A stretch of DNA of 64,000 bases from Streptomyces sp. CB02056 (GTDB lineage: Bacteria > Actinomycetota > Actinomycetes > Streptomycetales > Streptomycetaceae). Within the stretch, counting starts at the first letter, position 1, and each line of letters opens with the position of its first letter. The stretch covers positions 63,495-127,494 of the forward strand of contig NZ_LIPD01000011.1 in the NCBI RefSeq assembly GCF_001905545.1, written 5' to 3'. Below the pieces are notes generated by a model. It was not told where the DNA came from, made no database searches, and saw nothing but the letters and a program-made list of their open reading frames with translations. Position numbers and translations under genes: made by a program. Positions 1-64,000 of the stretch are shown in pieces.

Positions 1-1444
1 TGGCGAGGTCGAGCGCCGCGAGCAGCCTGGCCAACTTGTTCACGTGCGCGGTGAGCCCGGTGAATTCCCGCCAGGATTCGGCCAGTCGGGGTGCCGTGTC
101 CACCGGCGACGGGGCGATGTGGCGTCCAGGGGTGAGGTCGACCTCGTCGTTGAGGAGTTCGATGACGGGCACCTGTCGCACGTAGGCAGGGGCCTGCGGG
201 GAGTCGGCCTCTTCGACGGCCTCGCGCACGAAAGCGCTGATCGCCGCCCAGTCGGGGGTCCACTTCTCCTCCGGGTCCCGGGGGAAGCGCGAGGCGGCGT
301 CGGCGACCAGCAGCCGATCGCCCACCGGTGTGCCTTCCCCGTGGGCGGGCATCCGCAGTACCCACAGGTGCAGGGAGACGCTGTGCGGGGCGGCGCAGCC
401 CGGCGGCAACGCGACGACGGCTCGCAGTTGCCCGGTGCGCAGCAGCGAGCCGCGGATGCGGCGGCCGGCCTTCCTGGCCGCGACGGCGGGCGGCAGCAGT
501 AGTACCGCGGTGCCGCCCGGCCGCAGCTGTGCCAGGCAGTGCTGGACCCAGGCGAGTTCGGGCTCGGTGCGCGGGGGAAGGCCGTGGCCCCAGCGGGCGT
601 CGGTGGCCAACTCCTCGTATCCCCAGTCCCGTTCGTTGAAGGGCGGGTTGCACAGGACGATGTCGGCGGAGGTGCCGGAGAACGGGTCGTCGCGTAGGGA
701 GTCCGCAGCCCGTACGGAGACCTGCGCCCACTCCTTCTGCCCGTGGCCCTCGCTCTCGGCGAGGGCCATGCGGGAGTCCGCCAGCGAGGCGAGGACGGCG
801 TCCCGGTCACTGCCGAGCAGCGTGAGTGCCCCGGCGCCGGACGCCCTCACGGCGTCGGCCGCGGCCAGGAGGAGATGCCCGGGGCCACACGCAGGGTCCA
901 TGACCGTTGTGTCGCCGGAGCTGCCTGGGCTGTCGCCCGCCACGTCGTTGGCAGCCCTGAGGGCGAGTTGTGCCATGAGGGATGCCAGCGGTTCCGGGGT
1001 CGTGGCGATCTGGCGCACATGGACGTCGAGCCAACGGCGCAGCAGAAACGCGAACGTTTCCGTGCCCCCTTCACGCTGTCCGAGATCCACGGCCCGTTCG
1101 ATCAGCGCCCGTGTGTCGGCACGGATCTCCTCGCCTTCGTCGCTCGCCCGCCCGGAGAGGAGCCGTCCTACCTCGGCGATCGCGGCCCCGGTCTCGTCAC
1201 GCCCGCCGAGCGCCTCGAAACCGGGCCATAGCCATTCCCTCTCGGCGGACTCTTTCAACTTCTTGTTGTTGCGCAGCCAGCCCTCGATGTCGGTCAAGGA
1301 GAACTGAGGGTTGGTGTCGGTGCCGGCGATCCGCTCAGGGAAGGACGGATGCCGCCGCCGCCAATTGCTCACCGCGGCTCGTCCTACACCCGCAAGGCGG
1401 GCGATTTCGGCCAAGGTCACCGGTACGGCGCGCGACGTGGACAT
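1..1444 (-). CDS. N-6 adenine DNA methyltransferase with N-terminal HTH (3' end outside window)
   Basis: The gene starts at an ATG whose first base is 1444 and stays open to the left edge, giving about 481 codons and no stop. Residues about 8-60 look like a MerR/Xre-type helix-turn-helix (IARLAGVGRAAVSNWRRR) followed by a wing-like segment. The SAM-binding motif I, DPACGPGHLL, lies near residue 182, and the catalytic motif IV, NPPF, near residue 266. This order (motif I, then NPPF) is that of type I HsdM-like gamma-class N6-adenine methyltransferases. The HTH may act as a DNA-recognition or autoregulatory part, which is inference. It is co-oriented with the kinase gene upstream and divergent from the helicase operon, so it may supply self-modification to that system. 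No specificity subunit is visible here; it could lie to the left. Confidence 0.85.
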   Translation of the reverse strand, partial: MSTSRAVPVTLAEIARLAGVGRAAVSNWRRRHPSFPERIAGTDTNPQFSLTDIEGWLRNNKKLKESAEREWLWPGFEALGGRDETGAAIAEVGRLLSGRASDEGEEIRADTRALIERAVDLGQREGGTETFAFLLRRWLDVHVRQIATTPEPLASLMAQLALRAANDVAGDSPGSSGDTTVMDPACGPGHLLLAAADAVRASGAGALTLLGSDRDAVLASLADSRMALAESEGHGQKEWAQVSVRAADSLRDDPFSGTSADIVLCNPPFNERDWGYEELATDARWGHGLPPRTEPELAWVQHCLAQLRPGGTAVLLLPPAVAARKAGRRIRGSLLRTGQLRAVVALPPGCAAPHSVSLHLWVLRMPAHGEGTPVGDRLLVADAASRFPRDPEEKWTPDWAAISAFVREAVEEADSPQAPAYVRQVPVIELLNDEVDLTPGRHIAPSPVDTAPRLAESWREFTGLTAHVNKLARLLAALDLA

Positions 1445-1550
1445 CTACACTCCCAGGGCATTTCTGGTGGAGGGAGGACTTTCCCCTCGGTCATGGGTGT
1501 GTGATCAAGCCACCCTTCCTCTGAACTGCATCGGTCAGCGTACATGACCA

Positions 1551-1565
1551 TTGACTTTGTTCACA
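1551..1565 (+). promoter_or_regulatory. 15-bp motif, copy A (possible operator)
   Basis: TTGACTTTGTTCACA on the plus strand. It lies about 107 bp upstream of the HTH-methyltransferase start, reading in the opposite sense to that gene. One base differs from copy B at 2748-2762. The two copies flank the kinase gene as direct repeats. It could be a shared regulator site, or a footprint of the insertion or duplication of the kinase gene. Confidence 0.4.
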
Positions 1566-1623
1566 GATGCACCATGGCGGGTTTGGGGGCGTACGTCGCG
1601 TTCTGGTCGGTCAGGCGCGCGGG

Positions 1624-2637
1624 TCAGCGCGACGGCTGGTTGTGCCGCCCTGGCGTTGCCCCCGTCCGCCCGGGTCGGCTGTTCCGCCCCGATGTTGCCC
1701 ATGCCCGCACAGGCCGGGCTTCGGGCCCCATCGGGTGGGTGAAGGGCCGCAGCGGGTCCACTTCGGCCCATGGGACGAGTGCCTGTTCGGGGGTACGGCG
1801 CTCGGGTAGCCACACGGCGAGACGCTGCCACACCTCGCCGGCGTGGGCGGGGCGCTCGTCGGGGTCCTTGGCCAGCAACTGGAGCACCAGGTCCTCCAGT
1901 TCGGAGGGGATGCCTGCGCGGAGCCTTCCGGGCGGTACGGGCGGCTGCTCAAGGATCATGCCGGGCAGCATCAGTTCGGACTCGTGCGTGAAGACCGGTT
2001 CGCCCGTCAGCATCGCGTACAGCAGACAGCCCAGCGCGTACAGATCGGTGCGGGGGTCGACCGGCTTGCCCTGCACCTGTTCCGGTGCCATGCACTCCAG
2101 GCTGCCGGGGTGCTCACCGGTCGTGGTGAGGCCTGTGGTGCCCGGGTCGAGGAAGGCGGCGACGCCGAAGTCCAGGACCTTAACCACGCCGTCCGTGCGG
2201 ATCACGACGTTGCTGCCCTTGAGGTCGCGGTGCACGACCTCGCGAGCGTGCACCGAGCCCAGGACGGAGGCGATCTGGACGCCGACCGACGCGATCTCCT
2301 CGATGGAGAGCGGGCCCTCCTCGGCGATCCGGTCGTCGAGCGGGGGCCCGATCACGTACTGCATGACGAGAAAGCGGGTGCCGTTCTCCTCGCCGAGATC
2401 GTAGACGGTGGCGAGGCCCGTATGGTCGAGTCGCGCGACGGCCTGCGCCTCCCGGCGGAACCTTTCGGCGTCGCGGGCGCGCTGCTCCCCCGTGAGTCCC
2501 GGATCGACGTTCATGGTCTTCAACGCCACGTCGCGGCCCAGGTTCTCGTCGTGGGCGAGCCAGACGACTCCCATGCCGCCCCGGCCGATGAGGCGTTTGA
2601 TCCGGTAGCGACCGGCGATCAGTGTTCCGGTGTCCAT
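1624..2637 (-). CDS. Serine/threonine protein kinase (Hanks type, cytosolic)
   Basis: 337 aa, ATG start. The kinase domain covers residues about 10-285: glycine loop GRGGMGVVW, ATP-binding Lys in VALK, catalytic loop HRDLKGSN, metal-binding DFG, and an APE-like MAPEQ. All catalytic residues are present. There is no transmembrane helix and no PASTA or other extracellular sensor, only a basic, Gly/Pro-rich tail of about 40 residues, so it is a soluble kinase. Actinomycetes have many housekeeping kinases. Its position between a methyltransferase and a divergent helicase/methyltransferase operon suggests a defence role comparable to PglW in Pgl/BREX type 2 or to phage-responsive kinases; that is inference from context. 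It shares the 2638-2860 intergenic region with the divergent operon. Confidence 0.9.
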   Translation of the reverse strand: MDTGTLIAGRYRIKRLIGRGGMGVVWLAHDENLGRDVALKTMNVDPGLTGEQRARDAERFRREAQAVARLDHTGLATVYDLGEENGTRFLVMQYVIGPPLDDRIAEEGPLSIEEIASVGVQIASVLGSVHAREVVHRDLKGSNVVIRTDGVVKVLDFGVAAFLDPGTTGLTTTGEHPGSLECMAPEQVQGKPVDPRTDLYALGCLLYAMLTGEPVFTHESELMLPGMILEQPPVPPGRLRAGIPSELEDLVLQLLAKDPDERPAHAGEVWQRLAVWLPERRTPEQALVPWAEVDPLRPFTHPMGPEARPVRAWATSGRNSRPGRTGATPGRHNQPSR

Positions 2638-2747
2638 TCGCGCTGCGGCCCGTCCCCTCCGTGCCCTGCCGTGCCCTGCCCGGGCTGGTGTCGGGAAGAG
2701 TGTGACACGGTGGTGCTTCGAATGCCGCCCGCGCGGCGCTTTGTTCG

Positions 2748-2777
2748 TTGACTTAGTTCACACGCTATTGCTCTAAT
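2748..2777 (+). promoter_or_regulatory. Sigma70-like promoter of the helicase operon, overlapping motif copy B
   Basis: A -35 box TTGACT (2748-2753) and a -10 box TCTAAT (2772-2777) are separated by 18 bp, close to consensus for a vegetative promoter. The predicted transcript would start about 75 bp before the GTG at 2861. The -35 box lies inside TTGACTTAGTTCACA (2748-2762), copy B of the motif at 1551. A protein binding that motif would therefore block this promoter. Confidence 0.5.
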
Positions 2778-2860
2778 GGGGTGAAGGCGGGGCGGTTCGT
2801 CCCGCGCGCCGCACCCACTACGGTGATGCGGGGATTACGTCGGGAGCTAGTGAGGATCAC

Positions 2861-5800
2861 GTGGACGTCTTCGAGGTGCACCGTCGGCTCATCCAGGACT
2901 ACAAGGAATACACGTCCGGTTCGGTGGTGATCGACGACCCGCGGATCGGCGAGAAGGTGTCCAAGTCCCTTGCCGACGGCGACCAGTGGCCTGACCCCTG
3001 GCTCTCGCTCAACCCGAGCTTCGCGAGCGGCGGCACCGTCGACCACCTCGCCGACGACCTCGGCCTCCTCCACCCCGAGTGCAAGCGGATCTTCCGCACC
3101 GGCAAGGACAAGCGGGGCACGACGATCCGTCCCATCCGCTTCCACCAGCACCAGCGCGATGCCATCGAGGCCGCCGACTCGAAGGACTCGTACGTCCTGA
3201 CGACCGGCACCGGCTCCGGAAAGAGCCTCGGCTACATCGTGCCCATCGTCAGCCGGATCCTGAGCGAGAAGCGGCCCGGAGACCCCCCGAGCATCAAGGC
3301 GATCATTGTCTACCCGATGAACGCGCTGGCCAACAGCCAGCGGGGCGAGCTGAGGAAGTTCCTCACCGACGGATACGGCGTGGGCAACGAGCCCGTCACG
3401 TACGCCCGTTACACCGGCCAGGAGAAGCAGTCCGAGAAGGACGCGGTCCTCGACACCCCCCCGGACATCCTGCTCACCAACTACGTGATGCTGGAGCTGA
3501 TGCTCACCCGCCCCGAGGAGCGCAAGCGTCTCATCGGCCGGGCCAAGGGCCTGCGCTTCCTCGTCCTGGACGAACTGCACACCTACCGCGGCCGTCAGGG
3601 CGCCGACGTCGCCCTGCTGGTCCGGCGCGTGCGCGAGGCCTGCGAGTCGCCCGCCCTGCAGTGCGTCGGCACCTCCGCCACCATGTCCACCAAAGGCACC
3701 CCCGCCGCCCGCCGCCGTGAGGTCGCCGAGGTTGCCTCCACCCTGTTCGACACGGAGATCTCCCCAGACTGGGTGGTGGGCGAGACCCTGGTCCGCGCGA
3801 CCGGCGACACGACCCCCACACGTGCCGAACTCGCAGCCCGCGTAATGGAGAACAACCCTCCGCTGGAGTACGACGCACTTAAGGCCGACCCTCTGGCCCA
3901 CTGGGTCGAGACCGCCTTCGGCCTGACCGAGACCACCGACGAGGACGGCACCCGCTTGCTGGTGCGCGCCAAGCCCACCACCGTGGAGCTCGCCGCGCGC
4001 GTCCTACGCGAGGACGCCTTCGACATCCCGCGCGACGCGCCCGAGGACGAGCCGTACATCGCCTGCGCCAAGGCCATCCGGTCCACCCTCCGGGCCGGCA
4101 CACAGGTCCGCGACGCCGACGACCGCGCGCTGTTCGCGTTCCGCCTCCACCAGTTCCTCTCCAAGGGTGGCTCGGCGTACGTCTCCCTGGAGCCGGCGGA
4201 CAGCCGCCACATCACCCGCACCTACCAGCAGCGGGTGCCCGGAGAGCCGGAGAAGCTCCTGCTGCCGCTGTCCTTCTGCCGTGAGTGCGGCCAGGAGTAC
4301 CTCACCGTGGCCCGCGAGCAGAGCGACGACGGCACGGTCTCCTTCCGCACCCGTGAGGACGCGGACGACGAGCAGGGCTACCTCTACCTCTCGGCCGCCA
4401 ACCCCTGGCCCGAGCGTGTCACCGACGCGATCGACCAGCGCCGCTTCCCCGACAGCTGGCTCACCCTCGACCCGAAGAAGGGCACGCCCGTCCTCACCGC
4501 GAGCCGCAAGAAGCGCGCTCCACAGCCCGTGTGGGTGAGGCCCGACGGCACGGCCGTGAACAAGGACGGGGACGGCCTGTACGCCGCCTATGTGCCCGCC
4601 CCGTTCCTGTTCTGCCTTGAGTGCGGGGTCAGCTACGAGGAAGTGCGGGAGCGGGATTTCGCCAAGCTGATGACGCTCGACCAGGAGGGCCGGTCCACAG
4701 CCACGTCTGTCGTCAGCGCTTCCATCGTGCGCCACCTGAAGAGCCTGCCGGAGAAGGAACTCGGCAAGGACGCACGCAAGTTGCTCACCTTCGTCGACAA
4801 CCGGCAGGACGCCAGCCTGCAGTCCGGTCACTTCAACGACTTCGTGATGGTCACCCAGCTGCGGGGTGCGCTGTACCGCGCGATGCTGAAGGCGAGGGAT
4901 AAGGGGCTGCGCTGGAAGCGGCTGGGCGAGGAGGTCGTCGAGGCCATGGGGCTGGCCCCGCACGAGTACGCCAACAACCCCACCGAAGTGGAGGCGCTCG
5001 CCGAGGAGACGCGGGACGCGCTGGCCCAGGTGGTCGAGTACCGGCTCTTCCTGGACCTGGAGCGCGGCTGGCGGGTCACCATGCCCAACCTGGAACAGAC
5101 CGGTCTGCTCGGGCTGGAGTACGCGGGGCTCGACCAGATCGCCGAGGACGAGGAGCGCTGGCAGCGGGCGGCAGAGCCGCTGCGCACCGCCACTCCCGCC
5201 ACCCGGCTCGATCTCGCCCGGGTCCTCATGGACGAGCTGCGCCGCCAGCGGGCCGTGGACACCCCGTACTTCACCGAGGCGAAGTTCAACGAGCTGCGAA
5301 AGGAGTCGGCGAAGCTCAACGACGCCTGGGGGATCGCCGACACCGAGGCGGCGCCTCCCACACCGACCGTCGCCCTGCCGCGCGTGGGGCGGCCTGATCG
5401 CAGCCGCAGCGAGAAGAACCTCACCGGCCGCGGCGCTTTCGGCCGCCACGTCCGCAAGCCGGAGACCTTCCCGCACTGGAGCCACGACCTTTCCCTCGAC
5501 GACGCCCAGGACGTGATCCGCGACCTGCTGGAGGTCCTCGCCGACGGAGGTGTCCTGAGCCGGATCACCCAGGGTCGGGGCGAGGACCCCGGCTACCAGA
5601 TCCACCACCCGGTGATCCGCTGGCACACCCGCGACGACGACCACGGCGCGGTGGACCGGCTGCGCCGCACCTACCGCACCGGCCGGGGCCCCCGCGTCAA
5701 CGCCTTCTTCAAGGGGCTCTACAAGGAGGTCGCGTCCACCTTCGCCGGACTGCACGCTGCCGAGCACACCGCTCAGGTCCACCCCGACGTCCGCGAGGAA

Positions 5801-8131
5801 CGGGAGAAAATGTTCAGCAAGGGGCTGCCGCTGCCCCTGCTGTACTGCTCGCCCACGATGGAACTCGGCGTCGACATCGCCAGCCTCAACGCCGTCAACC
5901 TCCGCAACGTCCCGCCGACCCCCGCGAACTACGCCCAGCGCTCGGGCCGCGCGGGCCGCTCGGGCCAGCCCGCGCTGGTCACCACGTACTGCGCGACCGG
6001 CAACAGCCATGACCAGTACTACTTCACCCGCTCCGACCAGATGGTCGCGGGCACCGTCGCCGCGCCCCGCCTCGACCTGGCCAACGAGGACCTGCTCGCC
6101 TCGCACGTGCACGCCATCTGGCTCGCCGAGACCCGCCTGGAACTCGGCCGCACCATGACCAAGATCCTCGACACCGACGGCAAGACCCCCTCGCTGGAGC
6201 TGCTGCCCGGGGTGCGGGAGCAGATCGGCGGCCCGGCCGCCCAGCAGCGCGCCCTCCTGCGGGCCCGCACCGTCCTCGCGGGCTGCGTCGACGCCCTGCG
6301 CGAGACGTCCTGGTGGCACGAGCAGTGGCTGGAGGACACCGTCGCCAAGGCCCCCGGCCGTTTCGACGAGAAGTGCGGACGCTGGCGGAACCTCTACCGC
6401 AAGGCCCTGGAGGAGCGGGAGATCCAGCACGACAACATCCGCAACCGCACGGCGACCGGCCGCTCCCAGGCTCAAGCCGTCCGCCGCCGCGCCCAGGCGG
6501 AGAACCAGATCGCCCTTCTGGAGAACAGGCAGGGAGGCGAGCGCACGGTGCTGTCCGACTTCTACCCGTACCGCTACTTCGCCTCCGAGGGCTTCCTGCC
6601 CGGCTACTCCTTCCCCCGGCTCCCGCTCGCCGCGTACATCCCCGGCACCGGCCGCACCAGCCGCGGCTACGACGGCGACTACCTCCAGCGGTCCCGGTTC
6701 ATCGCGATCCGCGAGTTCGGGCCGGGCGCGCTGATCTACCACGAGGGCAGCCGGTTCAAGGTGGACCGGGTGCAGCTGCCGCCGGACACCAGCGGCGAAC
6801 TGACCACCGAGAGTGCCAAGGTGTGCCAGGGCTGCGGTTATCTGTCCCCCGAGGAGCGGCGCGAGGACACCTGCCTGGGCTGCGGCACCTCGTACGGCGA
6901 CCCCCGTACCGGGTTGCTGCACCTGCACACCGTCTTCACCCACCGGCGCGACCGGATCTCCTCCGACGAGGAGGAGCGCCAGCGCACGGGCTACGCGGTG
7001 GAGATCTCCTACCGTTTCAAGCAGCATGAGGACGGCCGGGACGGTTCGCTGCGCGCCGAGGCGAAGGCCGCGGCCGGCCGCCTCCTTGCCGAACTGGTCT
7101 ACGGCGACAGCGCCACCGTCCGTCTCACCAACCTGGGCTACCGCCGCTCGGTCGCCAAGGGCGACATCGGCTTCTGGCTCGACCCGGTCACCGGTCAGTG
7201 GCTGGCCGGCTCCACCGGCAGGCCGAGCACGAGCGCGCCCGGCCGGGAGACCCCGGTGGAGGACGAGGGCCTCGCCGACGCGGAGAAGGTCGTGCGCAAG
7301 GTCCCCGTCATCCCGTACGTCCAGGACACCCGCAACATCCTCGTCCTTAAGCTCGCGGCCCCCGTCGACAAGGACACCGCGATCACCCTTCAGTACGCGC
7401 TGGAGCGGGGCATCGAGGCCGAGTTCCAGCTGGAGGACTCCGAGCTGGACACCGAGGAGCTGCCGCCGCATGACGGGCCCCGCGAGCGGCTGCTGTTCAT
7501 CGAGAGCGCCGAGGGCGGCGCGGGCGTCCTGCGCCGCCTCCAGGCCGAGCCCGACGCGCTTGCCCGCGCCGCCGGCCGGGCCCTGAAGATCGCGCACTTC
7601 GACCAGGTCGGGCGCGACCGGGGAGCCGAGAAGCGCAATGGCGACCCGTGCGAGAAGGGCTGCTACGACTGCCTGCTCTCCTTCGGCAACCAGCGCCACC
7701 ATCGGATGATCGACCGCCACCTGGTGAAGCAGCTGCTGATGGACTTCGCGGGCGGCGAGGTCGGCTCCAGCCATGCGGGCCGCAGCCGCGACGAGCAGGC
7801 CGACGCGCTCATTGAGGGCGCCGACTCCTCCCTGGAGGAGCGATTCGTCGCCTACCTCAGGACCCACGGCCACCGCCTGCCCGACCACCAGCAGGTCAGG
7901 CTGAGCGCGGCCCTGTCCAAGCCGGACTTCGTCTACGACACCTCCTTCGGCCCCGTCGCGGTCTTCGTCGACGGCCCGCACCACGACTACGCCGAGACGG
8001 CCCTGCGCGACGAGGAGGCCGCCGAGCGGCTGAAGGAGATCGGCTGGGAGGTCATCCGCATCCGCTACGACGACGACTGGTCGAAGGCCGTCGCCGACTA
8101 CCCTTCGGTGTTCGGCGAAGCGCGCCGCTGA
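2861..8131 (+). CDS. Giant DEAD-type helicase with DUF1998-like zinc region and Vsr-like nuclease C-terminus (DISARM-like)
   Basis: 1756 aa; GTG start with GAGG five bases upstream. Walker A TGTGSGKS is near residue 114 and a DELH Walker B near residue 237. Helicase motifs V/VI (MELGVDIA ... [11 protein letters not shown]) appear only at about residues 995-1037, so a very long insertion separates the two RecA halves. Several CxxC pairs (CRECG, CLECG, CQGCG, CLGCG) and a CEKGCYDC cluster near residue 1597 mark the zinc-binding DUF1998-type region seen in DrmB and MrfA relatives. Residues about 1660-1753 resemble Vsr/DUF559-type PD-(D/E)XK nucleases (KPDFVYD ... VFVDGPHHD). It heads a three-gene operon with a SNF2 helicase and a methyltransferase. 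In DISARM, the helicase (drmA) and DUF1998 (drmB) functions are separate genes; here they appear fused and a nuclease is added. Confidence 0.88.
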
Positions 8132-8252
8132 CCTCGGGGAGGGGCGGACCCCATCGGCCCGCCCCCTCCCGCGGCCCGCCGACGAGTGCTCCGGCCACTG
8201 CCCCGGCCGACCCGCCCGAACGACCCCTACCGCCCCGACCCGGAAGGCCCGC

Positions 8253-11207
8253 ATGACCACCGCCGCCCAGTCGACCCGGCAATACGCCGTCGGCTCCCTC
8301 GTCCACGCCCGGGGCCGCGAGTGGGTCGTGCTGCCCGACTCCACACCCGACCTCCTCGTCTTGCGCCCGCTCGGCGGCGCCGACGACGACATCGCGGGCG
8401 TCCTACCCGGCCTGGAGACCGTCGTCCCCGCCACCTTCGCCCCGCCCACTCCCACTGACCTGGGCGACCAGCAGGCCGCCGGGCTGCTGCGCACCGCCCT
8501 GCGCATCGGCTTCCGCTCCGGCGCGGGCCCCTTCCGGTCGCTCGCCTCGATCGCCGTCGACCCCCGCCCCTACCAGCTGGTCCCGCTGCTGATGGCGCTG
8601 CGTCAGGACACCGTCCGGCTGCTGATCGCCGACGACGTCGGCATCGGCAAGACCGTGGAGGCCGGGCTGATCGCCGCCGAGCTGCTGGCGCAGGGCGACG
8701 CACGAGGCCTGGTCGTGTTGTGCTCGCCCGCCCTGGCCGAGCAGTGGCGGGCCGAGCTGTACGGCAAGTTCGGCGTCGACGCCCGTCTCGTGCTGCCGTC
8801 CACGATCGGCCGTCTGGAGCGTGAGACCCCGTACGGCCAGTCGGTGTTCCGCTCGGACGGCGCGTACGTCGTCTCCACCGACTTCATCAAGTCCCCCCGA
8901 CACCGCGAGGACTTCCTGCGCCACTGCCCCGACCTGGTGATCGTCGACGAGGCGCACTCCTGCGTCTCCGACACCACGGTCGGCGCGTCCGCCCGCTCTT
9001 CCCAGCAGCGGTACGCGCTGCTGCGCGCCCTCGCCGACCGGACCGACCGCCACCTCCTTCTGGTAACGGCCACCCCGCACAGCGGCAAGGAAGAGCCCTT
9101 CCGCCGCCTGATCGGCCTGCTCGACGACCGCCTGGCCGCCGTCCCCCTTGACACCGACGCGGGCCGCAGGCTGCTCGCCGAGTTCTTCGTGCAGCGCCGC
9201 CGCGCCGACATCCGCGAGGACTTCCAGGACGGCGCGCACTTCCCGTCCTCCCGGGACACCGCCGAGACCGCCTACACCCTGCACCGCGACTACAAGAAGC
9301 TCCTCGACGAGGTCCTGTCCTACGCCCGGGAGACTGTACGCGCGGCCGACGGCGCCCTCCAGCAGCGTCAGCGCTGGTGGTCGACCCTCGCTCTGCTGCG
9401 CACGCTGTCCTCCTCCCCGGCCGCCGCCGTGCAGTCCCTGAACACGCGCGCCGGCGTCGAGGAGGCGGGCACCCCCGCCGAGGCGGACCGCACCGGGGAG
9501 CGCACCGTCTCCGACCCGGCCGACAGCGAGACCCCCGAGTCCGCGGACGCTGTACCGGGCACCCGCCTCCCCACGGCCACCGGAGCCGCGGCCACCGGCA
9601 CCGAGGCCGACGACGAGGAGAGGGCCCGCCTGGTCGCCATGGCCGAATCGGCCAAGAAGCTCTACGGCCCGACCCGCGACGCCAAGCTGAAGAAGCTGAT
9701 CACCACCGTCTCCGACCTCCTCGACAAGGGTTACCGGCCCATCGTCTTCTGCCGCTATATCGCGACCGCCGACTACGTGGCCGACCACCTCAAGAAGGTC
9801 CTCAACAAGAAGGGCGCCGAGCACCTGGTCGCGGTGGCCTCCGTGACCGGCGGACTCTCGCCCGACCAGCGGGTCACCCGCATCGCCGAGCTGACCGGCA
9901 CCGACGAGGAAGGCAACCCCGCGCCCGAGCGCCGCGTCCTAGTCGCCACCGACTGCCTCTCCGAGGGTGTCAACCTCCAGGAGTCCTTCGACGCCGTCGT
10001 CCACTACGACCTCGCGTGGAACCCGACCCGCCACGAGCAGCGCGAGGGCCGCGTGGACCGCTTCGGCCAGCGCACCGACATCGTCAAGGCGCTCACCCTG
10101 TACGGCGCCGACAACCCGGTCGACGGCATCGTCCTCAACGTCCTGCTCCGCAAGCACGAGCGCATCCGCCGGGTCACCGGCATCTCCGTGCCCGTGCCGC
10201 AGGAGTCCGAGAGCGCCATGCAGGCCGTGTTCGAGGGGCTGATCCTGCGCGGCGAGCGGTCGGCGTACGAGCAGGAAGGGCTGTTCGCACAGGAGGAGGT
10301 GGCGGAGCAGCTGGAGATCGCCTGGCAGTCCTCCGCCGAGCGGGAGAAGCGCTACCGCTCCCGGTACGCCCAACTCACCATCAAGAAGGCCGAGGTCGCC
10401 GCCGAGGTCGACGAGGTCCGTGCCGCGCTCGGTACCGGCGAGGAGGTACGGGACTTCACCCGCCGCGCCCTGGGCGCCCTGCGTGGTATGCCCGCCGCTA
10501 CGAAGCAGGGCGGCTTCACCGCGCACACCGATGCCCTCCCACAGGGCCTGCGCGACACCGTCTCGCACGCGCTCGGCCCCCGCCACCCCCGCCCGGTCGT
10601 CTTCCACGACGCCCCCAGCGCCCCGCGCGGCGAGGCCGCCCTCACCCGCACGGACCCGGTGGTCGCCGCCGTCGCCCGCTTCGTCCTGGACGCGGCCCTA
10701 GACGACGCCGGCAAGGTCCCGGAGTGGCAGCGCCCGGCGCGCCGTTGCGGAGTCATCCGTACGAAGGCCGTGGAGCGGAACACCACGCTCCTGCTGGTGC
10801 GCCACCGCTTCCAGCTGAACCTGCCCGCCCGCGATGGCTCGGTGCGCGAGCAGCTCGCCGAGGATGCCCGAGTGGTCGCTTACCGGGGCAGGCCTGATGC
10901 CCCCGAGTGGCTTCCGGAGGACGAGGCCGTGGCCCTCCTCGCAGCCCGCGCCACACAGAACACCGACCCGAAGTTCGCCACCGAGCACATCGCCGAGATC
11001 CTGACCGCCCTGCCCGCGATCATGCCCGAACTGCGAGACCAGTCGGCCGAGTTGGGTCGCAACCTGGAGGCCTCGCACCGCAGGGTTCGTACCGCCTCCC
11101 GCGCCCGTCTCGCGGGCCTGAAGGTCGTCCACCAGGGCGACCCGGACATCCTGGGCGTGTACCACTACCGCCCGGCCCCGACGTTCTCCCAGGGAGTGGG
11201 CGCATGA
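8253..11207 (+). CDS. SNF2/RapA-like DEAH helicase (DrmD-like)
   Basis: 984 aa, ATG start 121 bp after the giant helicase. Superfamily 2 motifs are in order: DDVGIGKT (Walker A, near residue 128), VDEAH (near residue 232), TATPHSG, and the C-terminal helicase block SEGVNLQ ... GRVDRFGQ (about residues 570-606). The LAWNPTRHEQREGR signature is typical of the SNF2/RapA group found in DISARM (DrmD) and restriction-linked translocases. A low-complexity Glu/Ala/Thr-rich insertion (about residues 405-455) lies between the lobes. The stop overlaps the next start as ATGA, so it is translationally coupled to the methyltransferase. Probable role: ATP-driven DNA translocation in the defence complex. Confidence 0.9.
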   Translation: MTTAAQSTRQYAVGSLVHARGREWVVLPDSTPDLLVLRPLGGADDDIAGVLPGLETVVPATFAPPTPTDLGDQQAAGLLRTALRIGFRSGAGPFRSLASIAVDPRPYQLVPLLMALRQDTVRLLIADDVGIGKTVEAGLIAAELLAQGDARGLVVLCSPALAEQWRAELYGKFGVDARLVLPSTIGRLERETPYGQSVFRSDGAYVVSTDFIKSPRHREDFLRHCPDLVIVDEAHSCVSDTTVGASARSSQQRYALLRALADRTDRHLLLVTATPHSGKEEPFRRLIGLLDDRLAAVPLDTDAGRRLLAEFFVQRRRADIREDFQDGAHFPSSRDTAETAYTLHRDYKKLLDEVLSYARETVRAADGALQQRQRWWSTLALLRTLSSSPAAAVQSLNTRAGVEEAGTPAEADRTGERTVSDPADSETPESADAVPGTRLPTATGAAATGTEADDEERARLVAMAESAKKLYGPTRDAKLKKLITTVSDLLDKGYRPIVFCRYIATADYVADHLKKVLNKKGAEHLVAVASVTGGLSPDQRVTRIAELTGTDEEGNPAPERRVLVATDCLSEGVNLQESFDAVVHYDLAWNPTRHEQREGRVDRFGQRTDIVKALTLYGADNPVDGIVLNVLLRKHERIRRVTGISVPVPQESESAMQAVFEGLILRGERSAYEQEGLFAQEEVAEQLEIAWQSSAEREKRYRSRYAQLTIKKAEVAAEVDEVRAALGTGEEVRDFTRRALGALRGMPAATKQGGFTAHTDALPQGLRDTVSHALGPRHPRPVVFHDAPSAPRGEAALTRTDPVVAAVARFVLDAALDDAGKVPEWQRPARRCGVIRTKAVERNTTLLLVRHRFQLNLPARDGSVREQLAEDARVVAYRGRPDAPEWLPEDEAVALLAARATQNTDPKFATEHIAEILTALPAIMPELRDQSAELGRNLEASHRRVRTASRARLAGLKVVHQGDPDILGVYHYRPAPTFSQGVGA

Positions 11208-14200
11208 GTACCGCCAGGACCCTCGTCACCGACACCGTCGCCACCGTCGGCGGCCTCCTGCCGTTCGACCTCCTGGTCCGGATCAAGGAGGGCAAGGAGC
11301 AGACCGGCTCCAAGCCCGCCGACTACCGCCTGTACGCCAAGGGCGACTCGGTACGGGACGCCGCCGAGCGCTCCTGGGGCTACCTGCGCGGAGTGTGGGC
11401 CGCCTACCAGGACGCCCTGGCCCGCGACGGTGCCGACGCCGACCCTGGCGTGCACGCGGTCGGCGTCACCACCGAACGCTGGTTGCTGCCCCTCTTCGAG
11501 CAGCTCGGCTTCGGCGCCCTCACCCCCGTCCCCGCGCCCGGCCTGCCCTCCCACGACGGCGAGAAGGACTTCGAGGTCAGCCACCGCTGGGCGCACGTCC
11601 CCGTCCACCTCACCGGCTGGAACGTCCCCCTCGATACGCGTACCACTGAACTGGCCAAGCAGGCCCCCCAGTCGATGGTGCAGGAGTACCTCAACCGCTC
11701 GGCGGACTCCACCCTCTGGGGCGTCCTCTCCAACGGCTGCCAGCTGCGCCTGCTGCGCGAGTCCGCGTCCCTCACCGGCGCCGCGTTCATCGAGTTCGAC
11801 CTCCAGGCGATTTTCGACGGCGACCGCTCCGACGACTTCGTCCTCCTATGGCGCCTGCTGCACCGCACCCGCTTCGAGCCCCGTGCCGAGGGCGAGCCGG
11901 CCGCGACCTGCCCCCTGGAGAAGTGGCGCACCGAGGCCATCGATAGCGGCACCCGCGCCCTGAAGGAACTCCGCAAGGGCGTCGAGAAGGCCCTGACCGT
12001 GATCGGCACGGGCCTGATCGCCCACCCCGACAACGCCGGCCTACGCGACGCCCTGCGCACCCGCGACAAGAACGTCCGCGACGACCTCCACCCGGCCCTG
12101 CTGCGCCTCGCCTACCGCCTGCTGTTCCTCTTCGTCACCGAGGACCGCGACCTGCTCCTGCACCCCGACGCCACCGAGAAGGCCCGCGAGACGTACGAGA
12201 AGTACTTCTCTACGGCCCGCCTGCGCCGCGTCGCCCGCCGCACCGGCACCCTTCACGGCGACCAGTGGCAGGCGCTGCGGCTGGTCATCGAGGGCCTCGG
12301 TACTCCCGGTGGCCGCCCCGAACTCGGACTCCCGGCGCTGGGCGGCCTGTTCGAGCCCACGGCCACGGACGCGATCCTGGACGGCCTTAGCCTGTCCAAC
12401 CAGTCCCTGTACGAGGCCGTACATGCCCTGTCCGAGGTGTACGACGCCAAGCTGGGCCGCCCCCGCAAGGTCGACTACCGCCACCTCGGTGCCGACGAGC
12501 TCGGCTCGGTGTACGAGTCCCTGCTCGAACTGGAGCCGCGCCTTGGCGAGGGCAACGAGTACGTACTGGCCAAGCTTGACGGCAACGACCGCAAGACCTC
12601 CGGCTCCTACTACACCCCGTCCCCCCTCATCGACTGCCTCCTCGACTCCGCGCTCGACCCGGTCATCGAGCAGGCCGTCCGCTCCGGTACGACGAAGAAG
12701 GAGCGCGAGGACGCGCTGCTCGCCCTGACGGTGTGCGACCCCGCCTGCGGCTCCGGCCACTTCCTGGTCGCCGCCGCCCGCCGTATCGCCCGCGGCCTCG
12801 CCGAGATCCGCACGGACGACCCCGAGCCGAGCGCCGAGGACGTACGGCACGCGCTGCGCGACGTGATCGCGCGGTGCGTATACGGCGTCGACCTCAACAA
12901 GATGGCTGTGGAGCTGGCCAAGGTGTCCCTGTGGATCGAGGCGATGGAGCCGGGTCGGCCGCTCACCTTCCTCGACGCCCACATCAAGCACGGCAACGGG
13001 TTGCTGGGCACGACGCCGAAGTTGCTGGCCGAGGGCCTGCCGGACGACGCGTTCAAGCCGCTGGAGGGCGACGAGCCGAAGCACGTCACCGACCTGAGGA
13101 AGCGCAACGCCGCGGAGCGGACGGCGTGGAAGGTCGCGCTGCGCCACGGGGTGAACCAGGACGCGCTGTTCGCGGAGGAGGAAGTGCTGGCCGAGTCCAA
13201 CGCGGAGTTCGGTGAGAAGGTCTCGGCGATCACGGGCACGAACTCGCAGGAGCTGGAGGACGTCCAGAACCAGGCCAAGGCGTATCGGGAGCTGACCACC
13301 TCCCCGGACTACACCCGGGCACTTGAGCTGGCCGACGCGTGGTGCGCGGCGTTCGTCTGGAAGAAGACGAAGTCGGTGACGCCGCCCGCGCTGACCACGA
13401 GGTCGCTGCTCGCGCTGCACTCCGAGGAGGGTGGCGCGAGCCTGCCGCACGGCACGGTGGAGGAGGTCGTACGGCTGCGGGAGGAGTACCGGTTCTTCCA
13501 CTGGCATCTGGAGTTCCCGGAGGTGTTCCGGGTTCCGGCGAATGCGAAGGCGCCGGGGGTGGACGAGCGGACCGGGTGGAAGGGCGGGTTCAGTTGTGTG
13601 CTGGGGAATCCGCCGTGGGAGCGGGTCAAGCTGCAGGAACAGGAGTTCTTCGCCACCCGTGACGAGAAGATCGCGAACGCCGCGAACAAGGCGGCCCGCG
13701 AGCGCATGATCGACGCGCTGGCCCAGAGCGAGGAGGAGACGGACTGCACGCTGCACACCGAGTTCATCGCCGCGCGCCGCCTCTCCGAGGGCGTCAGCCA
13801 TCTGCTGCGCGACTCGGGCCGCTTTCCGCTGGCCGGACGGGGCGACGTCAACACGTACGCCGTCTTCGCCGAGGCGGCCTCGCTGGGCATCGCGCCGACG
13901 GGCCGGCTGGGCCTGGTCCTGCCGACGGGTATCGCCACCGACGCGACGACGGCGCCGTTCTTCTCGGACCTGGTGCGTACGGCGCGGCTCGCGTCGTTCC
14001 TGGACTTCGAGAACGAGGCGTTCATCCTCAGCCGGGACGTGCACCACTCCGTGCGTTTCTCCCTGTTCACCGTCACCGGCGTCGGCGCGCGCGTCGACGA
14101 GGCGTCCTTCGCCTTCGGCACCCGGTACATGGAGGACCTGGACGGCCGGCGGTTCGCCATGCCCCCGGAGGAGATCCTGCTGGTCAACCCCAACACGGGC

Positions 14201-15364
14201 ACGCTTCCGGTGTTCCGCACCCGGCGGGACGCGGAGATCACCCTCGGGATCTACCGCCGGGTCCCGGTGTTGATGAAGGAGCCGGACGAGAACGGCTGGG
14301 GCGGGACCAACCCGTGGGGTCTGACGTTCATGACCATGTTCCACATGTCCAACGACTCCCACCTGTTCAAGGGCAAGCAGGAACTGGCTGACGAGGGCTG
14401 GCAGTTGACTGGCAACGTCTTCACGCGCATCGGCGAAGAGGGGAAGACGCGCCGCTATCTGCCCCTGTACGAGGCGAAGATGCTCCACCACTTTGACCAC
14501 CGCCTCGGTACGTACGAGGGCCAGACCCAGGCCCAGGCCAACGTCGGCACGCTCCCGCGCGTGACGCCGGAACAACACGACGATCCGGACTTCGCTCCGA
14601 TGCCTCGATACTGGGTGCCGGAGTTCGACTTGGACTCGGGGAAGCGGGACAAGAAGGGCAACCGAATCCTGTGGGCGGGGGTGGAGACGCGGCTGGCTGA
14701 GCGCAAGTGGTGGAAGGGGTGGCTGATGGGGTGGCGGGACGTAGCCCGTTCCACGGACACCCGCACCATGATCGGGACGCCTCTCCCGGCCTTCGGCGTC
14801 GGCCACAAGTTCCCGCTCATGTTCGTGGAAACCGATGCCGCCGCGCTCAGCGGGGTGGTGGCGTCGTTCGCCTTCGACTACGTCGTCCGGCAGAAGGTCG
14901 CCGGTACCTCGATGACCTACGGTTACGTCATGCAGTTCCCGGTGCCGCCACTGGACGCGGTGCTGCCGTTCAGCGCCTCGGGGGAAGAGCGGTTGGCGGA
15001 CTGGCTAACTCCGCGTGTACTGGAACTCTCCTATACCTCGCATGACATGGCCGCCTTCGGCAAGGACCACGGGGACGAAGGAGCTCCTTACCGGTGGGAC
15101 GAGGCGCGCCGCGAACTGCTCCGCGGGGAGCTGGATGCGGCCATGTTCCACGCTTACGGAATCAGCCGAGCGGACGTGGAGTATGTGATGGATGCATTCC
15201 CCACTGTCAAGAAGCGGGACGAGGCCGCCCACGGCGGCGCCTACCGCACCAAGGACCTCATCCTCGACATCTACGACCGTATGGAGGAGGCCCGCGAGAC
15301 CGGCGACGAGTACCGAACCGTACTCGACCCGCCGCCGGGGAAGGGCCCGCGTCACGAAGCCTGA
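11204..15364 (+). CDS. Eco57I-class N6-adenine DNA methyltransferase / type IIG-like protein (DrmMI/PglX-like)
   Basis: 1386 aa from the ATG at 11204, which overlaps the SNF2 stop. Motif X-like SGSYYTP is followed by motif I DPACGSGHFL (near residue 512) and motif IV NPPWE (near residue 802), the arrangement of Eco57I/PglX/DrmMI gamma methyltransferases. About 450 residues precede the methylase core and about 500 follow it, probably for DNA recognition. No PD-(D/E)XK nuclease motif stands out, so it probably modifies host DNA while the helicase proteins act on invading DNA. With the two upstream genes it makes a DISARM class 1-like set (SNF2 helicase, adenine methylase, helicase/DUF1998), but no PLD-family drmC is seen. 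Confidence 0.9.
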   Translation: MSTARTLVTDTVATVGGLLPFDLLVRIKEGKEQTGSKPADYRLYAKGDSVRDAAERSWGYLRGVWAAYQDALARDGADADPGVHAVGVTTERWLLPLFEQLGFGALTPVPAPGLPSHDGEKDFEVSHRWAHVPVHLTGWNVPLDTRTTELAKQAPQSMVQEYLNRSADSTLWGVLSNGCQLRLLRESASLTGAAFIEFDLQAIFDGDRSDDFVLLWRLLHRTRFEPRAEGEPAATCPLEKWRTEAIDSGTRALKELRKGVEKALTVIGTGLIAHPDNAGLRDALRTRDKNVRDDLHPALLRLAYRLLFLFVTEDRDLLLHPDATEKARETYEKYFSTARLRRVARRTGTLHGDQWQALRLVIEGLGTPGGRPELGLPALGGLFEPTATDAILDGLSLSNQSLYEAVHALSEVYDAKLGRPRKVDYRHLGADELGSVYESLLELEPRLGEGNEYVLAKLDGNDRKTSGSYYTPSPLIDCLLDSALDPVIEQAVRSGTTKKEREDALLALTVCDPACGSGHFLVAAARRIARGLAEIRTDDPEPSAEDVRHALRDVIARCVYGVDLNKMAVELAKVSLWIEAMEPGRPLTFLDAHIKHGNGLLGTTPKLLAEGLPDDAFKPLEGDEPKHVTDLRKRNAAERTAWKVALRHGVNQDALFAEEEVLAESNAEFGEKVSAITGTNSQELEDVQNQAKAYRELTTSPDYTRALELADAWCAAFVWKKTKSVTPPALTTRSLLALHSEEGGASLPHGTVEEVVRLREEYRFFHWHLEFPEVFRVPANAKAPGVDERTGWKGGFSCVLGNPPWERVKLQEQEFFATRDEKIANAANKAARERMIDALAQSEEETDCTLHTEFIAARRLSEGVSHLLRDSGRFPLAGRGDVNTYAVFAEAASLGIAPTGRLGLVLPTGIATDATTAPFFSDLVRTARLASFLDFENEAFILSRDVHHSVRFSLFTVTGVGARVDEASFAFGTRYMEDLDGRRFAMPPEEILLVNPNTGTLPVFRTRRDAEITLGIYRRVPVLMKEPDENGWGGTNPWGLTFMTMFHMSNDSHLFKGKQELADEGWQLTGNVFTRIGEEGKTRRYLPLYEAKMLHHFDHRLGTYEGQTQAQANVGTLPRVTPEQHDDPDFAPMPRYWVPEFDLDSGKRDKKGNRILWAGVETRLAERKWWKGWLMGWRDVARSTDTRTMIGTPLPAFGVGHKFPLMFVETDAAALSGVVASFAFDYVVRQKVAGTSMTYGYVMQFPVPPLDAVLPFSASGEERLADWLTPRVLELSYTSHDMAAFGKDHGDEGAPYRWDEARRELLRGELDAAMFHAYGISRADVEYVMDAFPTVKKRDEAAHGGAYRTKDLILDIYDRMEEARETGDEYRTVLDPPPGKGPRHEA

Positions 15365-15388
15365 ATACGGCCACCTCGGGTAGGTCGG

Positions 15389-15991
15389 TCAGAAGCCGTC
15401 CTGCCCGAGGTCCGTGACGAACCCGGCCCACTCGTTCTTGGGCTTCCAGTCCAGCTTCACGCCGATCCGGGCGACGCCGGTGCGCATCTTCGTGAGCCTG
15501 GTGCGGATTACTTTGACGATCTTCTCGGCTGTGTGAATCCGGATATTGATGTCCTTGCGGAGCTCGGAGAAGCCGACTCCCTTGATCTCGATCTGGACCT
15601 GCTCGTTGAAGTCGTCTTCCAGGGAAGTGAAGGCGAGATCGAGATCGGACAGCGCTTGGCGAAGGGTCTTGGCACCGACAGAGTTGGTTCTCGTCCCTTG
15701 ATTGTGGCCGTGCTCCGTGGCGACGACACGTAGCCATCCGCTGCGGGGGTCCTCCTCGGTGGTCACGTACCGGCAGATCTCCAGCAGCTTCTCCAGGATG
15801 GTACGAACCCTGCCTTCCAGGGCACTGCGCGCGGCCTGCTCCGCCCGACAGATCTCCTCCGCGTTCTGGCCGGCGGAGATGCCTCGCTGTTCGGGGATCA
15901 GCTGGACTGTGTGAACGGCGTCGGCTGCGGCGCGCCCAGGATCGGCCTGCATGCTCCGGCGTTCGCCTGGTACAACCAGCCGCACTGCCAA
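15389..15991 (-). CDS. Hypothetical protein, helical
   Basis: 200 aa if the first start is used; a later ATG near 15952 would remove 13 residues. It converges on the methyltransferase, 24 bp stop to stop, and lies just downstream of the integrase gene on the same strand. The sequence is charged and mostly helical (for example EQAARSALEGRVRTILEKLL) with a C-terminal stretch that looks like beta strands (VARIGVKLDWKPKNEWAG). No signal peptide, membrane segment or known motif is visible. It might be cargo or an accessory gene of the integrated element. I do not recognise it. Confidence 0.5.
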   Translation of the reverse strand: MAVRLVVPGERRSMQADPGRAAADAVHTVQLIPEQRGISAGQNAEEICRAEQAARSALEGRVRTILEKLLEICRYVTTEEDPRSGWLRVVATEHGHNQGTRTNSVGAKTLRQALSDLDLAFTSLEDDFNEQVQIEIKGVGFSELRKDINIRIHTAEKIVKVIRTRLTKMRTGVARIGVKLDWKPKNEWAGFVTDLGQDGF

Positions 15992-16012
15992 CTGGTTTGA
16001 AGCTCAGGCGGC

Positions 16013-17254
16013 CTACGCAGCCCGGCACAAGCTCCGAGGGATCCGCTCGCGTCCGGCATCAGCGCGGTCAAGCGCGGCGGCCAGGGCTACGACGGCTTCG
16101 TCGGCGGAGTCCTTGAGTAGGTGGCCGTAGAGGTCGACGGTGATGGCGAGGTTGGAGTGGCGCAGGGTCTTGGAGACGACGGCGAGGGGGATGCCGGCGG
16201 CGATCATGATGCTGGCCGCGGTGTGGCGCAGGTCGTGCAGGCCGATACGAGGCAGGTCGAGTTCGGCGGTGCGTTTGCGGAGTTGCTCGAGGACCCACTG
16301 GGGGCGCAGGGGCTCTCCGTCTGGGCGGGTGAAGACCAGGCCTTCCAATCGGCTGTTGGGATGGGTGGCCATCTGGAGGGCTGCCTGGCGGTGGAGGGCG
16401 GCCATCACTCGGGGAGAGAGGCTGATCCAGGCGCGGCTGGCTTCGGTCTTGGGTTCGCCGAGGTGGATCTTCCCGTTGTTCACGGCGGTTAGGGTCCAGC
16501 GGACGTAGAGCTTGCGGTCCATGAGGTGGACGTCGGACCAGTGCAGGGCGAGGATCTCGCCGCGGCGCATGCCGGTGCCGAGCATGACCTCGAACAGGTC
16601 GGTGAGCCGGTCCGCGTAGTGCTCCGCGTTGTGGCGGAGGAACGCCGCCGCCTGGTCCGGGGTCCAGCAAGTGCGCACCGCGGCACGGGGCTTGGGAGGG
16701 ACGGAGTGCTTGGCCGGGTTGTATCGCAGCCGCCACGTCCGTACCGCGTGGTTCAGGGCGTTGCGGAGCATGGCCACCGCGTGGTGCACGGTGGTGCTCC
16801 CGCGGCCGGCGGCGAGCTGCGCGCCAACCCAGGCATCGATGTGCTTGGGCCGCAGATCGAGCAGCAGCATGCCGCCGAACGCCGGGACCAGGTCGCGCTC
16901 GATGCACGCCCGGTAGCCCGCCCAGGTGTTCGGTGCCAGCGCCGGCCGCTTCGACTCCAGCCACTCGTACAGGAACAGGCCGACGCGCAGCGTCCGGTCC
17001 TCGTACACGCCCCGGCACTCGGCATCCAGCACCCGCGCCATCTCCCGAGCCGCCTCCGCCCGGCTGGCGAACCCGCCCCGCCGCCGAGTCCGACGCTTGC
17101 CGTCCTCCCGCGCCAGATCGACCGCGTACGTCCACCGCCCGTGCGCCGTATCGGCGGCCAGTCGTGGGCACCACGAACCCAACTGCTTCCCGGTGTTGCC
17201 GTCCTTGCACCCACACCTGCGGTACACCCGACCACGCTTGGGACACTGCGCCAT
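16013..17254 (-). CDS. Tyrosine recombinase integrase (integrase 1)
   Basis: 413 aa from an ATG at 17254 with a strong GAGGAGG box just upstream; longer open frames upstream lack support. The N-terminus is Cys-rich (RGRVYRRCGC), followed by a SAM-like core-binding domain and the catalytic domain. The tetrad residues are visible: Arg in GTGMRRGEI (about residue 228), HDLRHT, LRHSN and the nucleophilic Tyr in TVDLYGHL (about residue 374). Its start lies about 700 bp from the tRNA-Pro att copy at 17949 and it reads away from it. It is the likely driver of the left-hand element that carries the methyltransferase/helicase cassette. A relic of a close relative lies at 29640-29838 in the same geometry relative to the second att copy. 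Confidence 0.92.
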   Translation of the reverse strand: MAQCPKRGRVYRRCGCKDGNTGKQLGSWCPRLAADTAHGRWTYAVDLAREDGKRRTRRRGGFASRAEAAREMARVLDAECRGVYEDRTLRVGLFLYEWLESKRPALAPNTWAGYRACIERDLVPAFGGMLLLDLRPKHIDAWVGAQLAAGRGSTTVHHAVAMLRNALNHAVRTWRLRYNPAKHSVPPKPRAAVRTCWTPDQAAAFLRHNAEHYADRLTDLFEVMLGTGMRRGEILALHWSDVHLMDRKLYVRWTLTAVNNGKIHLGEPKTEASRAWISLSPRVMAALHRQAALQMATHPNSRLEGLVFTRPDGEPLRPQWVLEQLRKRTAELDLPRIGLHDLRHTAASIMIAAGIPLAVVSKTLRHSNLAITVDLYGHLLKDSADEAVVALAAALDRADAGRERIPRSLCRAA

Positions 17255-17948
17255 GGGCTCCTCCTCGAACCAAGTGGTGATGGCGTGTCCAGAGTTGCGG
17301 GAGTGGTGGGTGATTCGGCAGAGCGCGCGGGGTGGGGCGTGGAGCGCAGCGAGATCGACCGGCCGGGACACGCGCTGGCGACACGCCGTGAGGGTGATCA
17401 CGCTGTGCGGATGGTGGGTAGGGCTGCTTGATCGCGCGGTATCGGTCTGCAAGGAGTCGCCGCGCGACGAGTGGCTGCGGGCCGGGAGTATACGTCCGCT
17501 GGTCGGCCGTGGGTTGTTGGGCTCGTACAACCCAGAGCACACATGGTGCGGTGGCGGTGGGTCTCGCACGGGTCTTCGGGGTGCGCCACGGCGAGCATCG
17601 AGAATTCTCGTGGGCCTGCCGGGAATGGCGGGCCATGGGATTTCCAATGACTGTTCTCTGGCTGCTCTTCGGCCGGGTCGGATTGATTTTCCTCGACGGC
17701 CATTGGCGTCCTGCCGGGAAATTTCTGTATGGTCCACGGGAACCACTGGATCCGTGGTCGGGGCGCCGCTACCCTTGAGGCATGGACGCCACCCGGACCC
17801 TTCGTCAAGCCCCTGAGCTGGGGACCAGCTGGGGACCACACGTCATGCGCGCCGTCGCACGAGGTGCACGAAGCGCGCTCGTCTGCACACGTACGACGTG
17901 TATGTGAACGCAATTCAGGCAGGAATGGGAAAACCCTTCCTGACTGGT
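17255..17948. other. Integrase 1 upstream/att-proximal region, no gene seen
   Basis: 694 bp without a credible gene. The 80-100 bp next to the integrase start are recognisably similar to the DNA upstream of the integrase relic at 29839 onward, so the two regions share ancestry. This is where the integrase promoter and arm-type binding sites would be expected. The segment 17932-17941 before the tRNA fragment can fold weakly (GGAAxGGG / CCCxTCC). Confidence 0.5.
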
Positions 17949-17982
17949 GGTCAAGGGGTCGCAGGTTCAAATCCTGTCGTCC
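17949..17982 (+). repeat. Attachment site copy 1: tRNA-Pro(GGG) 3' fragment
   Basis: 34 bp identical to 30373-30406. The sequence runs from the 3' side of the anticodon stem through the variable loop and T-arm (GCAGG-TTCAAAT-CCTGT) into the acceptor strand, and 17983-17985 completes the acceptor with CGAC. No D-arm precedes it, and the anticodon loop is damaged (TGGTGG in place of TGGGGG), so this is an att scar and not a working tRNA. It marks the junction between the left and middle elements. Confidence 0.8.
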
Positions 17983-18002
17983 CGACAGTGAAGTCGGTTG
18001 CG

Positions 18003-18036
18003 AGAGCGGGCACTTGGGAAACCGGGTGCCCGCTCT
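18003..18036 (+). terminator. tRNA-associated intrinsic terminator, copy 1
   Basis: A perfect 11-bp stem (AGAGCGGGCAC at 18003-18013 with GTGCCCGCTCT at 18026-18036) closes a 12-base loop, 18 bp past the tRNA 3' end, followed by only a short T run. The copy at 30427-30460 has the same geometry with a compensatory base pair, so the hairpin has been kept by selection. Confidence 0.65.
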
Positions 18037-18193
18037 TGCTGGTTTGCGGGATGAGTTTCTGGTTCCCGTGTGGTCCCCGGGATGGCCGTGGAACTGTGCC
18101 CATTCCTCGCTTCGGTAGTTGCTGTGTGGGGTGTCCATTGATCTCAAGGTGTAGTGCGATACCTCCTCGCTGATCGCTGGAGCAGGGCGGGTG

Positions 18194-18220
18194 GCGCACT
18201 TGACCTTCGGTCAAGTGCGC
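18194..18220. repeat. 12-bp perfect inverted repeat with nearby TCAAGTG repeats
   Basis: GCGCACTTGACC (18194-18205), a 3-base loop, then its exact reverse complement (18209-18220). TCAAGTG recurs at 18231-18237 and a TCAAACTG variant at 18240. It lies between att copy 1 and the 3' end of integrase 2. It could be a terminator for integrase 2 (which reads leftward), or arm-type integrase/excisionase sites. The repeat spacing favours protein binding; the hairpin favours termination. Confidence 0.5.
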
Positions 18221-18364
18221 CGGTCGCGGGTCAAGTGGGTCAAACTGGTTCATGTCGGTCATTTCTAAGGCCTTTCTGGCGCCCACTGCTTGCCGCGGTG
18301 TGACACGGGCAGCATCGGAGTGGCTTGGCAGCGGCTATTTCGAGGCGATGGCAGTTACAGCGTG

Positions 18365-19633
18365 TTACCAGCGGCGGGTGATCTGGCCGTCGCGTTGGAG
18401 CTTCTCGAGGTGATGGGTGAGGGCTTGGCTGGCTTCCAGGATCCGGAGCACGTCGGGGTGGAAGTAGTGCTGGGTGGTGGTGATGAGCCGGTGGCCTGCG
18501 ATTTCCTTGAGGATGTGCGGAAGGATGCTGGTGTCGGCCATCCAGGTCAGGCCGGTGTGGCGCAGGTCGTGGCGGCACAGGTGTTCGTAGTCGAGGTCCC
18601 GGGTGACGTCGTCCCAGTGGGTGGCGTCGCGCAGGACTGCGGTGCTGATGCGACCGCCGCGCGGGCCGGTGTAGAGGCGGGCGTCGGGGTCGCCGCAGGT
18701 GGCCTGCAGTCGGCGGGCGATGAGCGGGCGTAGCGGCTCGATGATCGGGATGAAGCGGGTGATCCGTCCTTTGGTGTGCTTGTCGACCAGACCGCCGGGT
18801 GCGGGGGTGGTCTGTCGGCGGCAGATCAGGAGCCATTTGTCGGTGTTGACGTCGCGGGCCCGAATTCCAGAGACTTCTCCGATGCGGGTGGCGGTGCAAG
18901 CGCTGTGGACGACGACGTCGCCCCAGCCGCGGTAGCGGTTGTACGAGGCTTCGACCAGGGCGTCGGCGAGCTCGGTGAGGGCATCCCAGTCGCGCAGGGC
19001 GAGGGTGCGGGGGTCTCGGAGTTCGTCCTCGGCTTGTTGGAATTCATGTTGCCAACCGGTGATGTGGGTGGGGTTACGTTCGAGGATGCCGTCAACGATG
19101 GCCTGTTCGAAGATGCGGGAGAGCATGGCGAGGGTGTTCTTGATCGTGGAGCGTCTGCAGCGGTCGGCGATCCAGCCGAACACCGCGGCAGTGATGAGAG
19201 CGGTGGTGATTAGGCGGAGGGGGAGGCGCCCGAGCTCGGGTTCGATCCGCAGGTGCCAGCCGGCGAGGTAAGGGACGTGTGTGGTGGTTTCCAGGCCGGT
19301 CAGGATGGCCGAGAGGCGGAGGTTGACGTAGTCGGCCAGTGGCATGGAGGCCAGGGAAGGGAGCACGGGGCTGCCGGTGGCATCGGCTAGGACGGTCAGC
19401 CACTCGGTGACCAGCATCGGGTCGAGCCCATTGTGGACGGCCCCTGCGAGGAAGCTGGCCCAGGCGTGCGTCTGGGCCGGGGTGACCTGGGCGGACGGCA
19501 AGCGGCGGCCGGTATGCGGTGAAGTGCGGTGTTGCGAGCGCCGGGCGCTCGCCGGAGCCGGAAGCCCGGCGGCGGTGATCTCGCTAAACGGATCCAGGGC
19601 GGCTGCTTCCCAAGGGTTTGTTGAAGCATTCAT
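18365..19633 (-). CDS. Tyrosine recombinase integrase (integrase 2)
   Basis: 422 aa from the ATG at 19633; a TTG six codons upstream is possible. Catalytic signatures in order: Arg in ACTATRIGEVSG, a Lys-bearing turn (TKGRITRF), RHDLRHTGLTW, and Tyr in TTTQHYFHPDV. It is a different subfamily from integrase 1: no Cys-rich N-terminus and a longer Ala/Pro-rich leader. It lies 383 bp from att copy 1 and points toward it, the usual place for an integrase beside attL. It is divergent from the fic gene with about 60 bp between likely starts. It is the likely integrase of the middle element, although the relic at the other end shows that a second integrase once took part. Confidence 0.9.
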   Translation of the reverse strand: MNASTNPWEAAALDPFSEITAAGLPAPASARRSQHRTSPHTGRRLPSAQVTPAQTHAWASFLAGAVHNGLDPMLVTEWLTVLADATGSPVLPSLASMPLADYVNLRLSAILTGLETTTHVPYLAGWHLRIEPELGRLPLRLITTALITAAVFGWIADRCRRSTIKNTLAMLSRIFEQAIVDGILERNPTHITGWQHEFQQAEDELRDPRTLALRDWDALTELADALVEASYNRYRGWGDVVVHSACTATRIGEVSGIRARDVNTDKWLLICRRQTTPAPGGLVDKHTKGRITRFIPIIEPLRPLIARRLQATCGDPDARLYTGPRGGRISTAVLRDATHWDDVTRDLDYEHLCRHDLRHTGLTWMADTSILPHILKEIAGHRLITTTQHYFHPDVLRILEASQALTHHLEKLQRDGQITRRW

Positions 19634-19693
19634 GCGCCATGGTTGCGCCAAATCTCCCTTGACCGATTGATGCCGTCATGGTGTCATTGCTTC

Positions 19694-20827
19694 ATGCTCT
19701 ATGGTGTGCCGTCGCTGCAGGACATCGACCAGTCCGTTCTCGCGGAGATCGACGAGATGCGCGACCGGCTACGTCTCCATCTGCGCACGTCACGTCGCTG
19801 GGAGGGGCAACTGCGGCGCAACCTCACGGCGCGGGCGATCGCCGGATCGAACACGATCGAGGGCTACGCCGCGAGCGTGTCGGACGTCGAGGACATCATG
19901 GTCGGCGAGGCGCCGATCGATGCGAACGACACCGTCACGGCCGAGATCGAGGGCTACCGGCAGGCGATGACCTACATCCAGCGCCTCGCCGAAGCAGGTG
20001 ACGACTTCGCCTACAGCAAGGGCCTGCTCAACGCGCTGCATTTCATGATGCAGGGTCACCACCTGTTCAAACGGCCCGGCTGGTGGCGTACCGGGCCGGT
20101 GTATGTCACCTCCGCCGAAGACCCGACCATCGCCGCGTACACCGCCCCTGACGCCCAGCAGTTGGCCGGCCTGACCAGCGAGCTGGTCGAGTGGCTGAAC
20201 GACGGAAACCTCGACGCACCGGGTCTGGTCCGGGCTTCGATGGCGCACCTGAACCTGGTGTCGATCCACCCGTGGTCGGACGGCAACGGGCGGATGTCCC
20301 GCGCCCTGCACACCCTGGTCCTGGCCCGTGAGGGGATCATGGCACCGGAGTTCTCTAGCATCGAGGAATGGCTCGGCCGAGCCCGCAACACCTACCGCTA
20401 CTACGACATCCTCGCCGAGGTCGGGGGCCCCGTCTGGACTCCGGACCGCAACACCTTGCCCTGGATCCGGTTCTGCCTGCGTGCCCACCACCAGCAGGCC
20501 CAGAGCGTCGAGCGCCAGGTGAACACCACCCGCGAGGTCTGGACCGCCCTCGACGAAGCCGTCGAGCAACGCGGCTGGCCCGACCGCATGCTCTACGCCC
20601 TCTACCCCGCGGCCATGGGCAATCGCCTGCGCCGCGCCACCTATCAGGCCGACGCCGAACTCAGCGAGCAGCAGGCGCAACGCGACATCCGCGAACTCGT
20701 CCGCGCCAGCTGGCTCGAGGCCCAGGGTGGAGCGCAGGGCCGCTACTACATTGCCGGCCCGGACCTGCCCGAGAAGATCACGCGAGGGGTGCGCGAGCCT
20801 CGACCGCTGCGCGACCCGTACGCATAG
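19694..20827 (+). CDS. Fic family protein (AMPylase-type, autoinhibited)
   Basis: 377 aa from the ATG at 19694; TTG or ATG starts slightly upstream are possible. The core Fic motif HPWSDGNGRMSR (about residues 192-203) matches HxFx(D/E)GNGRxxR except for Trp in place of Phe. An inhibitory motif of the (S/T)xxxE(G/N) form, SNTIEG, lies near residue 52, so the inhibitory helix is N-terminal, as in class II Fic proteins. The C-terminal 90 residues resemble a winged-helix domain. The family transfers AMP or another phosphoryl group from nucleotides to a protein target. It sits between integrase 2 and the jet operon as separate cargo, perhaps a toxin or a defence effector. No antitoxin gene is seen, as expected for the self-inhibited class. 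Confidence 0.9.
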   Translation: MLYGVPSLQDIDQSVLAEIDEMRDRLRLHLRTSRRWEGQLRRNLTARAIAGSNTIEGYAASVSDVEDIMVGEAPIDANDTVTAEIEGYRQAMTYIQRLAEAGDDFAYSKGLLNALHFMMQGHHLFKRPGWWRTGPVYVTSAEDPTIAAYTAPDAQQLAGLTSELVEWLNDGNLDAPGLVRASMAHLNLVSIHPWSDGNGRMSRALHTLVLAREGIMAPEFSSIEEWLGRARNTYRYYDILAEVGGPVWTPDRNTLPWIRFCLRAHHQQAQSVERQVNTTREVWTALDEAVEQRGWPDRMLYALYPAAMGNRLRRATYQADAELSEQQAQRDIRELVRASWLEAQGGAQGRYYIAGPDLPEKITRGVREPRPLRDPYA

Positions 20828-21120
20828 GCGGTGATGACGGCAAGAGGGGACTCAGTGCTTTGGTGGCGGGCCGTGTCCCGGGTCTGGTTCGGCACAGCTG
20901 CGTAGGGCGACCGTATTACCATCAGCTCAACGCAAGGCGAGCTCAGGCGTGAATTCCGGTTGATCGAGCCCGGTCCCAGCTTTGTTTCATACGTATAAGC
21001 TGAGCACCAGAGATTGGCCGAACCCGCCTCGCCTGGCGCGCGAGCGGCGTCATCTCTAAATGATCGATTCTCCGGCCGCAGGCGCAGTGCTGTTAGGCTA
21101 ACTGATCTTGATGAGGTGTC

Positions 21121-22683
21121 ATGCCAGGGGTACCCGTGTTCGGCGGGCGCATGAAGGTCGTTGCCTATCTGAACCACGACAAAGCACTCTTCTACCGGGT
21201 GGTCCTGGATGTACTGCTGGACGAGGAATCCCGGCTGGGAATCCACCTCAGCACGAAGGAGGTTGCGCAGCGTGTCCGGGAAGCACTGTCGGTCGAGCCG
21301 GAACTCTTGGCGCAACTCCCCTCCGTTGATGCTCTGCTGGAGGACTTGTACCGCTGGGGCAATGTGGACCGTATTCATAACACCCGGCGGATCACCACGC
21401 CTGAGGAGTACCTCCAACGAGATTTCCTGTACCAACTGACGTCGGCCGGCGCTCGGGTCCACCGCGAGATGACCCGGATCGACCAGGATATGGCTGATGC
21501 TGGCGCCCTGCAGTCCTCGATGTTGCCGGAGATCCTCACCTCTCTTGCCACATTGGTCCGTGCCCTGCGTTCTGGCGAGGAGGACTTGGAGGCGGCACTT
21601 GGCGCTTTCCGGACGACGACCAACGGGTTCGCACGGCTTTCGGAAGACGCGAAGCTCTTCGTCCAAAGCCTCAACGGCTCCCTGGCCTCGGAGGAGATCC
21701 GCGACCCGGAGACCTTCATCGCCTACAAGAACGTCGTGGTCCGGTACCTGCGTTCGTTCACCGTGGTGCTGCATCAGAATTCCCCTCTGATCGCCAAGCT
21801 GATCACACAGGCTGAAAGGGCGCGCCTGCTGTCGAGGCTCCCGGAGCTCGCTGCCCTGGAGACTGCCCCGGTCCTCGGTCTGAGTCATGAGGAAGCCGTT
21901 GATCGGGAGGTGGAACGGATGCGCGAGAGGTGGAACGGCCTGCGCCGATGGTTCGTGCCCGCCACCGAACGGTCTCCGGTTGCCGAGTTGTTGCTCGACC
22001 GTGCTTCCGACGCGATCAACTTCATCATCCTTACCGTTGGCCACATCAACGACCAGCGGTTTCGCAGGGCGAGCCGAACGGCTGACCTGGTGGCCCTGGC
22101 CGGCTGGTTCGACCGCTTCGACCGGGAAGGCAGTGTGCGCGAGTCCACCGCCCTCTGGCGCACGGCCTTCGGGAACTACTCCGCTCGCCATCTCGGTCAT
22201 CCCGCAGCGCCGGAGGCCGGCACCGATCTGCAGCCCGAGATCAGTTGGTGGCACAGCGATCCCGCACCGGTCTCGGCCGAGCTCCGGGCCAGGGGACCGC
22301 GAGCGGAAACCGGGCCGTTGCCCCGCATCCGCAACCCGCGGCGTGCGAAGAGCCTTCTAGCAGCCCGGCAGCAGCAGGAGCACGCGACCGTGGAGGCCGC
22401 CGAGAGGTCGCTTGCCGCCAGAGGGCCGATCCGGTTGTCGGAACTGGGCCAGCTCAACAGCTCCGAGGCCGAGATCTTCCTCGCTTGCCTGTCCTTGGCA
22501 CTGTCCGTACGTCAGAGCACTGGTGGAATTCGACGTGCCCGGACACCGGACGGGCGGCTTCTGGTCACTCTGGGTATCGCGCCGACCGAACGTACCGGGG
22601 CAGGAGTGGGGCTTCGCGGCGGGAGGCTGAGCACGAAGGATTTCCAGCTGACTCTGTCGTTGAACGGGCGGGGTAGAAGATGA
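21121..22683 (+). CDS. jetA: Wadjet JetA, TIGR02677/DUF2397 family (kleisin-like)
   Basis: 520 aa, ATG start with GAGG upstream. The N-terminal region (YLNHDKALFYRVVLDVLL ... LYRWGNVD ... FLYQLTSAG) fits TIGR02677, the first gene of type II Wadjet operons. The remainder is mostly helical. JetA is the kleisin-like subunit that bridges the SMC heads of the complex, which extrudes and cuts small circular DNA such as plasmids. It overlaps jetB by ATGA (22680-22683), so the two are coupled. A 293-bp gap upstream, including TAGGCT at 21094-21099, probably holds the operon promoter. GC is a little lower than in the flanking PKS genes. Confidence 0.88.
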   Translation: MPGVPVFGGRMKVVAYLNHDKALFYRVVLDVLLDEESRLGIHLSTKEVAQRVREALSVEPELLAQLPSVDALLEDLYRWGNVDRIHNTRRITTPEEYLQRDFLYQLTSAGARVHREMTRIDQDMADAGALQSSMLPEILTSLATLVRALRSGEEDLEAALGAFRTTTNGFARLSEDAKLFVQSLNGSLASEEIRDPETFIAYKNVVVRYLRSFTVVLHQNSPLIAKLITQAERARLLSRLPELAALETAPVLGLSHEEAVDREVERMRERWNGLRRWFVPATERSPVAELLLDRASDAINFIILTVGHINDQRFRRASRTADLVALAGWFDRFDREGSVRESTALWRTAFGNYSARHLGHPAAPEAGTDLQPEISWWHSDPAPVSAELRARGPRAETGPLPRIRNPRRAKSLLAARQQQEHATVEAAERSLAARGPIRLSELGQLNSSEAEIFLACLSLALSVRQSTGGIRRARTPDGRLLVTLGIAPTERTGAGVGLRGGRLSTKDFQLTLSLNGRGRR

Positions 22684-23963
22684 GCGACTGGGTTGGACAG
22701 GACGGCCACGAACGTCGTGAAGTGATCCGCGCACTGCTGCGGAATCCGACCCTCCGACGGCGGGGCCGGCGCGGACGGCTGATCGATCAGGCCCGTGTGC
22801 ACGAGGAGGAGCTGCGGACCTGGTTCGACCACCGGCTGGGCTGGACACTGCTGGTGGAACGAGACCGCGTTCGGCTGCTGAAGGTCCCCGAGGACCCCGG
22901 CCGATTCCCCGATCCCTCGATTCCGACAGCGCGGCAGTGCACCCTGTACTGCACAGTCCTGGCCGTACTGGTGGATTGCGGGCAGCAGACCGTAATCACC
23001 GAGCTCGCCGACCGTGTCACTGCGCTCACCACTGCAAGCAGTTCGATCCGCCGGTTCGACGCCACGACGACCCGCGAACGCCGCGACCTGGTCGCCGCAA
23101 TTCGCCGCCTCACGGAGGACGGCGTCCTGTTGCCCACCCGGGATGCTGGGATCACAGCGGATCACGAACAGGCATACGTTACTGGCGGAGGCAACGCCCT
23201 CTACGACATAGACCATCGCACGGCCGCCTTCGCGATAGCCTGCCCGGTGCCGCCCAGCCTGGCGGAGGGACCGGACACCCTACTGTATGTGCAGGGCGGT
23301 GATCTCGCAGATCACGGACCCACTGACGGCGAACTGCGGCAGGCCGTCATGCGTCGGCTCGTCGACCATCCCGTCGTGTACGGCGAGGACCTTCCAGTCG
23401 CCCAGCGGGCTTACCTCGCCGAGCACCGGGACGAGCTTGTTGCCGACCTCCGCCTGAGTCTGGACACCCGCGTGGAGGTTCGCGCTGACGGCGTGGCCAT
23501 TGTGGACCAGGACTTCTCCGACCTGGAGTTCCCTGCCGCGAGCGCCGCGTCCGTCGCCGCCCTCGCGCTGGCCGATCTGCTCGCCGGTGAGGCGAATGTG
23601 ACTACCGGAACGAGCTTCATGGTCCGCGACGACCGTCTCCTCGGACTGGCCGATCTGGTGGCCGCGAGGATCAGCCGCGTCGTGGCGAAGATCGAAGGCA
23701 GGCCGGTCGATGCTGCCACCACACTCCGGTACGCACTGCCTGTGCTGGTCCAATTCGGCCTCGTGGACCCCCACGATGACGGTGTCCGGGTCCGTGCCGC
23801 TGCCGCCCGGTACCGCGATCCCACCGGGCGTGGTGCCCGCGTCCAGGGAGAAGCGCTCCTGCTGTTCGGCCCGGAGCAGGCCGGAACCGGGACCAAGTCA
23901 GGCACGCCATCGACTGTTCGCCCTTCGAAAACGGAAGACCTCTACGGTGATGGAATCGACTGA
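22680..23963 (+). CDS. jetB: Wadjet JetB, TIGR02678/DUF2398 family (KITE-like)
   Basis: 427 aa. The opening ERREVIRALLRNPTL and the winged-helix-rich body with YDIDHRTA and QRAYL segments fit TIGR02678, the second gene of type II Wadjet. JetB is the KITE-type partner of the kleisin in the SMC complex. The start overlaps the jetA stop, and its own stop overlaps the jetC start by about 14 bp. The C-terminal 40 residues are low-complexity and may be a linker. Confidence 0.86.
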   Translation: MSDWVGQDGHERREVIRALLRNPTLRRRGRRGRLIDQARVHEEELRTWFDHRLGWTLLVERDRVRLLKVPEDPGRFPDPSIPTARQCTLYCTVLAVLVDCGQQTVITELADRVTALTTASSSIRRFDATTTRERRDLVAAIRRLTEDGVLLPTRDAGITADHEQAYVTGGGNALYDIDHRTAAFAIACPVPPSLAEGPDTLLYVQGGDLADHGPTDGELRQAVMRRLVDHPVVYGEDLPVAQRAYLAEHRDELVADLRLSLDTRVEVRADGVAIVDQDFSDLEFPAASAASVAALALADLLAGEANVTTGTSFMVRDDRLLGLADLVAARISRVVAKIEGRPVDAATTLRYALPVLVQFGLVDPHDDGVRVRAAAARYRDPTGRGARVQGEALLLFGPEQAGTGTKSGTPSTVRPSKTEDLYGDGID

Positions 23964-26900
23964 CGGAGCGCCGAGCGCGGCACTGCAGCGCATTCTCGAC
24001 GGCGCACTCCCCGTGCCGGAACGAAAGCGGTTTCAGCAGCTCCGCTTGGGACTGATCGGCATCTGGGAGTACGAGGAGCAGGAGTTTGTCTCATACGGCC
24101 ACGGCCTGATCCTGCGCGGCCGGAACGGGGCCGGCAAGACGAAGGTGATGGAAGCCACCAGCCCACTCCTGCTGGACGCGGTCCTCAGCGCCCGCCGGCT
24201 GGACCCGTTCGGCTCCACTGCCCGTCCGATGCGGGACAACCTCTTGCACCGCGGGCGCACCCAGCGCGTCGGATACAGCTGGTGCGAGTACGGACGTGTC
24301 GCCGAGGACGGCAGCCACGAGTACGTCACGATCGGCATCGGCATGCGGGCCAGCACGTCTGTGAAGGGCGGGCTGCACAAACCCTGGTTTTTCGTCACCG
24401 AGAAGCGTGTCGGCAAGGACTTCGACCTGTTCAACGAGCACCGGCAGCCACATCTGCGGAAGCAGTTGGAGGCCCGGCTCGGCCCCCAGAGCGTCTTCGA
24501 GGACCGTCGCGAGTATCGGGCCGCAGTTGCCGAACGCCTCTTCGGATTCAGCTCCGGGAGCCTGGCGTCACTGGTGGAGCTGCTTCTTGTCCTTCGCAAG
24601 CCCAAGCTTAGCGAGAACTTCAACGGCGAGAAGCTCAGCCGGATGCTCAGCAACGGCCTCCCGCCGGTCAGCACCGTGCTCCTGGATGACCTCGCAGTCC
24701 GCTTCGACCAGTTGGCCCGCGACCGGAAGGACCTCGCGCAGCAGGAGCGGCACCTCCTAGGCATGCAGGCATTCCAATCCGTGTACACCAGGTATGCACG
24801 CCGCTGGACCCGGAGTCTGGCTGACCACGTGGTCAAAGCCGAACAGTCACTCGACGAGGCCACCCGTGGCCGCGGCAAGGCATCGGACGAGCTCGCGGAG
24901 GCCGAGCAGGCACTTGATCAGGCCACTGGGGAACGGCGGCAGCTCAAGGAGCGGCACGAGAAGCTCCAGACCACTCTCGGGGAGTTGCGCTCCAATCCCC
25001 TGATGGAGCAGCACGAGCTCCTCTCCCGGCTGCAGGAGCAAGCTGAAGAAGCCAAGGCAAAGCTCCCCGAACTACAGGAGCGGTACAAGAAGGCCGAGAC
25101 TGCAGTCACCGACGCCGCGTCAGCCGCTGACGGGAAGAGGCAGCGCCTCATTGTGGCGGCAGCGGCACTTGGCAAGGCCGAGGAATTGTCGGCGGTCCGC
25201 GCGGCCCAAACCCGGATCGAAGACACGCACACCCAGTGCATTCCAGTGATCCGTACGAGACCGCAGGAAGCGGAGGACACACTTCTCGGCCACGTACAGG
25301 CCCGCGTCAGCGTGCTCGAACGAGCCGTGGAGCTCGCGACATCGGTCCAGAAGGCCCAGGCTGCCTTCGACCATGCCAACGAGGCGTTCCAGAAGAGCAG
25401 GACGCTCTGCAACGCCTCAAGGAAGACCATGAGCGACCACGAAACCGAAGTGGCCAACCAGGTCGCCCTACTCCGCGAAGGCCTGTCCGACTGGGGCGAC
25501 CGCTGCCGCGAGTTCCTACTTACCGACGGCGATCTCACCGAGCTGAACACCGCCGTACCGACGTTCGGTCTGCCTAGCGCTTCCACCCTGTCCCAGGAGC
25601 TCACTCGCCTGGCCAAGCGCTTCTACGAGCAACTGGCCATCACAGCAGCCGGATTGGAGAGCGACCGGCGCCGCGTCGCGAACGATCAGAAGGCGCTCAC
25701 ACGGACTCGTCTGCGGGTGGCTCAGGAGACCGACCCGCTGCCGGCTCCACCGCCCCACCGGCGCCGGGACCGCACTGGCGCCGCCGACGGAGCGCCGCTG
25801 TGGAGACTCTTGGAGTTCGCCCCGCACCTCACCGACTCGGAGAGGACCGGGCTGGAGTCCGCGCTCCTCGGCTCGGGCGTCCTCGACGCCTGGGTCACCT
25901 CCTCAGGGGCGGTCCTCGACAGCAGCACGCTCGATACTGTCCTGCTGGCCGACCGTGCGCCGGTTCCCGGGCCCTCACTGATGACTGTCCTGCAGCCTGT
26001 TGACAACCCGATGGTCCCCGTCGAGGTGACCGCCCGTGTCCTCGCCGGCCTGGCCCTCGCCCGACCTGGCACCCCGCCGCTTTCCGGCGACTGGATCGCC
26101 ACCGACGGGTCCTGGCGAATCGGGCCCGTTCACGGCCGGACTGCCGTCTCGGAGCCCGCTTACATCGGCGCCGCAGCCCGCGAGGCGGAGCGGCAGCGGC
26201 GCCTGCGTGTGCTCGACGAGCAGATCGCCGAGCTGGACGCCACGCTCCTCGATCTGGACGAGCGGCTCGAAACCACTCGCGGGCGTCAGAACGACCTCGC
26301 TTCCGAGTACGAGGATGCGGCCGACCTTGACGTGCCACTGCGCAACTGCCAGCAGGAATTGGCCACCGCTCGGAAGGTCTTCGAAGCACACGACAAACAA
26401 CGCGAACTCGACGAGGCTGCCGCAGCCGGGCGGAAACGGGAGCTTGAGGACGCCGGAGCCGCCCTCGATCTCTACGCGCGGGAACGGGCGACCGCCACCC
26501 GACTCGACCTGCTGGCTTCCGAACAGCACGCACTGCAGGAGTACCGCACAAGCCTTGACGAACTGTTCCGCAAGGTTGAGGCATGGGCACACCGGGAACA
26601 ACAGTTCGAGGATGCTAATAGTCTCCTGAGCATTTGTCAGACCCACCTGGCTGTGGTCGACAAGGATCAGAAGACGGCGATCCGGGATGCCAGCCAGAAG
26701 CGCGAGCAGTACGACGTGCGGCGGCGTGTGGTTGGTGCGGATGTCGATTCCGTGCTGGCCGAGTTGGCCATTGCCCAGAAAGCGCTCGCGGATACGGCGA
26801 AGCAGCAGGAGAACAATGACCGGATGGTCGAACGGGCGATGGAACAGGCCGTCCGTCGCAAGGCGGCACACGAGCAGTCGATCACCTTGGTCGAACAGCG

Positions 26901-28206
26901 CCAAGAGTTGCTGAACGATCGGTCCGGCGACTACGACAGGCTCCAGCAACTCGGTTTCATGGAGTTGGTGTCCGTCATGGGTTCCGTGCCGAGCCCTGAG
27001 ACGAGCGCTGCTTTCCGGGCCCGGGCCGTGCTGCCCGAACTCGCGAACGACCCGGGAGACCAAGGCGCGCTCGACCAGGCGCGCGACGATGTCGACCAGG
27101 CCAGGCACCAGCTCGAACGGGAGCTCGCCGGCCAGGACTGGACCGTCCGCAGCGGAAACGACGACCGGCTGGTCACTGTCCGGCTGATCCACAACGGTCG
27201 CAGCCACACCATCACCCAGGCGTTGGCGGTTGTTGAGACGGAGGTCCGCGAACGCAGCCGCCTCCTCGACGCGAGCGAGCACGACCTCTTCACCGAGGTC
27301 CTCCTCGGACAGGTCGGCGACCACCTGCGCCGTCGCCGGGCAGGAGCCAAGGCCCTGGTTGGGGAGATGAACCGGCTGCTCGGGCTGCGCCGTACCGCCT
27401 CCGGACAGGTCATGCGGCTGGTCTGGGAGCCGGACCCCGAAAAGGGCAGGGAGACCCGGGAGGCCTTGGACACGCTGGACAAGCAGGCGAGCCGGTTTCT
27501 CCCGGACAGCGCGCGCGAGCACCTCATCACATTCCTGGGCCAACAGATCGCGACGGCTCGTGAGGCCGAGGGTGGAACCGACTGGAAGGCCCATCTGCGC
27601 GCCGCTCTCGACTACAGGACCTGGAGCCGTATCCGCGTCCAGTACAAGACCGGACCACAGCAGAAGTGGATCGACATCGACGCCGGCATGCACGGAAAGG
27701 GCTCGGGTGGAGAGAAGGCCGTGATGCTGCAGCTCCCTCTCTTCGCCGCTGCCGCCGCCCACTACACCGGCGCAGCACCCACTGCCCCCCGCCCCGTTTA
27801 CCTGGATGAGGCGTTCGCCGGAATCGATGCCGAAATGCGGGGAGAGTGCATGGGCCTGCTCGTCGAACTCGACTTGGACTTCGTCATGGCGAGCCACGAC
27901 GAGTGGGGCTTCTACGAGGAGGTCCCCGGCGTCGCCACCTACCAACTCTTCCGTGATCCTCAGACCGAAGGCGTGCTGACCACACCGATCATCTGGGACG
28001 GCACCCGGCGTCACGTCATGGTCGATCCGGCACTCGTCGGCGGCGCGGCGCTGGACTTCGGCACGGACGAGGACATCGGCGACGACCTCGACCAGAACGA
28101 GGATGAGCTCTACCCGGACGACGAGGAGGACGTCTTCGACGCCGAGGGCGACGACGACCTCTATAGCCGGACGGGCGACCTGATCAGCGAAGCGGACCTG
28201 GACTGA
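23950..28206 (+). CDS. jetC: Wadjet JetC, SMC-like ATPase (TIGR02680)
   Basis: 1418 aa from the ATG at 23950, inside the end of jetB; a GTG lies one codon earlier. The N-terminal head carries GRNGAGKT (residues 57-64) and the RLDPFGSTARPMRDNLL segment typical of TIGR02680. Long coiled-coil arms with a hinge-like globular part fill about residues 280-1130. The C-terminal head has GKGSGGEKA (signature, near residue 1252) and PVYLDEAFAG (Walker B, near residue 1282), and a SHDEWGF switch. The last 50 residues are very acidic. This is the DNA-extruding motor of Wadjet. All ATPase motifs are intact, so the system looks functional. Confidence 0.92.
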   Translation: MESTDGAPSAALQRILDGALPVPERKRFQQLRLGLIGIWEYEEQEFVSYGHGLILRGRNGAGKTKVMEATSPLLLDAVLSARRLDPFGSTARPMRDNLLHRGRTQRVGYSWCEYGRVAEDGSHEYVTIGIGMRASTSVKGGLHKPWFFVTEKRVGKDFDLFNEHRQPHLRKQLEARLGPQSVFEDRREYRAAVAERLFGFSSGSLASLVELLLVLRKPKLSENFNGEKLSRMLSNGLPPVSTVLLDDLAVRFDQLARDRKDLAQQERHLLGMQAFQSVYTRYARRWTRSLADHVVKAEQSLDEATRGRGKASDELAEAEQALDQATGERRQLKERHEKLQTTLGELRSNPLMEQHELLSRLQEQAEEAKAKLPELQERYKKAETAVTDAASAADGKRQRLIVAAAALGKAEELSAVRAAQTRIEDTHTQCIPVIRTRPQEAEDTLLGHVQARVSVLERAVELATSVQKAQAAFDHANEAFQKSRTLCNASRKTMSDHETEVANQVALLREGLSDWGDRCREFLLTDGDLTELNTAVPTFGLPSASTLSQELTRLAKRFYEQLAITAAGLESDRRRVANDQKALTRTRLRVAQETDPLPAPPPHRRRDRTGAADGAPLWRLLEFAPHLTDSERTGLESALLGSGVLDAWVTSSGAVLDSSTLDTVLLADRAPVPGPSLMTVLQPVDNPMVPVEVTARVLAGLALARPGTPPLSGDWIATDGSWRIGPVHGRTAVSEPAYIGAAAREAERQRRLRVLDEQIAELDATLLDLDERLETTRGRQNDLASEYEDAADLDVPLRNCQQELATARKVFEAHDKQRELDEAAAAGRKRELEDAGAALDLYARERATATRLDLLASEQHALQEYRTSLDELFRKVEAWAHREQQFEDANSLLSICQTHLAVVDKDQKTAIRDASQKREQYDVRRRVVGADVDSVLAELAIAQKALADTAKQQENNDRMVERAMEQAVRRKAAHEQSITLVEQRQELLNDRSGDYDRLQQLGFMELVSVMGSVPSPETSAAFRARAVLPELANDPGDQGALDQARDDVDQARHQLERELAGQDWTVRSGNDDRLVTVRLIHNGRSHTITQALAVVETEVRERSRLLDASEHDLFTEVLLGQVGDHLRRRRAGAKALVGEMNRLLGLRRTASGQVMRLVWEPDPEKGRETREALDTLDKQASRFLPDSAREHLITFLGQQIATAREAEGGTDWKAHLRAALDYRTWSRIRVQYKTGPQQKWIDIDAGMHGKGSGGEKAVMLQLPLFAAAAAHYTGAAPTAPRPVYLDEAFAGIDAEMRGECMGLLVELDLDFVMASHDEWGFYEEVPGVATYQLFRDPQTEGVLTTPIIWDGTRRHVMVDPALVGGAALDFGTDEDIGDDLDQNEDELYPDDEEDVFDAEGDDDLYSRTGDLISEADLD

Positions 28207-28207
28207 C

Positions 28208-29482
28208 ATGCGCGCTCACGTCGTGCTCCACCCCGACCTCGCGGAATGGACGGCCACCCCGGGCGGCCGGCTCTTCTGCACCCTGGCGCGCGAGCGCATC
28301 GCCAATGGGGGGAAGCTGGACCGTCCCATGCGTATGCGCCTGACCGCACGTGAACGTGCCGACCTGGTCGACCTCTTCGGCACCAACGCCGTGACCGGTC
28401 AAGGTATCCACCTCGGGCGGGCTGACGCCGTACTGCGCGGCAGCCGCCATGCGTTGCCCCTACGGCAACTTCTCATCGGTGCGGACGGACCTATCAGGAC
28501 CAAACGCGGCCAAGCCCGCTATCGCTCGATCGTCAAGCGCCAGAAGGTACTCAGAGAACGTGCGGAGGCCTTGGCCGCGATGGCTGGTGTGCGGGAGCTC
28601 ACATCGGAACGCTCCCTGCTCGCGGCGCTCCCGGACGACAGCCGCAGGCTCGCGCCAGCCGGAACACACACCGGAACCAGCCATTGGGCCACCTACTACG
28701 CCGCCGTACGAGCTGCGGCAGAGTGGTACCGAGGATCGAGCCGTGGTTGGAAGTACGGCGAGCGCGAACTTGCGACGCAAGCCCTCGGTGGAAGCAAGCA
28801 GTGGACCGATGCGTCCAAGGCTGCCTTCTCCAAGTTGATAGGGAGGCCGTTCAGCGATGCGGTCCATACGACGGACACCGGCCTGCGAATGACCGGCCCT
28901 GCTGAATGGCACCGCCAGGGCCTCGTGGCCGACCTCTCTCGGGCCGAGCCGTTCATCGAACTGCCCGGAAGAGCTGCGGCCCAGGACGGCCACCTCGACC
29001 TCCAGGCCACGGGGGTTCTCCTGATAGAGAACCAGGAGACCTTCGAGGCCGTTTCCTCGCGCACGACCGTCCCCACCGAATGGCTGTGCATCTGGACCGG
29101 AGGCTTCGCCTCCGACGCACTGGCGCTCTTCCTGCGCAGTCGCGTGCCGCCTTCGCTCCCGATCGCGGCATGGGGAGACCTCGACCCGCCTGGTGTCGGG
29201 ATCATCCTCAACCTCGCGGAGAAGAGCGACCGGGCCATCCGGCCAATCGGCATGGATGCGGTCCTCTACCACAACGGAAGCAAGCTCGACGAAGAACCGG
29301 CGGAGCTGGAACGCTGGCGAGCAGCTGCCCAGACGATGACCGAGTCTGTGCCGGCGCACTTTCAAGGGCTCCTCGCAGCGATCGTCGCTCACGGGGGAAT
29401 GCGCTGCGAGCAGGAAGGACTCCACGAGCAGGTACTTCCCCAGTTGCATCGATGGCTCAACGAACTCGCGCGGCGAGAATAA
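28208..29482 (+). CDS. jetD: Wadjet JetD, Toprim-fold nuclease subunit
   Basis: 424 aa, starting 1 bp after the jetC stop. Residues about 265-345 carry a Toprim core: a Glu in LLIENQETFEAV and a DxD in AWGDLDPPG. The N-terminal 200 residues contain winged-helix and basic segments (SSRGWKYGERELA). JetD is the topoisomerase VI-like nuclease that cuts circular DNA held by JetABC. The gene order A-B-C-D and the first three families indicate type II Wadjet (whose JetD is DUF2399). The WGDLDPPG form is reminiscent of the DUF2220 group of types I and III, so the subfamily of this subunit is less certain than its role. Confidence 0.87.
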   Translation: MRAHVVLHPDLAEWTATPGGRLFCTLARERIANGGKLDRPMRMRLTARERADLVDLFGTNAVTGQGIHLGRADAVLRGSRHALPLRQLLIGADGPIRTKRGQARYRSIVKRQKVLRERAEALAAMAGVRELTSERSLLAALPDDSRRLAPAGTHTGTSHWATYYAAVRAAAEWYRGSSRGWKYGERELATQALGGSKQWTDASKAAFSKLIGRPFSDAVHTTDTGLRMTGPAEWHRQGLVADLSRAEPFIELPGRAAAQDGHLDLQATGVLLIENQETFEAVSSRTTVPTEWLCIWTGGFASDALALFLRSRVPPSLPIAAWGDLDPPGVGIILNLAEKSDRAIRPIGMDAVLYHNGSKLDEEPAELERWRAAAQTMTESVPAHFQGLLAAIVAHGGMRCEQEGLHEQVLPQLHRWLNELARRE

Positions 29483-29639
29483 TGGCCTCTGCCACCGCAT
29501 GCGAGGGTCGAAGCAGTTGGCCGCGGCACCCCGTGACCCAATTCCCGCGCACGTGCTTTGCTGGCAGCTATGTGCCGCCCAAGTCTCGTGTCAGGGAGAC
29601 GAACTCTGCGGTTCCCCTTGCGATGTACCTGATCTTCGG

Positions 29640-29838
29640 CCGGGGTGAAGGAGACCCGCGAGAGGGGGGCGGTGCTGGACGGTGAGCTGCGCAGGGTGTA
29701 CGTGGCACGCAGTACGTCCACGACCTGTGACCCACGTTCTCCAGCAACCGCACACACCACGGACCCCAACTGCTTCCCGCGTTCGTCCGAACAACCGCAC
29801 CGCCGGTAGACCCGGCCGCGCTGCGCACGCTGCCCCAT
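29640..29838 (-). pseudogene. Relic of an integrase 1-type gene (N-terminus only, frameshifted)
   Basis: From the ATG at 29838 the translation opens with RGRVYRRCGC and then GKQLGS, closely matching the N-terminus of integrase 1 (RGRVYRRCGC ... GKQLGS). A frameshift follows: in the next frame WC-RL and RSWTY continue the match to integrase 1 (WCPRL, GRWTY) for about 25 codons, after which similarity is lost. The whole catalytic domain is missing. It lies about 530 bp left of att copy 2, as integrase 1 does relative to copy 1. It is the remnant of a second, related element. Confidence 0.8.
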
Positions 29839-30372
29839 GAGCTTCCCCTTCTCTCGGACTGGGTGGTGACCCTGGGGCAAGGGTGACAGCAGTGTTGGGT
29901 GTGGCGGCAGAGCGTGCGGGGCGGTGCGCGAAGCACTCAGAACCAGACGGCGAAGAGGCGCTCAAGACGACACACCGCCCGGAAGACCACGATCCGTAGC
30001 CAGTGGGTAAGCGACCGTACTCCGCCCGCAGAAGTCGGACCCGCGAGCTGGCCAGCATCATCGATGCAGTGGCCGTCGGGATTGCGTGGTGGTGCTTGAT
30101 GAAGGGCCGCCAGATCCTGGTCACCGGCAGTAGCTGCGGCGGGGTGATCGGCCTGGGGACCATTTTTGGGACCACGCCCGATGGGTGCTCAGAACGCTGA
30201 TGGGCGAAAACGGACGCTCGTGTGCAAAGTAAACAATGAGCCACTGTCAGTTCCGCGCCGCACTGCTCTCGAAGAAATCTTCCAACTCACTTTCACCTCA
30301 AGGTAGTTGAGCAACAAAAAGCCGAGGCTTCAAGGCCTCGACTGTCGACAATAATTTAACCCCTTGACTGGG
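29839..30372. other. Integrase-relic upstream region, low-GC stretch, no gene
   Basis: 534 bp without a credible gene. The first 80-100 bp resemble the integrase 1 upstream region. From about 30200 to 30365 base composition is near 50 percent GC, well below the surroundings, as is common next to attachment sites. A small hairpin (CGAGGC at 30323-30328 with GCCTCG at 30335-30340) lies just before att copy 2. Confidence 0.5.
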
Positions 30373-30406
30373 GGTCAAGGGGTCGCAGGTTCAAATCCTG
30401 TCGTCC
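30373..30406 (+). repeat. Attachment site copy 2: tRNA-Pro(GGG) 3' fragment
   Basis: Identical over 34 bp to 17949-17982. Here the anticodon arm is intact (CTTGA-CTGGGGG-TCAAG, 30363-30379, anticodon GGG), identifying the target as tRNA-Pro. The D-arm and 5' acceptor strand are absent; AT-rich DNA replaces them. The acceptor has CTGAC where copy 1 has CCGAC. It is the right boundary of the island. Confidence 0.8.
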
Positions 30407-30426
30407 TGACAGTGATGTCGGTTGTG

Positions 30427-30460
30427 AGAGCCGGTACTTGGGAAACCGAGTGCCGGCTCT
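30427..30460 (+). terminator. tRNA-associated intrinsic terminator, copy 2
   Basis: AGAGCCGGTAC (30427-30437) pairs with GTGCCGGCTCT (30450-30460) with one G-T wobble and a 12-base loop, followed by TTTCT. Compared with copy 1, one base pair has changed on both strands (G-C to C-G), so the two copies diverged while keeping the stem. Confidence 0.65.
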
Positions 30461-31010
30461 TTCTGTTGTGGTGTCGGCTGGTGGTCGCCGGACCGCATCG
30501 GCCAGGGTGTGGGCGGTCCTTCTGGTCGGCTGGTAAGCGGGCAGTTGCCGGTGGAAGTGCGGGCGCTGGGCGCGGCAGACGGGGTGGCCGAGGACGGTGT
30601 GGTCGGTACTGTCGAGGATCCAGGTGATGGCGTCGAAGGCTGCGCGGGCGGCGGGTTTCGTGAACGGGTTGGGCGAAGTGTCGCGGCTGCGGCGCTGGTG
30701 CTGTTCGGGCTGTTGGTCGTTTCGGTCGTCGGCGGTCTCGACGGCGGCGAGTTGGTGATGGTCTCGGCGAGGGCGGCCTTTGTCAGGTGGGGGCGTCGAG
30801 GGCGTGCAAGGTGTGGTCGGTTTGGCGGGTGGATTCCGGCAGGGGCTGTAGGGGATGACCAGCGAGTCGTCGTTGGGCGGGTTCGGGTTGGCGACCTTGG
30901 TGAACTGTTTGTGGTTCTGTTTGCGGCGCCGGCCCTCGGTGTTGGGATTCAGGGAGTCGGCGGGGGGATGGAGGGGGCCGCCCGGGCGGTCGGGGCGGGT
31001 GGGGGGTGGG
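30461..31010. other. 550 bp without a recognisable gene; degenerate coding-like DNA
   Basis: On the minus strand a frame lacking a start codon stays open across most of the stretch and has GC-rich third positions in parts (for example AAFDAITWILDSTDHTV around 30600-30650). The quality of the signal switches frame midway. It may be the decayed end of an old gene at the island boundary. The last 100 bp next to the permease are Gly/Val-coding low-complexity GGTGG repeats. No function can be assigned. Confidence 0.35.
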
Positions 31011-31754
31011 TCAGAGGTGGGGGGTGCGGGTGAAGTGGTGGGTGGCGGTGGTGAAGAGGAGGGTGCACCAGGCGGTGGTGGTGAGGGTGGGGAGGGTGGG
31101 GGAGGGGGCGGCGGAGAGGCGGGTGACGGCGGAGGCGGGGAGCCAGGGGGAGATGTCCCAGCCCTTGGTGGCGGCGAGGGCGGTGAGGGCGGACTCGGCG
31201 ACCAGGGTCCACCCCAGGACTGTTCCCAGGGCTGCCGCGGTCGACCGCAGGAGCAGGCCGGTGGTGGAGCCTAGGACCGTGTAGGCGGGCATCGCCGCGA
31301 GCAGGCGCAGGGTGGTGGACGGGGCTCCGTCCCAGTGGGGTGGGGAGCCGTGGCGTGCGGTGGTCAGGGTGGTGGTCGCCGCGCAGGTGGCCCAGACGGT
31401 GGCGGCGACCAGCAGGGACAGGAGGGCCAGCCCGGCGAGCTTGCCGGTGACGAGTGCGCCGCGGGCCGGCTGGCGGACCAGCAGGTTCCGCCAGGTGCCC
31501 TCGCGGTACTCCTGGCAGAAGGCGTTGGCGGCCACGCACATCATGACCAGGCCGATCAGGGGTGTGGCGGTACGGGCGGGGCCGAGCAGGTCCACCGGGC
31601 CGGGGTCGTCCCGGAGGGCGGCGGTGCCGGCGGCGGTGCCGGCGGCGACCGCGGCGGTGGCCGCCGCGACGGAGCCGAGGAGCGGCCAGAGCAGCCGCGG
31701 CCGGAGCAGTTTGACCAGCTCGCTGCGGAACGCCTGGTGCACGCGGGTCAGCAC
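31011..31754 (-). CDS. ABC-2 type transporter permease (likely bacteriocin immunity/export)
   Basis: 247 aa with about six hydrophobic helices. The N-terminus FRSELVKLLRPRLLW and the conserved ANAFCQEYREGTWRNLL segment are typical of ABC-2 permeases of the BcrB/LanEFG kind. The start overlaps the end of the upstream ATPase gene by 7 bp, so the pair forms one transporter. It is the last gene of the minus-strand operon that begins with the circular bacteriocin precursor. Extra ABC transporters at the end of such operons usually raise producer immunity, which I infer here. Confidence 0.82.
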   Translation of the reverse strand: MLTRVHQAFRSELVKLLRPRLLWPLLGSVAAATAAVAAGTAAGTAALRDDPGPVDLLGPARTATPLIGLVMMCVAANAFCQEYREGTWRNLLVRQPARGALVTGKLAGLALLSLLVAATVWATCAATTTLTTARHGSPPHWDGAPSTTLRLLAAMPAYTVLGSTTGLLLRSTAAALGTVLGWTLVAESALTALAATKGWDISPWLPASAVTRLSAAPSPTLPTLTTTAWCTLLFTTATHHFTRTPHL

Positions 31755-32761
31755 GGGACAGCTGTCCTCTCGGTCGGGCTGGTCGGGCGAGGAGGGGCGG
31801 TCGGTGCGGGCCCGGCGCCGGTGACCAGGGCGAGGAAGGCCTGCTCCACGGAGGTCCGTCGGACGGCCAGGTGGGCGAGGGTCACGCCGCCCGCCGCCGC
31901 GATCCGGTTCAGTTCGGCGGCCGCGTCGGCGGGGGCCTCGACCAGCAGCAGCCCGTCCTCGTGGCGGTTGGGGTACCCGGCCCCGTTCAGCACGTCGTGG
32001 AGGGCCGCGCCGTCGGCGGCGGACTCCGGGGCCAGTTCGACGACGGCCGTCCGGGAGGCGGTCAGCTCCGCCCTGCCGCCCTGGAACAGCACCCGGCCCC
32101 GGTGCATCAGGACGAAGCGGTCGCAGATCGCGTCCAGTTCGTTGAGCTGGTGGCTGGAGACCAGCACGGTGGCGCCGGCGTCGGCCAGGGACCGCAGCAG
32201 CTCCCGGAGTTGGAGGATGCCGATCGGGTCGAGCCCGTTCATCGGCTCGTCCAGGACGAGCAGCCGGGGCTCGGGGAGCAGGGCCGCGGCGATGCCGAGC
32301 CGCTGGCGCATGCCGAGCGAGTACCCGCCCACCGGTCGGCCGGCGTGGGCGGTGAGGCTGACCTGCTCCAGCACCTCGTCGACCCGGCCGCGGGGGATGC
32401 CGCCGAGTTCGGCGAGCACCCGCAGGTTGGTGCGGGCGTCGAGCCGCCGGTAGAGCGCGGGTTGTTCGATCAGCGCGCCGACCGCGTGGAGGTAGCGCTC
32501 GGGCCGGTCCAGCGGGTGCCCGAGGACGGTGCCGGTGCCCGCGTCGGGGCGGTCCAGGCCCAGCAGGACGCGCATGGTGGTGGTCTTGCCGGAGCCGTTG
32601 GGCCCGATCAGCGCGGTCAGCGAGCCGGCGGGGACGGTCAGGTCGACGCCGTCGAGGGCGGTGAGGGCGCCGTAGCGGCGGCGCAGTCCGCGGACCTCGA
32701 CCGCCGGGCCGGCCGTCCGGGCGCTGGGAGGGGCGCTGGGAGGGGCGCTGGGAGGGGTCAT
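31748..32761 (-). CDS. ABC transporter ATP-binding protein (BcrA-like)
   Basis: 337 aa; its ATG overlaps the stop of the preceding ATPase gene by 4 bp. Walker A GPNGSGKT, Q-loop IEQPALY, signature YSLGMRQRL, Walker B LLVLDEPMNGLD and switch His in SSHQLNE are all present. A C-terminal extension of about 90 residues after the nucleotide-binding domain is usual in the BcrA/lantibiotic-immunity subfamily. The first residues repeat APPSAPPSA, encoded by a short tandem repeat at 32726-32758. It pairs with the following permease. Confidence 0.88.
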   Translation of the reverse strand: MTPPSAPPSAPPSARTAGPAVEVRGLRRRYGALTALDGVDLTVPAGSLTALIGPNGSGKTTTMRVLLGLDRPDAGTGTVLGHPLDRPERYLHAVGALIEQPALYRRLDARTNLRVLAELGGIPRGRVDEVLEQVSLTAHAGRPVGGYSLGMRQRLGIAAALLPEPRLLVLDEPMNGLDPIGILQLRELLRSLADAGATVLVSSHQLNELDAICDRFVLMHRGRVLFQGGRAELTASRTAVVELAPESAADGAALHDVLNGAGYPNRHEDGLLLVEAPADAAAELNRIAAAGGVTLAHLAVRRTSVEQAFLALVTGAGPAPTAPPRPTSPTERTAVPC

Positions 32762-33504
32762 GGTGTGGCGGGCTCCGTGCTGGCCGGGTGGGTCGGGGAG
32801 TCGGCGGTGGTGAGGAGGGTGCCGGTCGGGTCGAGGCGGTGCAGCGCGGCGGTGGCCGTCTCGCCGTCGAGCCGGAGGTCGTGGCGGACGGCGCCGTGGT
32901 CCAGGACGACCAGCCGGCTCACCAACTCGTCGGCCCAGCCGAGGTCGTGGGTGCAGAACAGGACGGTGCGCCCCTGGTCCCGCCAGTCGGCGGCGGCGGC
33001 CCGGAGCGCGCCGGCCGCGCCGCTGTCGAGGCCGTTGGTCGGCTCGTCGAGCAGGAGCAGCCGGGGCCGGTGCACGGTGGCGACGAGCAGGCCGAGCTGC
33101 TTGCGGATGCCGAGCGAGAGCTCCCGGACGAGGGCGTCCGGGCGGTCCTCCAGGGCGGTGCCGGCCAGCGCGGCGAGGGCCTCCCGCACCGGGGCGTCGT
33201 ACAGCCTGGCCGCTAGGACCAGCTGCTCACGGACGGTCAGGTAGTCGTAGAGCGGCGGTTCGGCGGGGGCGTAGCCGCGCTCGGCCCGGACGGCGAGCGC
33301 GGTGGCCGGCCGGCCGGCGACGGCGACCCGGCCCGAGGTGGGTTCCTCCAGCCCGGCGAGCAGCCGCAGCAGGGTGGTCTTGCCCGACCCGTTGTGGCCG
33401 ACCAGGGCGACGAACTCGCCCTCCCCGACGGTGAGTCCGACCTCGGCGAGGGCGGTGTGCCCGGCGTACCGGACACTGGCGGATTCGACGGCGATCACGG
33501 GCAC
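32758..33504 (-). CDS. ABC transporter ATP-binding protein (bacteriocin export/maturation)
   Basis: 248 aa from a GTG that overlaps the end of the upstream membrane gene by 10 bp. It has Walker A GHNGSGKT, signature LSLGIRKQL and Walker B LLLLDEPTNGLD followed by CTHDLGW. It lies directly after the large membrane protein gene, so those two probably form the core transporter. Circular bacteriocin clusters need an ATPase together with membrane proteins for cyclisation-coupled export; this is the best candidate here. Confidence 0.87.
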   Translation of the reverse strand: MPVIAVESASVRYAGHTALAEVGLTVGEGEFVALVGHNGSGKTTLLRLLAGLEEPTSGRVAVAGRPATALAVRAERGYAPAEPPLYDYLTVREQLVLAARLYDAPVREALAALAGTALEDRPDALVRELSLGIRKQLGLLVATVHRPRLLLLDEPTNGLDSGAAGALRAAAADWRDQGRTVLFCTHDLGWADELVSRLVVLDHGAVRHDLRLDGETATAALHRLDPTGTLLTTADSPTHPASTEPATP

Positions 33505-35133
33505 ACCTTCCGGATTCGGAGATCACTTCGGGCCGCGAACCGCAGGACGGCCAGCAGCAGGGCCAGGTCGAGCAGGCAGGCCGCCGCCTCGACGGCCCCG
33601 CCGGTGCCGGTGGCCGAGCGGAGTAGCGGCCCGGCCGCCGCGGGGGCGGCCAGCACCGCGGCCAGCAGGCCCTCCACGGTCTCGGCCGCGCCGGAACGGG
33701 CGGCCCGGCCGTCGGCGAAGCCCTCGGCGGCCGGGGTCAGGAAGGCGGCGGCCACCAGCGCGCAGCTTCCGGCCAGCAGCGCGACGGGGAGGGCGAGCAG
33801 CGCGCCCGCGGTCACGCTCCCGCCGCCGACCAGCAGCAGCCCGAGGTACAGCGGTACGACCGGTACGGCCGCGACGGCGCAGCAGGAGGCCACCTTCCCG
33901 GCCAGGATCCGGCCGAACGGCACCGGCGCCTGGCGGAGCAGGTCGAGCGACCGCTGCTCGGCCTCGACCCCCGCCACCTGGGCCACCACGGTGGACAGTG
34001 CCAGGAACACGGCGAGCGCCAGCGGAACGCTCCAGGCGCCCAGCGGGAGCCGCCACGGCGGTTCGCCGCCGTGGCCGAGCCGGACCCCCGCGCCGAGCGC
34101 CGCCAGGGCGAGGCCGACCAGGGCCGTCCGGAACAGCGCGCCGGTGCTGGCGACGGGGCGGCGGCGCAGCGCCAGCAGGTCCTTGGCCGCGGGCAGCAGC
34201 ACCGGTGGCACCCGGTCGAGCAGGGTGCTGGAGGTGTGTGCGGCGGCCGCGGGCCCGCCGGGGACGGCGGGGCGGAGCGCGCCGCGGGCGGCGGCCCGGC
34301 GCAGCAAGGAGGTGGGCGAGGCCGCCGAGCAGCAGCAGGGCCGAGCACCAGCCGAGCAGGGCCGTCCCGAGCCGGTCGGGGTCGAGCAGGCGGTCCCAGA
34401 GGTCCGGGCGGAGGCGGGCCACGGCGGAGCGCAGCGCCGCCCCGTACTCCTCGGGTTCGGCCCGGCCGGACAGGTGGAGGCGGTCGGCGAGCGGTCCGAG
34501 GACGAGCCCGAGGGCGGACAGCCCCGGCAGCAGGACGCCGAGCGCGGCGAGCGGCAGGGCCCGGCGCGGGCCCAGCATCAGCGCGGCGGTCGCGGCCACG
34601 TGGCCGAGCGCTCCGGCCAGCGCGGATCCGGCGACGGCGGTGAGCACGGCGGGCAGCAGGGCCCGGCCCGCGGGGGAGGCGGCCAGCCAGGGGCCGGCCG
34701 CCAGGCCCGCGACCGCCACGGAGCCGACGGCCCCGGCCAGGGCGGGCAGCCAGAGGCGGGCCAGGAACACGGACTGCTGCGGCACCCGCCAGGAGAGCAG
34801 GACGGCGCGGTCGGGCGGATCGAGCAGCAGCCGGGCCTGGTTGGGCCGCGCCGAGAGCAGGTGGCCGGCGACCAGCACCACCACCACCGACCAGCAGGCG
34901 CCGGACACGACGGTGCCGTCCTCGGGGCCGACCGGGAAGACCCGGCCGAGCGCCGAGCCGATCCCCCAGAGCAGGGCCGCGACGGTGGCCAGGCCGACGC
35001 CGACGGCCAGCGCGAGCACGGCCCGGGCCGGCGGGGCGAGGGTGCGCAGCCCCGGGAGGCGGTTGCGCCGGCGCCGCAGGTCGGCGTCGACCAGGGCCAG
35101 CCCGGCGGTCCAGGCGAGTCGGCGGCCGTCCAT
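33495..35133 (-). pseudogene. Large polytopic membrane protein (ABC-2-like), apparent single-base frameshift
   Basis: The ATG at 35133 overlaps the previous stop as TGATG. The frame encodes about 275 residues with several hydrophobic helices (MDGRRLAWTAG ... LLLLGGLAHLL); near 34306-34312 the plausible sequence moves to the next frame and continues (LRRAAARGALRPA ... DLRIRKVCP) to a stop at 33495. The total, 1639 bp, is one base over a multiple of three. Repaired, the product is about 545 aa with roughly 12 membrane helices, a probable ABC-2-type permease partner for the ATPase that follows. Either the gene is broken, or the base is a sequencing error in a GC-rich tract. The operon around it looks intact, which favours an error or a recent mutation. 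Confidence 0.7.
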
Positions 35134-35555
35134 CAGTCCCGCCGGCCGGTGAGCAGGGCGACCGCGCTGGCCGCGACGACCAGGACGCAGAAGCCGGCGG
35201 CCGTCCCGTTGAGTCCGGCGGCGGCGGGCAGCCGGAAGCCCGCCACCCCGAGCGGCATGCAGACCAGGGCCGAGAAGCCGAACAGCAGCCAGCGGCCGGT
35301 GGAGGCCAGGGCGACCACCGCGCCGAGGGCGAGCAGCAGGACGGCGGCCGCCAGCCAGCCCCAGTTGAGCAGGTCCTGGGTCTGCACCACCGTCGACCGG
35401 GCGGCGTCGACGACCCGGTCGGCCCGGTCGACCGCGGCCAGGGTGTCCGGCCGGCTCGTCCAGTACCAGACCGTCCGGACCCCGGCCAGGACGGCGGCGG
35501 CCACGGCCAGCAGGCCGGCCACGGCCGCACCGGTCGGCTTGATCTGCGATACCAC
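35133..35555 (-). CDS. Small membrane protein of the bacteriocin operon
   Basis: 140 aa from a GTG at 35555 preceded by AGGAG 11 bp upstream; a longer version from 35615 is possible. Four hydrophobic helices are visible, with a hydrophilic loop between the first two (YWTSRPDTLAAVDRADRVVDAAR). The stop overlaps the next start (TGATG). I do not recognise a family. Small integral membrane proteins in circular bacteriocin operons commonly act in immunity or secretion, which is the likely role by context. Confidence 0.7.
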   Translation of the reverse strand: MVSQIKPTGAAVAGLLAVAAAVLAGVRTVWYWTSRPDTLAAVDRADRVVDAARSTVVQTQDLLNWGWLAAAVLLLALGAVVALASTGRWLLFGFSALVCMPLGVAGFRLPAAAGLNGTAAGFCVLVVAASAVALLTGRRD

Positions 35556-35657
35556 GGTGATGTCGGCTCCTCGGTCGTGCGGGGTCGTACGGGTCGTACG
35601 GGGTCGTTCTCTCAAGCGGTGCGGGCGGCGCGGGCCCGGTCCCGGCCCGGCGCGGGC

Positions 35658-36276
35658 TCAGCGCGGGATCAGGCAGAGCGCGAGGAGCACCGCCGTGGGC
35701 GCGAGCGCGGCCGCCGCGCTGCGGGCGGGGCTCAGGCCGGTGCTGCGGCGCAGGACCTCGGTGAACCGCGAACAGCACGACCAGGCCGAGGTCGGCGCTG
35801 CCCAGCGCGTCCACCAGGCCGTCCCAGGAGGGGCGGCCGACCAGGGCGGCGCCCGCGCCGAGCAGCAGCAGCTTGCCCACGAAGTAGAGGGCGGCCACCG
35901 TGCCGACGGTCGCGCGGTCCCGGGCGAAGCCGTCGCGGGCGCCGGCCAGTCGGCAGGCGGCGGCACCGGCGGCGCCGGCGAGCAGGACGGCCAGCAGCAC
36001 GCCGATCGCGCCGAGCACCGATCCGAACAGCCAGCCCGCCCAGACGCCGGCCTTCACTGCGCCCGGTGCCGCGTCGGGGATCTTCTCCAGGACGGCCGCG
36101 CGGTAGCGGTCCAGGAGGCCGAGACCGGCCAGGGGTTGGACGAGGACGGCGAGCGCCAGGGCGACGCGGTGGCGCAGGCGCCCGGCCCGGCCGTCGTCCC
36201 GGCCGTCGTCCCGGCCCTCGGGCGCGGCCTCCGGATCGAGCAGGGGACGGTGGTCCGTCGTGGTGGTCAAGGTCAT
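35658..36276 (-). pseudogene. Membrane protein of the bacteriocin operon, apparent single-base frameshift
   Basis: The ATG at 36276 overlaps the SpoIIM-like gene stop as ATGA. About 170 residues with membrane helices (for example LRHRVALALAVLVQPLAG, VGTVAALYFVGKLLLLG) run to LGLVVLFA near 35770. There the coding signal moves to the next frame (FTEVLRRSTG ... VLLALCLIPR) and stops at 35658. The length, 619 bp, is one base over a multiple of three; an extra G in GCGGTTCACC near 35766 would explain it. Repaired, it is about 205 aa with about five helices. This is the same type of error as in the gene at 33495-35133. Confidence 0.68.
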
Positions 36277-36815
36277 CGGGGGCTCACCCACGTTTCCACG
36301 CCCGCGGCCACGGCGAGCGCGGCCAGCGAGGTTCCGAAGAGGACAGCGGCGTCGACCACGTGCTGGCTGAACGGGGCGCCCCGTCCGGACACCAGGCGGC
36401 GGGACAGCCCGAGCGCCGGGGCCAGGCCGGCCGCGACGGCGAGGCCGAGGGCCGGCAGTTCGAGCACCGCGTGCGGTCCGACGGCCCGCAGCAGTTGGCT
36501 CCCGCCCAGCGCGTACGCGTGCCCGATCAGCACGCCGACACCGAGGCCGGAGAGCAGCGAGAAGGCGACCGTGGTCAGGCCGAGGGTGGCGACTCCGCTG
36601 AAGGCCAGCGCGGCCACCTTGGCGTTGTTGAGGAAGACCTCGAGCCACAGGCCCGGACCGGCGGGTTTGGGTTCCACGCGGACGGCGGACTCGATGCCGC
36701 CCGAGCAGGAGATCCCGATCGCCATGCAGGCGAACCAGAGCAACTGCCCGGCGGCCACGGCCCAGCGCTGCCGGGCCCAGGCGGCTGCGAGCCCTCCGCG
36801 GACTCCCGCGATCAC
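36273..36815 (-). CDS. Stage II sporulation protein M-like (SpoIIM/DUF95) membrane protein
   Basis: 180 aa from a GTG at 36815 with GGGGAGGG just upstream. Five hydrophobic helices. The segment VFLNNAKVAALAFSGVATLG and the later HAVLELPALG are the hallmarks of the SpoIIM/DUF95 family (FxNN near the start of a helix, then a conserved Glu in an LPA context). A DUF95 protein encoded next to the precursor is a defining feature of circular bacteriocin clusters, where it is required for maturation or secretion. It follows the precursor by 82 bp and is coupled to the next gene by ATGA. Confidence 0.85.
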   Translation of the reverse strand: MIAGVRGGLAAAWARQRWAVAAGQLLWFACMAIGISCSGGIESAVRVEPKPAGPGLWLEVFLNNAKVAALAFSGVATLGLTTVAFSLLSGLGVGVLIGHAYALGGSQLLRAVGPHAVLELPALGLAVAAGLAPALGLSRRLVSGRGAPFSQHVVDAAVLFGTSLAALAVAAGVETWVSPR

Positions 36816-36897
36816 GTCGTCCCTCCCCAAGTCGTCTGCTGCACACGGCCGGTGGGCCGGACCCCGCCGGTGCGGCGGGGTCCGGCCGGCGCCCGGG

Positions 36898-37182
36898 TCA
36901 GGCGATGATGGCGCGGCGGCCGCCGGCGGTGATCGCCTTCTTGAGCATCCACATGGCCACGCCGCCGGCGGCGGTGACGCCACCGAACAGCGAGAGGGCG
37001 GCGGCGACGTCGGTGCCGGCCTCGATGGCGGTCAGCACGCGGTCGGCGCTCTTGCACTCCAGGCCGAAGTAGCCGGTCAGCACGTCAGGGGTGGTGGCGG
37101 CCAGCAGGAGCGGGGCGCTCAGACCGGCAACGGCCGCGCCGGCGGCGGCGATGCGCTTCTTCGGGGTCGAGAAAACGGACAT
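36898..37182 (-). CDS. Circular bacteriocin precursor (AS-48/carnocyclin/uberolysin-like)
   Basis: 94 aa from the ATG at 37182, with CTGGAG six bases upstream. The N-terminal part is basic then hydrophobic (MSVFSTPKKRIAAAG). The C-terminal 60 residues match circular bacteriocins: VLTAIEAG parallels the VEAG/INAG segment, LSLFGGVTAAGG parallels the LGGVT segment of carnocyclin, MLKKAIT the basic helix, and the end GGRRAIIA parallels GKRAVIA of AS-48. Cleavage after residue 34 would release a peptide starting with Leu, as in most members, of exactly 60 residues, the size of carnocyclin A; head-to-tail joining would be Leu35 to Ala94. The cut site is inferred. A single Cys at mature position 9 is unusual. 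The product would permeabilise Gram-positive membranes. Confidence 0.85.
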   Translation of the reverse strand: MSVFSTPKKRIAAAGAAVAGLSAPLLLAATTPDVLTGYFGLECKSADRVLTAIEAGTDVAAALSLFGGVTAAGGVAMWMLKKAITAGGRRAIIA

Positions 37183-37211
37183 GTTAATCTCCAGTTCGCC
37201 ACTTTTAGGGA

Positions 37212-37847
37212 GTGGTTGGGAACATCCGGCAGCCACCGGTCGCTTCGGGACTGCGCCTGATCATCGAATCCGACCCCGTGCTGACGGTGGTGGCGGACTG
37301 TCCGGTGGACCGGGCGGTCGAGCAGGCCCGCGCGCTCCAGCCCGACCTGGTCCTGCTCGACCTCGGCCGCCAGGCCGACGCGGCCCTCGACACCCTGCTC
37401 TCGCTGATCTACCTGCCCCGGGCGCCCCGGGTGGCCATGCTGGCCACGGAGGAGGACGGCGACCTGCTGAACCGGGCGCTGCGGCACGGCGCGGTCGGCT
37501 GCCTCCGGCGGAACGCCCCGAGCGGCCTGCTGCTGGACGCCGTCCGGGTGCTCACCTCGGGCGGCACCGTGGTCTTCCCGCAACTCCGGTCGGCCGCACC
37601 GGCGGTGGCTCCCGAGCCGCCCGACCGGCAGGTCCCGGCCCGGCTCAACGCCCGTGAGCGGGAGCTCCTGGTCTGCCTGGGCGAGGGTCTGTCCAACGCG
37701 GACATCGCCGAGCGGCTGTACCTCCGCCCGGCGACCGTCAAGGACTACGTCAGCGAGCTGCTCGCCAATCTGGGCGTCCGCAACCGGACCCAGGCCGCCG
37801 TCCCGGCCGAGCGGTACGGACTGCTCAGGGCCCACGCCGCGGCGTGA
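37212..37847 (+). CDS. LuxR/NarL-type regulator with truncated receiver domain
   Basis: 211 aa from GTG at 37212; an in-frame TAG at 37206 rules out a longer protein. The C-terminal 65 residues are a LuxR HTH (LNARERELLVCLGEG ... SNADIAERLYLRPATVKDYVSELLANLGV). The N-terminal part resembles a NarL receiver from helix 1 onward, with the phosphoacceptor-like Asp in LVLLDLGRQ, but the first beta strand with its acidic pocket (usually a DD pair) is absent. Phosphorylation is therefore doubtful. Its start is 29 bp from the divergent bacteriocin precursor gene, which makes it the obvious candidate regulator of that operon. Confidence 0.82.
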   Translation: MVGNIRQPPVASGLRLIIESDPVLTVVADCPVDRAVEQARALQPDLVLLDLGRQADAALDTLLSLIYLPRAPRVAMLATEEDGDLLNRALRHGAVGCLRRNAPSGLLLDAVRVLTSGGTVVFPQLRSAAPAVAPEPPDRQVPARLNARERELLVCLGEGLSNADIAERLYLRPATVKDYVSELLANLGVRNRTQAAVPAERYGLLRAHAAA

Positions 37848-37947
37848 GGAAGGGGCCCCGTGCGGGGCCCGGCGCACGACCCGGGGGCCCCGCAGGCGGG
37901 TTGGGGGCCGGCCGGGCGGCTCTCCCCGGGCCGGACGGCCGGCTGCC

Positions 37948-38496
37948 CTACGGGTTCTTCACCTCGGCGGTCCGTTCCGTCGCGTCCGGCTCGGCCGGCT
38001 CCTCGGTGGCGCGCGTGCCGTCCAGGCGGATGCCGCGCATCGAGGCCCACATCACCAGGGCACTGCCGCAGACCACGCCGCAGTCGGCGAGGTTGAAGAC
38101 CGGCCAGTGCGGCAGTTGGATCCAGTCCACGACGCGTCCCTCCCACGGGGACGGGTCCCGGAACAGCCGGTCGATGAGGTTGCCGGCCGCACCGGCGATG
38201 ACCAGCCCGAAGGAGACCGCCCAGAGGGGGGTGCGGATCCGGGGCGACACCACCAGCATGAGGACGATGACCAGCATCTTCACCGTGGTGAAGAACCAGG
38301 TCTCCCCCGCGCCGATGGAGAACGCCCCGCCCGAATTGAAGACCAGCGTGAATTTCAGAAGCCCGCCGAGGGTCGATGTCGGATCGGTCCCCGAGAAATG
38401 TGTCAGCGCTATCTGTTTGGTGATGAAATCCGACGCCAGCAGTGCGATTGCCACGGCTGTCATGGTGCCCAGTCGTCGAGGCGTGTCACCGGACAA
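37948..38496 (-). CDS. lspA: Lipoprotein signal peptidase II, probable self-resistance copy
   Basis: 182 aa from a TTG at 38496 with GAGGAG five bases upstream; an ATG at 38538 is possible, but that stretch contains TTA and CTA codons, rare in actinomycetes, and has no ribosome site. Four membrane helices. LspA signatures: DFITKQ (the D-x-x-TK motif), FNSGGAFS, GNLIDRLFR with the first catalytic Asp, and FNLADCGV with the second. Both aspartates are present, so the enzyme should cleave prolipoproteins. The neighbours are not those of the housekeeping lspA. LspA is the target of globomycin, and the adjacent PKS-NRPS looks globomycin-like, so a target-copy resistance role is likely. Confidence 0.88.
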   Translation of the reverse strand: MSGDTPRRLGTMTAVAIALLASDFITKQIALTHFSGTDPTSTLGGLLKFTLVFNSGGAFSIGAGETWFFTTVKMLVIVLMLVVSPRIRTPLWAVSFGLVIAGAAGNLIDRLFRDPSPWEGRVVDWIQLPHWPVFNLADCGVVCGSALVMWASMRGIRLDGTRATEEPAEPDATERTAEVKNP

Positions 38497-38672
38497 GGAA
38501 GCTCCTCGCGCAACCCGTAGGCGTAGTAAGCCAGTCATGGCCGCATTGTAGGTGACGGCGGCTTGCGCACGAGTGTCCACAAGTACGGGAGCGCACCGTC
38601 AGAACGGGAGCATACCCGCGCCGTTGCCGGGCGCCGGCCCCGCCGTCGCCGGGTGTCGGCGGGCCCCGATGG

Positions 38673-39860
38673 TCACCCGAAGATCCCGGCGAGGCGGGTC
38701 AGTCCCTCCCTGATCGCCTCGGCGGGGTGTCCGGTGAACGACAGCCGCAGGGTCGCCGGGTCGGGCCGGTCCGCGAAGAACGGCGCGCCGGGTACGTAGG
38801 CGACGTCGTGGGCGGCGGCCCGGGGCAGCAGGGCGGTGGCGTCGTGCCCGTCCGGCAGGCGCACCCACACGAACATCCCGCCGTCCGGCCGGTTCCAGGT
38901 GCTTCCGTGGGGGAGCGCCTGGGGCAGGCCGTCGAGCAGCGCGTCACGGCGTTCCCGGTAGGCGGCGCGGACCCGCGTCAGGTGCGCGTCGAGGTCGGCA
39001 TGGGTGAGGTACCGGGCGGCGGCGGCCTGGTCGACGGTGGAGGAGTGCAGGTCGGTGGTCTGCTTCACCGTCGTACAGGCGCGGCGCAGTTCGGCCGGAG
39101 CGCGCAGCCAGCCGAGGCGCATGCCCGGGGACATGGTCTTGGAGAGGCTGCCGAGCAGCACCGTGCGGTCGGCCGCGGCGTCGAGCGAGGCGATCCACGG
39201 CAGCGGAGCGCCGTCGAAGCGCAACTCGCCGTAGGGGTCGTCCTCGACGATCCACAGGCCGTGCTGGGCCGCGACCTCCGCGACGGCCCGGCGGCGCTCG
39301 ACGGAGAGCGTACGGCCGGTCGGGTTCTGGAAGTTGGGGACGAGGTAGAGGAGTCTGGGCCGCTCCGAGGCGACGAGGCGGGCCAGCGCGACCGGGTCGA
39401 CGCCGTCCTCGTCGGACGGGACCGGGACGACGCGGGCTCCCGCGAAGGCGAAGCACTGCAGGGCCGCCAGATAGGTGGGGTTCTCCACGAGGACGGTGTC
39501 GCCGGGGGCCAGCAGCGCCGTCGAGACCAGCGTCAGTGCCTGCTGGGAGCCCGAGGTGACCAGCAGGTCGTCCGCCGGGGTGGGCAGGCCGCGGGAGCCC
39601 AGCCGCTCCGCGACGGCCGCCCGCAGCGCCGGGTCGCCCTCGGTGGTCGAGTACTGGAGGACGCGGTGCGGGGCCGTGGCCAGCACGTGGTCGTACGCGG
39701 CCCGCAGGCCGTCGACGTCGAAGAGCTCCGGGGCGGGCAGGCCGCCGGCGAAGGAGATCACCTCCGGCCGCGCCGTGAGTTCGAGGATCTCCCGCACGGA
39801 CGAGGCGTGGGCGGCGGCGTGGCGGGCGACGGGAACGGGGGCGGCGGCTGGGCTCGTCAT
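38673..39860 (-). CDS. PLP-dependent aminotransferase, class I/II fold (LysN/2-aminoadipate-like)
   Basis: 395 aa from the ATG at 39860. Fold type I aminotransferase features: substrate-side FAGGLPAPELF, YSTTEGDPALR, NPTGRTLS, the EDDPYGEL segment that holds the cofactor ring, SLSKTMSPGMRLGW with the Schiff-base Lys, and an Arg near the end (LRLSFTG) for the carboxylate. This subgroup transaminates aliphatic or 2-aminoadipate-type amino acids. It is co-oriented with lspA and divergent from the PKS, with a 397-bp intergenic region. In a globomycin-like pathway it could serve the making of allo-isoleucine by transamination, but no partner isomerase is seen; a general amino-acid role is equally possible. 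Confidence 0.85.
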   Translation of the reverse strand: MTSPAAAPVPVARHAAAHASSVREILELTARPEVISFAGGLPAPELFDVDGLRAAYDHVLATAPHRVLQYSTTEGDPALRAAVAERLGSRGLPTPADDLLVTSGSQQALTLVSTALLAPGDTVLVENPTYLAALQCFAFAGARVVPVPSDEDGVDPVALARLVASERPRLLYLVPNFQNPTGRTLSVERRRAVAEVAAQHGLWIVEDDPYGELRFDGAPLPWIASLDAAADRTVLLGSLSKTMSPGMRLGWLRAPAELRRACTTVKQTTDLHSSTVDQAAAARYLTHADLDAHLTRVRAAYRERRDALLDGLPQALPHGSTWNRPDGGMFVWVRLPDGHDATALLPRAAAHDVAYVPGAPFFADRPDPATLRLSFTGHPAEAIREGLTRLAGIFG

Positions 39861-40257
39861 GCCCGCAGGATACGGACGATCGGGGCGGTGTCGCGGGTGC
39901 GGGAGTCCCACGGGTGCCCAAACATGTCCCGTCGATTTCTTGCCGAGATCGCTCAGGTGTCCGTGGTGACGGCGGGTTCCGCGACCGGCCGTGCCGGACC
40001 GTGATCTTCCGGAAACCACCAGGTGGGACCGGGACGGACGTTGACCTGCGGTCTTCCGCCAGATGGGCCGAAAACGCGTGGTCGGCCGTCGAACGGGCTT
40101 GTCGGGCGGTGCGGTGCGTATGTCAGTCTCTGGGGGCCGTGTGCCGTGTTCCACAGTGTTCTGACGGGGAATTCCGAATCTCTCTTTCCTTTCCCTGGTT
40201 CTCCGGGATGCGTTCCGTCATGCCGTCGGTCGGTTCGAAGTGATAACAGGGGGCGTC
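39861..40257. other. Divergent promoter region between aminotransferase and PKS genes
   Basis: 397 bp with no credible gene. It must hold the start of the megasynthase transcript. A TTGACC at 40049-40054 is the only -35-like element I see, without a convincing -10. GGGGG six bases before 40258 serves as the ribosome site of the PKS. No clear operator or direct repeat was noticed. Confidence 0.4.
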
Positions 40258-43200
40258 ATGTCTGATCTCCGCCATGGGCATTCCGAGGCCTCCGTGAATT
40301 CCGCGGGAAATCGGTCGGTGCCGGAGGAACCCATCGCGTTGGTCGGAATCTCCTGCCGCCTGCCGGGGGCTGCCGGACCCCGGCAGTTGTGGGACCTCCT
40401 GCGGGACGGCCGCAGCGCCGTCACCGAAACTCCCGACGACCGCCGGGGCGGTTCCGGGGGGCCCGGGGACGACGAGCCGTCCGCCCTGCGGTGGGGGGCG
40501 TTCCTGGAGGACGTGGACCGGTTCGACGCGGGGTTCTTCGGGATCGGCCCGCGCGAGGCCGCCGCGATGGATCCGCAGCAGCGCCTGGCCCTGGAGCTGA
40601 GCTGGGAGGCCTTCGAGGACGCGGGAATCCGCCCGGAGACCTGGCGCTCCCAGGACACCGCCGTCTTCCTCGGCGTGGCGTCCGGCGACTACGGCCTCCT
40701 GCTCGACCGGCGAGGGCCGGCCGCCCGGACCCCGCACACCGTTGCCGGCACCCAGCGCGGCATGACGGCCAACCGCGTCTCGTACGCCCTCGGACTGCAC
40801 GGCCCCAGCCTCACCGTCGACGCCGGCCAGGCGTCGTCGCTGGCCGCCGTCCACCTGGCCTGCGAGAGCCTGCGGCGCGGCGACTCCGCGCTCGCCGTGG
40901 CGGGCGGGGTGCACCTCAACCTGCTGCCCGACACGGCGCACGCGATGGCCGGGCTCGGCGCGCTCTCGCCCGACGGCCGCTGCTTCACCTTCGACGAGCG
41001 GGCGAACGGCTACGTCCGCGGCGAGGGCGGGGCGATGGTGGTGCTCAAGCCCCTGAGCCGGGCCCTCGCGGACGGGGACCCCGTGTACGGCGTCCTGCTC
41101 GGCAGCGCCCTGAACAACGACGGCGGCGGAGAGGGACTGACGGTGCCGGCCCGGGCCGGGCAGGAAGAGGTGCTGCGGCGGGCCTGCGCGAGGGCCGGTG
41201 TCGACCCCGCGCACGTCCAGTACGTCGAACTGCACGGGACGGGCACCAGGGTCGGCGACCCGGTCGAGGCCGCCGCGCTGGGCGCCGTGTTCGGCGCGGC
41301 CCGGACGGCCGGCCAAAGCCCCCTGCACGTCGGCTCGGTGAAGACGAACGTCGGCCACCTGGAGGCCGCGGCGGGCGTGGTCGGCCTGGTCAAGGTGGCA
41401 CTGTCGCTCCAGCACGCGACGCTGCCGCCGAGCCTCGACTTCCGTACCCCCAACCCGTTGATCGACATGGACGCCCTGCGGCTGCGCATGGTGACGGACC
41501 GCCTGCCGTGGACCGGGGCGGACGGCACCCGCCTCGCGGGCGTCAGCTCCTTCGGTCTCGGCGGGACCAACTGCCATGTCGTGCTGTCCCAGCCGCCCGC
41601 CCCCGCCGCGGACACCCGGGCGCCGGCGGACGGCGGTTCCGGCGTGGTGCCGTGGGTCCTGTCCGGTGCCACACCGGAGGCGCTGCGGGCCCAGGCCGAC
41701 CGCCTCCGGTCGTACGTGGCCGAGGAGCCCGACGCCGAACCCGCCGACGTGGCCCTCGCGTTGGCCACCACGCGCGCGACCCGGGAGCACCGCGCGGTCG
41801 TCGTCGCGGCCGACCGCGAGGAGTTCCTCCGGGCCCTGACCGCCGCCGCCGAACCCGGCGGAGTCGACCCGGCACTGGTCCGGGGCAGCGTCGCCGAGGA
41901 CGGCGAGGTCACCTTCGTCTACCCGGGCCAGGGCTCCCAATGGGACGGCATGGCACGGGAGTTGCTCGACACCTCGGCCGTCTTCCGGGAGCGGATGGAG
42001 CAGTGCGACGCGGCGCTGCGGCCGCACGTCGACTGGTCGCTGCTCGACGTCCTGCGCGGGACGCCCGACGCCCCGCCCCTGGAACGGGTCGACGTCGTCC
42101 AGCCCGCGCTGTGGGCCATGATGCTCGCGCTGACCGAGGTGTGGGGCTCCTTCGGGGTGCGTCCCGACGCCGTGGTGGGGCACTCGCAGGGCGAGATCGC
42201 CGCCGCGTGCGTCGCGGGCGCCCTCAGCGTCGAGGACGGCGCGAGGATCGTGGCGCTGCGCAGCCGCGCGCTCGGCCGGCTGGCGGGCACCGGCGCCATG
42301 GCCACCGTCTCCCTGCCCGTGGCGCAGGTCCGCGACCGGCTCGAACGGGGCTGGGACGGGGTGGAGATCGCCGCGGTCAACGGGCCGGTGTCCACGGTGG
42401 TCTCCGGCCCGCCCGGGAGCGTCGACCGGCTGCTGGCGGAGTACGAGGCCGAGGGCGTCTGGGTGCGCGCGATCCCGGTCGACTACGCCTCGCACTCCGG
42501 CGACGTGGAGGTCCTGCGGGACGCGCTGCTGACGGAACTCGCCGGGATCACCCCGCGCCGGTCGCGGATCCCGTTCTGCTCCACCGTCACCGGTGAGATC
42601 ACCGACACCACGGAGCTGGACGCCGGCTACTGGTACCGCAACCTGCGCCGGCCGGTCCGGATGGAGACCGCCACCCGGCACCTGCTGGAGGCCGGGCACC
42701 GGACGTTCGTCGAGGTCAGCCCGCACCCGGTGCTCACCGTCGCGCTCCAGCAGACCGTCGGTGCCGCGGCGGCGGTCACCGGGACGCTCCGGCGGGGCGA
42801 GGGCGGTCCGCGCCGTCTGCTGGACTCCGTCGCCCGGCTCCACGTGCGCGGTGCGCGGGTCGACTGGCAGCCCGCGCTCCGGACGGGCAGCGGGCGCCGG
42901 CTCCGGCTGCCCACCTACCCGTTCCAGCGGCAGTCGTACTGGCTCGACGGCGAGGACCGGCGCGAAACCGCGGCGGTGGACGGGCGCGAGACCGTGGCGG
43001 TGGACCGGCGTGGGCCCGCGGTGGCGGACCGGCGTGTGCCGTTCGGCGCGGAGACCGGGGCCCCCGCACCCGGGCCGTCGCGGCCCGGCCACGGCGAACT
43101 GACGGGCCTCGTACGGGAACACGCCGCGGCCGTGCTCGGCCACCCGGAGCCCGGGCTGGTCGACACCTCCCGCCGCTTCAAGGACCTCGGCTTCAACTCG

Positions 43201-46200
43201 CTGGACGCCGTCAACCTCCTGGAACGGCTGACCGCCGCCACCGGCGTCCCCCTCCCGCCCACCCTGATCTTCGACCACCCCACACCCGCCCTCCTGGCGG
43301 AGTGGCTGCGCACGGAACTCGCGGGCGAACGCACCGACACCGGCACCGCACCCCTCCGCACCCCCCACGACGACGAGCCGATCGCGATCGTGGGGATGGG
43401 GTGCCGCTACCCGGGCGGGGTGAGCTCGCCGGAGGACCTGTGGCGGCTGGTGTCGGAGGGGCGCGACGCGATCTCCGGCCTCCCGGAGGGGCGGGGGTGG
43501 GACCTGGAGCACCTCTACGACCCCGATCCCGACGCGGGGGAAGGCGGGCGGACGTACACGCGCGGCGGGGGTTTCCTGCACGACGCGGACCTGTTCGACG
43601 CGGGGTTCTTCGGCGTTCCGCCGCGCGAGGCGGAGGCGATGGACCCGCAGCAGCGGCTGCTGCTGGAGGTGTCGTGGGAGGCGCTGGAGCGGGCGGGGAT
43701 CCGTCCCGACACCCTGAAGGGCAGTGCGACCGGCGTCTTCACCGGAGTGATGACCAGCGGCTACCGGCCCGCCCCCGCCCGGGTCCCGGTGGAGTTCGAA
43801 GGGCACGTCCTGACCGGCAACGAGAGCAGTGTCGCGTCCGGCCGGGTGTCCTATGTGCTGGGGCTGGAGGGCCCGGCCCTGTCGGTGGACACGGCGTGCT
43901 CGTCGTCGCTGGTGGCGCTGCACCTGGCGGTGCAGTCGCTGCGGCGGGGCGAGTGCTCGATGGCCCTGGCCGGCGGCGTCACCGTCATGGCGGCCCCGGC
44001 CACCCTCATCGAGTTCGCCCGGCACCGGGGTCTGTCCCCGGACGGCCGGTGCCGGGCGTTCGGTGAGGGGGCCGAGGGGACGGGGTTTGGTGAGGGTTGC
44101 GGCGTGCTGGTGCTGGAGCGGTTGTCGGACGCGCGGCGGGCTGGGCGCCGGGTGTTGGGGGTGGTGCGGGGTTCGGCGGTGAACCAGGACGGTGCGTCGA
44201 ACGGGTTGACGGCGCCGAGCGGTCGGGCGCAGGTGCGGGTGGTGCGCGGGGCCTTGGAGGATGCCGGGTTGGCGGCGGGTGACGTCGACGCGGTGGAGGC
44301 GCACGGGACGGGCACGCGGTTGGGCGATCCGATCGAGGCGCAGGCCTTGCTGTCCGCCTATGGGGCGGGGCGTGAAGTGCCGTTGTGGCTGGGGTCGGTG
44401 AAGTCGAACATCGGTCATACGCAGGCCGCGGCGGGTGTGGCGGGTGTGATGAAGATGGTGCTGGCGATGCGGCACGGGGTGTTGCCGCGGACGTTGCACG
44501 CGGAGGTGCCGTCGTCGCATGTGGACTGGTCCTCGGGCGGGGTGGAGCTGCTGGCCGAGGCTCGGGAGTGGCCCGTGCTGGACCGGCCGCGGCGGGCGGG
44601 TGTGTCGTCGTTCGGGATCAGTGGGACGAACGCGCATGTGATCGTGGAAGGGGTCGCCGAAGAGCCAACCACCGCAGCTGGGCGCCCTGTTGATGATGTG
44701 GTGCCGTGGGTGGTGTCCGGCCGGTCGGTGGAGGCGTTGCGGGCGCAGGCGGGCCGGCTGGCGGAGCACCTGACGGAGCGCCCGGAGGTCGGCGCGGGCA
44801 GCGTCGGCTGGTCGCTGGTCGCGCAGCGCTCACTGTTCGAGCAGCGCGCCGTCGTGACGGGCGCCGACCGTGAAGAACTGCTCGCCGGACTGCGGACCCT
44901 TGCCGAGGGCGGCACGGCGGACAACGTCACCGTCACGCCCTCCACCACGCCCCCCGACGGCTCGAACAGGCTCGCGCTGCTCTTCACCGGCCAGGGCGCG
45001 CAACGCCTCGGCATGGGCCGCCGACTGCACCGGGACTTCCCCGTCTTCGCGAAGGCGTTCGACGAGGCGTGCGCGCAGTTGGACGCGCACCTGCCCGTCC
45101 CCCTGAAGGACGTCGTCTTCGGTACGGACGCCGACCTCCTGGACCGCACCCTGTACGCCCAGTCGGCCCTGTTCGCCCTGGAGACCGCGCAGTTCAGGCT
45201 CCTGGAGCACTACGGCATCAGGCCCGACCACCTGCTCGGACACTCGGTCGGCGAGGTGGCCGCCGCCCATGTCGCGGGCGTGCTCGACCTGCCGGACGCC
45301 GCGCTCATGGTGGCGACGCGGGGACGGCTGATGCAGGCCGCCCGCGGCGACGGCGCCATGATCGCCGTGGAGGCCACCGAGCAGGAGGTCCTGACGGTCC
45401 TCGGAGAGCGCGAGGACCTGGCGGGGATCGCCGCCGTCAACGGCCCGCGGTCCGTGGTGGTCTCGGGTGATGCCGCGGTCGCCACCGAGGTCGCGGACCA
45501 CTTCGCGGCGCTGGGGCGCCGGACCAGGCGGCTGCGGGTCAGCCACGCCTTCCACTCTCCCCACATGGACAGCGCGCTGGAGGAGTTCCGCACCGTTCTC
45601 GAAGGCCTGACCTTCAGCGCCCCCGTCCTCTCCGTCGTGTCCAACGTGACCGGGCGGGAGGCCACCGCCGAGCAGCTCTGCTCCCCCGACTACTGGGTGT
45701 CCCACATCCGCCGTGCCGTCCGGTTCGGCGACGGGGTCGAGCACCTCGCCGGGCTCGGCGTGGGGACCTACCTCGAACTCGGCCCCGACGGTGTCCTGAC
45801 CGGTCTGGTCCCGGACTGCCTGCCGGCCGGGACCGACGCGGTCACCCTGCCGCTGCTGCGGGCCCGGCGCCCGGAGTCCGGCTCCCTGCTCACCGCGGTC
45901 GCCCAGGCCGCGTTCGCCGGCCACCTGCCCGACTGGTCCCCGCTCTTCCCGGGCGCGCGGCCGGTGGAGCTGCCGACGTACGCCTTCCAGCACCGGTCCT
46001 ACTGGCTGACGCAGGACACCGCCGTCGCGGACGTCGCCTCGGCGGGTCTGGAGACGGTGGGGCATCCGCTGCTGGGCGCGGCGGTCGAGCGGCCCGACGG
46101 GAGGGGCTGGGTGTTCACCGGCCGCCTGTCGCCCACGACCCACCCCTGGACGGAGGACCACGTCATCGGCGAGGAGGTGCTGCTGCCCGGTGTGGCGCTG

Positions 46201-49200
46201 CTCGACGTCGCCCTCGCGGCGGGCGCCCGGGCCGGCTGCCGGCGGCTGGACGAACTCACCCTGGAAGCCCCGCTGTCCCTCCACCCCGACGCCCCGGCCG
46301 ACCTGCGCGTGGTGCTGGACCCCGAGGAGGAAGGACGCTGGTCACTGGCCGTGTTCTCGCGCTCCGACGACACCTGGCGGCGCCACGCCACCGGCGTGCT
46401 GGCCGCCGGGGCCGAAGGCACCGGGAGCGCGCTGACGGACTGGCCGCCGAAGGACGCGACCCCCCTCGACGTGGCCGACGCGTACCAGGCCCTGGCCGCC
46501 CGCGGCTACGACTACGGGCCGACCTTCCAGGGCCTGCGCGCCGCCTGGCGCGACGGCGACGTGCTGTACGCGGAGGTCGGGCTCCCGGCCGGCGTGGAAC
46601 CCTCCGGTTTCGGAGTGCACCCGGCCGTGCTGGACGCGGCGCTGCACCTGCTCGTCCTGGAGGGCGACCAGGCGGCCGGGCTCCGGCTGCCGTTCGCCTG
46701 GTCCGGTGCCGAACTGCACGCCACCGGTGCCACCGCGCTGCGGGTACGGCTGACGCCCACCGGCACCGACACCGTGGCCCTGGCCGTCTGCGACGCCGCC
46801 GGGGCGCCGGTCGCCACCGTCGAAGCGCTGACCCTGCGCCCCTACTCGGCGGCGGGCGGGGGCCGTACGCCGCTGTTCGCCGTGGACTGGGTGCCCGTGC
46901 CGGACCCGGCCGCCGGCACCGCTCCGGCCGGCCCGGCCCCGGACCTGCCGACGGGCCCGCCGACGGACCGCTGGGCCGTCCTCGGCACGCGCGGCCCGGA
47001 CCTGCCGGGCGTGGCCCGCCACGCCGACCTCACCATGCTGGCCGGTGCGGTCGAGGACCTGGAGGTCGCCGTCCTCCCGTGGACGGCGAGCGCGCCGGAG
47101 CACGCGGTGCCGTCCGCGGCCCATGACGCCGCCCGGGAGGTCCTGGGCCTGCTGAAGAGCTGGCTGGCCGAGGAGCACCGGACCTCCGCGCCCCTGGTGG
47201 TCCTCACCCGGAACGCGGTGGCCGTCGAAGCGGCCGAAGGCGTGGCGGACCTCGCCGCATCCGTGCTGTGGGGCCTGCTGCGCACCGCCCAGACCGAACA
47301 CCCGGGCCGCTTCGTCCTGCTCGACGCCGACGCCGACCCGACCCCCGGGCTGGTGGCCGCCGCGCTCGCCACCGGAGAGCCCCAACTGGCGCTGCGCAAC
47401 GGCACCTTGAAGGCCGCCCGGCTGGCCCGGCAGACACCCCGTGAGCTGCTCGCACCCCCGGAGGGCGCGCCGGCCTGGCGGATGGAACCGGGCGCCAGCG
47501 GCTCCCTCGACGCGCTGTCCCTCCGGCCCCGCCCCGAGGCGCTCGCCCCCCTGTTGCCGGGCGAGGTGCGCGTCGCCGTCCGCGCCGCGGGCCTCAACTT
47601 CCGTGACGCGCTGAACGCCCTGGGGCTCTACCCCGGCGACGCGGGCCCGCTCGGCATCGAGGGTGCCGGCGTGGTCACCGAGGTCGGCCCCGGAGTGACC
47701 GGGTTCGCGCCCGGCGACCGGGTCATGGGCCTGCTGCCCGGCGCGTTCGGGCCGGTGGTGGCCACCGACAGCAGGATGCTCGTCACCGTCCCGGACGGCT
47801 GGACGTTCGCCCAGGCGGCGGCCGTTCCCGTCGTCTTCCTGACCGCCTACTACGCGCTGACCGACCTGGCCGCCCTGGCCCCGGGCCAGTCGCTGCTGGT
47901 CCATGCGGCGGCGGGCGGCGTCGGCATGGCCGCGGTCCAGCTCGCCCACCACCTCGGCGCGCGGGTCTTCGGCACCGCGAGCCCCGGCAAGTGGGACACG
48001 CTGCGCTCGATGGGCCTGCCGGACGAGCGCATCGCCTCGTCCCGGGACCTTCTCTTCGAGCAGGGCTTCCGCCGGGTGCTCGGCGAGGACGGCGGCTTCG
48101 ACGTCGTCCTCAACGCGCTGGCCCACGAGTACGTGGACGCCTCGCTGCGCCTGTTGCGCCCCGGCGGCCGGTTCCTGGAGATGGGCAAGACCGACGTCAG
48201 GGACCCCGCGTCCCTCCCCGACGTCTCCTACCAGGCGTTCGACCTCATGGTGGTCGACGCGGACCGCATCCAGGAGATGCTCACCGAGCTCGTGCGCCTC
48301 TTCGAGGCCGGCGCGCTCACCCACCTCCCGCTCACCGTCCGGGACGTCCGCCGGGGCAGGGAGGCCTTCCGGCACATCAGCCAGGGCCGCCACACCGGCA
48401 AGAACGTGCTCACCCTTCCGGTGTCGTTGGATCCGGAGGGTGCGGTGCTGGTGGTCGGTGGTACGGGGGTGTTGGGGGCGTTGCTGGCACGTCATCTGGT
48501 GGTGGCGTGCGGGGTCCGGCACCTGGTGCTGGTGAGTCGTCGGGGTGTGGAGGCGCCCGGGGCGGTGGGGTTGCGGGACGAACTGCTGGAGTTGGGCGCG
48601 CGCACTGTGGTGGTGCGGGCGTGTGACGCGGCCGACCGGGTGGCGTTGGGGGTGCTGGTCGACGAGGTGGTGGCCCAGCGGCCGTTGACGGGTGTGTTCC
48701 ACGTGGCGGGTGTGCTGCGCGACGGGGTGCTGGTGTCGCTGGGTGCGGAGGCGCTGGGGGAGGTGTTGCGGTCGAAGGTGGACGGTGCGTGGGCGTTGCA
48801 CGAGGTGACGCGGGAGCGGTGCCCTGGGCTGGCGGCCTTCGTGCTGTACTCCTCGGTGTCGGGCCTGGTGGGCACCGCGGGCCAGGCGAACTACGCGGCG
48901 GCGAACACGTTCCTGGACGCGCTGGCGCAGGAGCGGTCGGCCCGGGGGCTGCCGGGTCTGTCACTGGCGTGGGGGTTGTGGGAGCAGGAGTCCGGCATGA
49001 CCGCCGGCCTCGACGACACGGCCTTCCAGCGCTTCGAGCGGTACGGCATCGGAAAGATCCCCTCCGAGCAGGGCATGGCGCTGTTCGACGAGGCGCGGCA
49101 GGGAAGCGAGCCGGCGGTGGCACCGTTGGTGCTCGACCCGGCGCGACTGCACGCGAGGGCCGCCGTGGCCGACCTGCCACCGCTGCTGCGCGGCCTCGTC

Positions 49201-49770
49201 TCAGCCCCGGCCCGGCGTACGGCGGCCCCGGCCGCGGCACCGAGGACGGCGGGCGCCTCCACCTGGACCGACCGGATCGCGGGGGCGGCCGGAGGACGCG
49301 GCCTCGACGTCGTGACGGAGCTCCTGTGCCAGGAGATCGCCGACGTCCTCGGCCACCCGGGGCCCGGAGCCATCGACACCGGCGCGGAGTTCCGGGGGCT
49401 CGGCCTCGACTCCCTCACCCTCGTCGAACTGCGCAACCGGCTCAACGCGGCCACCGGGCTCAGGCTCCCCGTCAACGTGCTGTTCGACCAGCCCACACCG
49501 GACGAACTGGCCGCCCACCTCCTGGCGGCCCTCGAACCCGGGCAACCGGACCCGGTCTCGCGCATCCTCGCCGACGCCGACCGGATGGAGGAGGCGTTGA
49601 AGCTCTTCGCCGGCGAGCGCGAGGACCGCACCAGGGTCACCACCCGACTGACGCAGATCCTTCGCGCCTGGCAGCGGGAGCAGGACGAACCCGCCGAACC
49701 CGCCGACGACCTCGACCACGTGACCGACGACGAACTCTTCGACGCGCTCGACAACGAACTGTCGCGCTGA
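40258..49770 (+). CDS. Type I modular PKS: KSQ-AT-ACP loading module plus KS-AT-DH-ER-KR-ACP
   Basis: 3170 aa from the ATG at 40258. Loading module: ketosynthase with Gln in place of Cys (DAGQASS, Gln191), so it decarboxylates; AT about 550-850 with GHSQGE (640) and YASH (742), the methylmalonyl-CoA signature; ACP Ser981 (GFNSLDA). This gives a propionyl starter. Module 1: KS about 1040-1465 with DTACSSS (Cys1214); AT about 1575-1880 with GHSVGE (1661) and HAFH (1763), malonyl-CoA; DH about 1930-2190 with [10 protein letters not shown] (His1968) and [10 protein letters not shown], apparently active; ER about 2425-2715 with LNFRDALN and [13 protein letters not shown] about 2725-2920 with [11 protein letters not shown] and SSVSG...NYAAAN; ACP Ser3052. 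So a fully reducing extension. The last 60 residues look like a docking domain for the next protein. It is followed 21 bp later by the hybrid synthase. Confidence 0.95.
48421..49014 (+). repeat. KR segment duplicated at 53803-54396
   Basis: 594 bp, the same length in both copies and almost identical, down to third codon positions. In the first 95 bp only two bases differ. Codons end in G (TTG, GTG, GCG) far more than in the surrounding C-ending DNA, which points to recent gene conversion between modules. Confidence 0.8.
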
Positions 49771-49791
49771 GGTAAGGGAAAGGTGAGCCCC

Positions 49792-64000
<14,209 letters not shown>

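Follow-up and report, generated by a model that had tools for sequence, protein, structure and literature searches.

Does the gene cluster at positions 31,011 to 37,847 of the window (the whole stretch of 64,000 nt from Streptomyces sp. CB02056 analyzed here) specify a circular bacteriocin, as a sequence-only reading had proposed, and is this copy intact? Circular bacteriocins are very stable antimicrobials. The producers known so far belong almost exclusively to the Firmicutes, in which neither the leader-removing nor the ring-closing enzymes have been identified. The explanation that we favor, with a probability of roughly 0.85, is that the locus is an operon for the biosynthesis of a circular (head-to-tail) bacteriocin, and that it represents a Streptomycetaceae branch, not described before, within the uberolysin/carnocyclin/AS-48 class.

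Precursor peptide and family membership

The precursor gene (36898–37182, minus strand) encodes 94 aa, with GGAGA 5 nt upstream of its ATG and GGRRAIIA at the C-terminus of the product, in agreement with the sequence-only reading. Its identification draws on family models, orthologues, invariant termini, and fold prediction. Aligned in register with carnocyclin A and AS-48, the precursor divides into a predicted leader comprising M1–V34 and a predicted mature core comprising L35–A94 (60 aa, LTGYFGLECK...GGRRAIIA; 36901–37080, minus strand), with an average mass of 6014.0 Da if linear and 5996.0 Da if circular. The predicted core termini, L35 and A94, were invariant in all 11 homologues, and the leader was 26–35 aa long in each of them. 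The window leader shows a basic-hydrophobic, signal-peptide-like pattern. The computed pI (9.1–10.6) and net charge (+2 to +5) of the cores match the cationic character of subgroup I circular bacteriocins (PMC10028692).

The window precursor scored under the cut-offs of both curated models (TIGR03651, E = 5.6e-4, 20.2 bits, cut-off 30.7; PF09221, E = 0.016, 15.8 bits, cut-off 23.6); clusters of this kind would therefore escape routine annotation. Two full-length orthologues reached the PF09221 cut-off (L006, 25.3 bits; L011, 23.7 bits). The best PDB sequence match was carnocyclin A (E = 8.9e-4), followed by enterocin NKR-5-3B, and the precursor profile aligned to the AS-48 precursor from approximately mature residue 1 to A69 (probability 87.5%). 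The likeness to carnocyclin and AS-48 that had been noticed by eye thus exceeded chance in both sequence and profile comparisons. On this sequence evidence, the last 60 residues (L35–A94) are assigned to the uberolysin/carnocyclin/AS-48 family.

The AlphaFold model of the core contained four helices (residues 9–20, 25–33, 40–52, and 55–59) and was of moderate confidence (pLDDT 69.6). Foldseek returned four matches among 350,542 PDB chains, and all four were circular bacteriocins (TM 0.56–0.76, normalized by query; enterocin NKR-5-3B, Z 7.0, rmsd 2.1); no leaderless bacteriocin was found among them. A compact helix bundle, on which the sequence-only reading had staked its claim, is therefore what was predicted, and its arrangement is circular-bacteriocin-like.

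Gene content of the operon

The precursor gene is followed by a SpoIIM/DUF95 gene, genes for a pair of small membrane proteins and for a large ABC-2 permease, two ABC ATPase genes, and a further permease gene. Domain matches, together with start/stop overlaps at five junctions, bear out the overlapping order originally described. The coordinates given for the cluster agree with the gene boundaries: the last permease ends at 31011 and a divergent regulator at 37847.

The SpoIIM/DUF95 membrane protein (180 aa; 36273–36815, minus strand; PF01944, 2.1e-17) has an LPHxxxEL block in common with the SpoIIM of the AS-48 cluster. SpoIIM (PF01944) and an ABC ATPase (PF00005) accompany the precursor in the window and in its relatives; a DUF95/SpoIIM gene and an ABC ATPase gene next to the precursor are the criteria for circular bacteriocins (PMC8534725). 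The two small multi-TM membrane proteins are M2 (35658–36276, minus strand), which occupies two frames here and one ORF in relatives, and M1 (140 aa; 35133–35555, minus strand), which is conserved in relatives (55–58% in clade I, 32–36% in some clade II operons) and is a possible immunity protein.

The large permease (33495–35133, minus strand) consists of two fused ABC-2 halves and is also frame-broken, whereas relatives have it as a single ORF of 540–574 aa. Its model matched ABC-2 exporters and a 12-TM mycobacterial efflux pump (PDB 8k1n, which we take to be Rv1217c-1218c). This pump is likewise a one-chain double ABC-2 permease but, unlike the window protein, has no peptide precursor or SpoIIM partner. 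From its adjacency, the ATPase ATP2 (32758–33504, minus strand; PF00005, 2.1e-27) likely energizes the fused permease. ATP1 (31748–32761, minus strand; PF00005, 1.8e-27) is probably of the self-protection type; its best NCBIfam match was the lantibiotic-protection ATPase TIGR03740 (8.5e-63, 212 bits, under the cut-off of 309.75). Its partner is an ABC-2 permease (31011–31754, minus strand) with two matches above cut-off (PF12679, 1e-8; PF12730, 3.9e-8).

The divergent gene (37212–37847, plus strand) encodes a NarL/LuxR-type response regulator (PF00196, 6.6e-12). It lay inside the span of the sequence-only reading but went unnamed in its text. HTH genes matching it were found close to five related operons (L011, L012, L014, L016, and L018), and it is a genuinely operon-associated gene. 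The signal peptidase inhibitor cluster said to lie alongside has to be set apart: lspA (37948–38580) adjoins a type I PKS and was absent from the 3.5–20 kb fetched around related operons. The idea that the neighboring tRNA-Pro element carries the operon was not supported either, since the operon is located outside the final att repeat (30374–30406).

Frame changes in the window copy

The gene set described as a full operon is present, but in this assembly it is not intact. The frame of M2 changes near 35,753–35,775, where clade I relatives have a single ORF of 183–210 aa, and that of the large permease changes near 34,305. With both of these genes out of frame, the window copy may be nonfunctional. 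We consider the odds even that the circular bacteriocin family is real and the window operon is a decaying remnant, in which the two changes would have silenced export and maturation. The breaks lie no more than 1.5 kb apart in genes that are intact single ORFs in relatives, neither is at a long homopolymer, and 23.8 kb of neighboring PKS in the same assembly, used as a control, had no frame break. In addition, permease and ATPase genes are broken in one relative (L018) as well, and across 70 genomes of the window's own genus no copy other than the window operon was found. Against decay, the frames past both breaks retained a GC3 of 0.94–0.97 (M2, 0.94 on one side of the break and 0.97 on the other) and approximately 50–63% identity to relatives, so any loss would be very recent. 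The permease break coincides with the point at which the two ABC-2 halves join. GC content in the window is highest at positions 34001–36000 (79.7%), and assembly errors are most to be expected there. The window copy may thus either have been disabled recently or have been mis-sequenced at both breaks.

Distribution and selection

Genome mining, as suggested at the outset, recovered the whole operon with SpoIIM and conserved gene order from ten other Streptomyces genomes of those sampled, split between two clades (precursor identity approximately 35–79%). Related gene sets occurred in about 2% of Streptomyces genomes. Among close relatives, dN was lower than dS in every gene tested; by this measure, the intact relatives are under purifying selection. 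Intact operons include those of S. natalensis and Streptomyces sp. D2-8, and a circular core of the L011/D2-8 type would have a mass of about 5.83 kDa. The relatives were found by a profile scan, whereas a contig scan by the single precursor sequence gave no match. A PF09221 search of 395 genomes of the class gave no match, controls included, and is therefore uninformative about absence. Neither the window precursor nor the carnocyclin core had a match in plasmids. No syntenic empty site was found in the genus, the flanks being unalignable to two genomes (G005 and G050) past an aminotransferase.

An operon of this kind is unusual in actinomycetes, as had been claimed, but it is not unprecedented: Xin et al. 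(2020) listed 2 actinobacterial precursors vs. 6,925 from Firmicutes (PMC8534725), and van Heel et al. (2017) described five clusters in propionibacteria (PMC5695211). In the literature searched, no circular bacteriocin from Streptomyces was found to be described. What the Streptomycetaceae operon adds to a known class of peptides is an actinobacterial branch not described before. A second, high-GC lineage of this kind, with the same precursor/SpoIIM/ATPase core and other accessory genes, helps to tell essential from lineage-specific parts, and it brings the system into Streptomyces, where cluster expression and deletion are easy.

Comparison with characterized systems

Carnocyclin A (Carnobacterium maltaromaticum, subgroup I) has the same 60-residue core length and four-helix fold, and its sequence is collinear with the window core, including GGVT, yet identity is low (about 30%). 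Its host is a Firmicute and its leader is 4 aa long (PMC10028692), compared with 34 aa here. The leader of enterocin AS-48 (Enterococcus faecalis pPD1, L019) is hydrophobic and similar in length to that of the window (35 aa, counted from the Met common to the Listeria form). The AS-48 cluster also has SpoIIM, an ABC ATPase, a large membrane protein of approximately 550 aa, and an extra ABC system; an RND adaptor and a small As-48D1-like immunity peptide ORF are found in that cluster but not at the window operon. The core ends are similar (GKRAVIAW in AS-48, G(R/K)(R/K)A(I/V)(I/V)A here), but the AS-48 core has 70 residues and a C-terminal Trp. Two of these points count against the favored explanation: the lack of a small immunity peptide ORF, and the C-terminal Ala of the window core, where circularin A requires an aromatic residue (PMC10028692). 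Enterocin NKR-5-3B, the structural match mentioned, is a circular bacteriocin with a long leader; it differs in its 64-residue core and Firmicutes host.

Maturation and alternative products

Under the circular bacteriocin explanation, the 34-aa hydrophobic leader would be removed after V34, and L35 would be joined to A94 by the class machinery, acting within a complex that SpoIIM, the fused double ABC-2 permease, and ATP2 would form in the membrane. The product, a cationic helical ring of 60 residues, would then be exported and would kill neighboring bacteria by membrane permeabilization. ATP1 and its permease, perhaps with M1 or M2, would protect the producer, and the NarL/LuxR protein would control expression.

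A linear helical peptide, secreted or membrane-active, with circular bacteriocin ancestry and fold but no ring, is an unlikely product. The leader pattern resembles that of signal peptides, cyclization is unreadable from sequence, and the maturation enzymes are unknown even in characterized circular systems (PMC8534725; PMC10028692); against this, the invariant L35 and A94 match the ends of AS-48 and carnocyclin, and SpoIIM, which is present, has been described as defining the circular class in contrast to leaderless bacteriocins (PMC11580447). It is highly improbable that the operon specifies a leaderless (aureocin A53-like) bacteriocin, given the leaders in every homologue, the SpoIIM gene, and the circular-only matches of the core model, even though the helical fold of leaderless bacteriocins is similar and 97 core peptides of that type have been reported from Actinomycetota (PMC11580447).

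Returning to the circular bacteriocin explanation, we tentatively suggest, as a less probable extension, that the two clades form a Streptomycetaceae lineage of their own, in which the fused double ABC-2 permease is the foundation of the maturation/export complex. If the large “B” proteins of Firmicutes are the same permease, then the class ABC ATPase would have a true permease partner, and SpoIIM would be a maturation or cyclization factor rather than the membrane anchor of the ATPase. The large permease of relatives and As-48B (556 aa) are similar in size and both have a high TM content, but their profiles gave no significant match (hhalign probability 0.1%). The only stretch that the two proteins had in common was short, ERx4LLRxxP-like, and at a similar position.

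Operon organization and frame breaks

Gene calls and profile searches placed the operon on the minus strand, from 37182 down to 31011, in the order 94-aa peptide, SpoIIM/DUF95 protein, two small multi-TM membrane proteins (M2, then M1), large permease, two ABC ATPases (ATP2, then ATP1), and second ABC-2 permease. Start/stop overlaps were found at SpoIIM-M2, M1-permease, permease-ATP2, ATP2-ATP1, and ATP1-permease, and GGAGA lies 5 nt upstream of the precursor ATG. A NarL/LuxR-type regulator (37212-37847; PF00196, 6.6e-12) diverges from the operon.

Two genes were split between frames in the window: M2 (break at approximately 35,753-35,775), a single ORF of 183-210 aa in the clade I relatives (one of two groups of related Streptomyces operons), and the large permease (approximately 34,305), a single ORF of 540-574 aa in the relatives. 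The distal parts of both retained a coding signature (GC3 0.94-0.97) and approximately 50-63% identity to the relatives. The breaks may reflect recent inactivation, given that the neighboring PKS frames were open (40165-49767 and 49771-63999, with one ordinary stop in between) and the assembly is therefore not generally indel-rich; they may equally be a local sequence error, as both fall in the most GC-rich stretch of the window (79.7%). The sequence-only reading had described a full circular bacteriocin operon: the kind was correctly recognized, and completeness in this strain is doubtful. In Streptomyces sp. WAC08241 (L018, 12395-15539), three genes of the related operon, those for the large permease and the two ABC ATPases, were likewise split across frames.

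Precursor and predicted core

The precursor scored under the curated cut-offs of TIGR03651 (E = 5.6e-4) and PF09221 (E = 0.016). Homologues from two other Streptomyces loci, L006 (61% identical to the precursor) and L011 (79% identical), passed the PF09221 cut-off of 23.6 with scores of 25.3 and 23.7, which settles the predicted family assignment. Carnocyclin A was the top PDB match of the single precursor sequence (E = 0.01) and was also matched by a five-sequence profile (8.9e-4), with NKR-5-3B at 0.013 and AS-48 lower (0.68). In hhalign (probability 87.5%), approximately V34/L35-A94 aligned with a stretch of the AS-48 precursor that runs from near the start of the mature peptide to A69. Because residues M1, P32, L35, and A94 were invariant in 11 homologues, the core is predicted to span L35-A94; these 60 residues carry a net charge of +2, with a pI of 9.1 and a mass of 5996.0 Da if circular. 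The cleavage and ligation sites are likewise predicted.

AlphaFold2, run on the linear core with a ten-sequence alignment, gave a four-helix model (mean pLDDT 69.6). Foldseek against 350,542 PDB chains returned four matches, carnocyclin A, NKR-5-3B, AS-48, and plantacyclin B21AG, each of them a circular bacteriocin (TM 0.56-0.76, normalized by query), with VIA-align Z of 5.0-7.0 and rmsd of 2.1-2.6. With so small a protein the E-values were weak, and such Z values are not decisive alone; the case for the fold rests on the specificity of the match list. The helix bundle on which the sequence-only reading had staked its claim was thus recovered in the model, with circular bacteriocins as its sole PDB matches.

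Predicted export and immunity genes

The L011 large permease, modeled at low-to-moderate confidence (pLDDT 61.4), appears from its helix pattern to comprise two tandem six-helix ABC-2 halves. Over its full length, the model matched the single-chain efflux pump of mycobacteria (8k1n and its sister entries); the halves each matched ABC-2 exporters, e.g., NosY, ABCG, and PmtCD. The window permease breaks at the junction between the halves. Adjacency points to ATP2 as its probable partner. An earlier proposal gave SpoIIM the role of membrane-spanning partner of the ATPase (PMC7132975); the present lineage has a permease. As-48B/CirB proteins agree with the large permease in size, but profile comparison does not show equivalence. 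Since ATP1 resembles lantibiotic-protection ATPases, ATP1 and its permease are likely the immunity exporter. In the AS-48-like cluster of a Listeria innocua plasmid (L064, 3001-4583), the As-48B-like gene aligned as two pieces and the annotation covers only its distal part; it may therefore be broken.

Distribution and conservation

A profile scan of genome contigs found nine Streptomyces loci, including S. pathocidini, S. natalensis, and S. violascens; L006 was added by a separate genome search. Gene order was common to the window operon and its relatives. Homologues formed a window-like clade (MSxxxxxKK leader, core beginning LTxYFGL) and a violascens-like clade (PFFLK...GGKKAVIA). The operon was found in 1 of 70 genomes of the window's own genus (same family as Streptomyces), 5 of 395 in a family sample, and, as clear matches, 7 of 393 in Streptomyces (plus one marginal, 9.5e-4). 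In close pairs of relatives, dN was lower than dS for every gene tested, and the precursor was among the slowest-changing.

Xin et al. (2020) mined 6,928 precursors (Firmicutes, 6,925; Actinobacteria, 2; Thermotogae, 1; PMC8534725), and five clusters have been reported from propionibacteria (van Heel et al. 2017; PMC5695211). The main texts of Vezina et al. (2020), Major et al. (2021), and van Heel et al. (2017) do not mention Streptomyces, and a description elsewhere is possible. The operon is a new branch of an already known kind, for which cyclization, killing, and immunity would be expected from the class.

Neighboring features

The 3′ end of tRNA-Pro(ggg) occurs in three copies (17950-17982; 30374-30406; and G000:C3, approximately 48.1 kb), with the intact tRNA at the first copy, and these copies mark out a tandem pair of integrated elements. 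The first element carries two large plus-strand helicase-type ORFs (DEAD, ResIII/SNF2; 2861-8131 and 8253-11207), possibly another defense system. The second holds an integrase (18365-19651, minus strand) and, on the plus strand, the gene of a Fic-domain protein (19643-20827) together with a Wadjet type II-like jetABCD set that is complete (21121-29482). Next to the type I PKS (40165-63999, plus strand) lies an additional lspA (signal peptidase II, PF01252; 37948-38580, minus strand), which could be a self-resistance copy for an LspA-inhibiting polyketide. A second lspA-like match lies elsewhere in the genome (C1:581207).
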